A stretch of 37,011 bases of DNA from a virus, in IMG/VR virus record IMGVR_UViG_3300020187_000087, positions 1-37,011 of that record. One strand, written 5' to 3'. Both the position numbers and the translations under genes were made by a program. Of this stretch, positions 1 to 37,011 are shown in pieces. Every line of letters begins with the position of its first letter. Positions within the stretch are counted from its first letter, which is position 1. The notes under the pieces are model-generated. The model was not told where the DNA came from. It did no database searches and worked only from the letters and a program-made list of their open reading frames with translations.

Positions 1-358
1 GACGCACACACTAAACTATTTGTTTACGGCTACGTCAGTCACGCGGCCAACTGCTTGGTATGTTGCGTTGTTTACCAGCAATCCAGATGAGGATGCGTCA
101 GGCACGGAAGTATCCGGCGGCGCATACGCTCGGCAGTCTGTTTCGTTTACTGTGTCTGGCAACACTGCGTCAAACTCGGCTGCGATTGAGTTTCCGACTG
201 CGACTGCCTCATACGGCACGGTCACGCACATCGGCGTTTTTGATGCGTCATCTGGCGGTAATTTGATTGCGTATGCTGCGCTGACAACCAGCAAGGCAAT
301 TGACACGGGCGACGTGATGCGGATTCCATCATCTGACCTTGACGTGACTATGGACTAA
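1..358 (+). CDS. Tail-associated structural protein, 5'-truncated
   Basis: The open frame runs in from the left edge without a stop, and the first visible residues (THTLNYLFTATSVTRPTAWY) match the second part of the usual N-terminus of a small phage protein family of the form M..ENxLLxxLF..T.......YVALFT. The true start therefore lies about ten codons outside the window; the TTG at 20 is not the start. The rest (ALFTSNP, SGGAYARQSV, THIGVFDA, SGDLDV-like end) has the all-beta pattern of this family, which sits among tail-tip and fibre genes in many marine phages. Exact role unknown. It lies 4 bases upstream of the repeat protein at 363 and is probably co-expressed with it. Confidence 0.75.
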   Translation, partial: THTLNYLFTATSVTRPTAWYVALFTSNPDEDASGTEVSGGAYARQSVSFTVSGNTASNSAAIEFPTATASYGTVTHIGVFDASSGGNLIAYAALTTSKAIDTGDVMRIPSSDLDVTMD

Positions 359-362
359 GCCA

Positions 363-1088
363 ATGGCTGACACCACATACAGGACTGGCTTTGGCACTGG
401 TGCATTCGGTGTCAGGGCTTACGGCGTTGATGGTGTTTTAAAAGACGGTGAAGCCATTGTTATTGGCGTCACCTCGACTGCGGCAGCGAATGTTCGCGTT
501 AGGCTTTCTGGGTCTATCATTGCATCCAGCTCCAGCAACACGTCAGACGCCACGAGAGTGCGCGAAGTCAGCGCGTCTGCCTCAGTGTCAGCGAGCAGCA
601 CTTCCGCAGCCCAGCGTGTCCGTGAGAGCGCCTCAGCTGTATCTGCAAATGCAACTGGCTCTACAACTGTTGAGCGCGTGCGTGAGCAAAGTGCAGCATC
701 AAGCATTGCTGCAAGCAACACGGCAGCCTGCGAGAGAGTGCGTGAGCAAAGCGCGGCAACAGCGTCTAGTGCGTCAGTGAGCGCAAACGCCGCTAAAATT
801 GTTAGCATTGCCCCGATTATATCTGCCGTTGCCACAAATGTTGTAACGGTTAATCGCGTTCAGTTTAGCGGTGCTTCGATTAATGCTGCCAGTAGTATTA
901 CTTGCAATGCTATTGAAAAGTGGGAGCCTTTGCCCGGCACGTCTGAAGTGTGGACGGAGGTTGATCCTGCGTCTGAAATATGGCAAGGTGCATCTAACGC
1001 AACCGAAAGCTGGTCTGCGGTTTCCCCTGACAATTCAGAATGGACACCAGCCCCGGCTACAGGTGAAACATGGGCAGACGCCGCATAA
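363..1088 (+). CDS. Two-part repeat protein, probable fibre or tail appendage
   Basis: 241 residues; no family recognised. Residues 1-40 are a Gly-rich head (TGFGTGAFGVRAYGVDGV). Residues 45-168 are a 20-residue repeat: RVR/RVRE at 45, 65, 85, 105 and 125, a degenerate KIV at 145 and RVQF at 165, with Ala/Ser-rich spacers. Residues 187-237 switch to an exact 10-residue repeat with Trp at 187, 197, 207, 217, 227 and 237, mostly preceded by S/T-E-x or S-E. Such regular beta-prone or coiled repeats suit an elongated trimeric appendage. Position between a tail-associated gene and tail fibre 1 supports a virion role. Single cysteines at 123 and 181. Function inferred only. Confidence 0.75.
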   Translation: MADTTYRTGFGTGAFGVRAYGVDGVLKDGEAIVIGVTSTAAANVRVRLSGSIIASSSSNTSDATRVREVSASASVSASSTSAAQRVRESASAVSANATGSTTVERVREQSAASSIAASNTAACERVREQSAATASSASVSANAAKIVSIAPIISAVATNVVTVNRVQFSGASINAASSITCNAIEKWEPLPGTSEVWTEVDPASEIWQGASNATESWSAVSPDNSEWTPAPATGETWADAA

Positions 1089-1097
1089 GGAGAGCAA

Positions 1098-1598
1098 ATG
1101 CTTACGCAAAGCAGGTTAAAAGAATTACTGGTTTACCATGCTGATACTGGCGTGTTTACTTGGCGTTTTGGCAGACCTAAAGCGAAAACTGGCTCCGTGG
1201 CGGGTTCTGTAACTTGGAAGGGTTACTGGTTAATTGGCGTTGATGGCCGCCGCTACAGGGCGCATCATTTAGCGTGGCTTTACGAGCATGGTTATTTGCC
1301 ATCACATCAAATAGACCACATTAATCACAACAAGCTGGACAACCGCATTGAAAATTTGCGCGAAGTTACAAACTGCCAAAACCATAAAAACATGGGAATA
1401 CCCTCAAATAACAAGACTGGGTATCGCGGTGTTAGTTTCGCTAAGGACAGAAAAAAATATACCGCTCGCATAAAAGACGGCAAGTCTTACAGAAACTTGG
1501 GCTATTTTGAGTGCGCAGCAGCGGCGGCTATTGCTTATGCAAAAGCAAAAATTAAACTTGGGTATCACCCAAATCACGGTTTGAAACAGGAGGCATAA
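1098..1598 (+). CDS. HNH homing endonuclease with AP2 DNA-binding domain
   Basis: 166 residues. Residues 55-95 carry an HNH core (AHHLAWLYEHG, then QIDHINHNKLDNRIENLREV with His74 and Asn82/86), typical of the HNH_3 group. Residues 102-155 look like an AP2-type DNA-binding domain (NNKTGYRGVSF, YTARI, LGYFECAAAAAIAYAKAK). This pairing is common in free-standing phage homing endonucleases, which cut an allele lacking the gene and spread by repair. AAGGAG precedes the ATG at 1098, and the TAA abuts the ATG of fibre 1. It interrupts a run of structural genes, as expected of a mobile insertion. No intron boundaries were identified. Confidence 0.9.
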   Translation: MLTQSRLKELLVYHADTGVFTWRFGRPKAKTGSVAGSVTWKGYWLIGVDGRRYRAHHLAWLYEHGYLPSHQIDHINHNKLDNRIENLREVTNCQNHKNMGIPSNNKTGYRGVSFAKDRKKYTARIKDGKSYRNLGYFECAAAAAIAYAKAKIKLGYHPNHGLKQEA

Positions 1599-4229
1599 AT
1601 GGCCGATACGACAACAACTACATATGGTCTAACAAAACCTGAAGTCGGAGCCTCAGAAGATTCTTGGGGATTGAAGTTAAACGACAATCTCGATGACATT
1701 GATAACCTGCTAGACGGCACAACGCCCATTACTGGCATTGATATTAATTCCGGCACAATCGACGGCGCAGTGATTGGCGGTGCAACGCCTGCTGCGATTA
1801 CTGGTACGGCTATCACAGGCACATCGTTTGCCACGTCTGGCGATATGACCTTCGGCGACAACGACAAGGCCATCTTTGGTGCTGGCAGTGATTTGCAGAT
1901 TTATCACGATGGGTTTAGTAGTTACGTTGAAGATAACGGCACAGGTGTCCTTCGCTTAAAAAGTGAAAACGGTGATGGAGTTGGACTGTATGGCGCATCA
2001 AATGCAGTAATGCTTTTTGCTAGAACCGGCGCGGAAGTAGACTTGCGGTATAACGGCTCAACCAAACTCGCCACCACCGCCACAGGTATTGACGTAACTG
2101 GAGAAATTACGGCTGATGGGCTGACTGTGGATGATGCAGATGGCGCAACAATTCGTATTCAGTCAAGTGATACATCCGTTGACGGCGGCTCTTTAGGGCA
2201 GCTTGAGTTTTATTCAAATGATACTTCAACAGGCGGCACAGGCGTAAAAGGCAAAATTCAAGTAACCGATGTAAGTTCATATGGGACTGCATACGAAATG
2301 AATTTCTTTACAGGTTATGTGACAGGTGGCGCACACGCTGAAACAAAGAAAATGTCCATTGGTGCTTACGGCGACATCAGCTTCTACGAGGACACAGGCA
2401 CGACACCAAAGTTCTTCTGGGATGCGAGTGCGGAGGCTTTGACTATTGGGGATGCTGCAACTCAAGCGCCACTTAGTGTCGAGACAAACTCAAGTGGATT
2501 TGCGATTAGCATTGAGGAAAACGCAGGTGCAGAAACGTGGCAGATTGGCGTTGATGTTGACGGCGATTTGAATTTCCATAATAGTACTCTACCTACGCCC
2601 CAGTTTACTGTAAGCGATTCAGGAAACGTAGGCATTGGGACGACTTCGCCTAGTGCTGGTGCTGTTGGTGGCACTGTTGTTCACGTTCAAAATAGTGGTG
2701 GAACCGCTTCTGTTCGTGTTGACCGCAGCGATGCGTCTACGGCTGGCACATTGTCTATGACATCTGGCAATACGACGAATGGTTTTTACGGTACTGGCGC
2801 AAAGCCGATGGTGTTTTCTACAAACGCCACAGAAGCCATGACCATCGACGCATCGGGCAACGTAGGCATTGGGATAACAAATCCTGCTCAACTTTTACAC
2901 GTTCAAGCAGGTGTCACAGGCAACGGCACAATCAGAGTGGGCGGTGGTGCAGGTTTAGAAATAAGCCATGACAACTCAGGAAGTACCGTACAAAGGATAG
3001 ACAGTTTATATCGTACAACATCTAATGATACTAATTTACAGTTACGAACAGGAACACTTACTTTTCATACAGGCACAGCATCTTCAGAACGTATGCGCAT
3101 TGACTCCTCGGGACGGGTAGGCATTGGGGTGAGTTCGCCTACAGAGAAGCTGGAAGTCATACAAGGTTCAGGTACGACAACTAGGGCCGTTATTGGTGGA
3201 GGCACTCAAGCGGTTCTTGTGATAAACGGAGACAGGGACAATTCTGGTGATGGCGGTGAAGAAGACGCTACTATATTGCTTGCTACTGATGGCTCGTATG
3301 ATAGCTCTGTCAATAGTGGCCTTGGCTCTTACGGGTTTCGCATTGGGGCCATCAACAACGGCGGCTCAACCGGCCTAAAGTTTACTGAAGCTCAAAACGG
3401 TTCCGACTTAGAACGTATGCGCATCGACTCATCGGGCAACCTGCTTGTGGGGACTACTGACGTTGCTCCTTATGTCAGTTCCACTGAGACTGGCGCTGTT
3501 TTAAGAAATGCTTTTGGTCTAGTAGGGGCTTCTAGGGATGGTGGGGCTTCTGCTATATTCAACAGACTTAACTCAGACGGTGAAATTGTATCGCTCCGCA
3601 AAGACGGCACCACGGTGGGGAGTATTGGGGTTAATAATGGGACAAACCTTTACCAAGCCTCTAGTGCAGGTGCGGGTCTTAAAATGGGTTCAGTCAATAT
3701 TGTTGCATCAAACGCTTCTGGAGCATCAAATGACAATGCGATTGATTTAGGCTCGACATCTACACGCTTCAAAGACCTCTACCTCTCTGGCGGTGTCTAC
3801 CTTGGCGGCACTGTGTCGGCTAATAAGTTGGACGATTATGAAGAGGGGACGTTTACTCCCACGGCCTTTGGAACTACCGCCGCTGGGACCACGACCTATG
3901 GGTCACAAACTGGGTCTTACACCAAAGTTGGCGATACGGTTCATGTAGATATTTATATTGCTTGGACTGCAATGACTGGTACTGGCGATTTAAGAATAGG
4001 TGGTTTGCCATTCACGTCTTCTAGCGCATCTAATTATTATGCTACTGGCACTATCGTTCCCTTGCTAGGCTTTACTTGGCCTTCTGGAGCAACCCAGCTA
4101 AATCCAATTATCAGCGCTAGTGATACAGCAATGTCTATTTTTGGCTCGGCTACTGATTCAAACTCAGACGGAGCAGCAACGGATAATGAAATAGTCGCTC
4201 TTGCAATAACGATAACTTATAAGGTTTGA
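1599..4229 (+). CDS. Tail fibre protein 1
   Basis: 876 residues. The N-terminus (TYGLTKPEVGASEDSWG, KLNDNLDDIDNLL) is the short attachment segment seen in many marine phage fibres. The shaft holds FGDNDKAIFGAGSDLQIYHDG and several copies of a module like MRIDSSGNVGIGTTSP, a beta-helical shaft repeat. The last 130 residues (YEEGTFTPTAFG to ALAITITYKV) are nearly the same as the end of fibre 2 at 33383 (nine differences), and several shaft blocks are near-identical in DNA. No S74 chaperone domain is seen; the shared C-terminal domain is probably the trimerisation or receptor-binding head. Likely role: host recognition. The stop of the HNH gene directly abuts its ATG. Confidence 0.9.
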   Translation: MADTTTTTYGLTKPEVGASEDSWGLKLNDNLDDIDNLLDGTTPITGIDINSGTIDGAVIGGATPAAITGTAITGTSFATSGDMTFGDNDKAIFGAGSDLQIYHDGFSSYVEDNGTGVLRLKSENGDGVGLYGASNAVMLFARTGAEVDLRYNGSTKLATTATGIDVTGEITADGLTVDDADGATIRIQSSDTSVDGGSLGQLEFYSNDTSTGGTGVKGKIQVTDVSSYGTAYEMNFFTGYVTGGAHAETKKMSIGAYGDISFYEDTGTTPKFFWDASAEALTIGDAATQAPLSVETNSSGFAISIEENAGAETWQIGVDVDGDLNFHNSTLPTPQFTVSDSGNVGIGTTSPSAGAVGGTVVHVQNSGGTASVRVDRSDASTAGTLSMTSGNTTNGFYGTGAKPMVFSTNATEAMTIDASGNVGIGITNPAQLLHVQAGVTGNGTIRVGGGAGLEISHDNSGSTVQRIDSLYRTTSNDTNLQLRTGTLTFHTGTASSERMRIDSSGRVGIGVSSPTEKLEVIQGSGTTTRAVIGGGTQAVLVINGDRDNSGDGGEEDATILLATDGSYDSSVNSGLGSYGFRIGAINNGGSTGLKFTEAQNGSDLERMRIDSSGNLLVGTTDVAPYVSSTETGAVLRNAFGLVGASRDGGASAIFNRLNSDGEIVSLRKDGTTVGSIGVNNGTNLYQASSAGAGLKMGSVNIVASNASGASNDNAIDLGSTSTRFKDLYLSGGVYLGGTVSANKLDDYEEGTFTPTAFGTTAAGTTTYGSQTGSYTKVGDTVHVDIYIAWTAMTGTGDLRIGGLPFTSSSASNYYATGTIVPLLGFTWPSGATQLNPIISASDTAMSIFGSATDSNSDGAATDNEIVALAITITYKV

Positions 4230-4237
4230 TTATAGCC
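4143..4237 (+). repeat. 95-bp exact repeat of the window's right end
   Basis: These 95 bases are identical to 36917-37011. They cover the last codons of fibre 1, its stop, and 8 bases beyond. They form the 3' end of a longer gap-free similarity (3837-4237 against 36611-37011). Confidence 0.95.
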
Positions 4238-4288
4238 CACTGCATAACTTTGGGCCGGACAGTCCACGCGCCATAAAGGAGATAAACG

Positions 4289-4540
4289 ATGGCATTAACA
4301 GAAGAAACAGTCGAAGACAAAATTGAAATTGTCGGTGACTTCAAGCACGTTCAGGTGAGAACCGCAGTCGTCATCAAGCGTGACGGCGCAGAAATCAGCC
4401 GATCATTCTCACGCCATGTCGTTGCACCGGATGCAGATATCACAGGCGAAAGCGCAGAGGTTCAAGCCATCTGCGCAGCCGTCCACACACAAGCGGTTAA
4501 GGATGCTTACGCCGCCCATCTAGCCGCACAGGAGGTTTAA
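4289..4540 (+). CDS. Small conserved phage protein (83 aa)
   Basis: Starts MALTEETVEDKIEIVGDFKH and has the pattern of a small protein found after fibre genes in many marine and lambdoid phages: a short beta region with a charged VQVRTAVVIKRDG strand, an ISRSFSRHVVAPDADI segment, then an Ala-rich helix ending AYAAHLAAQEV. Function unknown. AAAGGAG lies 9-10 bases before the ATG. The 59 bases after fibre 1 hold no gene. It is followed after 3 bases by the next gene, so the two are likely translated together. Confidence 0.75.
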   Translation: MALTEETVEDKIEIVGDFKHVQVRTAVVIKRDGAEISRSFSRHVVAPDADITGESAEVQAICAAVHTQAVKDAYAAHLAAQEV

Positions 4541-4543
4541 CCT

Positions 4544-4852
4544 ATGGCAATTATTTACACTTGGACTATCCCCACCTGCGAACACGACATCGCAACAGGT
4601 GGGATTAACGTAGTACACTGGCGCTGCACAGGCGTAGACGGAGATCACTCTGCGTCATCCTATGGCACAGTGGGCTTAACACCTGACCCATCTGCCGCTG
4701 ACTTTGTTGCCTATGCAGACGTGACTGAAGCACAGGCTCAAACATGGGTCTGGGCCAGCGTATCACAGGAAGATACGGAAGCTGCTATCGCTGCAAAGAT
4801 TGATGCGATGGTAAACCCAACCGAAGCCTCGGGAACACCTTGGGCTGCTTAA
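4544..4852 (+). CDS. Small conserved phage protein (102 aa)
   Basis: Begins MAIIYTWTIPTCEHD and continues with NVVHWRCTGVDG and a Trp-rich WVWASVSQEDTEAAIAAKI helix. This resembles a widespread small phage protein in marine podoviruses and myoviruses (YTW...VHWRxxGxDG pattern). It probably folds as a small beta-sandwich with a C-terminal helix. Function unknown; it travels with the genes at 4289 and 4875. AGGAGGT precedes the ATG within the end of the previous gene. Confidence 0.75.
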   Translation: MAIIYTWTIPTCEHDIATGGINVVHWRCTGVDGDHSASSYGTVGLTPDPSAADFVAYADVTEAQAQTWVWASVSQEDTEAAIAAKIDAMVNPTEASGTPWAA

Positions 4853-4874
4853 CTTAACTTAAAAGGAGATCACT

Positions 4875-5090
4875 ATGACTGAAGACAAAAAGGTCATTAC
4901 GATTGACGACATCGAGTACACTGAAGATCAACTGTCAGATGAGGCAAAGGTCTGCATTAATCACATTGGCTCACTGGATCAGAAGATTGGTTCAGCACAG
5001 TTTAACCTGACGCAGCTTCAAGGTGGCCGTGAGTTCTTTATAGCGCGGCTGAATGCAGCGCTTAAACAACCGGAAGAAGAAGATGGATAA
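4875..5090 (+). CDS. Small conserved phage protein (71 aa)
   Basis: The sequence VITIDDIEYTEDQLSDEAK followed by INHIGSLDQKIGSAQFNLTQ matches a small acidic phage protein common in marine phages and cyanophages: a short beta hairpin (ITIDDIEYTEDQL) then a long amphipathic helix likely to form a coiled coil. Function not established. AAAAGGAG lies upstream of the ATG. Its last eight bases overlap the start of the following gene. Confidence 0.8.
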   Translation: MTEDKKVITIDDIEYTEDQLSDEAKVCINHIGSLDQKIGSAQFNLTQLQGGREFFIARLNAALKQPEEEDG

Positions 5091-5277
5091 AAGAACAGCA
5101 GCATCAGCACATGAACGGATCGACAACATGGAGAAGCAAGTAATTGCAATTCAAACTGAGATGAAGATCCAATTCAAAGATTTGTTTGGTCGCGTCAAAC
5201 GAATGGAAAGCATTATGCTTGCTGCTACTGGGTCTATCATTGCGCTCTTAATCACAGTCCTAACAAAGATGGGCTGA
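5083..5277 (+). CDS. XhlA-like membrane protein, probable holin accessory
   Basis: 64 residues from the ATG at 5083. That start gives an 8-base overlap with the upstream gene; an in-frame ATG at 5053 would overlap it more and add an unusual KKK stretch. Residues 1-38 are a charged coiled-coil helix (HERIDNMEKQVIAIQTEMK). Residues 42-61 are one TM segment (IMLAATGSIIALLITVLTKM). This coil-plus-C-terminal-TM layout is that of haemolysin XhlA family proteins, which accompany holins. It opens the lysis module. Confidence 0.7.
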   Translation: MDKRTAASAHERIDNMEKQVIAIQTEMKIQFKDLFGRVKRMESIMLAATGSIIALLITVLTKMG

Positions 5278-5450
5278 TGATCTGTGTTCTCGCCTTTGTT
5301 TCATTCAACCACGCTTGGACACAAGGCGGGAACCGGTTGTTTCAATACTGTTTCTATAACTGCGGCACTGCAAAAAATGGTTTATGGTATGATAGGGTTT
5401 ATCGTGTCAGCTATTTGTTTGTCTGTCCAGCAAAGTTTGTTGAAACATGA
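5277..5450 (+). CDS. Small Cys-containing, probably exported protein
   Basis: 57 residues: it begins MICVLAFVSFNHAWTQ, continues GGNRLFQYCFYNCGTAKNG and ends FVCPAKFVET. It starts at an ATG overlapping the TGA of the previous gene (TGATG) and ends in an ATGA overlap with the next, so coupled translation on both sides argues that it is real. The first 16 residues resemble a short signal peptide, and Cys24, Cys29 and Cys51 could form disulfides outside the membrane. It occupies what would otherwise be a 170-base gap in the lysis module. A spanin-like or envelope role is possible, but there is no lipobox and no family was recognised. Confidence 0.65.
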   Translation: MICVLAFVSFNHAWTQGGNRLFQYCFYNCGTAKNGLWYDRVYRVSYLFVCPAKFVET

Positions 5451-5923
5451 TTGATCCGTTTACAGCTTTTGCCGCAGCGCAGACTGCCGTATCTGCTATC
5501 AAGAAAGGTATCCAGCTCGGCAAAGACATTGGCGGCATATCCAATGATCTGGCTAAATTTGCTGGTGCTATTTCTGACTTAGAGTTTGCACACAAGTCAG
5601 CGGAGAACCAGCCTTGGTATGCAGTGCTGTTCGGCAGTGCTGGCCCCAGTGCAATAGACATCTTCGCCAAGAAGAAACAGGCGGAGGCTCTTCGTGCAGA
5701 CATTAAGCAATATATTCAGTTCGGCTACGGCCAGTCGGCTTGGCAAGAACTCTTACGCATCGAAGCTCAAGTGCGCAAAGATCGTCAGAAAACTTTATAT
5801 CGCAAGGCGGAGATTAAGCAGGCGATTATCGAGTGGACTTTGGGCATTCTGGTGGTGGTATCAGGCATTGGTATCCTCTGCGTGGGCATTTATTATCTCG
5901 GCAAAAAACAAGGAAAATGGTAA
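5447..5923 (+). CDS. Lysis-module membrane-anchored protein (158 aa)
   Basis: Begins MIDPFTAFAAAQTAVSAIKK. It has helical Ala/Lys-rich regions, a long charged helix (residues 84-126) and a single C-terminal TM segment (IIEWTLGILVVVSGIGILCVGIY) with a Lys-rich tail KKQGKW. Proteins of this shape recur beside holins in marine podoviruses; no catalytic motif is visible. ATGA overlap with the small gene before it and a one-base overlap with the next. The long soluble helix with one membrane anchor could suggest a spanin-like part, but the anchor is at the wrong end for a classic inner spanin. Confidence 0.7.
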   Translation: MIDPFTAFAAAQTAVSAIKKGIQLGKDIGGISNDLAKFAGAISDLEFAHKSAENQPWYAVLFGSAGPSAIDIFAKKKQAEALRADIKQYIQFGYGQSAWQELLRIEAQVRKDRQKTLYRKAEIKQAIIEWTLGILVVVSGIGILCVGIYYLGKKQGKW

Positions 5924-6174
5924 TGGCACACACAATACTTGATGACTGGAAAGTTCTGCCACGCTTGATGATGCTGGCGGTCACTGTGCTGACGTATCAG
6001 GCGGTGCATTGGTTCATGGGGCTATCTGACCCCAGCGTTGCACAGTCAGGGCTTGTAAGCGTCTGTATGGGCGCTCTCACAGGGTGCTTTGGTATCTGGA
6101 TGGGCAAAGAGTCCAAGACTACAGTTACAAACACAGCTTCATCGTCGAAGGTAGAGTATGAGGTGGACAAATGA
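5923..6174 (+). CDS. Two-TM holin-like protein
   Basis: 83 residues from the ATG at 5923, which overlaps the preceding TAA by one base; an upstream in-frame ATG would run deep inside the previous gene. Two hydrophobic segments: LPRLMMLAVTVLTYQAVHWF and SGLVSVCMGALTGCFGIWMG, joined by a short polar loop, then a charged Ser/Thr-rich tail ending EYEVDK. The N-terminal LDDWKVLPRLMML pattern is typical of small holin-like proteins of marine phages. It lies directly upstream of the three-TM holin. Confidence 0.65.
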   Translation: MAHTILDDWKVLPRLMMLAVTVLTYQAVHWFMGLSDPSVAQSGLVSVCMGALTGCFGIWMGKESKTTVTNTASSSKVEYEVDK

Positions 6175-6554
6175 TACAGGCTCTGATCGGCCCATTAGCT
6201 AACTTAGCCGGAGGGTGGCTGGATGCAAAGACTACGAAGCAGGCTGCTGAAGCCAAGCTCAAGCTAACTGAGGCGGAAGCCAAGGCAAAGATCATGCTCT
6301 CTGAGCATACGAGCGTTGCCGATTGGGAGCGCATCATGGCAGAGGGCGCAAAATCAAGCTGGAAAGACGAGTGGTTTGTTATTGTCTTGTCGATACCATT
6401 GATCCTGGCGTTTATCCCAGGCGCAGAAGGCTGGGTTGACCGTGGGTTTGAGCAGCTTTCCAAAGCACCCGACTGGTATTTTTACAGCTTAGGTATCGCA
6501 ATCAGCGCAAGCTTTGGTGTGCGCGGTGCGCAGGCTTTGTTTAAGAGGAAATGA
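6171..6554 (+). CDS. Three-TM holin, GTA-release type
   Basis: 127 residues. Begins MIQALIGPLANLAGGWLDAK, has a charged helix (KQAAEAKLKLTEAEAKAKI) and a conserved SWKDEWFVIVLSIPLI segment, then a further TM near IAISASFGVRGAQALF. This matches the GTA_holin_3TM family (three-TM holins for gene-transfer-agent release), common in phages and GTAs of alphaproteobacteria. Role: permeabilises the inner membrane so that the endolysin reaches the cell wall. ATGA overlap with the upstream gene, and the endolysin ATG follows the stop by one base. Confidence 0.85.
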   Translation: MIQALIGPLANLAGGWLDAKTTKQAAEAKLKLTEAEAKAKIMLSEHTSVADWERIMAEGAKSSWKDEWFVIVLSIPLILAFIPGAEGWVDRGFEQLSKAPDWYFYSLGIAISASFGVRGAQALFKRK

Positions 6555-6555
6555 A

Positions 6556-7011
6556 ATGACATACAAACTATCACAACGTAGCCTTGACCGAATGGAAGGC
6601 GTAGACGAGCGTTTAGTTGCCGTTGCTAAAGCAGCCATAGGCCATACAAAAACCGACTTTGGTGTGATCTGTGGGCTTAGAACCATTGAAGAACAGCGTG
6701 AGCTTTATAACAAAGGTGCGTCAAAAACTATGAAGTCTAAGCACATTGACGGCAACGCTCTCGACCTCATGGCTTATGTAGGTTCTCGGGCATCGTGGGA
6801 AATAAAGTTGTATTTTGACATTGCTGATGCGGTTAAGCAAGCTGCTATTGACGTAGGTGTTAAGGTGCGTTGGGGTGCTTCTTGGCATATCAACGACATC
6901 CGAGAGTGGGATGGAACAATGGAAGAAGCGTACAATGCCTACGTTGACTTGCGCCGCAGCCAAGGAAAATCCCCATTTATTGATGGACCTCACTTTGAGT
7001 TAGTTGTATAA
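6556..7011 (+). CDS. Endolysin, peptidase M15 (D-Ala/L-Ala-D-Glu peptidase type)
   Basis: 151 residues from the ATG at 6556 (GAGGAAATGAA ribosome site; one base after the holin stop). Residues 61-70 (SKHIDGNALD) are the SxHxxGxAxD zinc motif with His63 and Asp70, and GPHFEL gives the third ligand His146. This is the single-domain M15 peptidase used by many phages as endolysin; it cleaves the peptide part of peptidoglycan. No cell-wall-binding domain or signal peptide is seen, so release depends on the holin. Last gene of the rightward lysis module. Confidence 0.9.
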   Translation: MTYKLSQRSLDRMEGVDERLVAVAKAAIGHTKTDFGVICGLRTIEEQRELYNKGASKTMKSKHIDGNALDLMAYVGSRASWEIKLYFDIADAVKQAAIDVGVKVRWGASWHINDIREWDGTMEEAYNAYVDLRRSQGKSPFIDGPHFELVV

Positions 7012-7014
7012 GAT

Positions 7015-7140
7015 TCGAGTGGGTGGCTATCATCACAAGATAAAATCGACTTGCCGTAAGTAGTGCGACGGTGGTTGTTTAGCCTAGGATGACGTTGCTA
7101 CCAAATGTGCCAGCATTCCTTTCAACGGCCACCCACACGA
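7015..7140. ncRNA. Candidate structured RNA or terminator element at convergence point
   Basis: No gene lies here. The ends form a 12-of-13 inverted repeat: 7015-7027 against 7128-7140, with a perfect 9-bp core (GTGGGTGGC / GCCACCCAC). Inside are smaller pairings: TCATC 7030-7034 with GATGA 7088-7092; CAAG 7036-7039 with CTTG 7050-7053; CCGT 7054-7057 with ACGG 7068-7071; AATG 7104-7107 with CATT 7114-7117. It sits between the rightward lysis genes and the end of the leftward early operon, and is followed on the plus strand by a U-rich stretch. It could be an ncRNA or a two-way transcription stop. No known RNA family was recognised. Confidence 0.4.
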
Positions 7141-7147
7141 TTATTTT

Positions 7148-7282
7148 CTAATCATTATTTTTCTTCATAGCGTCTTCGACTTTCTTGCGATGCCTAATGT
7201 TAAGTTCCATCCGGTCGCTTGACTTGCCTGTACTAATCACCAAAGTGACCCCAAATATTTTCTTGATTAGATAACTGAGCAT
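7148..7282 (-). CDS. Small basic protein (44 aa), last gene of leftward operon
   Basis: Reads MLSYLIKKIFGVTLVISTGK, then a charged, basic tail ending KKVEDAMKKNND. A clear ribosome site (AGGAAGGAAA) lies about 10 bases before the ATG, 14 bases after the stop of the upstream gene, which supports translation. The N-terminal half is hydrophobic enough to be membrane-associated. No family recognised. Confidence 0.5.
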   Translation of the reverse strand: MLSYLIKKIFGVTLVISTGKSSDRMELNIRHRKKVEDAMKKNND

Positions 7283-7296
7283 GGTTTGTTTCCTTC

Positions 7297-7407
7297 CTAA
7301 AATATAATTGCTATCAGGGCCATTACTCCAATTCCACTGGCAAAGCCTACAAACGCGCCGACCGCGCCTGCAATCTCAATCTTCTTTTCCATTTCCTCTT
7401 CGCTCAT
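7297..7407 (-). CDS. Membrane micro-protein (36 aa)
   Basis: Reads MSEEEMEKKIEIAGAVGAFV and ends GIGVMALIAIIF: an acidic head followed by one Gly/Ala-rich TM segment that reaches the C-terminus. Its ATG overlaps the TGA of the previous gene (ATGA), the same coupling used throughout this operon, which is good support for so short a gene. Function unknown. Confidence 0.55.
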   Translation of the reverse strand: MSEEEMEKKIEIAGAVGAFVGFASGIGVMALIAIIF

Positions 7408-7850
7408 AGCGTTCCCCCTACCTTAGTTTTTTTCTTTATGCTGCGCTGATGATCCTGCCATTTGGCTGCGTAGATTAACTCATGTTTGACGGCGTTATCC
7501 AGATCGCTCTGAAGTATGTCACGAAACCGATTCTTTAGCTTTCTTTTGTAATGGCCCTTTGAAGTATCTCGCCTAATGCGAACAGGCTCTCTAGCTGCTG
7601 CTTGAGGTTGTGCCGGTTCTGTTTTTTTGCAGTCTCGATCATGATTGATAGTTGACGTTGACTTCGGGCCAATGCCTGCTTGCCTTCTTGGTTCATCGCT
7701 TTTCTGCCTTCCATCGATAAATTTTATTCCGTATTTTTTTGCAATATCAACAACGGTTTTATACGGTATCGACATAAGAACAGATGCTTCTTTCTTTGTC
7801 AGCTTCATTTCTGCTGCCTTGATGCACTTGATAACATCTTTACCGGTCAT
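7404..7850 (-). CDS. HTH-containing small DNA-binding protein (148 aa)
   Basis: Starts at the ATG at 7850, which gives an ATGA overlap with the upstream gene and has GGAAGG ahead; the ATG 27 bases earlier would overlap far more. Residues 15-45 (KLTKKEASVLMSIPYKTVVD, then IAKKYGIKF) read as a helix-turn-helix. The middle is a basic, Pro/Gln/Ala linker, and the C-terminus is Lys/Arg-rich (HYKRKLKNRFRDILQ; RSIKKKTK). The HTH resembles that of the upstream 62-residue protein (both end in a DGR motif). Probable early regulator; target unknown. Confidence 0.6.
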   Translation of the reverse strand: MTGKDVIKCIKAAEMKLTKKEASVLMSIPYKTVVDIAKKYGIKFIDGRQKSDEPRRQAGIGPKSTSTINHDRDCKKTEPAQPQAAAREPVRIRRDTSKGHYKRKLKNRFRDILQSDLDNAVKHELIYAAKWQDHQRSIKKKTKVGGTL

Positions 7851-8035
7851 TTCTTTTTCCTTCCGTCTGTCTCCCATGTGATGCTGTGCTTGCGGCAGAA
7901 CGCGCTGAGTAAAGCCTGCGACATCTCTAGTTTTTCAGCCGCCTTCACTTGTGTTACTTCTCCAGCAAGATCTTCAACCACGCCAATCAACTCCCGCTTT
8001 TGACGCGCCTTCATTTGTTTCCAGGTCTCCATCAT
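7847..8035 (-). CDS. Small HTH protein (62 aa)
   Basis: Reads MMETWKQMKARQKRELIGVV and contains VTQVKAAEKLEMSQALLSAF then CRKHSITWETDGRKKK, a compact helix-turn-helix. The ATG at 8035 is chosen because it overlaps the stop of the annealing-type gene (ATGA); a longer in-frame start at 8071 would lie inside that gene. Likely a DNA-binding regulator. Its HTH and trailing DGR resemble the next gene in the operon, suggesting an old duplication. Confidence 0.6.
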   Translation of the reverse strand: MMETWKQMKARQKRELIGVVEDLAGEVTQVKAAEKLEMSQALLSAFCRKHSITWETDGRKKK

Positions 8036-8757
8036 TCTTTTCCTAACTGTGCGCCTAATACCTTGAGGCAATTCTTGTATCGCTTGTCGATCTCTTCCTT
8101 GAACCCGTCAGATAGCTTGTCGATTTCCTGCTGGTTCTGCTCGGTCAGCTGACGCAGCATTGTCATGCGTTCCCGTGGCGGGATAATGGTCCCCTCTTTG
8201 GTGGCTTCCAGTTTGGTATAGGCTGCAATTAGCTTGATGAGATTGGCGGTAAACTCTTGCGCGTCTCCCGATCCTTTCTCTTGCCCGATATGGTTTTTCA
8301 GCGTGAGCAGATCTCCGGCTGGTGGTGCTGGTGGCGGCTGCGTAGATTGAGCCTGTTGACTTTGTGCTGCTGCCTTGCGCGGTACAGCATCGATCTCATT
8401 GAGGCTGGCATATGTCCCACCATGCAGGCCAATAGAAGCCAGAGCGCGGCCTATGGCGCTGGTTTCTGCGTTCTCCAGGGCGCTTGTCTTGTTGACGTTA
8501 CCCTGGCCCCTGATTTCTTCAGCCATGCCAGAGCCGACAACCATCCCGGCGCTGTTTGTGATCGATGCCTTGACGACAACTCGCTTTCCATCGTCTGTAA
8601 GGATCTCGGTGTTGATCCCGTGATCTGTGCCAAATGCTTTGCGGAATGCTTCAACGCGCACAAACACCTCGGTGTATTTCTTGCCGCCGCGCTGCGTGAC
8701 GCCGTGGGTGCGATTGAGATCGTTCACCTCGGCCATGGCTTTTTGTAGTTCACTCAT
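8032..8757 (-). CDS. Single-strand annealing (ERF-like) recombination protein, probable
   Basis: 241 residues. The N-terminal half has YTEVFVRVEAFRKAFG, GINTEILTDDGKRVVVKASI, GSGMAEEIRGQGNVNKTSAL and ENAETSAIGRALASIGLHGG, a pattern found in phage proteins placed with ERF/Rad52-type annealing proteins (the Ser-Ala-Ile-Gly-Arg-Ala-Leu segment is the equivalent of the ERF YARRYAL region). A Gln/Pro-rich linker (about 130-150) and a helical C-terminus follow. Such proteins anneal complementary ssDNA in phage recombination and replication. Its neighbour Gp157 is a frequent partner. The family assignment is by pattern and remains moderate. Confidence 0.6.
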   Translation of the reverse strand: MSELQKAMAEVNDLNRTHGVTQRGGKKYTEVFVRVEAFRKAFGTDHGINTEILTDDGKRVVVKASITNSAGMVVGSGMAEEIRGQGNVNKTSALENAETSAIGRALASIGLHGGTYASLNEIDAVPRKAAAQSQQAQSTQPPPAPPAGDLLTLKNHIGQEKGSGDAQEFTANLIKLIAAYTKLEATKEGTIIPPRERMTMLRQLTEQNQQEIDKLSDGFKEEIDKRYKNCLKVLGAQLGKE

Positions 8758-9242
8758 TATTTAATCCTCACTGTGACAGACGCGCTGCCCATTTGATATT
8801 CGCAACCTGGCACAAGCTCCCCTGCATCCATCTGCTTCTTGATTGCTGCCATGTCTGGCTTGACTGTGACCGTTGTTAGCTGGCTCGGGATGTCGTGCGG
8901 ATCTACGACCACAACTTTCTTGCGTGGCTTGGTCCGGCTGACTGTGCCCAGAGCGTGTTGGATCTTAGTCTGGCCAATTGCATCGAGCAAGTGACCAATC
9001 GTGATCGAGAGCGCTTCCTGTTTTGCTGAGAGGCGTTTTGCTCTGGCGGTGTAGGTCGCCGCAAGATCTTTAACGGTTGCCTCATTGGCAGAACACTCGG
9101 TGCGCTCTTGGATAAGCTTGCCCAGAATGTCCATTGCATCGGTCTCTCCGTCCAGAGTGTCCAAGAATGTGTCCTGATCGTCTCCGGTCAATAGCCTGAT
9201 GTGATCGGCCATTTCGCGGATCTCTTCGAATTTAATATACAT
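8757..9242 (-). CDS. Gp157-family (Siphovirus Gp157) protein
   Basis: 161 residues. It has the Gp157 signature: ERTECSANEATVKDLAATYT, ARAKRLSAKQEAL, a helix ending GQTKIQHALGTVS, then basic KPRKKVVVVD and DPHDIPSQL, and a C-terminal GCEYQ beta region. Family members are small coiled-coil proteins next to phage recombination or ssDNA-binding genes; their biochemical job is not settled. AAGGGG precedes the ATG at 9242, which overlaps the upstream gene's end by 11 bases. Its stop overlaps the annealing-type gene start by one base. Confidence 0.85.
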   Translation of the reverse strand: MYIKFEEIREMADHIRLLTGDDQDTFLDTLDGETDAMDILGKLIQERTECSANEATVKDLAATYTARAKRLSAKQEALSITIGHLLDAIGQTKIQHALGTVSRTKPRKKVVVVDPHDIPSQLTTVTVKPDMAAIKKQMDAGELVPGCEYQMGSASVTVRIK

Positions 9243-9552
9243 ATTGTTCCCCTTGTTTTGTGACGGTCCAAATGATCTCGCCGTTGCCGTACTGGTTTTT
9301 GTGACGCCGCCCGGTGTCCTCGATCAACTCCATTTCTTGCAGTTCCGTTAGGCGTGGCCTTATGCTAGTGATAGGTAGCCGCAGAGAAGCGCTTATCTGC
9401 TCCCCTGACCCTCCTCCCAGGGTCGAAAGCGCTCGCAGGGTCTCCAATCTCCTGCCTGTAACCTTTGTGGCCACCTGGTGCGCCGCCGCGATCTCTGTGT
9501 CCCCAGCATCGCGGTGGTGCATCTTTTTTATGTTCACTTCATGGATCTTCAT
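9232..9552 (-). CDS. Winged-helix DNA-binding protein (106 aa)
   Basis: The ATG at 9552 (MKIHEVNIKKMHH) is chosen because AGGAGGAAGACG sits just before it; it overlaps the previous gene by 14 bases. Residues 33-100 (ETLRALSTLGGGSGEQISAS, then LPITSIRPRLTELQEMELIE and an EIIWTVTKQGEQYV wing) form a clear winged-helix of MarR/phage-replication type. Likely an early transcription regulator or replication accessory protein. No effector domain is visible. Confidence 0.7.
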   Translation of the reverse strand: MKIHEVNIKKMHHRDAGDTEIAAAHQVATKVTGRRLETLRALSTLGGGSGEQISASLRLPITSIRPRLTELQEMELIEDTGRRHKNQYGNGEIIWTVTKQGEQYVY

Positions 9553-9751
9553 CGTCTTCCTCCTCGAATATTGCGCCCTCTCCCTGACACCGTTCACAAT
9601 CAACCGGATCTTCGTAAGGCTCCCCGATATCCCGATCAAAGCTTTGCCGCCGGTAAGTGACCTCAACCACCTTGCCATCTCCCTCGCACTCCGGGCATAC
9701 CACTGACGCCCTCTCGCGCTGGTCCTGGAATATGTCTTTGACCTTGCCCAT
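9539..9751 (-). CDS. Small DnaJ-type zinc-motif protein (70 aa)
   Basis: Starts at the ATG at 9751, which overlaps the TGA of the micro-protein gene before it (TGATG); an earlier in-frame ATG would lie inside that gene. Two CxxCxGxG motifs, CPECEGDG at 23-30 and CERCQGEG at 52-59, match half of a DnaJ cysteine-rich zinc domain. The end is strongly acidic (EEEDDEDP). No J-domain is present. Role unknown: a small zinc-binding protein that could bind a host partner or nucleic acid. Confidence 0.65.
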   Translation of the reverse strand: MGKVKDIFQDQRERASVVCPECEGDGKVVEVTYRRQSFDRDIGEPYEDPVDCERCQGEGAIFEEEDDEDP

Positions 9752-9846
9752 CACAGAACCCCCGCAAAGAAAAACAGAAGGTAGAAGGTGAAAAACAGGC
9801 TCAACACTCCGATGGTATCTTTCAGCCACTCTTTCCAATCGTTCAT
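9751..9846 (-). CDS. Membrane micro-protein (31 aa)
   Basis: Reads MNDWKEWLKDTIGVLSLFFT and ends FYLLFFFAGVL: an amphipathic charged head then a Phe/Leu-rich TM segment. Its ATG overlaps the upstream TGA (ATGA) and its own TGA overlaps the next ATG (TGATG), so both ends fit the coupled operon. Function unknown; early phage micro-proteins of this kind often act on the host envelope. Confidence 0.55.
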   Translation of the reverse strand: MNDWKEWLKDTIGVLSLFFTFYLLFFFAGVL

Positions 9847-10025
9847 TGTATTGCTCCCAATGGTGCTAAGACTTGGCCTTCCGGCGCTATGATATCTATG
9901 AAACATTCGACAAATTCATTGTTTGCATAGATCTTTTCCTTTGCAGCAAAAGCGTCAGCAAAGCTGTCAAACTCTCCGACAATCCGCACCGCATAGGCGT
10001 CAATCTTTTTTAGTATAAAGTTCAT
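9843..10025 (-). CDS. Hypothetical protein (60 aa)
   Basis: Begins MNFILKKIDAYAVRIVGEFD and continues SFADAFAAKEKIYANNEFVE to EGQVLAPLGAIQ, a small alpha/beta pattern. AAAGGAGAG lies just before the ATG at 10025, downstream of the GC-rich hairpin at 10050-10065. Family not recognised. Its stop overlaps the next gene (ATGA). Confidence 0.6.
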   Translation of the reverse strand: MNFILKKIDAYAVRIVGEFDSFADAFAAKEKIYANNEFVECFIDIIAPEGQVLAPLGAIQ

Positions 10026-10049
10026 TGCACTCTCCTTTTGACTTAATGA

Positions 10050-10065
10050 TGCGCCCGAAGGCGCA
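10050..10065 (-). terminator. GC-rich stem-loop with UUCG loop between early genes
   Basis: On the minus strand this reads TGCGCC-TTCG-GGCGCA, a perfect 6-bp stem with the very stable C(UUCG)G tetraloop. It lies between the genes at 10074 and 9843. No U-run follows, so attenuation, RNA processing or mRNA stabilisation are as likely as full termination. Confidence 0.5.
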
Positions 10066-10073
10066 CTGTTAAA

Positions 10074-10628
10074 TCAAGCGTACCAACTGCTATACATGGG
10101 CTTTCCATCCCAAGGGCTTGCGTATTCAGAGTAACTAATCTTAATCCGGTTATTGCTTACCAAAGCCTTGAAAGGCTTTCCGGCAACATTGCTGCCAGCA
10201 ACAACATTACAGCACATAAAGCCTTCGCTGCCCTCAACTTCCCGGCTGGATATCCGAACACACTCAACGCTCCGCTTGCCGATCAACTTTAAAACCTTAA
10301 AAAAGCTTACATTGGTTTGGTCATAGCCCCAGCTAGAAGACAAGATGTCGCCAACAGCCCATGTGCAAGGCTCTTGTGCTTTAGCCTTCCGTGCCGCTTT
10401 CATTTCGTTGCTGATCTTGATGGACTCTATCTGGTCAGCGATTTTCTTTTCCATCCGTTCGCTGGTTTGAAAGCTGTAATGCCAGTTTGGTTTAGCTGCC
10501 TTACCTATAAAACACTGACAAGCTGGCTTGCCCTTGCTTGTTTCGTAAATGTAAAACTCAGCGTTAATGTCTTTTGGAGCAATTTTTACAGCACCTTTTT
10601 TCTTGTAAAACTCACGAGTCATTTTCAT
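10074..10628 (-). CDS. Conserved hypothetical protein (184 aa)
   Basis: Starts MKMTREFYKKKGAVKIAPKD; later YIYETSKGKPACQCFIGKAA, KPNWHYSF, a helical basic stretch with KAARKAKAQ, VGDILSSSWGYDQTNVSFFK, LIGKRSVECVRI. This layout (REFxxxKGA, KPxxHYxF, SSWGYDQTN) is seen in a conserved hypothetical protein of phages and plasmids in alphaproteobacteria. No catalytic signature is known. Second gene of the leftward operon; AGGAGGAAA lies just before its ATG. The cysteines (38, 40, 88, 122, 139, 140) are not arranged as an obvious zinc site. Confidence 0.65.
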   Translation of the reverse strand: MKMTREFYKKKGAVKIAPKDINAEFYIYETSKGKPACQCFIGKAAKPNWHYSFQTSERMEKKIADQIESIKISNEMKAARKAKAQEPCTWAVGDILSSSWGYDQTNVSFFKVLKLIGKRSVECVRISSREVEGSEGFMCCNVVAGSNVAGKPFKALVSNNRIKISYSEYASPWDGKPMYSSWYA

Positions 10629-10640
10629 TTAAGTTTCCTC

Positions 10641-10841
10641 CTAACAGATCCGCATTACTTGACCGGCTTTCGCCGCATCGCTCCAGGCTTGCTGCCCAGC
10701 CTCGTCACCAGACTGAACCAAGGCCAACAAGCTTTTCTCGAAGATGATATCCTCGATGTCAGTCTGCCGCTCACCGGGCTGGCTGTTGTCGCCGTTGTCG
10801 AACAAGTCGAACATCGCGGCGTCTTTCTGAATCCTAGCCAT
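10641..10841 (-). CDS. Hypothetical protein, first gene of leftward operon (66 aa)
   Basis: Begins MARIQKDAAMFDLFDNGDNS and continues with an acidic DIEDIIFEKSLLALVQSGDE and a helical QQAWSDAAKAGQVMRIC end. AGAGAGGAA lies before the ATG. It is the first gene downstream of the early minus-strand promoter, a position often taken by host-takeover or regulatory proteins. No family recognised. Confidence 0.6.
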   Translation of the reverse strand: MARIQKDAAMFDLFDNGDNSQPGERQTDIEDIIFEKSLLALVQSGDEAGQQAWSDAAKAGQVMRIC

Positions 10842-10875
10842 TTCTGATTCCTCTCTTGATTAACTTACTCTTAAT

Positions 10876-10904
10876 AGATAAGGTGATATCACAATAAAGG
10901 TCAA
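10876..10904 (-). promoter_or_regulatory. Early leftward sigma70-type promoter
   Basis: Minus strand: -35 TTGACC at 10904-10899, a 17-base spacer, and -10 TTATCT at 10881-10876, about 35 bases upstream of the 10841 start codon. No phage RNA polymerase is present, so host polymerase should read it. The spacer contains the palindrome at 10883-10892. Confidence 0.6.
10883..10892. promoter_or_regulatory. Palindromic operator candidate in promoter spacer
   Basis: GTGATATCAC is a perfect 10-bp palindrome lying wholly between the -35 and -10 of the leftward promoter, a placement where a bound dimer would block polymerase. The adjacent divergent gene (10965) encodes an RHH protein, a natural candidate binder. 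Four of the window's GATATC sites fall within 10885-11098. Confidence 0.45.
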
Positions 10905-10964
10905 GGGGTAAATCAAACTTTTTTTAAGGTATTTGATAACCTGCTGAAAGAAAAGGAAAGAAAG

Positions 10965-11219
10965 TTGAAATACCAAACAAAGACGGAAGCAAAAAAAGCT
11001 CTGGTGGTCCGATTGCCTGCCGGTGTCAAAGCCCGATTAGATATCTTTTCCCAATCGCAGGGGATATCACAAAGCCGGTTGGCTTCTGAGCTGATATCGG
11101 AAGGGTTGCCCACCACATCCATCGCAGCAAGCACCGCCGCACGGGCTTCGGCGCGCAGCGGTGTTGTGATCGAAGACGATGACAAGTCGGACGTCACAGA
11201 CTGGCTGAAACGGATATGA
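10965..11219 (+). CDS. Ribbon-helix-helix (CopG/Arc-like) regulator
   Basis: 84 residues; TTG start at 10965 preceded by AAAGGAAAG. No ATG exists in this frame. Residues 11-48 (KALVVRLPAGVKARLDIFSQ, then SQGISQSRLASELISEGL) are a typical ribbon-helix-helix: one beta strand and two helices that pair to bind operators. Residues 49-65 are a Ser/Ala-rich linker and the end is acidic (DDDKSDVTDW). It starts divergently from the leftward operon and probably represses it, itself or both. ATGA overlap with rusA. Confidence 0.7.
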   Translation: MKYQTKTEAKKALVVRLPAGVKARLDIFSQSQGISQSRLASELISEGLPTTSIAASTAARASARSGVVIEDDDKSDVTDWLKRI

Positions 11220-11632
11220 CCACCACTTACATTTGGCTCCCTGGTCAACCAATCGGAAAGGGGCGGCCCAGGTTCACCAAAACGGGCAGGGTCTACACTC
11301 CAGAGAAAACGCGCCGGTATGAGCATCGGCTGGCCGGTACTGCATCAAATTACATGATGTTGCACCAGCTCGAACCAACAGCAGGGCCATGCCAGATGGT
11401 AATCAAGGCGCAGTTTGATATCCCTAAGAGCTGGACAAAGGCAAAGAAGGCGGCGGCTGAGGCTTATGAGATATTACCCGGCAAGCCTGACATCGACAAT
11501 ATCGCCAAGATCGTTTTGGATAGCTTCAACGGCGTGGTCTTCGAGGATGATGCCCAGGTGTACGATCTAAAAGTTGTCAAAACTTATGGAGATCCATGTT
11601 TGTTGACAGAGGTCACTTGCTGGAAGTGGTAA
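11216..11632 (+). CDS. rusA: RusA-family Holliday junction resolvase
   Basis: 138 residues. Begins with LPGQPIGKGRPRFTKTGRVY and has the catalytic block KPDIDNIAKIVLDSF followed by GVVFEDDAQV: Asp92, Asp94 and Asp111/112 correspond to the metal-binding aspartates of RusA. The enzyme cuts four-way junctions in pairs, resolving recombination and replication intermediates before packaging. It fits with the annealing-type protein and Gp157 on the other strand. ATGA overlap with the RHH gene suggests co-expression. Confidence 0.92.
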   Translation: MTTTYIWLPGQPIGKGRPRFTKTGRVYTPEKTRRYEHRLAGTASNYMMLHQLEPTAGPCQMVIKAQFDIPKSWTKAKKAAAEAYEILPGKPDIDNIAKIVLDSFNGVVFEDDAQVYDLKVVKTYGDPCLLTEVTCWKW

Positions 11633-11638
11633 TAGAAA

Positions 11639-11664
11639 CGCCCCTGCAATTTCTTGCAAGGGCG
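11639..11664 (+). terminator. Stem-loop after rusA
   Basis: 11639-11649 (CGCCCCTGCAA) pairs with 11654-11664 (TTGCAAGGGCG) with one mismatch and a 4-base loop. No U-run follows. It could be a weak or Rho-assisted terminator, or an attenuator between rusA and the replication genes. Confidence 0.45.
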
Positions 11665-11682
11665 ATAGGACTAGGTTACATT
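11654..11682 (+). promoter_or_regulatory. Candidate promoter for replication genes
   Basis: TTGCAA (11654-11659), 17-base spacer, TACATT (11677-11682). The -35 hexamer matches the candidate capsid promoter at 20428 but overlaps the hairpin's right arm. A 6-bp stem (GCAGGG 11700-11705 / CCCTGC 11720-11725) follows in the leader, upstream of the AAAGGG ribosome site of the initiator gene. Confidence 0.3.
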
Positions 11683-11747
11683 GGATTTGAACAGTCAATG
11701 CAGGGTCAGAATATATAAGCCCTGCCCAAATGAAAAGGGTTAAAACG

Positions 11748-12437
11748 ATGTCGCATTACATGACTGCACTTGCGATGCAGCAAAAGGGATTGAAGCCAGC
11801 AACCAAGGTTGTCTTGTATTGGCTGGCTGACCATCACAACAGCGAAACAGGTTTATGTTTCCCAAGCCTCGGCATTCTAGCAGAGGAATGTGATTTGGAT
11901 CGATCAACAGTTATCAGGCATATTGCAATTCTTGAGGGCAAAGGGTTGCTGATGAGGGTGCATCGAAAGCGAAATAACGGGTCATCTACCAGCAACGGCT
12001 ATCAGTTATTGCTAGAAAAACAACCAGTCGCAAAATACCACCCCCCCCGCCGCAAAAACCGACCCCCCCCAGTGGCAAATTGCGACCCCCTTAACCTTGT
12101 AAGTAATAACCTTGGAAATATAACCAATAATATATCGGCGATTTTTGATGATCTCTGGGCAATTTATCCAAAGAAGGTTGGCAAGGGACAGGCGCGAAAG
12201 GCATTCAATGCAGCACTTAGAAAGGTCGATCAGGATAAGATCCAGCATTCGCTTTCGCTCTTTGTCCGATCATGGGGCAACCAAGATAAGAAATTCATGC
12301 CGCACCTAGCAACGTGGCTGAATGGTGAGAGGTGGGATGACGAGATCCAGCAACCCTCATTGCAGGATATGACAAGCGACCAGCAGATGCAGGCAATCCT
12401 GGGATCGATCCCGACCGACAGAAAGATGATCCAATGA
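11748..12437 (+). CDS. Replication initiator, winged-helix (lambda O-like organisation)
   Basis: 229 residues from the ATG at 11748, which has AAAGGG 8 bases ahead; the ATG at 11730 has no ribosome site. Residues 5-75 are a winged helix of the HTH_36 type (LKPATKVVLYWLADHHNSET, CFPSLGILAEECDLDRSTVI). Residues 90-118 are a Pro/Arg/Asn-rich linker encoded by three repeats, the candidate origin. Residues 130-190 (FDDLWAIYPKKVGKGQARKA, then FMPHLATWLNGERWDDE) match the C-terminal part of many phage replication initiators. DNA binding at internal iterons with a C-terminal partner domain parallels lambda O. Next gene overlaps (ATGA). Confidence 0.8.
   Translation: MSHYMTALAMQQKGLKPATKVVLYWLADHHNSETGLCFPSLGILAEECDLDRSTVIRHIAILEGKGLLMRVHRKRNNGSSTSNGYQLLLEKQPVAKYHPPRRKNRPPPVANCDPLNLVSNNLGNITNNISAIFDDLWAIYPKKVGKGQARKAFNAALRKVDQDKIQHSLSLFVRSWGNQDKKFMPHLATWLNGERWDDEIQQPSLQDMTSDQQMQAILGSIPTDRKMIQ
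12027..12147 (+). other. Candidate replication origin: three iterons and AT-rich stretch
   Basis: Three tandem imperfect repeats begin at 12027, 12049 and 12072 (spacing 22 and 23), with consensus GTCGCAAAATNCGACCCCCC; two end in eight consecutive C and the third in five. They lie in the linker-coding part of the initiator gene. Immediately right is an AT-rich stretch (about 12091-12147, with TAATAAC, AAATATAACC, AATAATATAT). Lambda and relatives keep their origin in the same place: iterons then AT-rich DNA inside gene O. Confidence 0.65.
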
Positions 12438-12964
12438 ACTACGAGCAGAGAACAAAAGCGATTGGCGCATGGCTCCAGAAAGAGTTGCAGTCCTACGATG
12501 TACCGGCAAACCATACGCCCGAAAGAGCAGCAACCGAAATGAGTGCAATGGTCGAAGACATCAACAGCGAGATAGTTAGCTCCATAAACGAGGAAGGGCT
12601 GACAAACATCCTCCGCAACATGGGCAAGGACATCCGCAAGAACAATCGCACCCGATCATGGCCCACCATCTACAACATGGTCAAAGCTGCACAGAAATGC
12701 AGTGACGCATTCAAGCCACCAATTCTAGGCCCATCAAAGTCAGTCGCCTGGGATAGCGATGCCATCAACGCAAGGCGCATGAACCACGGTGAAGCCGTAG
12801 CAGATATCTACATTACCGGCACCGGCGCAGACAGGCTATTAGAAAAAAACCTCGTCACGATGAACGTGATCCAAATGTATCGGCAAAGCCTGGAAGAAAA
12901 CCGCATAGAGACATACGCCCGGAGAGAGCAGCCAGCCGACCCAATAGAGGACTATCCGTTTTGA
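12434..12964 (+). CDS. Replication-associated hypothetical protein with SSB-like C-tip
   Basis: 176 residues, ATGA overlap with the initiator. Mostly helical: MNYEQRTKAIGAWLQKELQS, VPANHTPERAATEMSAMVED, a TRSWPTIYNMVKAAQKC segment, then a Pro-rich middle. The last residues, IEDYPF, resemble the acidic -DDDIPF tip of SSB proteins. By position it corresponds to helicase-loader genes such as lambda P, but no Walker motif is present and homology was not recognised. A loader or primosome adaptor is a fair guess only. Confidence 0.65.
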   Translation: MNYEQRTKAIGAWLQKELQSYDVPANHTPERAATEMSAMVEDINSEIVSSINEEGLTNILRNMGKDIRKNNRTRSWPTIYNMVKAAQKCSDAFKPPILGPSKSVAWDSDAINARRMNHGEAVADIYITGTGADRLLEKNLVTMNVIQMYRQSLEENRIETYARREQPADPIEDYPF

Positions 12965-13569
12965 GACCCAAACAACTCAGAGCCAAAGATCTGCGAGCCT
13001 TTGCAATCGTTCCCATCAGAGCGATCAAAGACCCACGGATCACGCCCAAAACGCTCCGGGTTCTCATTGCCTTCTGTAGCTACTGCGACAGCATCGGACG
13101 CACCTTCGTCAGCAATGAACGCATAGGCCAAGACATCGGCAGCAAGAGAACAGCAGTAGGATACCACGTCAGGAAGCTTAGAGATTACGGTTACATGGTT
13201 TATGCCAAGCCATTCTACAAAGGCCAGAGATCCACAAGCAACCGCATCGTCTTCGATCCTCACGTTAAATACGAAAACACACTGCGCTCCAGGCTAACAG
13301 CCAAACAGCAAATGGAACTAAGCGAAGCAGAAACAAACGCACAGCTTCAAGAGCAGATAGATAAATCTGGCACTAACTGCGAGGTTGAACTGGACTTATC
13401 TAGGTTAAGGGCTGAATTTCAGTGTCTCACGACAGACTATTTCACGAGGGCAATTGGCGCTGGATGGAGGATCAAGCCGGATGTCGTGCAGTCAGCAGCG
13501 ATCATGCTGGCTAATCAGGCCGTAGAGCTTCTCACAGAGCCACACAGTGACGAAACAGAGGCGGCATAG
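12961..13569 (+). CDS. Second winged-helix replication or regulatory protein (202 aa)
   Basis: Starts at TTG 12961, overlapping the previous TGA (TTGA); the next residues RPKQLRAKDLRAFAIVPIRA belong to the domain, so a later start is unlikely. Residues 15-85 (DPRITPKTLRVLIAFCSYCD, TFVSNERIGQDIGSKRTAVG, YHVRKLRDYGYMVYAKPFYK) form a winged helix like those of phage and plasmid replication proteins. The C-terminus is helical with two Cys (127, 162). It may be a second initiator-like protein or a regulator. Codon use in this gene favours AGA, AAC and ATC. Confidence 0.65.
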   Translation: MRPKQLRAKDLRAFAIVPIRAIKDPRITPKTLRVLIAFCSYCDSIGRTFVSNERIGQDIGSKRTAVGYHVRKLRDYGYMVYAKPFYKGQRSTSNRIVFDPHVKYENTLRSRLTAKQQMELSEAETNAQLQEQIDKSGTNCEVELDLSRLRAEFQCLTTDYFTRAIGAGWRIKPDVVQSAAIMLANQAVELLTEPHSDETEAA

Positions 13570-13815
13570 GTATGGGTAGCCAAACGATCCTACCGTCAAT
13601 GGTTCGGGCGCACAGCGAGTCAGGCTGTATTAAGAGTTATAATCCACATTATGTTAAATTGCAGACACAAGATGTTGTGGTTGACGGGCATCGAGGCACA
13701 AGAACACCACGATCCTGCCACATTTGGAACAGCACCCCTTGCCCCCCACCCCCTCGCGTCTACTGTGCAGTCCCCCACGAAACTATTTTCCAAAAAACCA
13801 TGAAAGGGTTTACCG
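13570..13815 (+). other. Non-coding C-rich region before packaging genes
   Basis: I see no convincing gene here. A perfect TATAAT sits inside 13630-13640 but has only a weak -35. Around 13734-13756 the plus strand is C-rich (CCCCTTGCCCCCCACCCCC), so the minus strand carries several G-runs. An open frame at 13572-13859 exists but has a random-looking composition and covers the start of the gene at 13816. Possible uses: late promoter, packaging site or leader. Confidence 0.35.
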
Positions 13816-13980
13816 ATGCCAAACAAGAAACCGGGATTATATGCGAACATCCATGCTAAGAAGAAGCGTATTGCGGAGGGCTCTGGCGAGAAGATGCGGA
13901 AGCCTGGTAGCAAGGGCGCTCCTAGTGACGCTGCTTTTCGCAAGGCAGCCAAGACTCGGATGAAGAAGTCTTATGGATGA
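13816..13980 (+). CDS. Small basic conserved phage protein (54 aa)
   Basis: Reads MPNKKPGLYANIHAKKKRIA, then EGSGEKMRKPGSKGAPSDAA and FRKAAKTRMKKSYG. The KKPGLYANIHAKxKRI and GSGEKMRKPGxKGAP pattern is a well-known small protein near the packaging genes of many phages. AAAGGG lies 9-10 bases before the ATG. Highly basic; possibly DNA- or capsid-associated, but no function has been assigned that I know of. Confidence 0.8.
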   Translation: MPNKKPGLYANIHAKKKRIAEGSGEKMRKPGSKGAPSDAAFRKAAKTRMKKSYG

Positions 13981-14107
13981 TGGTGTGACTGTGTGGGTTG
14001 TTTATCCAGATGGCCTGCGCATTTACCATGATGGTAAGCAGGTTGGTTTGATACCTACTGATAAGTTTCCCAATGTGATTAGGGATCTTGCAAAGGGGCT
14101 ATTGTAA
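13973..14107 (+). CDS. Hypothetical protein (44 aa)
   Basis: Reads MDDGVTVWVVYPDGLRIYHD, then GKQVGLIPTDKFPNVIRDLA and KGLL: a compact beta pattern followed by a helix. Its ATG overlaps the end of the preceding gene by 8 bases, consistent with coupled translation. Family not recognised. Confidence 0.6.
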   Translation: MDDGVTVWVVYPDGLRIYHDGKQVGLIPTDKFPNVIRDLAKGLL

Positions 14108-14130
14108 TATCGTTTTCTATGCGATATCGT
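14102..14130 (+). promoter_or_regulatory. Weak candidate promoter with palindromic -10 region
   Basis: TTGTAA (14102-14107), 17-base spacer, TATCGT (14125-14130). The -10 overlaps the palindrome CGATATCG (14122-14129), which shares its GATATC core with the operator candidate at 10883. It precedes the gene at 14163 by about 30 bases. Both hexamers are only partial matches. Confidence 0.3.
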
Positions 14131-14162
14131 AATCCCACTGTAAAGTTGTATAGGAGATACAC

Positions 14163-14399
14163 ATGAACAAGCGATTTAGTGTTGTGCAAGCGAAGGAAGT
14201 GCCTGGTCGGGATAAGCCTGTTTGGCTTCGTCATGGCATTGCCTTTCAGAATGACAAGGGGATCAGCATCAAGCTTGAGGGATTGCCTTTACCCAACAAG
14301 GAGGGTGAGGTTTGGTTGAAGTTGTTTGAGGATGATGGCAACCGTTCTCAGCAAGCGGCTCCTGCTGCTGGCAAGCTGGACGATGAAATTCCGTTCTAA
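14163..14399 (+). CDS. SSB-tip protein, possible ssDNA-binding protein (78 aa)
   Basis: Begins MNKRFSVVQAKEVPGRDKPV; core WLRHGIAFQNDKGISIKLEG, then GEVWLKLFE, a short Gln/Ala linker and the end KLDDEIPF. The C-terminus is almost that of bacterial SSB (DDDIPF), and the core could be a small OB-like beta fold. Similar short phage and plasmid proteins of this shape are known, but the biochemical role is not confirmed here. AGGAGAT lies upstream. One-base overlap with the terminase small subunit gene. Confidence 0.6.
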   Translation: MNKRFSVVQAKEVPGRDKPVWLRHGIAFQNDKGISIKLEGLPLPNKEGEVWLKLFEDDGNRSQQAAPAAGKLDDEIPF

Positions 14400-14818
14400 T
14401 GGCTAGAAAGAAAGAGGATAAGATAAAACCTATCCCGCCGGTTGGTCGGTTCGGTGGTGCGCGTGTGTTGCAACGCCGGATTGGCCGGTCGGAGACTTTG
14501 GCTCAGAACAAAGAGGCTGTTGCGACTGAGCTGATTGCGATGGGTACGGCTCGTATGACTGACATCATTGATCTTCATACTGGTCAGGTTAAGCCGCTAG
14601 ATGAGATCCCTTCTGAAGCATTGGCTGCGATCAAGAAGGTTACGGTTGGTCAGTACGGCACAACGATTGAGATGTTTGACAAGGTGAGTGTTCTGCGTGT
14701 TCTGGCTAAGGCCAGTGGCTTGCTCGATGTAGAGAAGAACGTGGACAAGCCTTCGATCATTGGGATCAACATGAAGGGTCCAGAGATCACTACAACATAT
14801 GAGGCTGACGATGACTGA
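14399..14818 (+). CDS. Terminase small subunit (TerS), probable
   Basis: 139 residues. The C-terminal half EIPSEALAAIKKVTVGQYGT and IEMFDKVSVLRVLAKASGLL matches the end of Terminase_2-type small subunits (helix, beta strand, then the K-x-x-x-L-x-x-L oligomer helix). The N-terminus is a basic tail (MARKKEDKIKPIPPVGRFGG) and a helix (QNKEAVATELIAMG) rather than the usual helix-turn-helix. TerS recognises phage DNA and controls the large subunit. It overlaps the large terminase gene by 8 bases, the standard order. Confidence 0.8.
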   Translation: MARKKEDKIKPIPPVGRFGGARVLQRRIGRSETLAQNKEAVATELIAMGTARMTDIIDLHTGQVKPLDEIPSEALAAIKKVTVGQYGTTIEMFDKVSVLRVLAKASGLLDVEKNVDKPSIIGINMKGPEITTTYEADDD

Positions 14819-16334
14819 TCTCCCCAGCATGAACTTGGATTTCTCTAAGTCTGCTACGGTCTGGAAGTTTCTACACGACAAGTCTTTTGTTCGCGGCCTG
14901 ATGGGTCCGGTGGGATCTGGCAAGTCATACGGCTGTGCTGCTGAGATTATGTTAAAAGCTGTTCAGCAAAAGCCCTCTCCGCGTGATGGCATCCGGTATT
15001 CCCGGTTTGTGATCGTGCGCAACACCTATCCAGAGCTTAGAACAACTACGATTAAGACCTGGCAGGAGCTATTCCCGGAAGATGTATGGGGTCAGATGCG
15101 CTGGCAACCGCCTATTACCCACCATCTTAAACTCCCCAGCAGAGATAATGCCCCTGGTATTGACTGTGAGGTTATATTCATGGCCCTTTCTACGCCCCAA
15201 GATGTGCGTAAGCTGCTGTCATTGGAGCTAACTGGTGCGTGGGTGAATGAGGCTAGAGAGCTACCAAAGGCTGTGATCGATGGTTTGACCCACCGCGTTG
15301 GCCGTTATCCTACCAAATCCGATGGTGGTGCGTCCTGGTATGGCATTATCATGGATACTAACCCGCCCGATGCGGATCACTGGTGGCATGAGCTGTCAGA
15401 GAAGAATCCTATCGGTGGCCGATTCCCGTGGAAGTTCTTTCGTCAGCCAGGTGGTGTCTTGGAGGTGTCTGCCAAGGATCTACCAGAGAACCCGGAAGCA
15501 AATGGTTTTGTATTTTCCGGTGGCAAGTGGTGGATGGTTAATCCTTCTGCGGAGAACAAGACGCATTTGCCTGATGGTTACTATGAGCAACTTCTCGGCG
15601 GGAAGAACGCTGATTGGATCAGGTGCTATGCAGAGGGCAAGTTTACCTTCGTGCAGGAAGGCAGGCCGGTTTGGCCGGAGTATGACGATGAAATGATGTC
15701 TGCGGATGTGCAGTATGATCCGCAATACCCGCTACAGATCGGCGTTGACTTTGGTTTGACACCGGCGGCTATCTTTGGGCAGCGAACATCTGGAGGTGCG
15801 TGGAAGATCCTCGATGAGCTTGTGACGTTTGACATGGGGCTTGAGCGCTTTGGGCAAGAGTTGATAGGCAAGATCGCTGCAAGCTTCAACAAAGCAGAGG
15901 TGCAGATCTGGGGAGACCCTGCTGGGAACAAGCGTGACGAGATCTATGAGGTTACAGCCTTCGATCACTTGCAGTCTATTGGGTTTCGCGCACAGCCAAC
16001 AGATAGCAATGCTTTCAATGTAAGGCGTGAGGCCGCTGCGGCTCCTATGAACCGGCTGGTTGGTGGTAAACCTGGCCTTCTCGTTAGCAAAAAATGCTTG
16101 AGGCTGCGGAAATCTCTGAGCGGCGGCTATTTCTTTAAGCGTGTGTCTATGGGCGCTGGGCAGGATCGGTTTAAAGACGCGCCGGTGAAGAATGAACACT
16201 CTCACTGTGGCGATGCTTTCGGGTATCTTATGCTGGGTGGCGGCGAACAACGCAGATTGCGGCGCGGAACTTATGGCGGAAGCTTTGCAGGTGGGCAAAC
16301 ATTCAGCGCAAGCACAGATTTCGAGATCTTCTAA
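14811..16334 (+). CDS. Terminase large subunit (TerL)
   Basis: 507 residues from the ATG at 14811; an in-frame ATG 12 bases upstream is possible. ATPase: Walker A GPVGSGKS at 32-39; FVIVRNTYPEL follows; Walker B region LTGAWVNEAR with Glu147. Nuclease domain: Asp313 in VDFGLTP, Asp369 in WGDPAG, Asp468 in HSHCGDAFGY. It packages DNA into the procapsid and cuts the concatemer. All key residues are present and the length is normal. It lies just after the small subunit and one base overlaps the gp13-like gene. Confidence 0.95.
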   Translation: MTDLPSMNLDFSKSATVWKFLHDKSFVRGLMGPVGSGKSYGCAAEIMLKAVQQKPSPRDGIRYSRFVIVRNTYPELRTTTIKTWQELFPEDVWGQMRWQPPITHHLKLPSRDNAPGIDCEVIFMALSTPQDVRKLLSLELTGAWVNEARELPKAVIDGLTHRVGRYPTKSDGGASWYGIIMDTNPPDADHWWHELSEKNPIGGRFPWKFFRQPGGVLEVSAKDLPENPEANGFVFSGGKWWMVNPSAENKTHLPDGYYEQLLGGKNADWIRCYAEGKFTFVQEGRPVWPEYDDEMMSADVQYDPQYPLQIGVDFGLTPAAIFGQRTSGGAWKILDELVTFDMGLERFGQELIGKIAASFNKAEVQIWGDPAGNKRDEIYEVTAFDHLQSIGFRAQPTDSNAFNVRREAAAAPMNRLVGGKPGLLVSKKCLRLRKSLSGGYFFKRVSMGAGQDRFKDAPVKNEHSHCGDAFGYLMLGGGEQRRLRRGTYGGSFAGGQTFSASTDFEIF

Positions 16335-16813
16335 TGGCTTTAGTGCAGCTCCCCCAGGTAAGAATGGGCCACGACGAGCACATTGTGCCTCTAAGCTATG
16401 AGCATCTTGCCAGGATACGGCTCAAGAAAGAAAACCGTGACTTCGTAAACGTGATACCAAACTATCTGGATTACGTCTGGGATCACGCAGTAGATGGTAT
16501 GAGCTGGGCAGGTATAGGCAGGGGCAAGGTTATCTCTGCATTTGGTATTAGGCCATTCTGGGACGGTGTTGCAGAAATGTGGCTTATACCTGGAGAGGAG
16601 ATAGACCGCCATGCGATATCGGTTATACGAGCTTCTAAACAACTAACCGATACCGCAATAGCTAATAATGGCATAAAAAGACTACAGATCTGCGTAAATA
16701 GCGATAACGATACCGCATTTAGGTTTGCCAAGGCACTACGTTTCGAGGTAGAAAGTATTATGAGAAAGTACGGACCGGATGGGTCTGACTACTACATGAT
16801 GGTGAGGTTTTAA
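16334..16813 (+). CDS. T7 gp13-like / GNAT-fold protein
   Basis: 159 residues. Regions such as YVWDHAVDGMSWAGIGRGKV, AFGIRPFWDGVAEMWLIPGE and RLQICVNSDNDTAFRFAKAL follow the acetyltransferase-like fold of the T7 gp13 family (formerly DUF2833). In T7 this protein is needed for virion assembly and is not known to acetylate anything. The C-terminal AKALRFEVESIMRKYGPDG resembles the GNAT acceptor-end helix. In marine podoviruses this gene often lies between terminase and portal genes, as here. Start overlaps TerL stop by one base. Confidence 0.75.
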   Translation: MALVQLPQVRMGHDEHIVPLSYEHLARIRLKKENRDFVNVIPNYLDYVWDHAVDGMSWAGIGRGKVISAFGIRPFWDGVAEMWLIPGEEIDRHAISVIRASKQLTDTAIANNGIKRLQICVNSDNDTAFRFAKALRFEVESIMRKYGPDGSDYYMMVRF

Positions 16814-16814
16814 T

Positions 16815-17051
16815 ATGTCTGGAATATTTGGCGGTGGTCGGCCCGCTCCCACCCAAGCGCAAAAAGATGCAGAGGCCGCTCAGGCTCGTGCAAGTGAACG
16901 TGCGACTGCACAAGAACGGAAAGAAATGCAGGGTGTTCAATCTAGGCGGCGTCTTCGTCGCACTGGGGGCATGAGGTTGTTGTTTTCACCGGCGCGCCGA
17001 GAGGGTCCGGGCGACTTACCTAGATCAACAAAGCTCGGTGGTGGAGTCTAA
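16815..17051 (+). CDS. Small basic head-region protein (78 aa)
   Basis: Begins MSGIFGGGRPAPTQAQKDAE; then an Ala/Arg/Glu-rich helix and RRRLRRTGGMRLLF, ending RSTKLGGGV. Short proteins with an N-terminal Gly/Pro segment, a charged helix and an R-R-R-x-G-rich end recur between terminase and portal genes in podoviruses. Probably a virion or assembly component; function not established. Confidence 0.65.
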   Translation: MSGIFGGGRPAPTQAQKDAEAAQARASERATAQERKEMQGVQSRRRLRRTGGMRLLFSPARREGPGDLPRSTKLGGGV

Positions 17052-17386
17052 TGCCGCAGGAGTGGAGTAAAAAGCCTACATTAAAATCGGACTTTTCTGA
17101 ATTTAAAAGGCAGGTCGGCGTAATTATGAGGGGCAATGTACCTGTTAATTCTGGTGATCCGGCAAGGTCAGCTAGAACAAGTGCGGCTCATCAGAGATTC
17201 TTGAAGAGTCTAAAGGACAATGATTCCAAAGGCTCTAAAAAAGCCACAGCGCCAGATGCAAAGGCTGCCGCTCGTGCTCGAATGATTGCAGAGGGCAAAG
17301 AAAGCAGGAAGAAGTTTGAAAAAGAAAAGGGAAACAGGGTTGCTAAAAGACGCAAGCTGTTACTGAAGATAAAGGATTCACAATGA
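17051..17386 (+). CDS. Basic hypothetical protein (111 aa)
   Basis: Begins MPQEWSKKPTLKSDFSEFKR, then a Ser/Asp region and a very basic helical end (AAARARMIAEGKESRKKFEK, RVAKRRKLLLKIK). No recognised family. Its stop overlaps the next start by 4 bases and its start overlaps the previous stop by one. The high Lys/Arg content suggests nucleic-acid or capsid interaction. Confidence 0.6.
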   Translation: MPQEWSKKPTLKSDFSEFKRQVGVIMRGNVPVNSGDPARSARTSAAHQRFLKSLKDNDSKGSKKATAPDAKAAARARMIAEGKESRKKFEKEKGNRVAKRRKLLLKIKDSQ

Positions 17387-17568
17387 CTCAAATAAAATCA
17401 GATCCCCGCATTCACCACAGAAAACGCCCAGCCGTTGAGCTGGTTCGTGCAAGAGATTCTAAGGGCGGTTTCGTTGCTGACGATCCTAACACTCCTGAGA
17501 ATGAAGCCTGGGTAGAAAAGCCAAAGGCTAAAGCAAAAGCCAAGCCCAAAGCTAAAGCCAAGAAGTAA
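17383..17568 (+). CDS. Small protein with histone H1-like Lys/Ala tail (61 aa)
   Basis: Begins MTQIKSDPRIHHRKRPAVEL, with a middle GGFVADDPNTPENEAWVEK, and ends in a low-complexity KPKAKAKAKPKAKAKK tail like the C-terminus of histone H1 or HU-type tails. Such tails bind DNA without sequence preference. ATGA overlap upstream. Role unknown; it may bind DNA or the capsid interior. Confidence 0.6.
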   Translation: MTQIKSDPRIHHRKRPAVELVRARDSKGGFVADDPNTPENEAWVEKPKAKAKAKPKAKAKK

Positions 17569-17571
17569 GAT

Positions 17572-17844
17572 ATGGTTAAGAAGGCGCACCAAAATCCGAA
17601 GGGCGGTCTTAACGAGGCTGGCCGTAAGCACTTTGAGCGTAAGGATGGGGGTAATCTAAAGGCTCCCGTTAAGACAGGGACCAATCCCCGGCGTGTTAGC
17701 TTTGCTGCTAGGTTCGCTGGGATGAAAGGCCCGATGAAAAATGAGAAGGGTGAACCCACCCGCAAGGCTCTGGCTCTAAAGGCATGGGGTTTTGGATCGG
17801 TAGAGGCGGCGCGTAACTTCGCTAACCGTAATAAAAAAGGATAA
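17572..17844 (+). CDS. DUF6321-like small basic protein (90 aa)
   Basis: Sequence AHQNPKGGLNEAGRKHFERK, then NLKAPVKTGTNPRRVSFAAR, FAGMKGPMKNEKGEPTRKAL, ALKAWGFGSVEAARNFANRN. The GGLNxxGRxxF, NLKxPV and RVSFxxRFxGMKGPM blocks match the DUF6321-type family found in phages and some bacteria; no function has been assigned. It is the last of four consecutive small basic genes before the portal. Confidence 0.75.
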   Translation: MVKKAHQNPKGGLNEAGRKHFERKDGGNLKAPVKTGTNPRRVSFAARFAGMKGPMKNEKGEPTRKALALKAWGFGSVEAARNFANRNKKG

Positions 17845-17849
17845 ATGAG

Positions 17850-19412
17850 ATGGCTCGGCTAGACGTAAGAGAGATCATGGAGCGTGAGGCCAAGGCCCAA
17901 TCCCGCAAGGATCAATGGCGTACTATCTATGAGGATTGCTACGAGTTTGCTCTGCCGCAGCGCAATATGTATGATGGAAACTATGAGGGTAACACCGCCG
18001 GTCAGAAGAAGATGGGCCGTGTGTTTGACTCCACAGCTATCTCAGCCACTCAGCGCTTTGCTAACCGCATACAGGCTGGCTTGTTCCCACCTCAGAAGCA
18101 ATGGTGTCGCCTAGAGGCTGGCACTGGCATCCCAAAAGAACAACAGCCACAGGCTCAAGCTGCGCTTGATGCGTACACTGAACGGATGTTTGAGGTAATG
18201 CGCCAGACTAACTTTGATCTGGCTATGGGCGAGTTCCTTCTGGATCTCTGTGTGGGTACTGCTGTAATGATGGTGACGCCTGGTGATGAGGCAACTCCGA
18301 TCCGGTTCACTCCAATCCCTCAGTATCTCGTTTCGATTGAAGAAGGCACATTCGGCAATGTCGATAATGTTTATCGCAAGCTAAGAATGAAGGCTGAAGC
18401 GATACCGCAAGAGTTCCCTGATGCTGAAATGACGCCGGAATTGGTAGATGCGATATCACGATCACCATCTAAAGAGATCGATCTTATGGATGCTGTGATC
18501 TATGATTACGAAAGAGCGATCTATTGCTATCATGTTATCTGGCCTGGTAAGCGGCAAGATCTGGTCTACCGCACCATGAAGTCTTCGCCATTTATCGTTG
18601 CGCGTTACATGAAGGTTGCCGGTGAGATCTATGGCCGTGGCCCACTGGTGACTGCGATTGCTGACATCAAGACGCTAAACAAGACCGTTGAGTTAGTTTT
18701 GAAGAATGCTTCCTTGTCTATTGCTGGTGTATATACGGCTGCTGACGATGGCGTTCTTAACCCTCAAAACGTAAAGATCCAGCCTGGTGCAATCATTGGT
18801 GTTGCTCGTAACGGTGGCGCACAGGGTCCATCCTTGTCTCCGCTGCCACGGGCCGGTGACTTCAACACAAGTCAGATTGTTATGAATGATCTGCGCATGA
18901 ACATTAAGAAGATCTTGATGGATGACACGTTGCCGCCTGACAATATGTCGGCCCGGTCTGCGACTGAGATTGCCGAGAGATCCCGTGAGCTGGCTTCTAA
19001 CTTGGGTTCTGCGTTTGGTCGATTGATTGATGAGACTATGATCCCGCTGGTATCGCGCATTCTCTATGTGATGGACCAAGCTGGCTACATCGATCTGCCG
19101 CTCAAGGTTAATGGTGTAGAGGTAAAGGTCACGCCGGTGGCTCCTTTGGCTCAGGCTCAGAAGTTACAAGAGGTGAACGATATCGTGCAGTTTATGCAGA
19201 TTGCCAACTCTCTAGGCCCACAGGGTCAGATGGCATTGTCGATCCCACGGATCACAGCATTCATTGCCGATAAGATGAACATCAAACAGGACTTGCTTAC
19301 CACAGCGGAAGAGCAAGAAATGATGATGCAACAGATGCAGGCGCAAGCAATGGCCGAACAAGGGCCGCCGACTGCTAATGATGGTGGAGCAACAATGGAG
19401 GCGATGCAATGA
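17850..19412 (+). CDS. Portal (head-tail connector), T7 gp8-type
   Basis: 520 residues, the usual length for podoviral connectors. Recognisable blocks: EDCYEFALPQRN, FDSTAISATQRFANRIQAGL, PPQKQWCRLEAG, RTMKSSPFIVARYMKVAGEI, YGRGPLVTAIADIKTLNKTV, DDTLPPDNMSARSATEIAER. This is the bacteriophage head-to-tail connecting protein family: a dodecamer at one capsid vertex, docking terminase and later the tail. The C-terminus is Met/Gln-rich. It overlaps the next gene by 4 bases. Confidence 0.95.
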   Translation: MARLDVREIMEREAKAQSRKDQWRTIYEDCYEFALPQRNMYDGNYEGNTAGQKKMGRVFDSTAISATQRFANRIQAGLFPPQKQWCRLEAGTGIPKEQQPQAQAALDAYTERMFEVMRQTNFDLAMGEFLLDLCVGTAVMMVTPGDEATPIRFTPIPQYLVSIEEGTFGNVDNVYRKLRMKAEAIPQEFPDAEMTPELVDAISRSPSKEIDLMDAVIYDYERAIYCYHVIWPGKRQDLVYRTMKSSPFIVARYMKVAGEIYGRGPLVTAIADIKTLNKTVELVLKNASLSIAGVYTAADDGVLNPQNVKIQPGAIIGVARNGGAQGPSLSPLPRAGDFNTSQIVMNDLRMNIKKILMDDTLPPDNMSARSATEIAERSRELASNLGSAFGRLIDETMIPLVSRILYVMDQAGYIDLPLKVNGVEVKVTPVAPLAQAQKLQEVNDIVQFMQIANSLGPQGQMALSIPRITAFIADKMNIKQDLLTTAEEQEMMMQQMQAQAMAEQGPPTANDGGATMEAMQ

Positions 19413-19666
19413 GTTCACCCGATGGGTGGGAAGGTTTAACCCAAGCAATAAGCGAAAGCCCAAAGGCTGCTGATATAGATGTTCTATACGGCAAGGTTTT
19501 TAAAAGCACAGAGGGGCAACGTGTTCTAAGTCATTTGCGCAGCATAACGATTGAGCAACCGACTTGGTTTCCTGGAGAGGATGCGAGTTTCGGCTATGTA
19601 AGGACAGGCATGGCAGAGATGGTACGCATGATTGAGAAAAGAATAGAAAGGTCAAACAATGGCTGA
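19409..19666 (+). CDS. Bbp19-like small protein (85 aa)
   Basis: Contains LYGKVFKSTEGQRVLSHLRS and ITIEQPTWFPGEDASFGYVR, the conserved core of a small phage protein related to Bordetella phage Bbp19, regularly found between portal and scaffold genes. C-terminal helix MVRMIEKRIERSNNG. Biochemical role unknown. ATGA overlap with the portal and an 8-base overlap with the scaffold gene. Confidence 0.75.
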   Translation: MSSPDGWEGLTQAISESPKAADIDVLYGKVFKSTEGQRVLSHLRSITIEQPTWFPGEDASFGYVRTGMAEMVRMIEKRIERSNNG

Positions 19667-20420
19667 AGCAATGGCAGAACAAGTGGAGGCTGACGCCCCA
19701 ATGATTAACGTGGCAGAGCCGGACACTCCTCAAGAGGATGCGCCGGTTGCTGTGCATGAAGAGCCGCAGGGTGAGCCTGCTGCTGCAAGTGATGATGAGC
19801 CGTTAGAGCGGCCAGATTATTATCCAGAAAAGTTTTGGGATGAGGATGGCCCAGATGTTGAAAAGCTGGCAAAGAGTTATGCAGAGCTTGAGAAAAAGTT
19901 TAAAGCCGGAAAACATAAAGCACCGGAAGAGTATGATGTATCTGCACTTGCGGATCAGGGTTTGGACTCTGACGATCCGACTGTCGCCGTATATCAGGAT
20001 TGGGCTAAAGAAAACGGGATTAGCCAGGGTGCATTCGAGGATCTTGCAGGCCGTGTACTTGCCTTGTCTAAGGATGAGCAGGAGAGCGTACAGTACGATC
20101 AGCGCGTGGAGATGGAAAAATTAGGGGCTAATGCCTCTGAAAAGATCCAAATGACTGAGCGTGTTCTGATGAAGGCTCCTTTGAGTAACTCTGAGCGTGA
20201 AGCAATAGCATATTCACTTAATAATGCTGACGCAATTAATGCTTTCCTGAAGTATCACCAGGCAATCACGAATGAGAATATTCCTATTAAGCCTACGATC
20301 CAACAAGAGACCATGACAAAGCAGGATCTACAGGTTGCTATCTCTGATCCTCGCTGGCAAAGCGATGCTGCTTGGCGCACTCAGATGGAGCAAAAGTGGT
20401 TCCAATCTCAGCAGAAGTGA
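19659..20420 (+). CDS. Scaffolding / capsid assembly protein
   Basis: 253 residues. The N-terminus is acidic and Pro/Glu-rich (residues 1-50), followed by RPDYYPEKFWDEDGPDVEKL and AKSYAELEKKFKAGK, the usual entry motif of T7-type scaffolds. Long helical middle and a basic, helical C-terminus ending MEQKWFQSQQK. Scaffolds guide capsid shell closure and then leave. Located directly upstream of the capsid gene. Unstructured acidic N-terminus and position support the call. Confidence 0.85.
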   Translation: MAEAMAEQVEADAPMINVAEPDTPQEDAPVAVHEEPQGEPAAASDDEPLERPDYYPEKFWDEDGPDVEKLAKSYAELEKKFKAGKHKAPEEYDVSALADQGLDSDDPTVAVYQDWAKENGISQGAFEDLAGRVLALSKDEQESVQYDQRVEMEKLGANASEKIQMTERVLMKAPLSNSEREAIAYSLNNADAINAFLKYHQAITNENIPIKPTIQQETMTKQDLQVAISDPRWQSDAAWRTQMEQKWFQSQQK

Positions 20421-20427
20421 TAGAGAC

Positions 20428-20583
20428 TTGCAATAAATATCGCTTGCGTGTATTTTAGCCTTAACGGCTAACCGTGCTCGGCCCGTTGGATGTAGTAATC
20501 TACTGGTTGGCGCGGCCATAACGCGCAAGCGACCGCCCGGAACCTCGGATAACGGAAGCGTTTAATTGAAACGCAAAAGGAGG
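20428..20583 (+). promoter_or_regulatory. Capsid-gene promoter and structured leader
   Basis: Between scaffold and capsid genes lie a promoter match, TTGCAA (20428-20433), 17-base spacer, TATTTT (20451-20456), and several pairings: CGCTTGCG 20441-20448 with CGCAAGCG 20524-20531; TTAGCC 20455-20460 with GGCTAA 20466-20471; GTAG/CTAC within 20482-20493; and GCGTTT 20558-20563 with AAACGC 20569-20574, ending just before AAGGAGG (20577-20583). Strong ribosome site plus leader hairpins fit high capsid expression. The 8-bp outer stem would not be in a transcript starting at this promoter, but would form in read-through mRNA. Confidence 0.5.
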
Positions 20584-20592
20584 TTTTTGCAA

Positions 20593-21426
20593 ATGGCGAT
20601 TAACGTCTCAACCGCGTTTGTTGATCTTTTCGATTCTGAGGTCAAACAAGCGTATCAAGCCGAATCTGTGCTTCGTGGCACAATGCGGACCCGCACCGGC
20701 GTTGCCGGTAACACTGTTAAGTTCCCAACAATCGGTAAAGGTGTAGCTACGCTCCGCGTACCACAAACCGATGTTACTCCACTTAACGTCACATACGGCC
20801 AAGTAACTGCGACAATGGAAGACTACATTGCAGCAGAATACTCAGACATCTTCCAACAGTCCCACATTAACTTTGATGAGCGTTCTGAATTGGTACAGGT
20901 TGTATCTAAGTCTATTGCTCGTCGCATGGACCAGATCATGATCGATGCTCTGAACGCGGCCACTGGCACATCTACTGTTGCAACAACAATCGGTGGTGCT
21001 GGCACAAACATGAACATCGAAAAGCTCCGCGCTACTGCGAAAGCTATGAATGAGAAGAACGTACCTTCTGAAGGCCGTAACTTGCTCATGCACGCTTCTC
21101 AGCTAGATGCTTTGCTCGGTGAAACTGAAATCACAAGCCAAGACTTTGCTTCTGTCAAAGCTCTTGTCCAAGGTGAGATCAACACATTCATGGGCTTCAA
21201 CATCTTGACAATGGGCGACCGTGACGAAGGCGGCATTCCTAAGCCTTCTACTCGTACTTGCTTTGCCTGGCACAAAGATTCGATGGGCTATGCTGAGTCA
21301 ATGGCTCAGAAAACCGAAGTCAACTATGTCCCAGAAAAGACATCGTTCTTGGTTAGCTCCATGTTCTCTGCTGGTTCCGTCTCAATCGACGGCGAAGGCA
21401 TTGTCAAAATTTCTTGTACTGAATAA
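20593..21426 (+). CDS. Major capsid protein
   Basis: 277 residues from the ATG at 20593, nine bases after AGGAGG; an in-frame ATG at 20566 lies before this site. Begins MAINVSTAFVDLFDSEVKQA; contains TVKFPTIGKGVATLRVPQTD, TATMEDYIAAEYSDIFQQSH and SIARRMDQIMIDALNAATGT. This pattern matches a capsid family of marine podoviruses with an expected HK97-like fold. Place after the scaffold and strong translation signals support it. No frameshift-made longer form is evident. Confidence 0.92.
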   Translation: MAINVSTAFVDLFDSEVKQAYQAESVLRGTMRTRTGVAGNTVKFPTIGKGVATLRVPQTDVTPLNVTYGQVTATMEDYIAAEYSDIFQQSHINFDERSELVQVVSKSIARRMDQIMIDALNAATGTSTVATTIGGAGTNMNIEKLRATAKAMNEKNVPSEGRNLLMHASQLDALLGETEITSQDFASVKALVQGEINTFMGFNILTMGDRDEGGIPKPSTRTCFAWHKDSMGYAESMAQKTEVNYVPEKTSFLVSSMFSAGSVSIDGEGIVKISCTE

Positions 21427-21438
21427 GGAGAATAAGAC

Positions 21439-21678
21439 ATGGCATTCGCAACAGCAAATTGGGCAACAGTTGGCGCTTCTAAAAGCGGCAATGCTCCAGC
21501 TATCTACAGCTATAAGTCTGCTACAGACAACAAAGCTGCTATCGCTGGTTCTGGCTATTTCAACACAGTTGAAGCTCTTATCACTACTGGTGATTGGATC
21601 TACACATACGGCAGCGATGGCGGTCAAACGCTTGTCGCTACCAACACAGCAGGCGTCATTACAACGGCTGTAATCTAA
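21439..21678 (+). CDS. Small head protein, possible decoration protein (79 aa)
   Basis: Begins MAFATANWATVGASKSGNAP; then AIYSYKSATDNKAAIAGSGY, FNTVEALITTGDWIYTYGSD and a beta-rich end TTAVI. AAGGAG precedes it and it lies 12 bases after the capsid gene, followed by a hairpin. Small beta proteins here are often decoration or head-completion proteins in marine podoviruses; the exact role is not known. Confidence 0.7.
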   Translation: MAFATANWATVGASKSGNAPAIYSYKSATDNKAAIAGSGYFNTVEALITTGDWIYTYGSDGGQTLVATNTAGVITTAVI

Positions 21679-21684
21679 AGAAAG

Positions 21685-21709
21685 AAGGGGCTGGATACTC
21701 TGGCCCCTT
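21685..21709 (+). terminator. Hairpin after capsid genes
   Basis: AAGGGGC (21685-21691) pairs perfectly with GCCCCTT (21703-21709) over an 11-base loop. The following CCACCCTTT has only a short U-run. Probably a partial terminator or an mRNA end that keeps capsid expression above that of tail genes. Confidence 0.5.
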
Positions 21710-21730
21710 CCACCCTTTACGGAGAACGAT

Positions 21731-22348
21731 ATGGCTGCTGGTGATACCTCACTCTCGATCTGCTCGGATGCTCTGATATTGTTGGGCGCATCGCCCATTT
21801 CTTCTTTTACAGAAGGATCTGATTCAGCCCAGGCTTGTGATCGACTTTATCCAGATCTCCGTGACTCGCTGCTTTCAAACTATCAATGGAGTTGGAGCGT
21901 TAAAAAGGTGCAGCTAAATCGGCTGTCTACTGCTCCTATCGATGAGTGGAAGTATGCCTATCAAATGCCAGGGGATATGCTCTCCGGCGTCTTAGCCTTA
22001 TTTACAAGCGCTGGTATTGGCGAGAACCCTGTCCGGTATGGATGGGAAGTTTACGGCGATCAGCTATACACAAATTTCGAGAAGGTCTTTATCGACTACC
22101 AAGGTACAATCGATGAAAGCAAAATGCCAAATTACTTTGTGCGCCTTCTCCGCACCTCACTGGCTGCTGAGTTAGCCTTTACAATTACCGATCAGATTAG
22201 CAAGTCAGACTACTTTCGGGCCTTGGCATATGGCTCACCCGGTGAGTCAAACCGTGGTGGCTTGATGCGTGAGGCAATGAACATAGATAGTCGCGGTAAG
22301 CCGCCGCAGATCATTGAGGATTATTCTCTTATTGATGTGAGATACTAA
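21731..22348 (+). CDS. Tail tubular protein A (T7 gp11-like adaptor)
   Basis: 205 residues. Begins MAAGDTSLSICSDALILLGA, followed by SPISSFTEGSDSAQACDRLY, PDLRDSLLSNYQWSWSVKKV. This N-terminal helical bundle, with YPxLRDxLLxxxxWxF-type motif, is the hallmark of T7 gp11-type gatekeeper proteins that join connector and tail nozzle. ACGGAG lies before the ATG. One base separates it from tail tubular protein B, the normal order. Confidence 0.9.
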   Translation: MAAGDTSLSICSDALILLGASPISSFTEGSDSAQACDRLYPDLRDSLLSNYQWSWSVKKVQLNRLSTAPIDEWKYAYQMPGDMLSGVLALFTSAGIGENPVRYGWEVYGDQLYTNFEKVFIDYQGTIDESKMPNYFVRLLRTSLAAELAFTITDQISKSDYFRALAYGSPGESNRGGLMREAMNIDSRGKPPQIIEDYSLIDVRY

Positions 22349-22349
22349 A

Positions 22350-24548
22350 ATGCGGATTATGCAGTTCCAAACCAATTTCTCGGTTGGTGAGCTTGATCCG
22401 CTTATCCGCGCTCGTACCGACTTGCAGCAATATCAGAATGCTCTTGAGGAAGCTACGAATGTAATCATTCAGCCGCAGGGTGGGTTCAAGCGCCGGGATG
22501 GTATGAAGTTCATCTATGACTTTGGTTCAAGCTTTACTGACTTTAAGGTAATCCCTTTTGAGTTTAGCGTTGATGATAGCTACCTCTTGGTATTTGTCAC
22601 CCAACGGATCTACGTCTTTAAGGCTGGAGTTTTGCAAACCAATATTAATGGCTCTGGCAATGACTACATTACCGCAACTGATATAACCACGGCGATGCTG
22701 GACAACATTAACTATACCCAGGCGGTTGATACACTTATCCTTTGCCATGAGGATCTTCAGACTAAGAGACTTGTGCGAAACGGTGACACAAGTTGGACGT
22801 TGGAGAATCTGCCTCTGACAAACCTTCCTCAGTATGCTTATGCCTTTGACACGCATCAGCCAGACTTTACGATCACGCCCAGCGCCACAACTGGAAACAT
22901 TACGATCACAGCTTCGTCAATGACTACTGACAACGGTACGGCACAGGCTGGAAGCTCAAACACGATTACTCTCAAGGCAGCAACAAGCTACACCGCTGAC
23001 GATCAACCAAACGGTATGTTTATTACTTTAACTTCTGGTACTGGATCTGGACAGACGCGGCACGTTGAGGACTATGTAGCTTCCACCAAGGTTCTGACTG
23101 TCTATCCCGCATGGGATACTGCTCCCGATAACACTACTGGCTATAAGGTTTCTGCATTTGCAGAGGCCGCTGTCGGTGAATACGCTCAAGTCACAAGCAC
23201 TTTTGGTCGCGCTCGGTATGTAGAGTATGTTTCTGACACGGTAATGAAGGCCGTTACGGAGGTTGATTTCTTTGACACCGATGCTGTTACTGCTGGTTTC
23301 TGGGAAAGCGAACATGGTTACGAAGATGTTTGGTCCAGCACTCGCGGTTGGCCCAGGTCAGCTGCATTCCATGAGGGCCGGTTGTATTTTGGTGGATCTA
23401 AGTCTCGGCCAAATACTATCTGGGGTTCTGGTGTAATCAATTACTTTGATTTCAACGCCGGTACTGGACTTGAAGATGAGAGCGTTGAGGCAACAATCAA
23501 CACTAATCAGCTCAATACTATCGTCAACTTGTTCTCTGGCAACGACTTTCGGATCTTCACAACCGGTGGTGAGTTTGTAATCCTGCAAGGAGCCAATGAT
23601 CCAATCACACCTTCGAACTTCTTTGTCAGGCCACAGACACGGCTAGGAGCAAAGTCTGGTATTCCGATTGAAGAGCTAAACGGCGCGTCAATCTTTATTC
23701 AGCGCCAAGGTAAATCTATCAACGTCTTCCAGTTTGGCGATACTACAGCATCTTATCAGGTACAGAACATATCGGCATTAAGCTCTCACTTGCTCAAGAA
23801 CCCTGTGGATATGGCGGCGCGTAGGGCTGCATCTACAGATGAATCGGATCGCCTGTTTGTGGTCAACGGCACTGACGGATCGATGGCGGTTTACTCTATC
23901 TTGGTCGGTCAGAATGTTATTGCACCAAGCCGGTTCACAACAGACGGTGAGTTTATAGCGGTGGGTGTCGAGGTTGCAGATGTTTATGTAATCGTTAAAC
24001 GGACTATTGATGGCACTGACAACTATATGCTGGAGAAGTTTGACCCAGATCTTACGCTAGATAGCGCTAAGGAGGGCGGAGCGGCGTCCTCAGTGACGTT
24101 ACAGCATCTTGAGGGAGAGACAGTCCAGATCATTAGAGATGGCATCATAGAGCCAGAGCAGACGGTACCTGGCTCTCCCTACACGGTTACGTTTGCTTTG
24201 GCGGCTACGTCTAGCTACCAGGTTGGTTTGAATTACACAGTCACGGCTAGAACGATGCCTGCGGAGCCGGTGCTATCTTCTGGATCTGTGCAGGGCTTTA
24301 AAAAGCGTATTATCCAAGTTGATGCTATTGTGAATAGCACCAAGGACATGACGATTAACGGAAAGCAGGTCTCGTTTAGGAACTTTGGCGAGGATGTACT
24401 TGATTCACCGGTTGAGCCTTTCACTGGCATAAAAACTATGCACGGTTTGCTGGGATATAGCGGAACGGGGCAGATTACGATCAGCCAGAATGTTCCATTG
24501 GAAATGATTGTTCTCGGTCTTGAGTACCGTTTAAGCGTGGGGAATTGA
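22350..24548 (+). CDS. Tail tubular protein B (T7 gp12-like nozzle)
   Basis: 732 residues, near T7 gp12 size. Begins MRIMQFQTNFSVGELDPLIR, ARTDLQQYQNALEEATNVII, QPQGGFKRRDGMKFIYDFG, the highly conserved entry of this family. Later VWSSTRGWPRSAAFHEGRLY, FGGSKSRPNTIWGSG, GGEFVILQG and PQTRLGAKSGIPIEELNG. It forms the hexameric nozzle to which fibres attach. Two consecutive genes of T7 type here confirm podovirus morphology. Confidence 0.95.
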   Translation: MRIMQFQTNFSVGELDPLIRARTDLQQYQNALEEATNVIIQPQGGFKRRDGMKFIYDFGSSFTDFKVIPFEFSVDDSYLLVFVTQRIYVFKAGVLQTNINGSGNDYITATDITTAMLDNINYTQAVDTLILCHEDLQTKRLVRNGDTSWTLENLPLTNLPQYAYAFDTHQPDFTITPSATTGNITITASSMTTDNGTAQAGSSNTITLKAATSYTADDQPNGMFITLTSGTGSGQTRHVEDYVASTKVLTVYPAWDTAPDNTTGYKVSAFAEAAVGEYAQVTSTFGRARYVEYVSDTVMKAVTEVDFFDTDAVTAGFWESEHGYEDVWSSTRGWPRSAAFHEGRLYFGGSKSRPNTIWGSGVINYFDFNAGTGLEDESVEATINTNQLNTIVNLFSGNDFRIFTTGGEFVILQGANDPITPSNFFVRPQTRLGAKSGIPIEELNGASIFIQRQGKSINVFQFGDTTASYQVQNISALSSHLLKNPVDMAARRAASTDESDRLFVVNGTDGSMAVYSILVGQNVIAPSRFTTDGEFIAVGVEVADVYVIVKRTIDGTDNYMLEKFDPDLTLDSAKEGGAASSVTLQHLEGETVQIIRDGIIEPEQTVPGSPYTVTFALAATSSYQVGLNYTVTARTMPAEPVLSSGSVQGFKKRIIQVDAIVNSTKDMTINGKQVSFRNFGEDVLDSPVEPFTGIKTMHGLLGYSGTGQITISQNVPLEMIVLGLEYRLSVGN

Positions 24549-24549
24549 T

Positions 24550-25005
24550 ATGGCTGGTTTAATGGCAACAGGTGGTTTCCAGTTATTTTCAGCAGGAGTT
24601 TCAGCTCTTGGTCAAATTTCTGCGGGGGCTGCTCAAAAGCGTCAATACCAAATGCAAGCAGAGCAAGCAGAGCTTCGTGGCCGTTCTGAGGCCATTGCCT
24701 ATAAGCAAAAGGGTGCAGATGCTTTGCGCAATTTAAATGAAACGCTTGCTGCAATTATATCTCGATCTGCTGCGGGTGGTGTTGATCCTACCTCTGGATC
24801 TGCTGCAACGCTTCAGCAATATGCTTTATCTGAGGGCGCTAGAGAGAAACAAATTGCTCAAGACAACGCTATTATGGCTCTCGGCCAGGCAAGCACTCAG
24901 GCTGGAATTTATCAATCCGCTGGACGCGCAGCGCAGTTATCGTCTTATGTATCCGCCGCCGGTACTCTCGGCCAAGGTGCATATCGGTACGGACAATTAG
25001 CATAG
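24550..25005 (+). CDS. Internal virion protein, gp14-like (151 aa)
   Basis: Begins MAGLMATGGFQLFSAGVSAL and continues with a Gln/Ala-rich helix (AAQKRQYQMQAEQAELRGRS) and RSAAGGVDPTSGSAATLQQY. The hydrophobic start, helical Ala/Gln-rich body and SGS-x-A-T/L block are typical of small ejected proteins of podoviruses, which help to build the channel through the cell envelope. The ATG begins one base after the nozzle stop. Confidence 0.75.
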   Translation: MAGLMATGGFQLFSAGVSALGQISAGAAQKRQYQMQAEQAELRGRSEAIAYKQKGADALRNLNETLAAIISRSAAGGVDPTSGSAATLQQYALSEGAREKQIAQDNAIMALGQASTQAGIYQSAGRAAQLSSYVSAAGTLGQGAYRYGQLA

Positions 25006-25013
25006 GTTAGAAC

Positions 25014-27557
25014 ATGGCAATCCTTCCAAGATATCAGCGCACCGGTCTACAGACCCGTCAACCACAACAGATGGATTTTGCCGCTACGCGCGAACAGGCA
25101 AGGTTGGGCCAGACTATTTCTCAGCAAGTTGATCGTATGTCCGACTTTGCTTTCAGGCAGGCTTCTCAGGCAGCGGAAATCCGTGGGCAGGAGCGTGTGC
25201 GCGAAGAAGGTGCTTTGCCTACCCTGGCCGCATTAGATGAAGCCGGTGGACCTACTACAATAGCGGAACGTGCAGCATATGCTCTCGGCAGTCGCGTGGC
25301 TGTTTCTGAGATACAGAACGAAGCTGAAATCGAGATCATGCGGATCTTGAACGATGCTGAAAGAAATGAAACTCCATTCACCGCTGTTCAGGCGCAACTT
25401 GCAGATGTGACGGATGGATATTCGGCTTCACTCAGCACATTAGACCCAGAATCGGCATTGCTCTTGAAGGAACGGCTTTCCGGTTCATCTATCAAAGCTT
25501 CCGAAAGATATTCTAATTGGTATGTTAATCTGCAAGCCGCAAAGGCCAAGGCAAAAATAAACGATGCTGCGGATCGTCAGCTTGAAGTTATTTTGCAAGA
25601 GGCAATTATTCCTGGAGCAAACAAGAGAACTATAGAGCAGTCATTGGCTTCTTCTTCTGAATTGCTTTCAGGATTGGGCGCTTCCGAAAAAGAACTAAAA
25701 GCTTTTGAGAAAATGGCTTATAGCGCTGCCTTTAAGGAAAATGCGCTTTACAAATTCAATGTAGGTTCTCTTGATGAGAAGGCCCGTTTTCTTGAGCAAA
25801 TGAAGACAAAGCCTATGCCGGGAATGTCTCTTGAGCAAACACAATCTTTTAGGAAATCACTTACAGCAGATTACAATGCTCAGGTTAGAGTGACGCAGGG
25901 CGAGGCTGCTGCAATTGTTTCTGATGCAAATGAGCAAGCTCGGATCTTAGCCTTGGGCGGTATGCCATCTCAAAAGCAAGTGTTAACATTAATGGAACGA
26001 GCTGAAGCCGCTGGAGAATACGGCGTTGGCGCTAGGGATGCTGTCGGCGTCCTTCAGTTCAACATGGAAAAAGCTGAAGCATTTAGGAAAATGACTCCAG
26101 AAGATCTGGCCGCAGAGGTGCAATCTTTACGTCAGGGTCTTGAGGGCATTGGCGAAGCTGGCATTGATACTCTTCTAGAAGCTAACACATTAAACGTAGC
26201 CGAGGCATATTTAAGTTCAGCTCAACAGGCTATGGCAAAGGCCGAAACAGCTCGTAAAAAAGAGTATGAACCTATTGTTAATGAATTAACAGAACAGGTT
26301 AATAATTTTCAAGCTTTGGTGGATTCCGGTCGAGATGTAGAAACCAGTGATATTGCCGATCTAATGGAGGCGATAGCTACTGTACCAATAGATTTAAGGG
26401 GCGATCTTCCAGATGAAGTAATAGCCTTAAACATTACAAGTAATACTGTTGAAGCCATAAGGGGAATGACACCGCCAGAGGCCGCTGGATATCTGAGATC
26501 TCTTGAAGGTGGCATTGAGAGTTTTGGCGGAGAGGGTGTTGATACCCCTGTAGAAATTCAAACATATGACTTGGCAAAAAAGATGCTGTCAGGAATGGAG
26601 GCTGAACTAAAGAAAGATCCATTGTCATATGCTATGCGTGTTGGTCTTACTGATTCCAACGGTAATGAAATTGAAATCACGCCGATTAACTTTACAGATC
26701 CAGATGCAACTTTGGAAACAATGAGAAAGCGGATTGATGATGCAACAATTGTTTCTGCTAAGTATTCAACGCCGGTTACATACTTTACGCCACAAGAAAG
26801 ATCTATGCTGGCAGAAGTAATCGATGGATCTGATCGATCACAGAAAATGTTTTTCTTGGGTGCTATTGTAGATGGTGGCGGTCAAGCTGCCCCAGATATG
26901 CTTGCAGAAATATCTAAGACTGCTCCAGAGTTTGCCGGTGTTGGCGCTTTGGTTGTAAGTGAAAGAATGGATGCGGCTAACATGGCATTGCGCGGCATGG
27001 ACTCAATAAAGGCCGGGTTTAAGCCTATAGACTTCACGCCTTCTAATACTGATATACTGTTCAATGCTAAAACAAGTGAGGCTCTTCGCTATCAGCCAAA
27101 TGCAATTGGCATTACTCGTGATGTTGCTACATCTATCTATGCAGACATGGCCAGAAACAAAAAAGCGTTTGATGAAGATCTTTGGAATAATGCAATTGAC
27201 ATGGCTCTTGGAGCTGATGGTTTTGGCCGTGGTGGCATTCAAGAGGTTCGTGGTGTTAATACATACTTGCCGCCAGAATTAAATGTGAATGACATCGAGG
27301 TGGCCTTAAAGGCAATTACACCGGAAAGTCTTTCTGTCGCCTCTGGTGGCCAAGTTCTTACAGATGAGTATGCAACAGACATTTCTGGTCGTGGAATGTT
27401 TAGTAGGGACAATAACTATAAGCCAGTATCATATGGTGGTAATAATTTCATTTTAGCATATGGTGATCCTAGCATTGGTCAGCCAATATATGTTTTTGAT
27501 GAAGCCGGTGAGTTGCTTGTCTTTGATATGTTAAAGCTAGTTGAGGCCACTAAATGA
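25014..27557 (+). CDS. Internal virion (ejection) protein, gp15-like position (847 aa)
   Basis: Begins MAILPRYQRTGLQTRQPQQM and is mostly charged helices with long Ala/Glu/Lys stretches (AKAKINDAADRQLEVILQEA). No enzymatic motif was found. Its size and position between the gp14-like protein and the next large proteins match internal core proteins of T7-like phages, which are ejected first and form a conduit for DNA. ATGA overlap with the next gene. Sequence similarity to T7 gp15 is not obvious by eye. Confidence 0.75.
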   Translation: MAILPRYQRTGLQTRQPQQMDFAATREQARLGQTISQQVDRMSDFAFRQASQAAEIRGQERVREEGALPTLAALDEAGGPTTIAERAAYALGSRVAVSEIQNEAEIEIMRILNDAERNETPFTAVQAQLADVTDGYSASLSTLDPESALLLKERLSGSSIKASERYSNWYVNLQAAKAKAKINDAADRQLEVILQEAIIPGANKRTIEQSLASSSELLSGLGASEKELKAFEKMAYSAAFKENALYKFNVGSLDEKARFLEQMKTKPMPGMSLEQTQSFRKSLTADYNAQVRVTQGEAAAIVSDANEQARILALGGMPSQKQVLTLMERAEAAGEYGVGARDAVGVLQFNMEKAEAFRKMTPEDLAAEVQSLRQGLEGIGEAGIDTLLEANTLNVAEAYLSSAQQAMAKAETARKKEYEPIVNELTEQVNNFQALVDSGRDVETSDIADLMEAIATVPIDLRGDLPDEVIALNITSNTVEAIRGMTPPEAAGYLRSLEGGIESFGGEGVDTPVEIQTYDLAKKMLSGMEAELKKDPLSYAMRVGLTDSNGNEIEITPINFTDPDATLETMRKRIDDATIVSAKYSTPVTYFTPQERSMLAEVIDGSDRSQKMFFLGAIVDGGGQAAPDMLAEISKTAPEFAGVGALVVSERMDAANMALRGMDSIKAGFKPIDFTPSNTDILFNAKTSEALRYQPNAIGITRDVATSIYADMARNKKAFDEDLWNNAIDMALGADGFGRGGIQEVRGVNTYLPPELNVNDIEVALKAITPESLSVASGGQVLTDEYATDISGRGMFSRDNNYKPVSYGGNNFILAYGDPSIGQPIYVFDEAGELLVFDMLKLVEATK

Positions 27558-30500
27558 ACTTTGACCAGCCAGATAGATTAGACGTTCTTCCCCAGCAGGG
27601 TCTTACCGCCCCGCCTGGTACGTTAGCAGAAAATCTGACGACTGCATTTGATGTTGCTCGTTTCAATGGCGGGTCTGGCAGCAACAGTAAAGCGTTTACA
27701 ATGCTTGAGATATGGGGTCCGATTGTAGATCTTGCCAACGAGAATGGCGGAGATTTTGAAAACCCTGGTATGTATCTCGCTGGAAGTCTGTTTGATGCAA
27801 GTTCTCCTCGCCTTTATGAAAAGGTATCTCAGGATATTTATTCTTGGATGGCGCAAAACAAAGATACTCTTCCGCCAGAGTTGCAAGATATAACTCCTGA
27901 TGTAATAAATCAGCGCACAAAGGATTTCGTTCAATCCAAAGAAAATGAATTAGCAGAGCTGGCAAGAACAAATCCCGACTTAGCTAGTGCTGCTGCTCGT
28001 TTTATCGGCTCTATGGGCACTGCTTTTGGCGATCCAGTAACTCAAGCGACTATGCCGTTTGGTGGATGGTCTAAATCTCTTTGGAAGAATGTAATGCAGA
28101 ACGCCGCAATAAATGCCGGTGCTGGTGCAATCACTGAGGTTGATGTTAAAAAATGGTATGATGAGCTTGGCTTTGAATATGGCTATGATGACTTTTTAAA
28201 GAATGTAGCCATTCAAGGCGCATTCGGCGCAGCATTGCCTGTGGCTGGTCGCGGCATACAGATGACCGCAGCTCAAGTCAAGAAGGGCATACAGATGACC
28301 TCAGCTCAAGCCAAGAAGGGCTGGGAAGTATTGTCGGGAAAAGGCCGCAAGCCTATTAGCCCAGAGGATCAAGCCCTGGTTGATGTCCTTGAAGCACAAG
28401 AAGAAGTAGTTGCTACTAATCCCCTAGAAACGCCTCAAGATCCTAATGTGGCAGAGTTTGAGCATCAGAGCCGCTTAACTAAGGCTCAGGCTGCAATAGA
28501 AAACAATATGGCTCCTAATATAACTCCAGAGCCTAACGCCCCTGTAAAGCCTGCTGTCGAAGCCCAGGCCGCAGATAATCTTGATGGTGTTCTATATACA
28601 TTAGATCCAGAACAAATTGAGGTTGACGCCAAGACATTCCAGTTCAAAGCGGGTGGTGATGAGTTTGGCGTAACGGAGCGTCTTCAAGGCGTAACTGTAT
28701 GGGATAAATACAAAGCCGGTATGGTGACAGTGTATGAGTACGCTGATGGTCGTTTAGCAATTGCCGATGGACATCAACGGTTAGGGTTAGCCAAGCGTAT
28801 TCGGTCTCAAGATCCTTCTCAGGAAGTAAAGATAATTGGATACAAGCTGCGCGAAGTTGATGGCGTCAGCCCAGAGGAAGCGCGTGTTATCGCCGCAATG
28901 AAGAACATTGCAGAAGGTACTGGTACATCAATTGATGCAGCTAAGGTGTTGCGTGTTGAGCCTGGTAGATTGTCGGAGCTGCCGCCACGGTCTGAGCTTG
29001 TACGTCAGGCTAGGGACATGATGGCTCTTAGCGATCAAGCATTTGGCGCTATTATTAATGAAGTAATCCCAGCAAACTATGGCGCCATTGTTGGCAGATT
29101 AATTGATGATCCTAACCTTCAAGATGCTGCTATTCAGGTCTTGGCTAAGTCTGAACCTAGCAACGCCTTCCAGGCAGAATCAATTGTGCGCCAGGTGCGT
29201 GAGGCTGGAGCTGAAGAGGTAGAGCAAATATCTCTATTTGGTGAAGAGCTGGTAACTGAAAGCTATTATGTGGAACGTGCAAAGGTCTTAGATCGAGCAT
29301 ATAAAGAACTGCGCCGTGACAAGGCAGCATTTGAAACATTGGTTCGTAACTCGGAACGCCTGGAAGCAGAAGGCAACGTCTTAGTTAAGGAAGCAAACGA
29401 AAGAAAGGCGAATACAGATGGCCAAACGATCGCGCTCCTCCAAACGCTTGCAAACAGAAAAGGGCCGCTCTCCGATGCCCTCAACCAAGCAGCAAGAACA
29501 GCCAGAGACACAAACAGCTATGTCGAAGCAACCAGAGGCTTCCTCGATGCTGTCAGAGGATCAATTGAATCGGGCGACTTCGACCGCATATCTTCTGGCG
29601 ACATTGGACGCGCTGTCGATGGTACGCCGCAGATCAGCAGATCTGAGATTGAAAGAGAGCCAGCCCTTGAGGGATTCGACGAGCCAACTGGGATAGCATC
29701 AGAACGTCAGGCCGATCAACTTATTGATGATATGTTTGGCTCTGATGAGGTAGACGTTGATTCTGTTGCTGGCCTCAAGCGATTGCTTGATGAAAGCCCG
29801 ACAAGAGATCAGATAGAAAACCATCCGTCTGTAATTAAAGCGCTAGATGATATGGAGGCCCGTCCAGAAACTATAGGTCTGGAAGGCTATAACACAGAAG
29901 CTTGGCATAACTCTCGCGTTTATAAAATAGATGACCAGGACGTTATCTCAACAGCCGAGGCAATGGCTAGATTTGAGCTTGATGCAGAACAATTGGCCTT
30001 TAAGGAGCTGGGCATAGATCCGCAGCCTGTTCTTAGAAATAAAGAGCTTACTATAGTTCTAGGACCGCCAGCTTCCGGTAAAAGCACAATCGCCAATGAA
30101 TTGGCTATAGCAAATAAATCCGCCATTCTCGACAGCGATGAAATCAAGAAGGCACTACCCGAGTATGAAGGCGGCATTGGTGCAGCAGCAACGCACGAAG
30201 AAAGTTCCGATCTGGCAAAGATATTACAGTCATTGATGATTGAGCAGGGCACTAATATCGTTTTGCCAAAAGTAGGCCATACCGCCTCTAGTATTCGCAA
30301 AGTAATATCACTATATAAAGATAAGGGGTATAAAGTCCGTATTGTAAATATGGATGTAACTCCAGAAAACGCATTTCAACGTATGATTAGGCGTTTCGTT
30401 TCTTCTGGCAGAATTATTCCACCGGTATATCTTGATCGGGTCGGATCTAATCCATCTGCTACATACAGAACATTAAAACAGGAGGGCGTAGCTGATGGCT

Positions 30501-30877
30501 ATGCAGAAATTGACAACAACGGTGGATTCAATGATCCCAAAGAAATCAAAGATATCTCAGGAGACAACCCGTTATTCGGATCTAGCTTCGATGTACCTGC
30601 GGGTGGAAGAACAGGACCAGACGCTATCAGACGCGCAGAGCGCGATAGTGCAGAATATTCTCTCGAAGAAACGCAGCCGTCCCCAGACGGAGGAATAGCT
30701 GACGATATAAATACATCTGACATCTTTGATGACATGGATCTTGAGGTTCCTTTAGGTGAGCGGATAGATCCCGAAACTGGTGATGTTCTCCCGGCGACTA
30801 TGACGCTGCGAGATTTGAAGGCACAAATGGATCAAGAAGATGCCATGATTAACCGCTTGGAGTTCTGCACGATATGA
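27554..30877 (+). CDS. Large polyvalent virion protein: ParB-like and zeta-kinase-like domains
   Basis: 1107 residues. Residues 1-220 are helical. Residues about 345-480 resemble a ParB-like nuclease domain: LDPEQIEVDAKTFQFK, then ADGRLAIADGHQRLGLAKRI, with the conserved DGHQR near residue 405, and EEARVIAAMKNIAEGTGTS. ISLFGEEL (about 557) resembles a motif of phage polyvalent proteins. Residues about 830-1000 form a zeta-toxin-like P-loop kinase: TIVLGPPASGKSTIANELAI (P-loop 837-845), AILDSDEIKKALPEYEGG, then RIVNMDVTPENAFQRMIRRF. It lies among ejection-protein genes with ATGA overlaps both sides, so entry into the cell with the DNA is likely. Activity unproven. Confidence 0.75.
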   Translation: MNFDQPDRLDVLPQQGLTAPPGTLAENLTTAFDVARFNGGSGSNSKAFTMLEIWGPIVDLANENGGDFENPGMYLAGSLFDASSPRLYEKVSQDIYSWMAQNKDTLPPELQDITPDVINQRTKDFVQSKENELAELARTNPDLASAAARFIGSMGTAFGDPVTQATMPFGGWSKSLWKNVMQNAAINAGAGAITEVDVKKWYDELGFEYGYDDFLKNVAIQGAFGAALPVAGRGIQMTAAQVKKGIQMTSAQAKKGWEVLSGKGRKPISPEDQALVDVLEAQEEVVATNPLETPQDPNVAEFEHQSRLTKAQAAIENNMAPNITPEPNAPVKPAVEAQAADNLDGVLYTLDPEQIEVDAKTFQFKAGGDEFGVTERLQGVTVWDKYKAGMVTVYEYADGRLAIADGHQRLGLAKRIRSQDPSQEVKIIGYKLREVDGVSPEEARVIAAMKNIAEGTGTSIDAAKVLRVEPGRLSELPPRSELVRQARDMMALSDQAFGAIINEVIPANYGAIVGRLIDDPNLQDAAIQVLAKSEPSNAFQAESIVRQVREAGAEEVEQISLFGEELVTESYYVERAKVLDRAYKELRRDKAAFETLVRNSERLEAEGNVLVKEANERKANTDGQTIALLQTLANRKGPLSDALNQAARTARDTNSYVEATRGFLDAVRGSIESGDFDRISSGDIGRAVDGTPQISRSEIEREPALEGFDEPTGIASERQADQLIDDMFGSDEVDVDSVAGLKRLLDESPTRDQIENHPSVIKALDDMEARPETIGLEGYNTEAWHNSRVYKIDDQDVISTAEAMARFELDAEQLAFKELGIDPQPVLRNKELTIVLGPPASGKSTIANELAIANKSAILDSDEIKKALPEYEGGIGAAATHEESSDLAKILQSLMIEQGTNIVLPKVGHTASSIRKVISLYKDKGYKVRIVNMDVTPENAFQRMIRRFVSSGRIIPPVYLDRVGSNPSATYRTLKQEGVADGYAEIDNNGGFNDPKEIKDISGDNPLFGSSFDVPAGGRTGPDAIRRAERDSAEYSLEETQPSPDGGIADDINTSDIFDDMDLEVPLGERIDPETGDVLPATMTLRDLKAQMDQEDAMINRLEFCTI
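28253..28318 (+). repeat. 33-bp tandem duplication
   Basis: 28253-28285 and 28286-28318 are adjacent copies with two mismatches, encoding GIQMTAAQVKK and GIQMTSAQAKK inside the polyvalent protein. A recent in-frame slippage event extending a helix is the simplest reading. Confidence 0.9.
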
Positions 30878-33336
30878 CTTTTAAAAACTGTATCAATGAA
30901 GGCGTTGCAGAAGGCCAAATCACTCAGGAACAAGCTGACGAGATTACTGGCCTGTTTGATGAGCTTGAGGTTCAATACAATCGGCAAATGGGTGGAGCTG
31001 CTGCAACGGCGAAGGCTGCATCTGAAACATCTGTCGCAGCAAAGAAGATTGCTATTGAGCGAAAGCGCCGAGCTATGCTCCAGGCTACAACCTGGAAGAA
31101 GATTAACTACGATCTTCAGAATTACAAAACCGCTTTAGGTGCTCCTGACAAGAATAGAGCGGCCTTGGCTTTGTTTGAGCAAGATCAGACATCCAGGTTC
31201 CGAAGCATTGTCCAGGTGCAACAAGCTGTTCAGCGCAGCGCTACTCGAAAGATGGATGAGTTCTTGGCAACATTTCGCCGCAACATTGTCGGTGAAACAA
31301 GAAACAAGGCCCAATTGAATAATGTAGTTCGTGAAATCTTTGGCGAAGAAACCGGCGATGCTTCAGCTGGAGAAATGGCACAAGCCTGGAAATCTGCATC
31401 TGAATATCTGCGCACAAGATTTAATGCTGCCGGTGGCGCTATTGCTAAACGCTTTGATTGGGGTATGCCTCAGATCCACGATACTATGCGGGTTCGCCAA
31501 TCTACATATGAGGAATGGCGGGACTTCATTAAGGCACGTTTAGATCTGACTAAGATGAAAGACGAGCAAACAGGATTGCCGTTTTCAGATGGTAAGCTTG
31601 AGTTTGCTTTAAAGGATGCTTACGAGACGATCCGCACGGATGGTTTTAATAAGGTTAAGCCAGGAACGATGACCGGCAACAAGTCGTTTGCCATGCGCAA
31701 TCAAGACCATCGTTTCTTTGTTTTTGAAACAGCAGATGGCTGGCTAGAGTATCAACAAAAATTTGGCAATCCAAACCCCTTTGATGCAATGATGGGGCAT
31801 ATTGATATGATGTCACGCGATATTGCTATGATGGAAGTTCTTGGCCCTAATCCAAAGGCAACGACTAATTTCATTAAGCAGACATTGCAGAAAGATGCTG
31901 CTGGAGATGCAAATGCCGAGCGTATAGCTAGACGTACCGGCGCTTCTGTTGATGCTCTTTATTCAGCGGTCAGTGGGTCTATAAACGCTCCTGTTGACAG
32001 CAAGTTTGCATACACATTTGCTGGCATTCGTCAGGTGCTACAGTCGGCGCAGCTTGGCGGCGCGGCTATTGCTGCTACAACAGATATGAATTTCGGGCGC
32101 ATTGCTAGATCTATGGTTGGTCTACCGCAAACCAAGATGCTGAAAAAGTATTTAGATTTTATGACCCCTTTGAGCCTAGAGGAAAAAGGTCGCCTAGCTA
32201 TTCGTTTGGGCTTAACTGCTGAGGGCTGGTCAACTCTCGCTGCTGCACAGATGCGATATGTTGGAGATCTGTCGGGTCCAGAAGTAACGCGCCGTATGGC
32301 CGACTTTGTTATGAGGGCTTCTTTGCTTTCTCCTTGGACAAATGCAGGTCGGTGGTCTTTCGGCATGGAGTTCTTAGGCAATCTAGCTGACAACTCTGGC
32401 AAGCAGTTCGATCAGCTAGATCCAATAATGCAGAAAACTCTCGATCATTATGGCATTGGGGCTGATAAGTGGGAGATTGTAAGAACAACCCCGCTCTATG
32501 AATATGAGGGCGCTTCGTTCCTAAGAGCTGAAGACATCGAGGCCCGTACCGATATACGCTCAGATTTAGCCCGTGATTTAGCAACCAATCTTTTAGCTAT
32601 GGTTGAGACTGAAACCAATTTTGCCGTGCCTAGCAGCTCTCTCCGTGGCCGTACTGCGCTAACAGGTGACACTCAACCAGGCACAATTGCCGGTGAGCTT
32701 ACTCGGTCGTTTGCAATGTATAAGAATTTTGGTGTTACTCTGGTAAATACTCACATCATGCGTGGCTTGGCACAGCCAACACAAAGGGCAAAGGGTACTT
32801 ACTTTGCAGATCTTTTAATCAGCACTACGTTGATGGGCGCTCTGGCAATGCAGCTAAAGGAAATGGCTAAGGGCCGTGATCCCCGTCCAATGGAAAGTCC
32901 TGAGTTCTGGGGCGCTGCTCTTCTCCAAGGTGGTGGCCTTGGCATCTATGGCGACTTCTTATTCTCGGATGTAAACCGTTATGACAGGGGCTTGTCTGAA
33001 ACCATTGCCGGTCCTGTTGTTGGATTTGCTGATGATGTTCGCAAGCTAACGATCGGCAATGTAACTCAGGCCATCAAGGGTGAAGACACAAACATAGGCA
33101 GTGAGCTTATTAACTTTGCCGGTCGATATACTCCAGGATCTACGCTCTGGTACTCTCGTTTAGCACTGGAAAGAATGGTGCTGGATCAAGGCAAGCTATG
33201 GGCAGATCCAGACGCTAAAAGCAAAATGAAGCGCTTGGAATCCAAGTATAAACGCGAATATGGACAAAACTACTGGTGGCGTCCTGGTAAAACCACGCCA
33301 CAAAGGCCCCCAGAACTATCAAACGTGTTTGAGTAA
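30874..33336 (+). CDS. Internal virion (core) protein, gp16 C-terminal-like position (820 aa)
   Basis: Begins MTFKNCINEGVAEGQITQEQ. Helical head; then WGMPQIHDTMRVRQSTYEEW, a central region with FGNPNPFDAMMGHIDMMSRD and IAMMEVLGPNPKATTNF, VLQSAQLGGAAIAATTDMNF, hydrophobic helices near LISTTLMGALAMQLKEMAKG and GGGLGIYGDFLFSDVNRYDR, ending WWRPGKTTPQRPP. This block order is a conserved large inner-core protein of marine podoviruses and phages with split gp16-like genes. The amphipathic segments may insert in the host inner membrane during ejection. ATGA overlap with the polyvalent gene. Confidence 0.8.
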   Translation: MTFKNCINEGVAEGQITQEQADEITGLFDELEVQYNRQMGGAAATAKAASETSVAAKKIAIERKRRAMLQATTWKKINYDLQNYKTALGAPDKNRAALALFEQDQTSRFRSIVQVQQAVQRSATRKMDEFLATFRRNIVGETRNKAQLNNVVREIFGEETGDASAGEMAQAWKSASEYLRTRFNAAGGAIAKRFDWGMPQIHDTMRVRQSTYEEWRDFIKARLDLTKMKDEQTGLPFSDGKLEFALKDAYETIRTDGFNKVKPGTMTGNKSFAMRNQDHRFFVFETADGWLEYQQKFGNPNPFDAMMGHIDMMSRDIAMMEVLGPNPKATTNFIKQTLQKDAAGDANAERIARRTGASVDALYSAVSGSINAPVDSKFAYTFAGIRQVLQSAQLGGAAIAATTDMNFGRIARSMVGLPQTKMLKKYLDFMTPLSLEEKGRLAIRLGLTAEGWSTLAAAQMRYVGDLSGPEVTRRMADFVMRASLLSPWTNAGRWSFGMEFLGNLADNSGKQFDQLDPIMQKTLDHYGIGADKWEIVRTTPLYEYEGASFLRAEDIEARTDIRSDLARDLATNLLAMVETETNFAVPSSSLRGRTALTGDTQPGTIAGELTRSFAMYKNFGVTLVNTHIMRGLAQPTQRAKGTYFADLLISTTLMGALAMQLKEMAKGRDPRPMESPEFWGAALLQGGGLGIYGDFLFSDVNRYDRGLSETIAGPVVGFADDVRKLTIGNVTQAIKGEDTNIGSELINFAGRYTPGSTLWYSRLALERMVLDQGKLWADPDAKSKMKRLESKYKREYGQNYWWRPGKTTPQRPPELSNVFE

Positions 33337-33382
33337 ATGGAACTAATCTGCTATAGAGTGAACAAAGGAACGGGAAAACGAC

Positions 33383-36300
33383 ATGAGTGATATCGCAATT
33401 AATCCAGTAACCCGCCGGGTTCAGTTCACAGGCAATACCGGAACCGGTCCATATGCCTTTACCTTCAACATCTTGGTCGATGGTGATATCGCAGTCTTCA
33501 AGGGGACTACGGAGCTAACGCTTACCACTGATTACACGGTCAGTATTAACGCAAATGGAACGGGGTCTATCACTCTAACTGCTGCCCTCATAGCATCTGA
33601 CGTTCTTACAATCATTGGTGGTCGTGAGCTTTCTCGGACCACAGACTTTGTTACAGCCGGGGATCTTCTGGCTTCTAGCTTGAACGAACAGCTAGACAGT
33701 AACGTGATTATGACCCAACAGCTTGATGAAAAGCTTGGGCGTGGTTTGTTTGTAAACCCTGGTGATGTGTTTACTGACTTAGAGCTTCCACTCAAGGATG
33801 ATCGTAAGGGTACGGTGCTTGGATTCAATGAGACCACGGGCGACCCAGAGCCAGGTCCAACACTTTCGGATGTCGATTCACTAGCAACTATTTCTGCTGA
33901 TATTAAGACTTTGGCAGAGATCCAAGATGGCACGGTTGCCACTGATGCCATTACAAACGTAAATACGATCCGTACAGATGTAACCACAGTTTCCGGCATA
34001 TCTTCCAATGTAACTACGGTTGCAGGCAATACATCAAACATTAATACGGTTGCAGGAAACAATGCCAACATTACAACTGTTGCTGGCATAGATAGCGATG
34101 TAACTACTGTTTCGGGTATATCTTCCGATGTGACCACCGTTGCTGCTGACGGTACAGACATTGGAGTTGTTGCAGGTATATCTTCTGATGTGACTACTGT
34201 TTCCGGCGTATCGACAGAGATTGGCCGCTTGGGTACAGCCGATGCTGTATCTGATATGAACGTACTAAGCGCTCCGGCAGTTATTGCTGACATGGATTCT
34301 CTTGCTGACAATGTTAGTGCGATTTCTATTGTATCAGATGATATTGGTAATGTTATTGCTGTTGCTGTAAACGCAGCCAACATCAATACGGTTGCCGCTG
34401 ATGGCGCCGACATTGGCACGGTGGCTGGTGATATATCTAACGTCAATACGGTTGCGACTAATATTACGTCAGTAAACACAAACGCCACAAACATTACTGA
34501 TATCCAGAATGCTTCTGCAAATGCTGCTACTGCAACAACGCAAGCCGGAATTGCAACAACACAGGCTGGCATAGCAACGACTAAAGCTAGTGAGGCGTCT
34601 GCCTCTGAGGTTGCGGCTGAAGCTGCTAAGGTTGCGGCTGAGGCTGCGCTTGATGAGTTTACAGACATCTATCTCGGGGCTAAGGCTTCAGATCCCACAA
34701 CAGATAATGATGGGAATGCCCTGACTGCTGGGGACCAGTATTTTAATACAACCCTTAATGTGCTGAAGATCTACAACGGTTCTGCTTGGCAGTCTGCTGC
34801 TATTGATAGCTCCGGTTTTGTTGAAACCACTGGCGACACCATGACTGGTAATCTGTCCTTCGGCGACAACGACAAGGCCATCTTTGGTGCTGGCAGTGAT
34901 TTGCAAATTTATCACGATGGTAGCAATAGCCGTATTCAAGACACAGCCACGGGTTCATTGATACTTTCTGGTACAAACTTTTACGTCAACAATACTGGAG
35001 ACAGTAAAAGTTATATTGCTGGTCTTGACGGCGGTACAACGCCTTATGTTCGCTTGTACTACGATGGATCAACTCGTTTAGACACCACCTCCACAGGTAT
35101 TGACGTAACTGGCACAGTGACGGCTGATGGGCTGACTGTGGATTTAACTTCTGGGTATGCAAGAATACAAGATTTGAACTCCGAAGTTGTGTCTGGCACA
35201 AATATGGGTGGCATTGAGTGGAGAACTGCAGACTCAAGTGTTAGCGGGGCAAACCGCATTACAGCAAGGATTAGGGCGGAGGGAGATGGCACCTTTAACG
35301 CCACAGACAAAGCTCCCACAAAGTTAATTTTCTCAACTCATACAACGTCGGGTGCTGATCCTGTAGATCGCATGGTTATTGCTTCTAACGGCGACATCAG
35401 CTTCTACGATTCACAGGGCAGCAGCCAATCGTTCTTCTGGGATGCGAGTGCGGAGAGCTTGGGTATTGGGACCAGTTCGCCTGATGATGCTTTGCATGTT
35501 TATAACACTTCCAGTTTAAATCATGTTCGCATTGACGGGCCTGCTGGTATTAACCGAAACTTAAACTTTAGTACGTCAGGTACAACCCGATGGAATATTT
35601 ATGCAAACTCTACGGCAGAAAGCGGCTCTGATTCTGGCTCCAACTTAACTATTGCAAAATACACTGATGCTGGAGTTTATAATGGCGTTGCAATGTTTAT
35701 TGAACGTAGCAGCGGATCGGTAGGCATTGGGACGAGTTCGCCTGCGGACCCACTGCATGTTTACACTAGCGACGCTGGTGTGGCACGGTTGGAAAGCACC
35801 TCCGCAAACTCATACCTTCGCTTTATTACATCTGCCGACACTAATGGCTATGTGGGATATGAGAGCAACGACATGGTAATCTACGCTAATAACAGCAAGG
35901 TTGCCACATTTGACTCATCGGGCAACGTGGGGATTGGGGTTACGCCCAGTGCTTGGGACACCCTGCCTGCTATTCAGGTAAGCACTTACGGTGGGTTGTC
36001 TGCTGGTGGTGGCTACACAAGGCTGTCCTCAAATGCTTATTTAAGTACCTACCCAAACACTTGGTCACGTATTGCTACAAATACTGCAAGTTTGTATGAG
36101 CAAGGTGGAGGTCAGCATGTTTGGTCTACTGCTGCATCTGGTAGTGCTGGCACAGCAATTAGCTTTAGTGAAGCCATGCGCATCGACTCATCGGGCAACC
36201 TGCTTGTGGGGACTACGGACTCTGCGCCGGGGGCTGGAGATACCAATACTGGAGTTAGCTTTAGGGCTGGAGGTGACGGCTTTTTCTCAAAAGACTCAAG

Positions 36301-37003
36301 CTATGGCGCTCGTTTCAACAGAAATACAAATGACGGAGACGTAGTAACTTTTGCAAAAAACGGCACCACGGTGGGGAGTATTGGGACTTATTCAAACGAT
36401 GTGTATATAGGTAATGATGATGTAGGGTTGCTGTTTAACAACGCATCCAACTATATGTCACCGCACAACGTAAATACAAACTTACCTACAGATGGAGCGA
36501 TGGACATAGGCGCAGGGTCACGCCGCTTCAAAGACCTCTACCTCTCTGGCGGTGTCGTCTTTGGCGATGCTGGCGGCTCAGGTACGTCCACAAGCAACAC
36601 GCTGGATTCGTATGAGGAGGGGACTTTTACTCCTACGGCCTTTGGAACTACCGCCGCTGGGACCACTACCTATGCAGCCCAAACTGGGTCTTACACCAAA
36701 GTTGGCGATACGGTTCATGTAGACATTTATATTTCTTGGAGTGCTATGACTGGTACTGGCGATTTAAGAATAGGTGGTTTGCCATTCACGTCTTCTAGCG
36801 CATCTAATTATTTTGCTACTGGCACTATTGTTCCTTTGCTAGGCTTTACTTGGCCTTCTGGAAAAACCCAGCTAAATCCAATTATGAGCGCTAGTGACAC
36901 AGCTATGAATATTTACGGCTCGGCTACTGATTCAAACTCAGACGGAGCAGCAACGGATAATGAAATAGTCGCTCTTGCAATAACGATAACTTATAAGGTT
37001 TGA
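33383..37003 (+). CDS. Tail fibre protein 2, T7 gp17-type N-terminus
   Basis: 1206 residues. Residues 1-150 (INPVTRRVQFTGNTGTGPYA, then GRELSRTTDFVTAGDLLASS, LNEQLDSNVIMTQQLDEKLG) are the T7 gp17 N-terminal domain that binds the tail. Residues 200-280 are perfect decad repeats of VTTVSGISSD type, continuing loosely to about 375, then an Ala-rich coiled coil (residues 376-424). The shaft has the FGDNDKAIFGAGSDLQIYHDG block and SSGNVGIG modules shared with fibre 1, and the last 130 residues match fibre 1 with nine differences. Likely the main host-binding fibre. GGAACGGG lies upstream of the ATG. Confidence 0.93.
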   Translation: MSDIAINPVTRRVQFTGNTGTGPYAFTFNILVDGDIAVFKGTTELTLTTDYTVSINANGTGSITLTAALIASDVLTIIGGRELSRTTDFVTAGDLLASSLNEQLDSNVIMTQQLDEKLGRGLFVNPGDVFTDLELPLKDDRKGTVLGFNETTGDPEPGPTLSDVDSLATISADIKTLAEIQDGTVATDAITNVNTIRTDVTTVSGISSNVTTVAGNTSNINTVAGNNANITTVAGIDSDVTTVSGISSDVTTVAADGTDIGVVAGISSDVTTVSGVSTEIGRLGTADAVSDMNVLSAPAVIADMDSLADNVSAISIVSDDIGNVIAVAVNAANINTVAADGADIGTVAGDISNVNTVATNITSVNTNATNITDIQNASANAATATTQAGIATTQAGIATTKASEASASEVAAEAAKVAAEAALDEFTDIYLGAKASDPTTDNDGNALTAGDQYFNTTLNVLKIYNGSAWQSAAIDSSGFVETTGDTMTGNLSFGDNDKAIFGAGSDLQIYHDGSNSRIQDTATGSLILSGTNFYVNNTGDSKSYIAGLDGGTTPYVRLYYDGSTRLDTTSTGIDVTGTVTADGLTVDLTSGYARIQDLNSEVVSGTNMGGIEWRTADSSVSGANRITARIRAEGDGTFNATDKAPTKLIFSTHTTSGADPVDRMVIASNGDISFYDSQGSSQSFFWDASAESLGIGTSSPDDALHVYNTSSLNHVRIDGPAGINRNLNFSTSGTTRWNIYANSTAESGSDSGSNLTIAKYTDAGVYNGVAMFIERSSGSVGIGTSSPADPLHVYTSDAGVARLESTSANSYLRFITSADTNGYVGYESNDMVIYANNSKVATFDSSGNVGIGVTPSAWDTLPAIQVSTYGGLSAGGGYTRLSSNAYLSTYPNTWSRIATNTASLYEQGGGQHVWSTAASGSAGTAISFSEAMRIDSSGNLLVGTTDSAPGAGDTNTGVSFRAGGDGFFSKDSSYGARFNRNTNDGDVVTFAKNGTTVGSIGTYSNDVYIGNDDVGLLFNNASNYMSPHNVNTNLPTDGAMDIGAGSRRFKDLYLSGGVVFGDAGGSGTSTSNTLDSYEEGTFTPTAFGTTAAGTTTYAAQTGSYTKVGDTVHVDIYISWSAMTGTGDLRIGGLPFTSSSASNYFATGTIVPLLGFTWPSGKTQLNPIMSASDTAMNIYGSATDSNSDGAATDNEIVALAITITYKV
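33980..34222 (+). repeat. 30-bp (decad) coding repeats in fibre 2
   Basis: Eight consecutive 10-residue units of consensus (V/I)TTV(S/A)GxxS(D/N), encoded by about 30-bp repeats, residues 200-280 of the fibre. Likely a trimeric beta or coiled shaft segment whose copy number sets its length. Confidence 0.85.
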
Positions 37004-37011
37004 TTATAGCC
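36917..37011 (+). repeat. 95-bp exact repeat at right edge
   Basis: Identical to 4143-4237; the window stops inside this repeat, 8 bases after the fibre 2 stop codon. A wider gap-free similarity covers 36611-37011. Confidence 0.95.

Follow-up and report, generated by a model that had tools for sequence, protein, structure and literature searches.

In fiber I of Ralstonia phage GP4, an elongated rope reportedly connects five dimers of gp80. In the neck of Shigella phage Sf14, gp31 dimers complete the whiskers, two of which are threaded by a single gp30 chain (PMC11821841). In cyanophage A-1(L), five bead-chain fibres (gp82-gp81-gp80) sit on a pentadecameric neck ring (PMC10966104). We analysed a 37,011-nucleotide stretch of viral DNA (IMG/VR record IMGVR_UViG_3300020187_000087; the window) that encodes a 241-residue protein built of short repeats. 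This protein is probably the thread, or rope, in a virion fibre that, like GP4 fiber I, is built as beads on a string. Its gene lies directly 3′ of a gp80-type bead gene, and the two genes are paired almost without exception across about 180 loci. The features discussed below are:

2..358, + strand: gp80-type bead gene (PF23140), first codons lost at the window start (Pfam 8.1e-40; phmmer against 8jou_a 1.4e-8)
363..1088, + strand: candidate rope or thread protein, 241 amino acids (open reading frame, family alignment)
363..434, + strand, residues 1-24: Tyr/Gly-rich N-terminus, a putative anchor (invariant Y6, R7, G11, G16, G21 and G24)
435..914, + strand, residues 25-184: eight 20-residue units, each an RVR(E) corner plus a Ser/Ala strand, proposed to bind beads (lag-20 test, phase consensus)
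915..1085, + strand, residues 185-241: 10-residue Trp units with six Trp, proposed end segment (lag-10 test)

The repeat protein and its family

The initial annotation had described the protein as exact 20-residue and then exact 10-residue repeats. The register is indeed exact, but the sequence is not: the units are degenerate, a tandem repeat in the DNA was rejected because none is present, and the conserved feature is the register. RVR(L/E) occurs at residues 45, 65, 85, 105 and 125 and RVQF at 165, with KIV at 145 in place of an RVR-type motif. The only Trp residues are at 187, 197, 207, 217, 227 and 237. The BLOSUM62 autocorrelation exceeded all 10,000 shuffles both at lag 20 for residues 25-184 and at lag 10 for residues 185-241, which confirms the two periods, and their register is kept in relatives. 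Since lag 10 is at chance level inside the 20-residue section, the change of period is a true one, and the halving that had been noted initially is real. A 138-amino acid antisense open reading frame (419-835, − strand) overlies the rope gene and probably arises incidentally from the repeated Ser/Ala codons of that gene.

Scanning IMG/VR gave 105 relatives, of which 80 were kept (32-94% identity). The repeat protein is real, as many independent contigs carry it. In nearly all relatives the strongest period is lag 20 or 40 and the Trp spacing is 10; the exception in Trp spacing is a 224-residue group with spacings of 10, 12 and 11. Save for this group, lengths vary by whole 20- and 10-residue units, and a relative has between about 7 and 13 of the 20-residue units and from 2 to 6 Trp. 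The 20-residue units share the consensus R-V-R-(E/L)-x-(A/S)-A, the phase that holds Trp in the Trp units is invariant, and the invariant alignment columns are Y6, R7, G11, G16, G21, G24, W187 and W197. Pairwise dN/dS of the window gene against six relatives is 0.22-0.27. The 20-residue register is under strong constraint.

The repeat protein has no match in Pfam, including PF23140, which its upstream neighbour does match, and nothing significant was found in NCBIfam, PHROG or PDB sequences. The initial annotation was therefore right to place it outside named families. Triple beta-spiral fibre shafts of the adenovirus type keep a Gly or Pro at each repeat's turn. The 20-residue unit does not fit such a shaft, as neither residue is conserved at any phase (per-phase maximum 24% for Gly and 13% for Pro).

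The gp80 partner and the cassette

The upstream gene belongs to PF23140, 'Podophage GP4 fiber I protein gp80', and the PDB entry that it matches, 8jou, is titled 'Fiber I and fiber-tail-adaptor of phage GP4'. A complete copy, in the related locus L015, encodes 126 amino acids. The bead and repeat genes are separated by 4 bases in the window; among the loci, a 1-base overlap or a gap of 3-4 bases is common. A gp80 gene was found upstream of the repeat protein in 177 of the 179 related loci with enough upstream sequence, comprising 75 of 75 in the window's own family (70 adjacent, five with an insertion), 77 of 77 in a second family (76 within 150 nt), 15 of 17 in a third (nine within 150 nt) and 10 of 10 Bcep22-like loci. 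From the other side, the repeat protein was present at all 64 gp80 loci whose downstream sequence exceeds 700 nt. Because one contig can be retrieved with both queries, the search sets overlap in part and the counts are not entirely independent. A different gene adjoins gp80 in Venkman and Mvi-JY20, and in Octadecabacter DB2 the family profile matches a gene farther along rather than the direct neighbour. Octadecabacter DB2 gp11 (L157:7065-8591), which matches the rope profile at 1.4e-9, is annotated 'ribonuclease E', a label that looks wrong.

On the upstream side, gp80 comes after an SU10-type adaptor gene in two relatives (L007 and L015). The counterpart gene before gp80 in BcepMigl matches 'gp81 of phage GP4', which points to gp79 as the gene that follows gp80; we propose that the GP4 rope is encoded by this presumed gp79 gene. 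In a genome-collection scan for GP4-like prophages, a single locus, from Caballeronia, showed this gene order. An HNH endonuclease gene (1098-1598) lies downstream of the rope gene in the window, and an HNH-like gene lies between gp80 and rope in relatives that include L017, L023 and L042. Given this shifting position, the cassette looks as if it were a homing target.

Proteins with a 20-residue period were also found in 15 named phages, at or near the gp80-neighbour site, with a lag-20 z of at least 2.7: CRP-4, MEP402, phiM5, OH, Itty13, BcepMigl, BcepIL02, DC1, POI1126, Atu_ph08, C72C1, three Manatee Spring genomes (in two of which other genes intervene at the site) and Mycobacterium phage CELFI. 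Among control open reading frames, 2 of 147 reached this z, and one of the two is PBC5's own gp80 neighbour. Many of the 15 proteins are without detectable sequence similarity, and comparing profiles with the Bcep22-like counterparts gave no homology to the window family (hhalign probability 0.2%). Their C-terminal tails are of several types: Trp with period 10, Arg/Val with a period of about 9, and a 13-residue type. CELFI gp23 (L175:5340-7640), a Gly-rich minor tail protein adjoining a gp80-type gene, ends in a 20-residue-period section and a 9-residue-period tail and is perhaps a siphophage version of the repeat protein.

The initial annotation had also tied the protein to 'fibre 1' (33383-37003), and this link is contradicted by the genome context. 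The closest relatives match window positions 1-1087 or 1-1914 at 92-96%, some of them also 4370-5053, and positions 14.4-37 kb are a T7-like backbone. In long records with this backbone, gp80 is absent in 11 of 11, and gp80 or the repeat protein was found within about 10 kb in 0 of 80 backbone loci. The last 95 bases of the window (36917-37011) are identical to 4143-4237 and belong to a 401-base 3′ end that the two fibre genes share (3837-4237 and 36611-37011, 94% identity), which is likely a point of recombination or misassembly. In one backbone record (G002) a fibre gene runs straight into 4556-5925. The contig resembles a lariat or mosaic (1-4237 and 36917-37011), and its first ~4.2 kb look joined from another phage at the 95-base repeat. 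From the gp80-less backbone, the repeat and the arrangement in G002, we conclude that the cassette was probably joined to the contig, either when the assembly was joined at the 3′ end of the fibre gene or in a rare mosaic event. Rfam gave no RNA in the window.

A proposed thread through gp80 beads and its alternatives

The constant pairing of the repeat protein with the GP4 fiber I bead suggests that it is threaded through such beads. The regular fibrous protein of two segments that was first suggested survives as a candidate virion-fibre component with two periods; the idea that it forms a stalk and tip by itself was not supported, and no evidence for glycan binding was found. In such a thread, a beta strand from each 20-residue unit would dock on one gp80 subunit, and the RVR(E) corners would be the connectors. 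A bead dimer would then take two units, and the window protein with its eight units would hold about eight gp80 subunits. The invariant Tyr/Gly N-terminus may anchor one end of the thread, and the 10-residue Trp units could be a second binding or capping segment at the other. For comparison with the eight units here, a count by eye gave about eleven in the Bcep22-like protein L286, and 8jou holds ten gp80 chains. A possible but doubtful extension is that very diverged phages share the 20-residue unit as a common code for binding beads; with one unit per gp80 subunit, the unit count would set bead number and fibre length, and a tail of the 10- or 9-residue type would be an exchangeable end module.

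Structure prediction used a natural in-frame gp80-stop-rope read-through from a related locus (L060) as AlphaFold2 input. The bead part was modelled confidently, with a pLDDT of 67-88 by ten-residue block, and superposed on 8jou_a with a Z of 14.5. The rope part had a pLDDT of about 20-46 and showed, at this low confidence, roughly one strand per 20-residue unit; no confident rope fold or bead docking was obtained with AlphaFold2. The window protein by itself gave scattered strands at a pLDDT of 38.8, a low confidence that alone proves nothing. The low values fit a thread that would order upon binding, without proving this. A disordered monomer that is absent from virions was the outcome initially named as counting against a fibre; the monomer is indeed without a confident fold, which is half of that refutation, but a bead-ordered thread would look alike.

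One alternative is a self-standing trimeric fibre, with a stalk of 20-residue units and a Trp-rich tip, which stands beside gp80 by chance. The regular sequence with its two periods, the strand array in the low-confidence AlphaFold2 model and the fibre genes in the neighbourhood are in keeping with such a fibre. It leaves the near-constant gp80 pairing unexplained, however, its stalk would lack a conserved Gly or Pro turn, and a Trp part reduced to two Trp in some relatives would be odd for a receptor-binding tip. We consider this fibre unlikely.

The protein could instead be an assembly factor or chaperone of gp80, a spacer that organises bead dimers and is absent from the finished virion. 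The tight coupling of the two genes suits this role, and so does virion detection in relatives. Proteomics of JC1 virions listed the gp80 homologue gp53, whereas its neighbour gp54, a homologue of the repeat protein, was not reported (PMC9144972). Similarly, the phiM5 record marks gp17, the gp80 homologue, as detected but not its neighbour gp18. On the other hand, gp56, the homologue in BcepIL02, is named virion-associated in its record, and a protein of low copy number per virion could evade detection. Few copies per virion would explain the missing rope homologues as well as an assembly-factor role would. On balance an assembly factor seems rather improbable. We give very little weight to a linker between gp80 and the capsid edge or the fibre-tail adaptor, with units that bind other partners and no bead threading: the conserved Tyr/Gly N-terminus, the distinct kind of tail and an adaptor gene close by in relatives are compatible with it, but a long array of equal units suits many equal partners better than one dock.

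The repeat protein offers a candidate, at the level of sequence, for the GP4-type rope, to which no PDB sequence could be matched. As a thread through gp80 beads, it would account for the recurrent 'hypothetical protein' that adjoins gp80 in phages from marine, rhizobial, Burkholderia and Pseudomonas hosts, and it would make fibre length readable from, and alterable through, a repeat count.

Comparison with described bead fibres

The neck fibre of A-1(L) resembles the proposed fibre in being a chain of beads, but its beads are modelled as trimers linking head to tail and no rope protein is described (PMC10966104). A neck fibre of the A-1(L) type was rejected as a model because A-1(L) has no described rope protein. 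PHROG 19041, a virion structural protein of Bcep22-like phages, is likewise encoded 3′ of gp80 and has a 20-residue period, but it has no detectable sequence homology with the window protein.

GP4 fiber I (PDB 8jou, 8jov; PF23140) shares its bead family with the upstream gene of the window, and the rope candidates of its Bcep22-like relatives have the equal gene position. These Bcep22-like proteins are the nearest to GP4 among those at the site and are without detectable homology to the window family. They differ in ending in tails without a Trp repeat. PDB sequence and profile searches for a deposited rope sequence gave no real match to the Bcep22-like rope candidates.

Shigella phage Sf14 (gp30/gp31, 9c39) and the Bas63 connector (9mt4) combine a gp80-fold bead dimer with a second protein. 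The bead model superposes on neck chain 9c39_K with a Z of 9.7 and on 9mt4 with a Z of 9.4. Chain 9c39_K, with 108 residues, corresponds in size to gp31 (110) rather than to gp30 (166, chain I). In Sf14, however, gp30 with its 166 residues has no visible repeat array, its gene comes before that of gp31, and there is one bead dimer per whisker. The threading of dimers of the gp80-fold gp31 by gp30 is a solved precedent for the bead thread that we propose.

What the first reader, a model, noticed from the sequence alone, without database searches (positions are those of the whole stretch)
27554..30877. Probable ejected protein with ParB-like and zeta-toxin-like kinase domains
A 1107-residue protein in the ejection-protein cluster carries a DGHQR-type ParB-like region (about 345-480) and a P-loop kinase region (GPPASGKST at 837-845) with zeta-toxin features. 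Multi-domain polyvalent proteins of phages and conjugative elements with such domains have been described as effectors delivered with DNA. Here the arrangement suggests nuclease and kinase activities entering the host at infection. Zeta kinases phosphorylate UDP-activated amino sugars, so envelope precursor metabolism is a possible target.
Basis: partly seen in the sequence, partly recalled or inferred. Interest (0 to 1): 0.75.

Follow-up and report, generated by a model that had tools for sequence, protein, structure and literature searches.

The report
Swappable enzyme cassette in ejection protein
In the gene position where short-tailed phages of this kind encode a protein shot into the host with the DNA, this phage has a slot holding a toxin-like kinase that near-identical relatives have replaced with a different toxin-like enzyme, which suggests an interchangeable effector delivered at infection.

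Summary
Residues 777-1005 match zeta/PezT kinases by structure (Z 16.6); a ParB/Noc-like fold upstream has weaker support. Gene order matches phage epsilon15, with this ORF in the gp16 slot, so ejection is likely but not shown. Against its closest swap partner, flanking DNA is 96-99% identical while the core does not align. Alternatives are a Tas1-like alarmone-synthetase domain (profile E 5e-20), a diverged domain tentatively like it, or no cassette. Of 80 distinct complete relatives, 35 have the kinase, 27 the synthetase, 8 the diverged form, 10 neither. The kinase keeps its catalytic residues in 20 of 20 aligned sequences and shows purifying selection, but lacks residues that hold UDP-N-acetylglucosamine in zeta toxins (Thr118 is Val907), so the envelope-precursor target is not supported. 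Best reading: a polyvalent-type ejection protein with a swappable nucleotide-chemistry effector. The domains and general idea are in print (Iyer 2017); the cassette-swapping site in a podovirus ejection gene is a new variant. Virion presence, delivery, activity and substrate are untested.

The parts
27554..30877 (+). Whole ORF P0001, 1107 aa, in the epsilon15 gp16 position; overlaps the genes before and after by 4 nt (ATGA at 27554-27557 and 30874-30877)
27554..28555 (+). N-terminal helical region, aa 1-334, conserved in close relatives; presumed virion/ejection scaffold (inferred)
28586..28993 (+). ParB/Srx-like domain, aa 345-480; DGHQR at aa 405-409 (28766-28780)
28994..29743 (+). Helical continuation of the module, aa 481-730; its first part resembles the ParB/Noc DNA-binding helices (inferred from Noc/ParB rows)
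29749..30724 (+). Exchangeable cassette (about aa 733-1057): aligned DNA stops at 29748 and resumes at 30725 against L011 and L008
29882..30568 (+). Zeta-like kinase fold, aa 777-1005
30062..30088 (+). P-loop GPPASGKST, aa 837-845 (Lys843 equals zeta Lys46)
30131..30139 (+). DSD, aa 860-862; Asp862 equals the zeta catalytic base Asp67
30266..30280 (+). PKVGH, aa 905-909, in place of the zeta EGTGR loop that binds UNAG (Thr118 to Val907, Arg120 to His909)
30725..30874 (+). Conserved C-terminal tail, aa 1058-1107, ending RLEFCTI; kept whichever cassette precedes it in close relatives
24550..25005 (+). gp14-like internal virion protein (phrog_418)
25014..27557 (+). gp15-like ejection protein (SPN1S_0017 E 3.7e-9; epsilon15 gp15 only E 0.033)
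30874..33336 (+). gp17-like virion structural protein (phrog_684 E 4.7e-184; epsilon15 gp17 E 8.7e-64)

Best explanation
P0001 is the gp16-position ejection protein of an epsilon15-like podovirus that doubles as a delivery chassis. Its N-terminal region, ParB-like module and C-terminal tail form a constant frame. Between module and tail is a cassette site that in this phage holds a zeta-superfamily kinase. Proposed working: the protein is packaged in the head, ejected ahead of or with the DNA, and its cassette reaches the cytoplasm, where the kinase uses ATP (Lys843, Asp862, Arg947) to phosphorylate a small molecule and alters or arrests host metabolism early in infection. The substrate is probably not UDP-GlcNAc; an adenine nucleotide or NAD-like molecule (as for AvrRxo1) is the better guess. 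Relatives deliver a Tas1-like alarmone/(p)ppApp-synthetase-type domain from the same site, so the common theme would be disturbance of nucleotide pools or signals. Shown here: kinase fold and conserved active site, gene position, in-frame cassette exchange, purifying selection. Inferred: packaging, delivery, catalytic activity, substrate, benefit to the phage.
For: Zeta_toxin Pfam E 5.6e-18; AlphaFold model vs zeta 1gvn Z 16.6 over 200 residues at 2.9 A, PezT 15.1, AvrRxo1 14.5; Lys843, Asp860, Asp862, Arg943, Arg947 in 20 of 20 aligned kinases; dN/dS 0.084-0.108 in the cassette in 7 comparisons. Cassette exchange: window vs L011 97.6% and 95.9% identity up to 29748, nothing aligned to 30724, then 98.7%; zeta vs RelSpo in L029/L030 and presence vs absence of about 700 bp in L039/L038; at least 17 changes of cassette class on an N-terminal tree of 61 rows, minimum possible 3. 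Alternative cassette is Tas1-like: profile E 5.3e-20, Foldseek top row 6ox6 Tas1 E 7.1e-8. Synteny with epsilon15 gp11-gp17. The module occurs beside other polyvalent-protein domains in other phages and genome contigs.
Against: No virion proteomics and no assay. P0001 has no detectable sequence similarity to epsilon15 gp16 or SPN1S_0018; its tail resembles theirs only weakly (hhalign probability 40). No strong transmembrane segment by hydropathy (best 19-residue mean 1.15). No adjacent antitoxin or immunity gene. Four of six UNAG-related zeta features were not examined; the two main contacts are absent. Relatives without either cassette exist (10 of 80 distinct), so the cassette is not needed for viability everywhere. 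The ParB assignment rests on low TM-scores.
Confidence: 0.6

Rival explanations
1. Counter-defence effector: the cassette enzymes modify or destroy nucleotide signals or cofactors used by host anti-phage systems, rather than harming the host; swapping follows the defences met.
For: Both cassettes are of fold families that act on nucleotides. A BFVD relative of the model is named 'Anti-CBASS protein Acb1' (A0A6J5LTH6, 403 columns, E 4.6e-10); the name was not verified and its domains were not examined. Fast exchange at one site fits an arms race.
Against: Zeta and Tas1-type domains are known as toxins (passages in PMC3062530 and PMC12226406); no evidence here ties either cassette to a defence system.
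Confidence: 0.22
2. Nucleic-acid kinase: the cassette is a polynucleotide or tRNA-end kinase that repairs or modifies nucleic acid at entry.
For: Polynucleotide kinases follow in the structure list (4gp7 Z 13.4, Pnkp1 11.4) and in the profile list (Pnkp1 E 1.8e-6); phrog_505 polynucleotide kinase E 2.6e-7; the UNAG loop is not kept.
Against: Zeta and PezT score higher in structure (16.6, 15.1) and the match extends N-terminally to residue 777; Pfam names Zeta_toxin well above cut-off; no ligase or phosphatase partner domain was seen in the ORF.
Confidence: 0.1
3. Purely structural ejection protein: the cassette is an inherited passenger or spacer without enzymatic role.
For: Length varies and some relatives lack either cassette.
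Against: Catalytic residues invariant in 20 of 20; dN/dS about 0.09; replacement is by another enzyme-type fold, not by random filler.
Confidence: 0.05

Closest known systems
Polyvalent proteins of phages and conjugative elements (Iyer et al. 2017, PMC5512222; sections 15 and 22 and passages read)
   Same: Large multidomain proteins near virion genes combining a ParB-like domain with effector-type domains; the paper lists zeta-toxin-like kinases (fused to MuF in phages) and RelA/SpoT domains among them, predicts injection, and describes extensive mosaicism in Helicobacter prophage proteins.
   Different: P0001 has no LPD or metallopeptidase by Pfam, is in an epsilon15-like gp16 position, and shows a single exchange site with two main alternative enzymes flanked by a constant tail.
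MuF polymorphic toxins, Apk2 (PMC12226406, passages)
   Same: Phage head protein with exchangeable toxic domain; one domain is a RelA/SpoT-fold (p)ppApp synthetase like the alternative cassette here.
   Different: Different carrier (no MuF in P0001), cassette internal rather than C-terminal, no adjacent immunity gene.
Halovirus HCTV-5 gp114, annotated 'zeta toxin and ParB nuclease domain protein'
   Same: A viral head-region protein joining zeta and ParB domains.
   Different: Zeta lies first (aa 145-317) and my ParB profile gives only an 18-position match of 7.9 bits, so the fusion looks independent; archaeal virus.
Epsilon15/SPN1S gp16-position ejection protein
   Same: Same place between gp15- and gp17-like genes.
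   Different: No detectable sequence match; about half the length (634 and 600 aa); no kinase or ParB annotated.
Zeta/PezT UNAG kinases and AvrRxo1
   Same: Fold and catalytic residues.
   Different: UNAG contacts not kept; no antitoxin; like AvrRxo1, which keeps ATP-binding but not UNAG-binding residues and phosphorylates NAD (passages in PMC5087710).

Membership tests
Polyvalent proteins | Two or more domains of disparate function in one phage or plasmid polypeptide | tested here: met
   Zeta-type kinase plus ParB-like module; the ParB part is the weaker of the two
Polyvalent proteins | Encoded with late/virion genes, consistent with injection | tested here: met
   Between gp15- and gp17-like genes with 4-nt overlaps
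Polyvalent proteins | Part of the shared domain network (LPD, ART, MuF, PBECR, RelA/SpoT and so on) | tested here: met
   Not in P0001 itself but in carriers of the same module: LPD38 in Ruegeria phage 45A6 and L119, LPD23 in L107, LPD5 and LPD1 in L134, ART-PolyVal in L120, MuF_C in L119, PBECR1 in L130 and L136 (13 of the 28 genome-contig proteins were given to Pfam)
Polyvalent proteins | Packaged and delivered into the host | not testable with these tools
   needs virion mass spectrometry and a delivery assay
Zeta/PezT UNAG kinases | P-loop kinase fold of zeta type | tested here: met
   Z 16.6 to 1gvn, 200 residues, 2.9 A; Pfam E 5.6e-18
Zeta/PezT UNAG kinases | Catalytic residues (zeta Lys46, Asp67) | tested here: met
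   Lys843 and Asp862, 20 of 20
Zeta/PezT UNAG kinases | UNAG contacts Thr118 and Arg120 | tested here: not met
   Val907 (V 18, T 2 of 20) and His909 (H 10, G 7, K 2, Y 1 of 20)
Zeta/PezT UNAG kinases | Cognate antitoxin gene next to it | tested here: not met
   Neighbours overlap the ORF and are gp15- and gp17-like virion genes
ParB/Srx superfamily | Conserved G-x-H-x-R-type motif | tested here: met
   DGHQR invariant in 38 of 38
ParB/Srx superfamily | ParB fold | tested here: inconclusive
   Foldseek Noc E 2.1e-4 and ParB about 8e-3 with low TM-scores and no range; no sequence-profile hit in the PDB; VIA rows were filled by the kinase
DdrB-like ParB (Iyer 2017) | Family-specific residues and extra helix | not tested
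   No ddrB-type Pfam family appeared for P0001 at E<=1, but the specific features were not compared
Epsilon15-like gp16 ejection protein | Gene position | tested here: met
Epsilon15-like gp16 ejection protein | Sequence homology to epsilon15/SPN1S gp16 | tested here: inconclusive
   no blastp or phmmer hit; hhalign probability 0.8 N-terminus, 40 tail
Polymorphic toxins | Constant carrier with exchangeable toxin domain | tested here: met
   here the cassette is internal with a constant tail
Polymorphic toxins | Immunity gene beside the toxin | tested here: not met
   gp17-like gene follows with a 4-nt overlap
Tas1/Apk-type synthetase (alternative cassette in relatives) | Fold and sequence profile of Tas1/alarmone synthetases | tested here: met
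   A2 profile to Tas1 E 5.3e-20; Foldseek 6ox6 E 7.1e-8
Tas1/Apk-type synthetase (diverged form: L008, L011, L034, L035, L042, L043, L097) | Sequence profile | tested here: inconclusive
   12.5-17.9 bits with an independent profile; no alarmone synthetase among PDB matches at E<=10

The most novel reading that the evidence does not exclude
Epsilon15-like podoviruses use the gp16-position ejection protein as a universal carrier with one recombination-driven payload slot, through which populations exchange enzymes that attack or rewrite nucleotide metabolism (zeta-type kinase, Tas1-like synthetase): a phage counterpart of T6SS or polymorphic-toxin effector swapping, delivered by a short tail at the first moment of infection.
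Probability: 0.4. Interest if true: 0.8.

Novelty: new variant of a known kind. Interest (0 to 1): 0.62.

Why it matters
If right, it gives a natural experiment: near-identical phages that differ almost only in the enzyme at one site, including versions without it. That would make it possible to test directly what a first-wave injected effector does for a phage, and it would offer the ejection apparatus of podoviruses as a protein-delivery route whose payload evolution has already explored. It also corrects the default guess that a zeta-like kinase in a phage attacks peptidoglycan precursors.

Tried and rejected
UNAG as substrate: rejected as default because Thr118 and Arg120 are not kept. Direct PDB hit for P0001 by phmmer gave only polyubiquitin at residues 419-457, which I take as chance. 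In the profile search with the kinase alignment, the two best E-values were adenylate kinase 9 and a cilia protein (5.4e-11 and 2.7e-8), but no single stretch of either passed; zeta (2.3e-7), PezT (3.8e-7) and Pnkp1 (1.8e-6) are the best single-stretch matches. ParB chains were not found by profile. The diverged cassette as alarmone synthetase: left open. In one search those diverged forms counted as RelSpo because one of them was in the profile; they are counted apart. Homology to epsilon15 gp16: not shown. The Tas1-like cassette of L040 has no match in the isolate-phage collection at E<=1e-3; the kinase has 25 records. Near-match of the window to isolate phages: only short tail-fibre-region pieces. 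PMC10386132 and PMC12391199 (passages) did not settle whether epsilon15 gp16 is ejected; the review PMC8954989 (passages) says epsilon15 ejects internal virion proteins but lists other gene numbers for it.

Counting choices: one search examined 72 proteins, 60 complete at the 3' end; one search took 118 records complete at both ends, many the same contig from different scans, 80 distinct (59 clusters at 90%); L036 was dropped there and truncated ORFs were left out; one search kept the best 80 of 398 relatives, so frequencies are biased to near relatives. In one search I chose pairs because their classes differ; of 11 distinct pairs the 10 that differ in class break at the cassette and the one same-class pair (L041/L040) does not. 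The tree left out 5'-open rows, L107, L069 and truncated rows without a class; labels are still clustered on it (0 of 200 shuffles as low), so swaps are frequent but not random. Single-linkage clusters mix classes through fragments and were not used for counts.
Full report
Observation. The ORF at 27554-30877 (+) is intact, 1107 aa. The P-loop GPPASGKST is at 837-845 and DGHQR at 405-409. Pfam gives Zeta_toxin at 829-990, E 5.6e-18. PHROGs gives long unnamed or mosaic families over 283-712 (phrog_10691 E 4.1e-67; the end of phrog_21 E 2.9e-24).

Place in the genome. The window is a whole virus record of 37,011 bases. Upstream genes match terminase, head-tail adaptor, major head, and tail tube proteins. 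Compared with phage epsilon15 the order is gp11 (E 5e-13), gp12 (6e-39), gp14-like (phrog_418), gp15-like (SPN1S homologue E 4e-9; epsilon15 gp15 itself only 0.03), P0001, gp17-like (9e-64). P0001 therefore sits in the gp16 slot and overlaps both neighbours by ATGA. It has no detectable sequence similarity to epsilon15 or SPN1S gp16, though Dunaliella viridis virus SI2 has a homologue in the same slot (blastp E 3.5e-70 over 271-770; N-terminus and tail by hhalign, probabilities 96 and 81). A review (PMC8954989, passages) states that epsilon15 ejects internal virion proteins and that gp16-like proteins are highly divergent and mosaic. Ejection of P0001 is thus likely by position, not shown. Hydropathy gives no strong membrane segment.

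Folds. AlphaFold on an alignment of 38 sequences gave mean pLDDT 68, about 82-94 over 741-990 and about 55-85 over 345-480. VIA-align puts zeta toxin first (1gvn, Z 16.6, 200 residues, 2.9 A, model 777-1005), then PezT 15.1, AvrRxo1 14.5, polynucleotide kinase 13.4. Foldseek also lists Noc at E 2.1e-4 and ParB at about 8e-3, which I assign to the DGHQR module. That assignment is inference, and TM-scores are low.

The cassette. Thirteen close relatives in IMG/VR showed that residues 1-730 and the last 50-60 stay the same while the kinase is replaced in L007, L008 and L011. At DNA level the window and L011 are 97.6% identical over 24001-28549 and 95.9% over 28571-29748, do not align over 29749-30724, and are 98.7% identical over 30725-34917. 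L008 has the same two breakpoints; L007 breaks at 29719 and 30836. L029 and L030 (97.4% and 95.9% flanks) exchange kinase for synthetase-type domain; L039 has about 700 bp that L038 lacks, with 92-93% identity on both sides. Ten of ten class-differing pairs compared break at this site; the one same-class pair does not.

What replaces it. The main alternative (A2) folds well (core pLDDT above 90). Its best Foldseek row is Tas1, a type VI effector, E 7.1e-8, and the 36 rows at E<=0.001 are Tas1, small alarmone synthetases, GTP pyrophosphokinases or Rel/RelA (3l9d named as such). A sequence profile reaches Tas1 at E 5.3e-20. Some members carry a second ParB-like DGNST stretch. A diverged third form may be related but is not secured. 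Others have only module plus tail. Counting 80 distinct complete proteins: 35 kinase, 27 synthetase, 8 diverged, 10 neither, the last including L107, which has LPD23, helix-turn-helix and GcrA domains instead. On a tree of the N-terminal region, 61 rows, the four classes need at least 17 changes against a minimum of 3.

Selection and active site. Between the window and seven relatives the kinase cassette shows dN/dS 0.084-0.108, like the rest of the gene. Lys843, Asp860, Asp862, Arg943 and Arg947 are invariant in 20 of 20. Zeta Asp67, the catalytic base, is Asp862. The UNAG contacts Thr118 and Arg120 (passage in PMC3062530) are Val907 and His909; 18 of 20 have Val. AvrRxo1 likewise keeps ATP-binding but not UNAG-binding residues and phosphorylates NAD (passages in PMC5087710). 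I therefore do not accept UDP-amino sugars as the likely target; adenine nucleotides or NAD are a guess by analogy.

Wider family. The ParB-like module is common: 398 stretches in IMG/VR (best 80 kept) and 28 loci in bacterial genome assemblies, many alphaproteobacterial, some of them metagenome bins whose assignment is unsure. Of those 28 proteins, 3 carry the kinase and 6 the synthetase core. Of the 13 given to Pfam, some have PBECR1, ART-PolyVal, MuF_C, LPD or M15 peptidase domains. Ruegeria phage 45A6 has it in a 3912-aa protein with LPD38, helicase, methyltransferase and acetyltransferase domains. This ties P0001 to the polyvalent proteins of Iyer et al. 2017 (PMC5512222; sections 15 and 22 and passages read), who already list zeta-like kinases, RelA/SpoT and ParB domains and predict injection.

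Mechanism. I propose that the constant parts serve packaging, ejection and perhaps contact with the incoming DNA, and the cassette is an enzyme payload. Shown: fold, active site, gene place, exchange, selection. Inferred: packaging, delivery, activity, substrate, advantage. Main rival: counter-defence rather than damage.

Verdict. Observation confirmed, interpretation partly supported, and a stronger finding added: an exchangeable effector site in a podovirus ejection-protein gene. New variant of a known kind.

Noticed in passing
window 3765-4237 and 36523-37010: The C-terminal ends of two tail-fibre-like ORFs (1599-4229 and 33383-37003) share 490 aligned bases at 88.6% identity, with shorter repeats before them; an HNH endonuclease gene (phrog_99) lies at 1098-1598 just before the first.
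   Followed up: partly
window 16334-16813: A small protein matching phrog_4177 and the internal virion protein family phrog_308 lies far from the ejection genes; epsilon15 gp13, annotated as GNAT-like, may be its counterpart, moved.
   Followed up: no
L015 (Dunaliella viridis virus SI2): A record deposited as a virus of a green alga has an epsilon15-like gene order and a P0001 homologue without kinase or synthetase cassette; it is probably a phage of a bacterium in the culture.
   Followed up: partly
L018 (Prochlorococcus phage P-SCSP1c) 6642-14357: An Autographiviridae cyanophage ORF of 2571 aa in the gp16 position carries the same ParB-like module at aa 452-577.
   Followed up: partly
L107 4040-9004: In the same gene position a distant relative has a 1654-aa protein with LPD23, helix-turn-helix and GcrA-like domains.
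   Followed up: partly
L011 near 8963-9261; L010 and others: A variable insert of up to about 80 aa of predicted coiled-coil-like linker lies just before the ParB-like module, a second variable site in the same gene.
   Followed up: no
L130, L136 (Aureimonas contigs): The ParB-like module is followed by a PBECR1 RNase-type domain, another possible payload.
   Followed up: no
window 8757-9242 (-), 11216-11632 (+), 6514-7011 (+): Mu Gam-like end-protection protein, RusA-like resolvase and endolysin; no integrase family appeared among the 29 window ORFs given to PHROGs.
   Followed up: no
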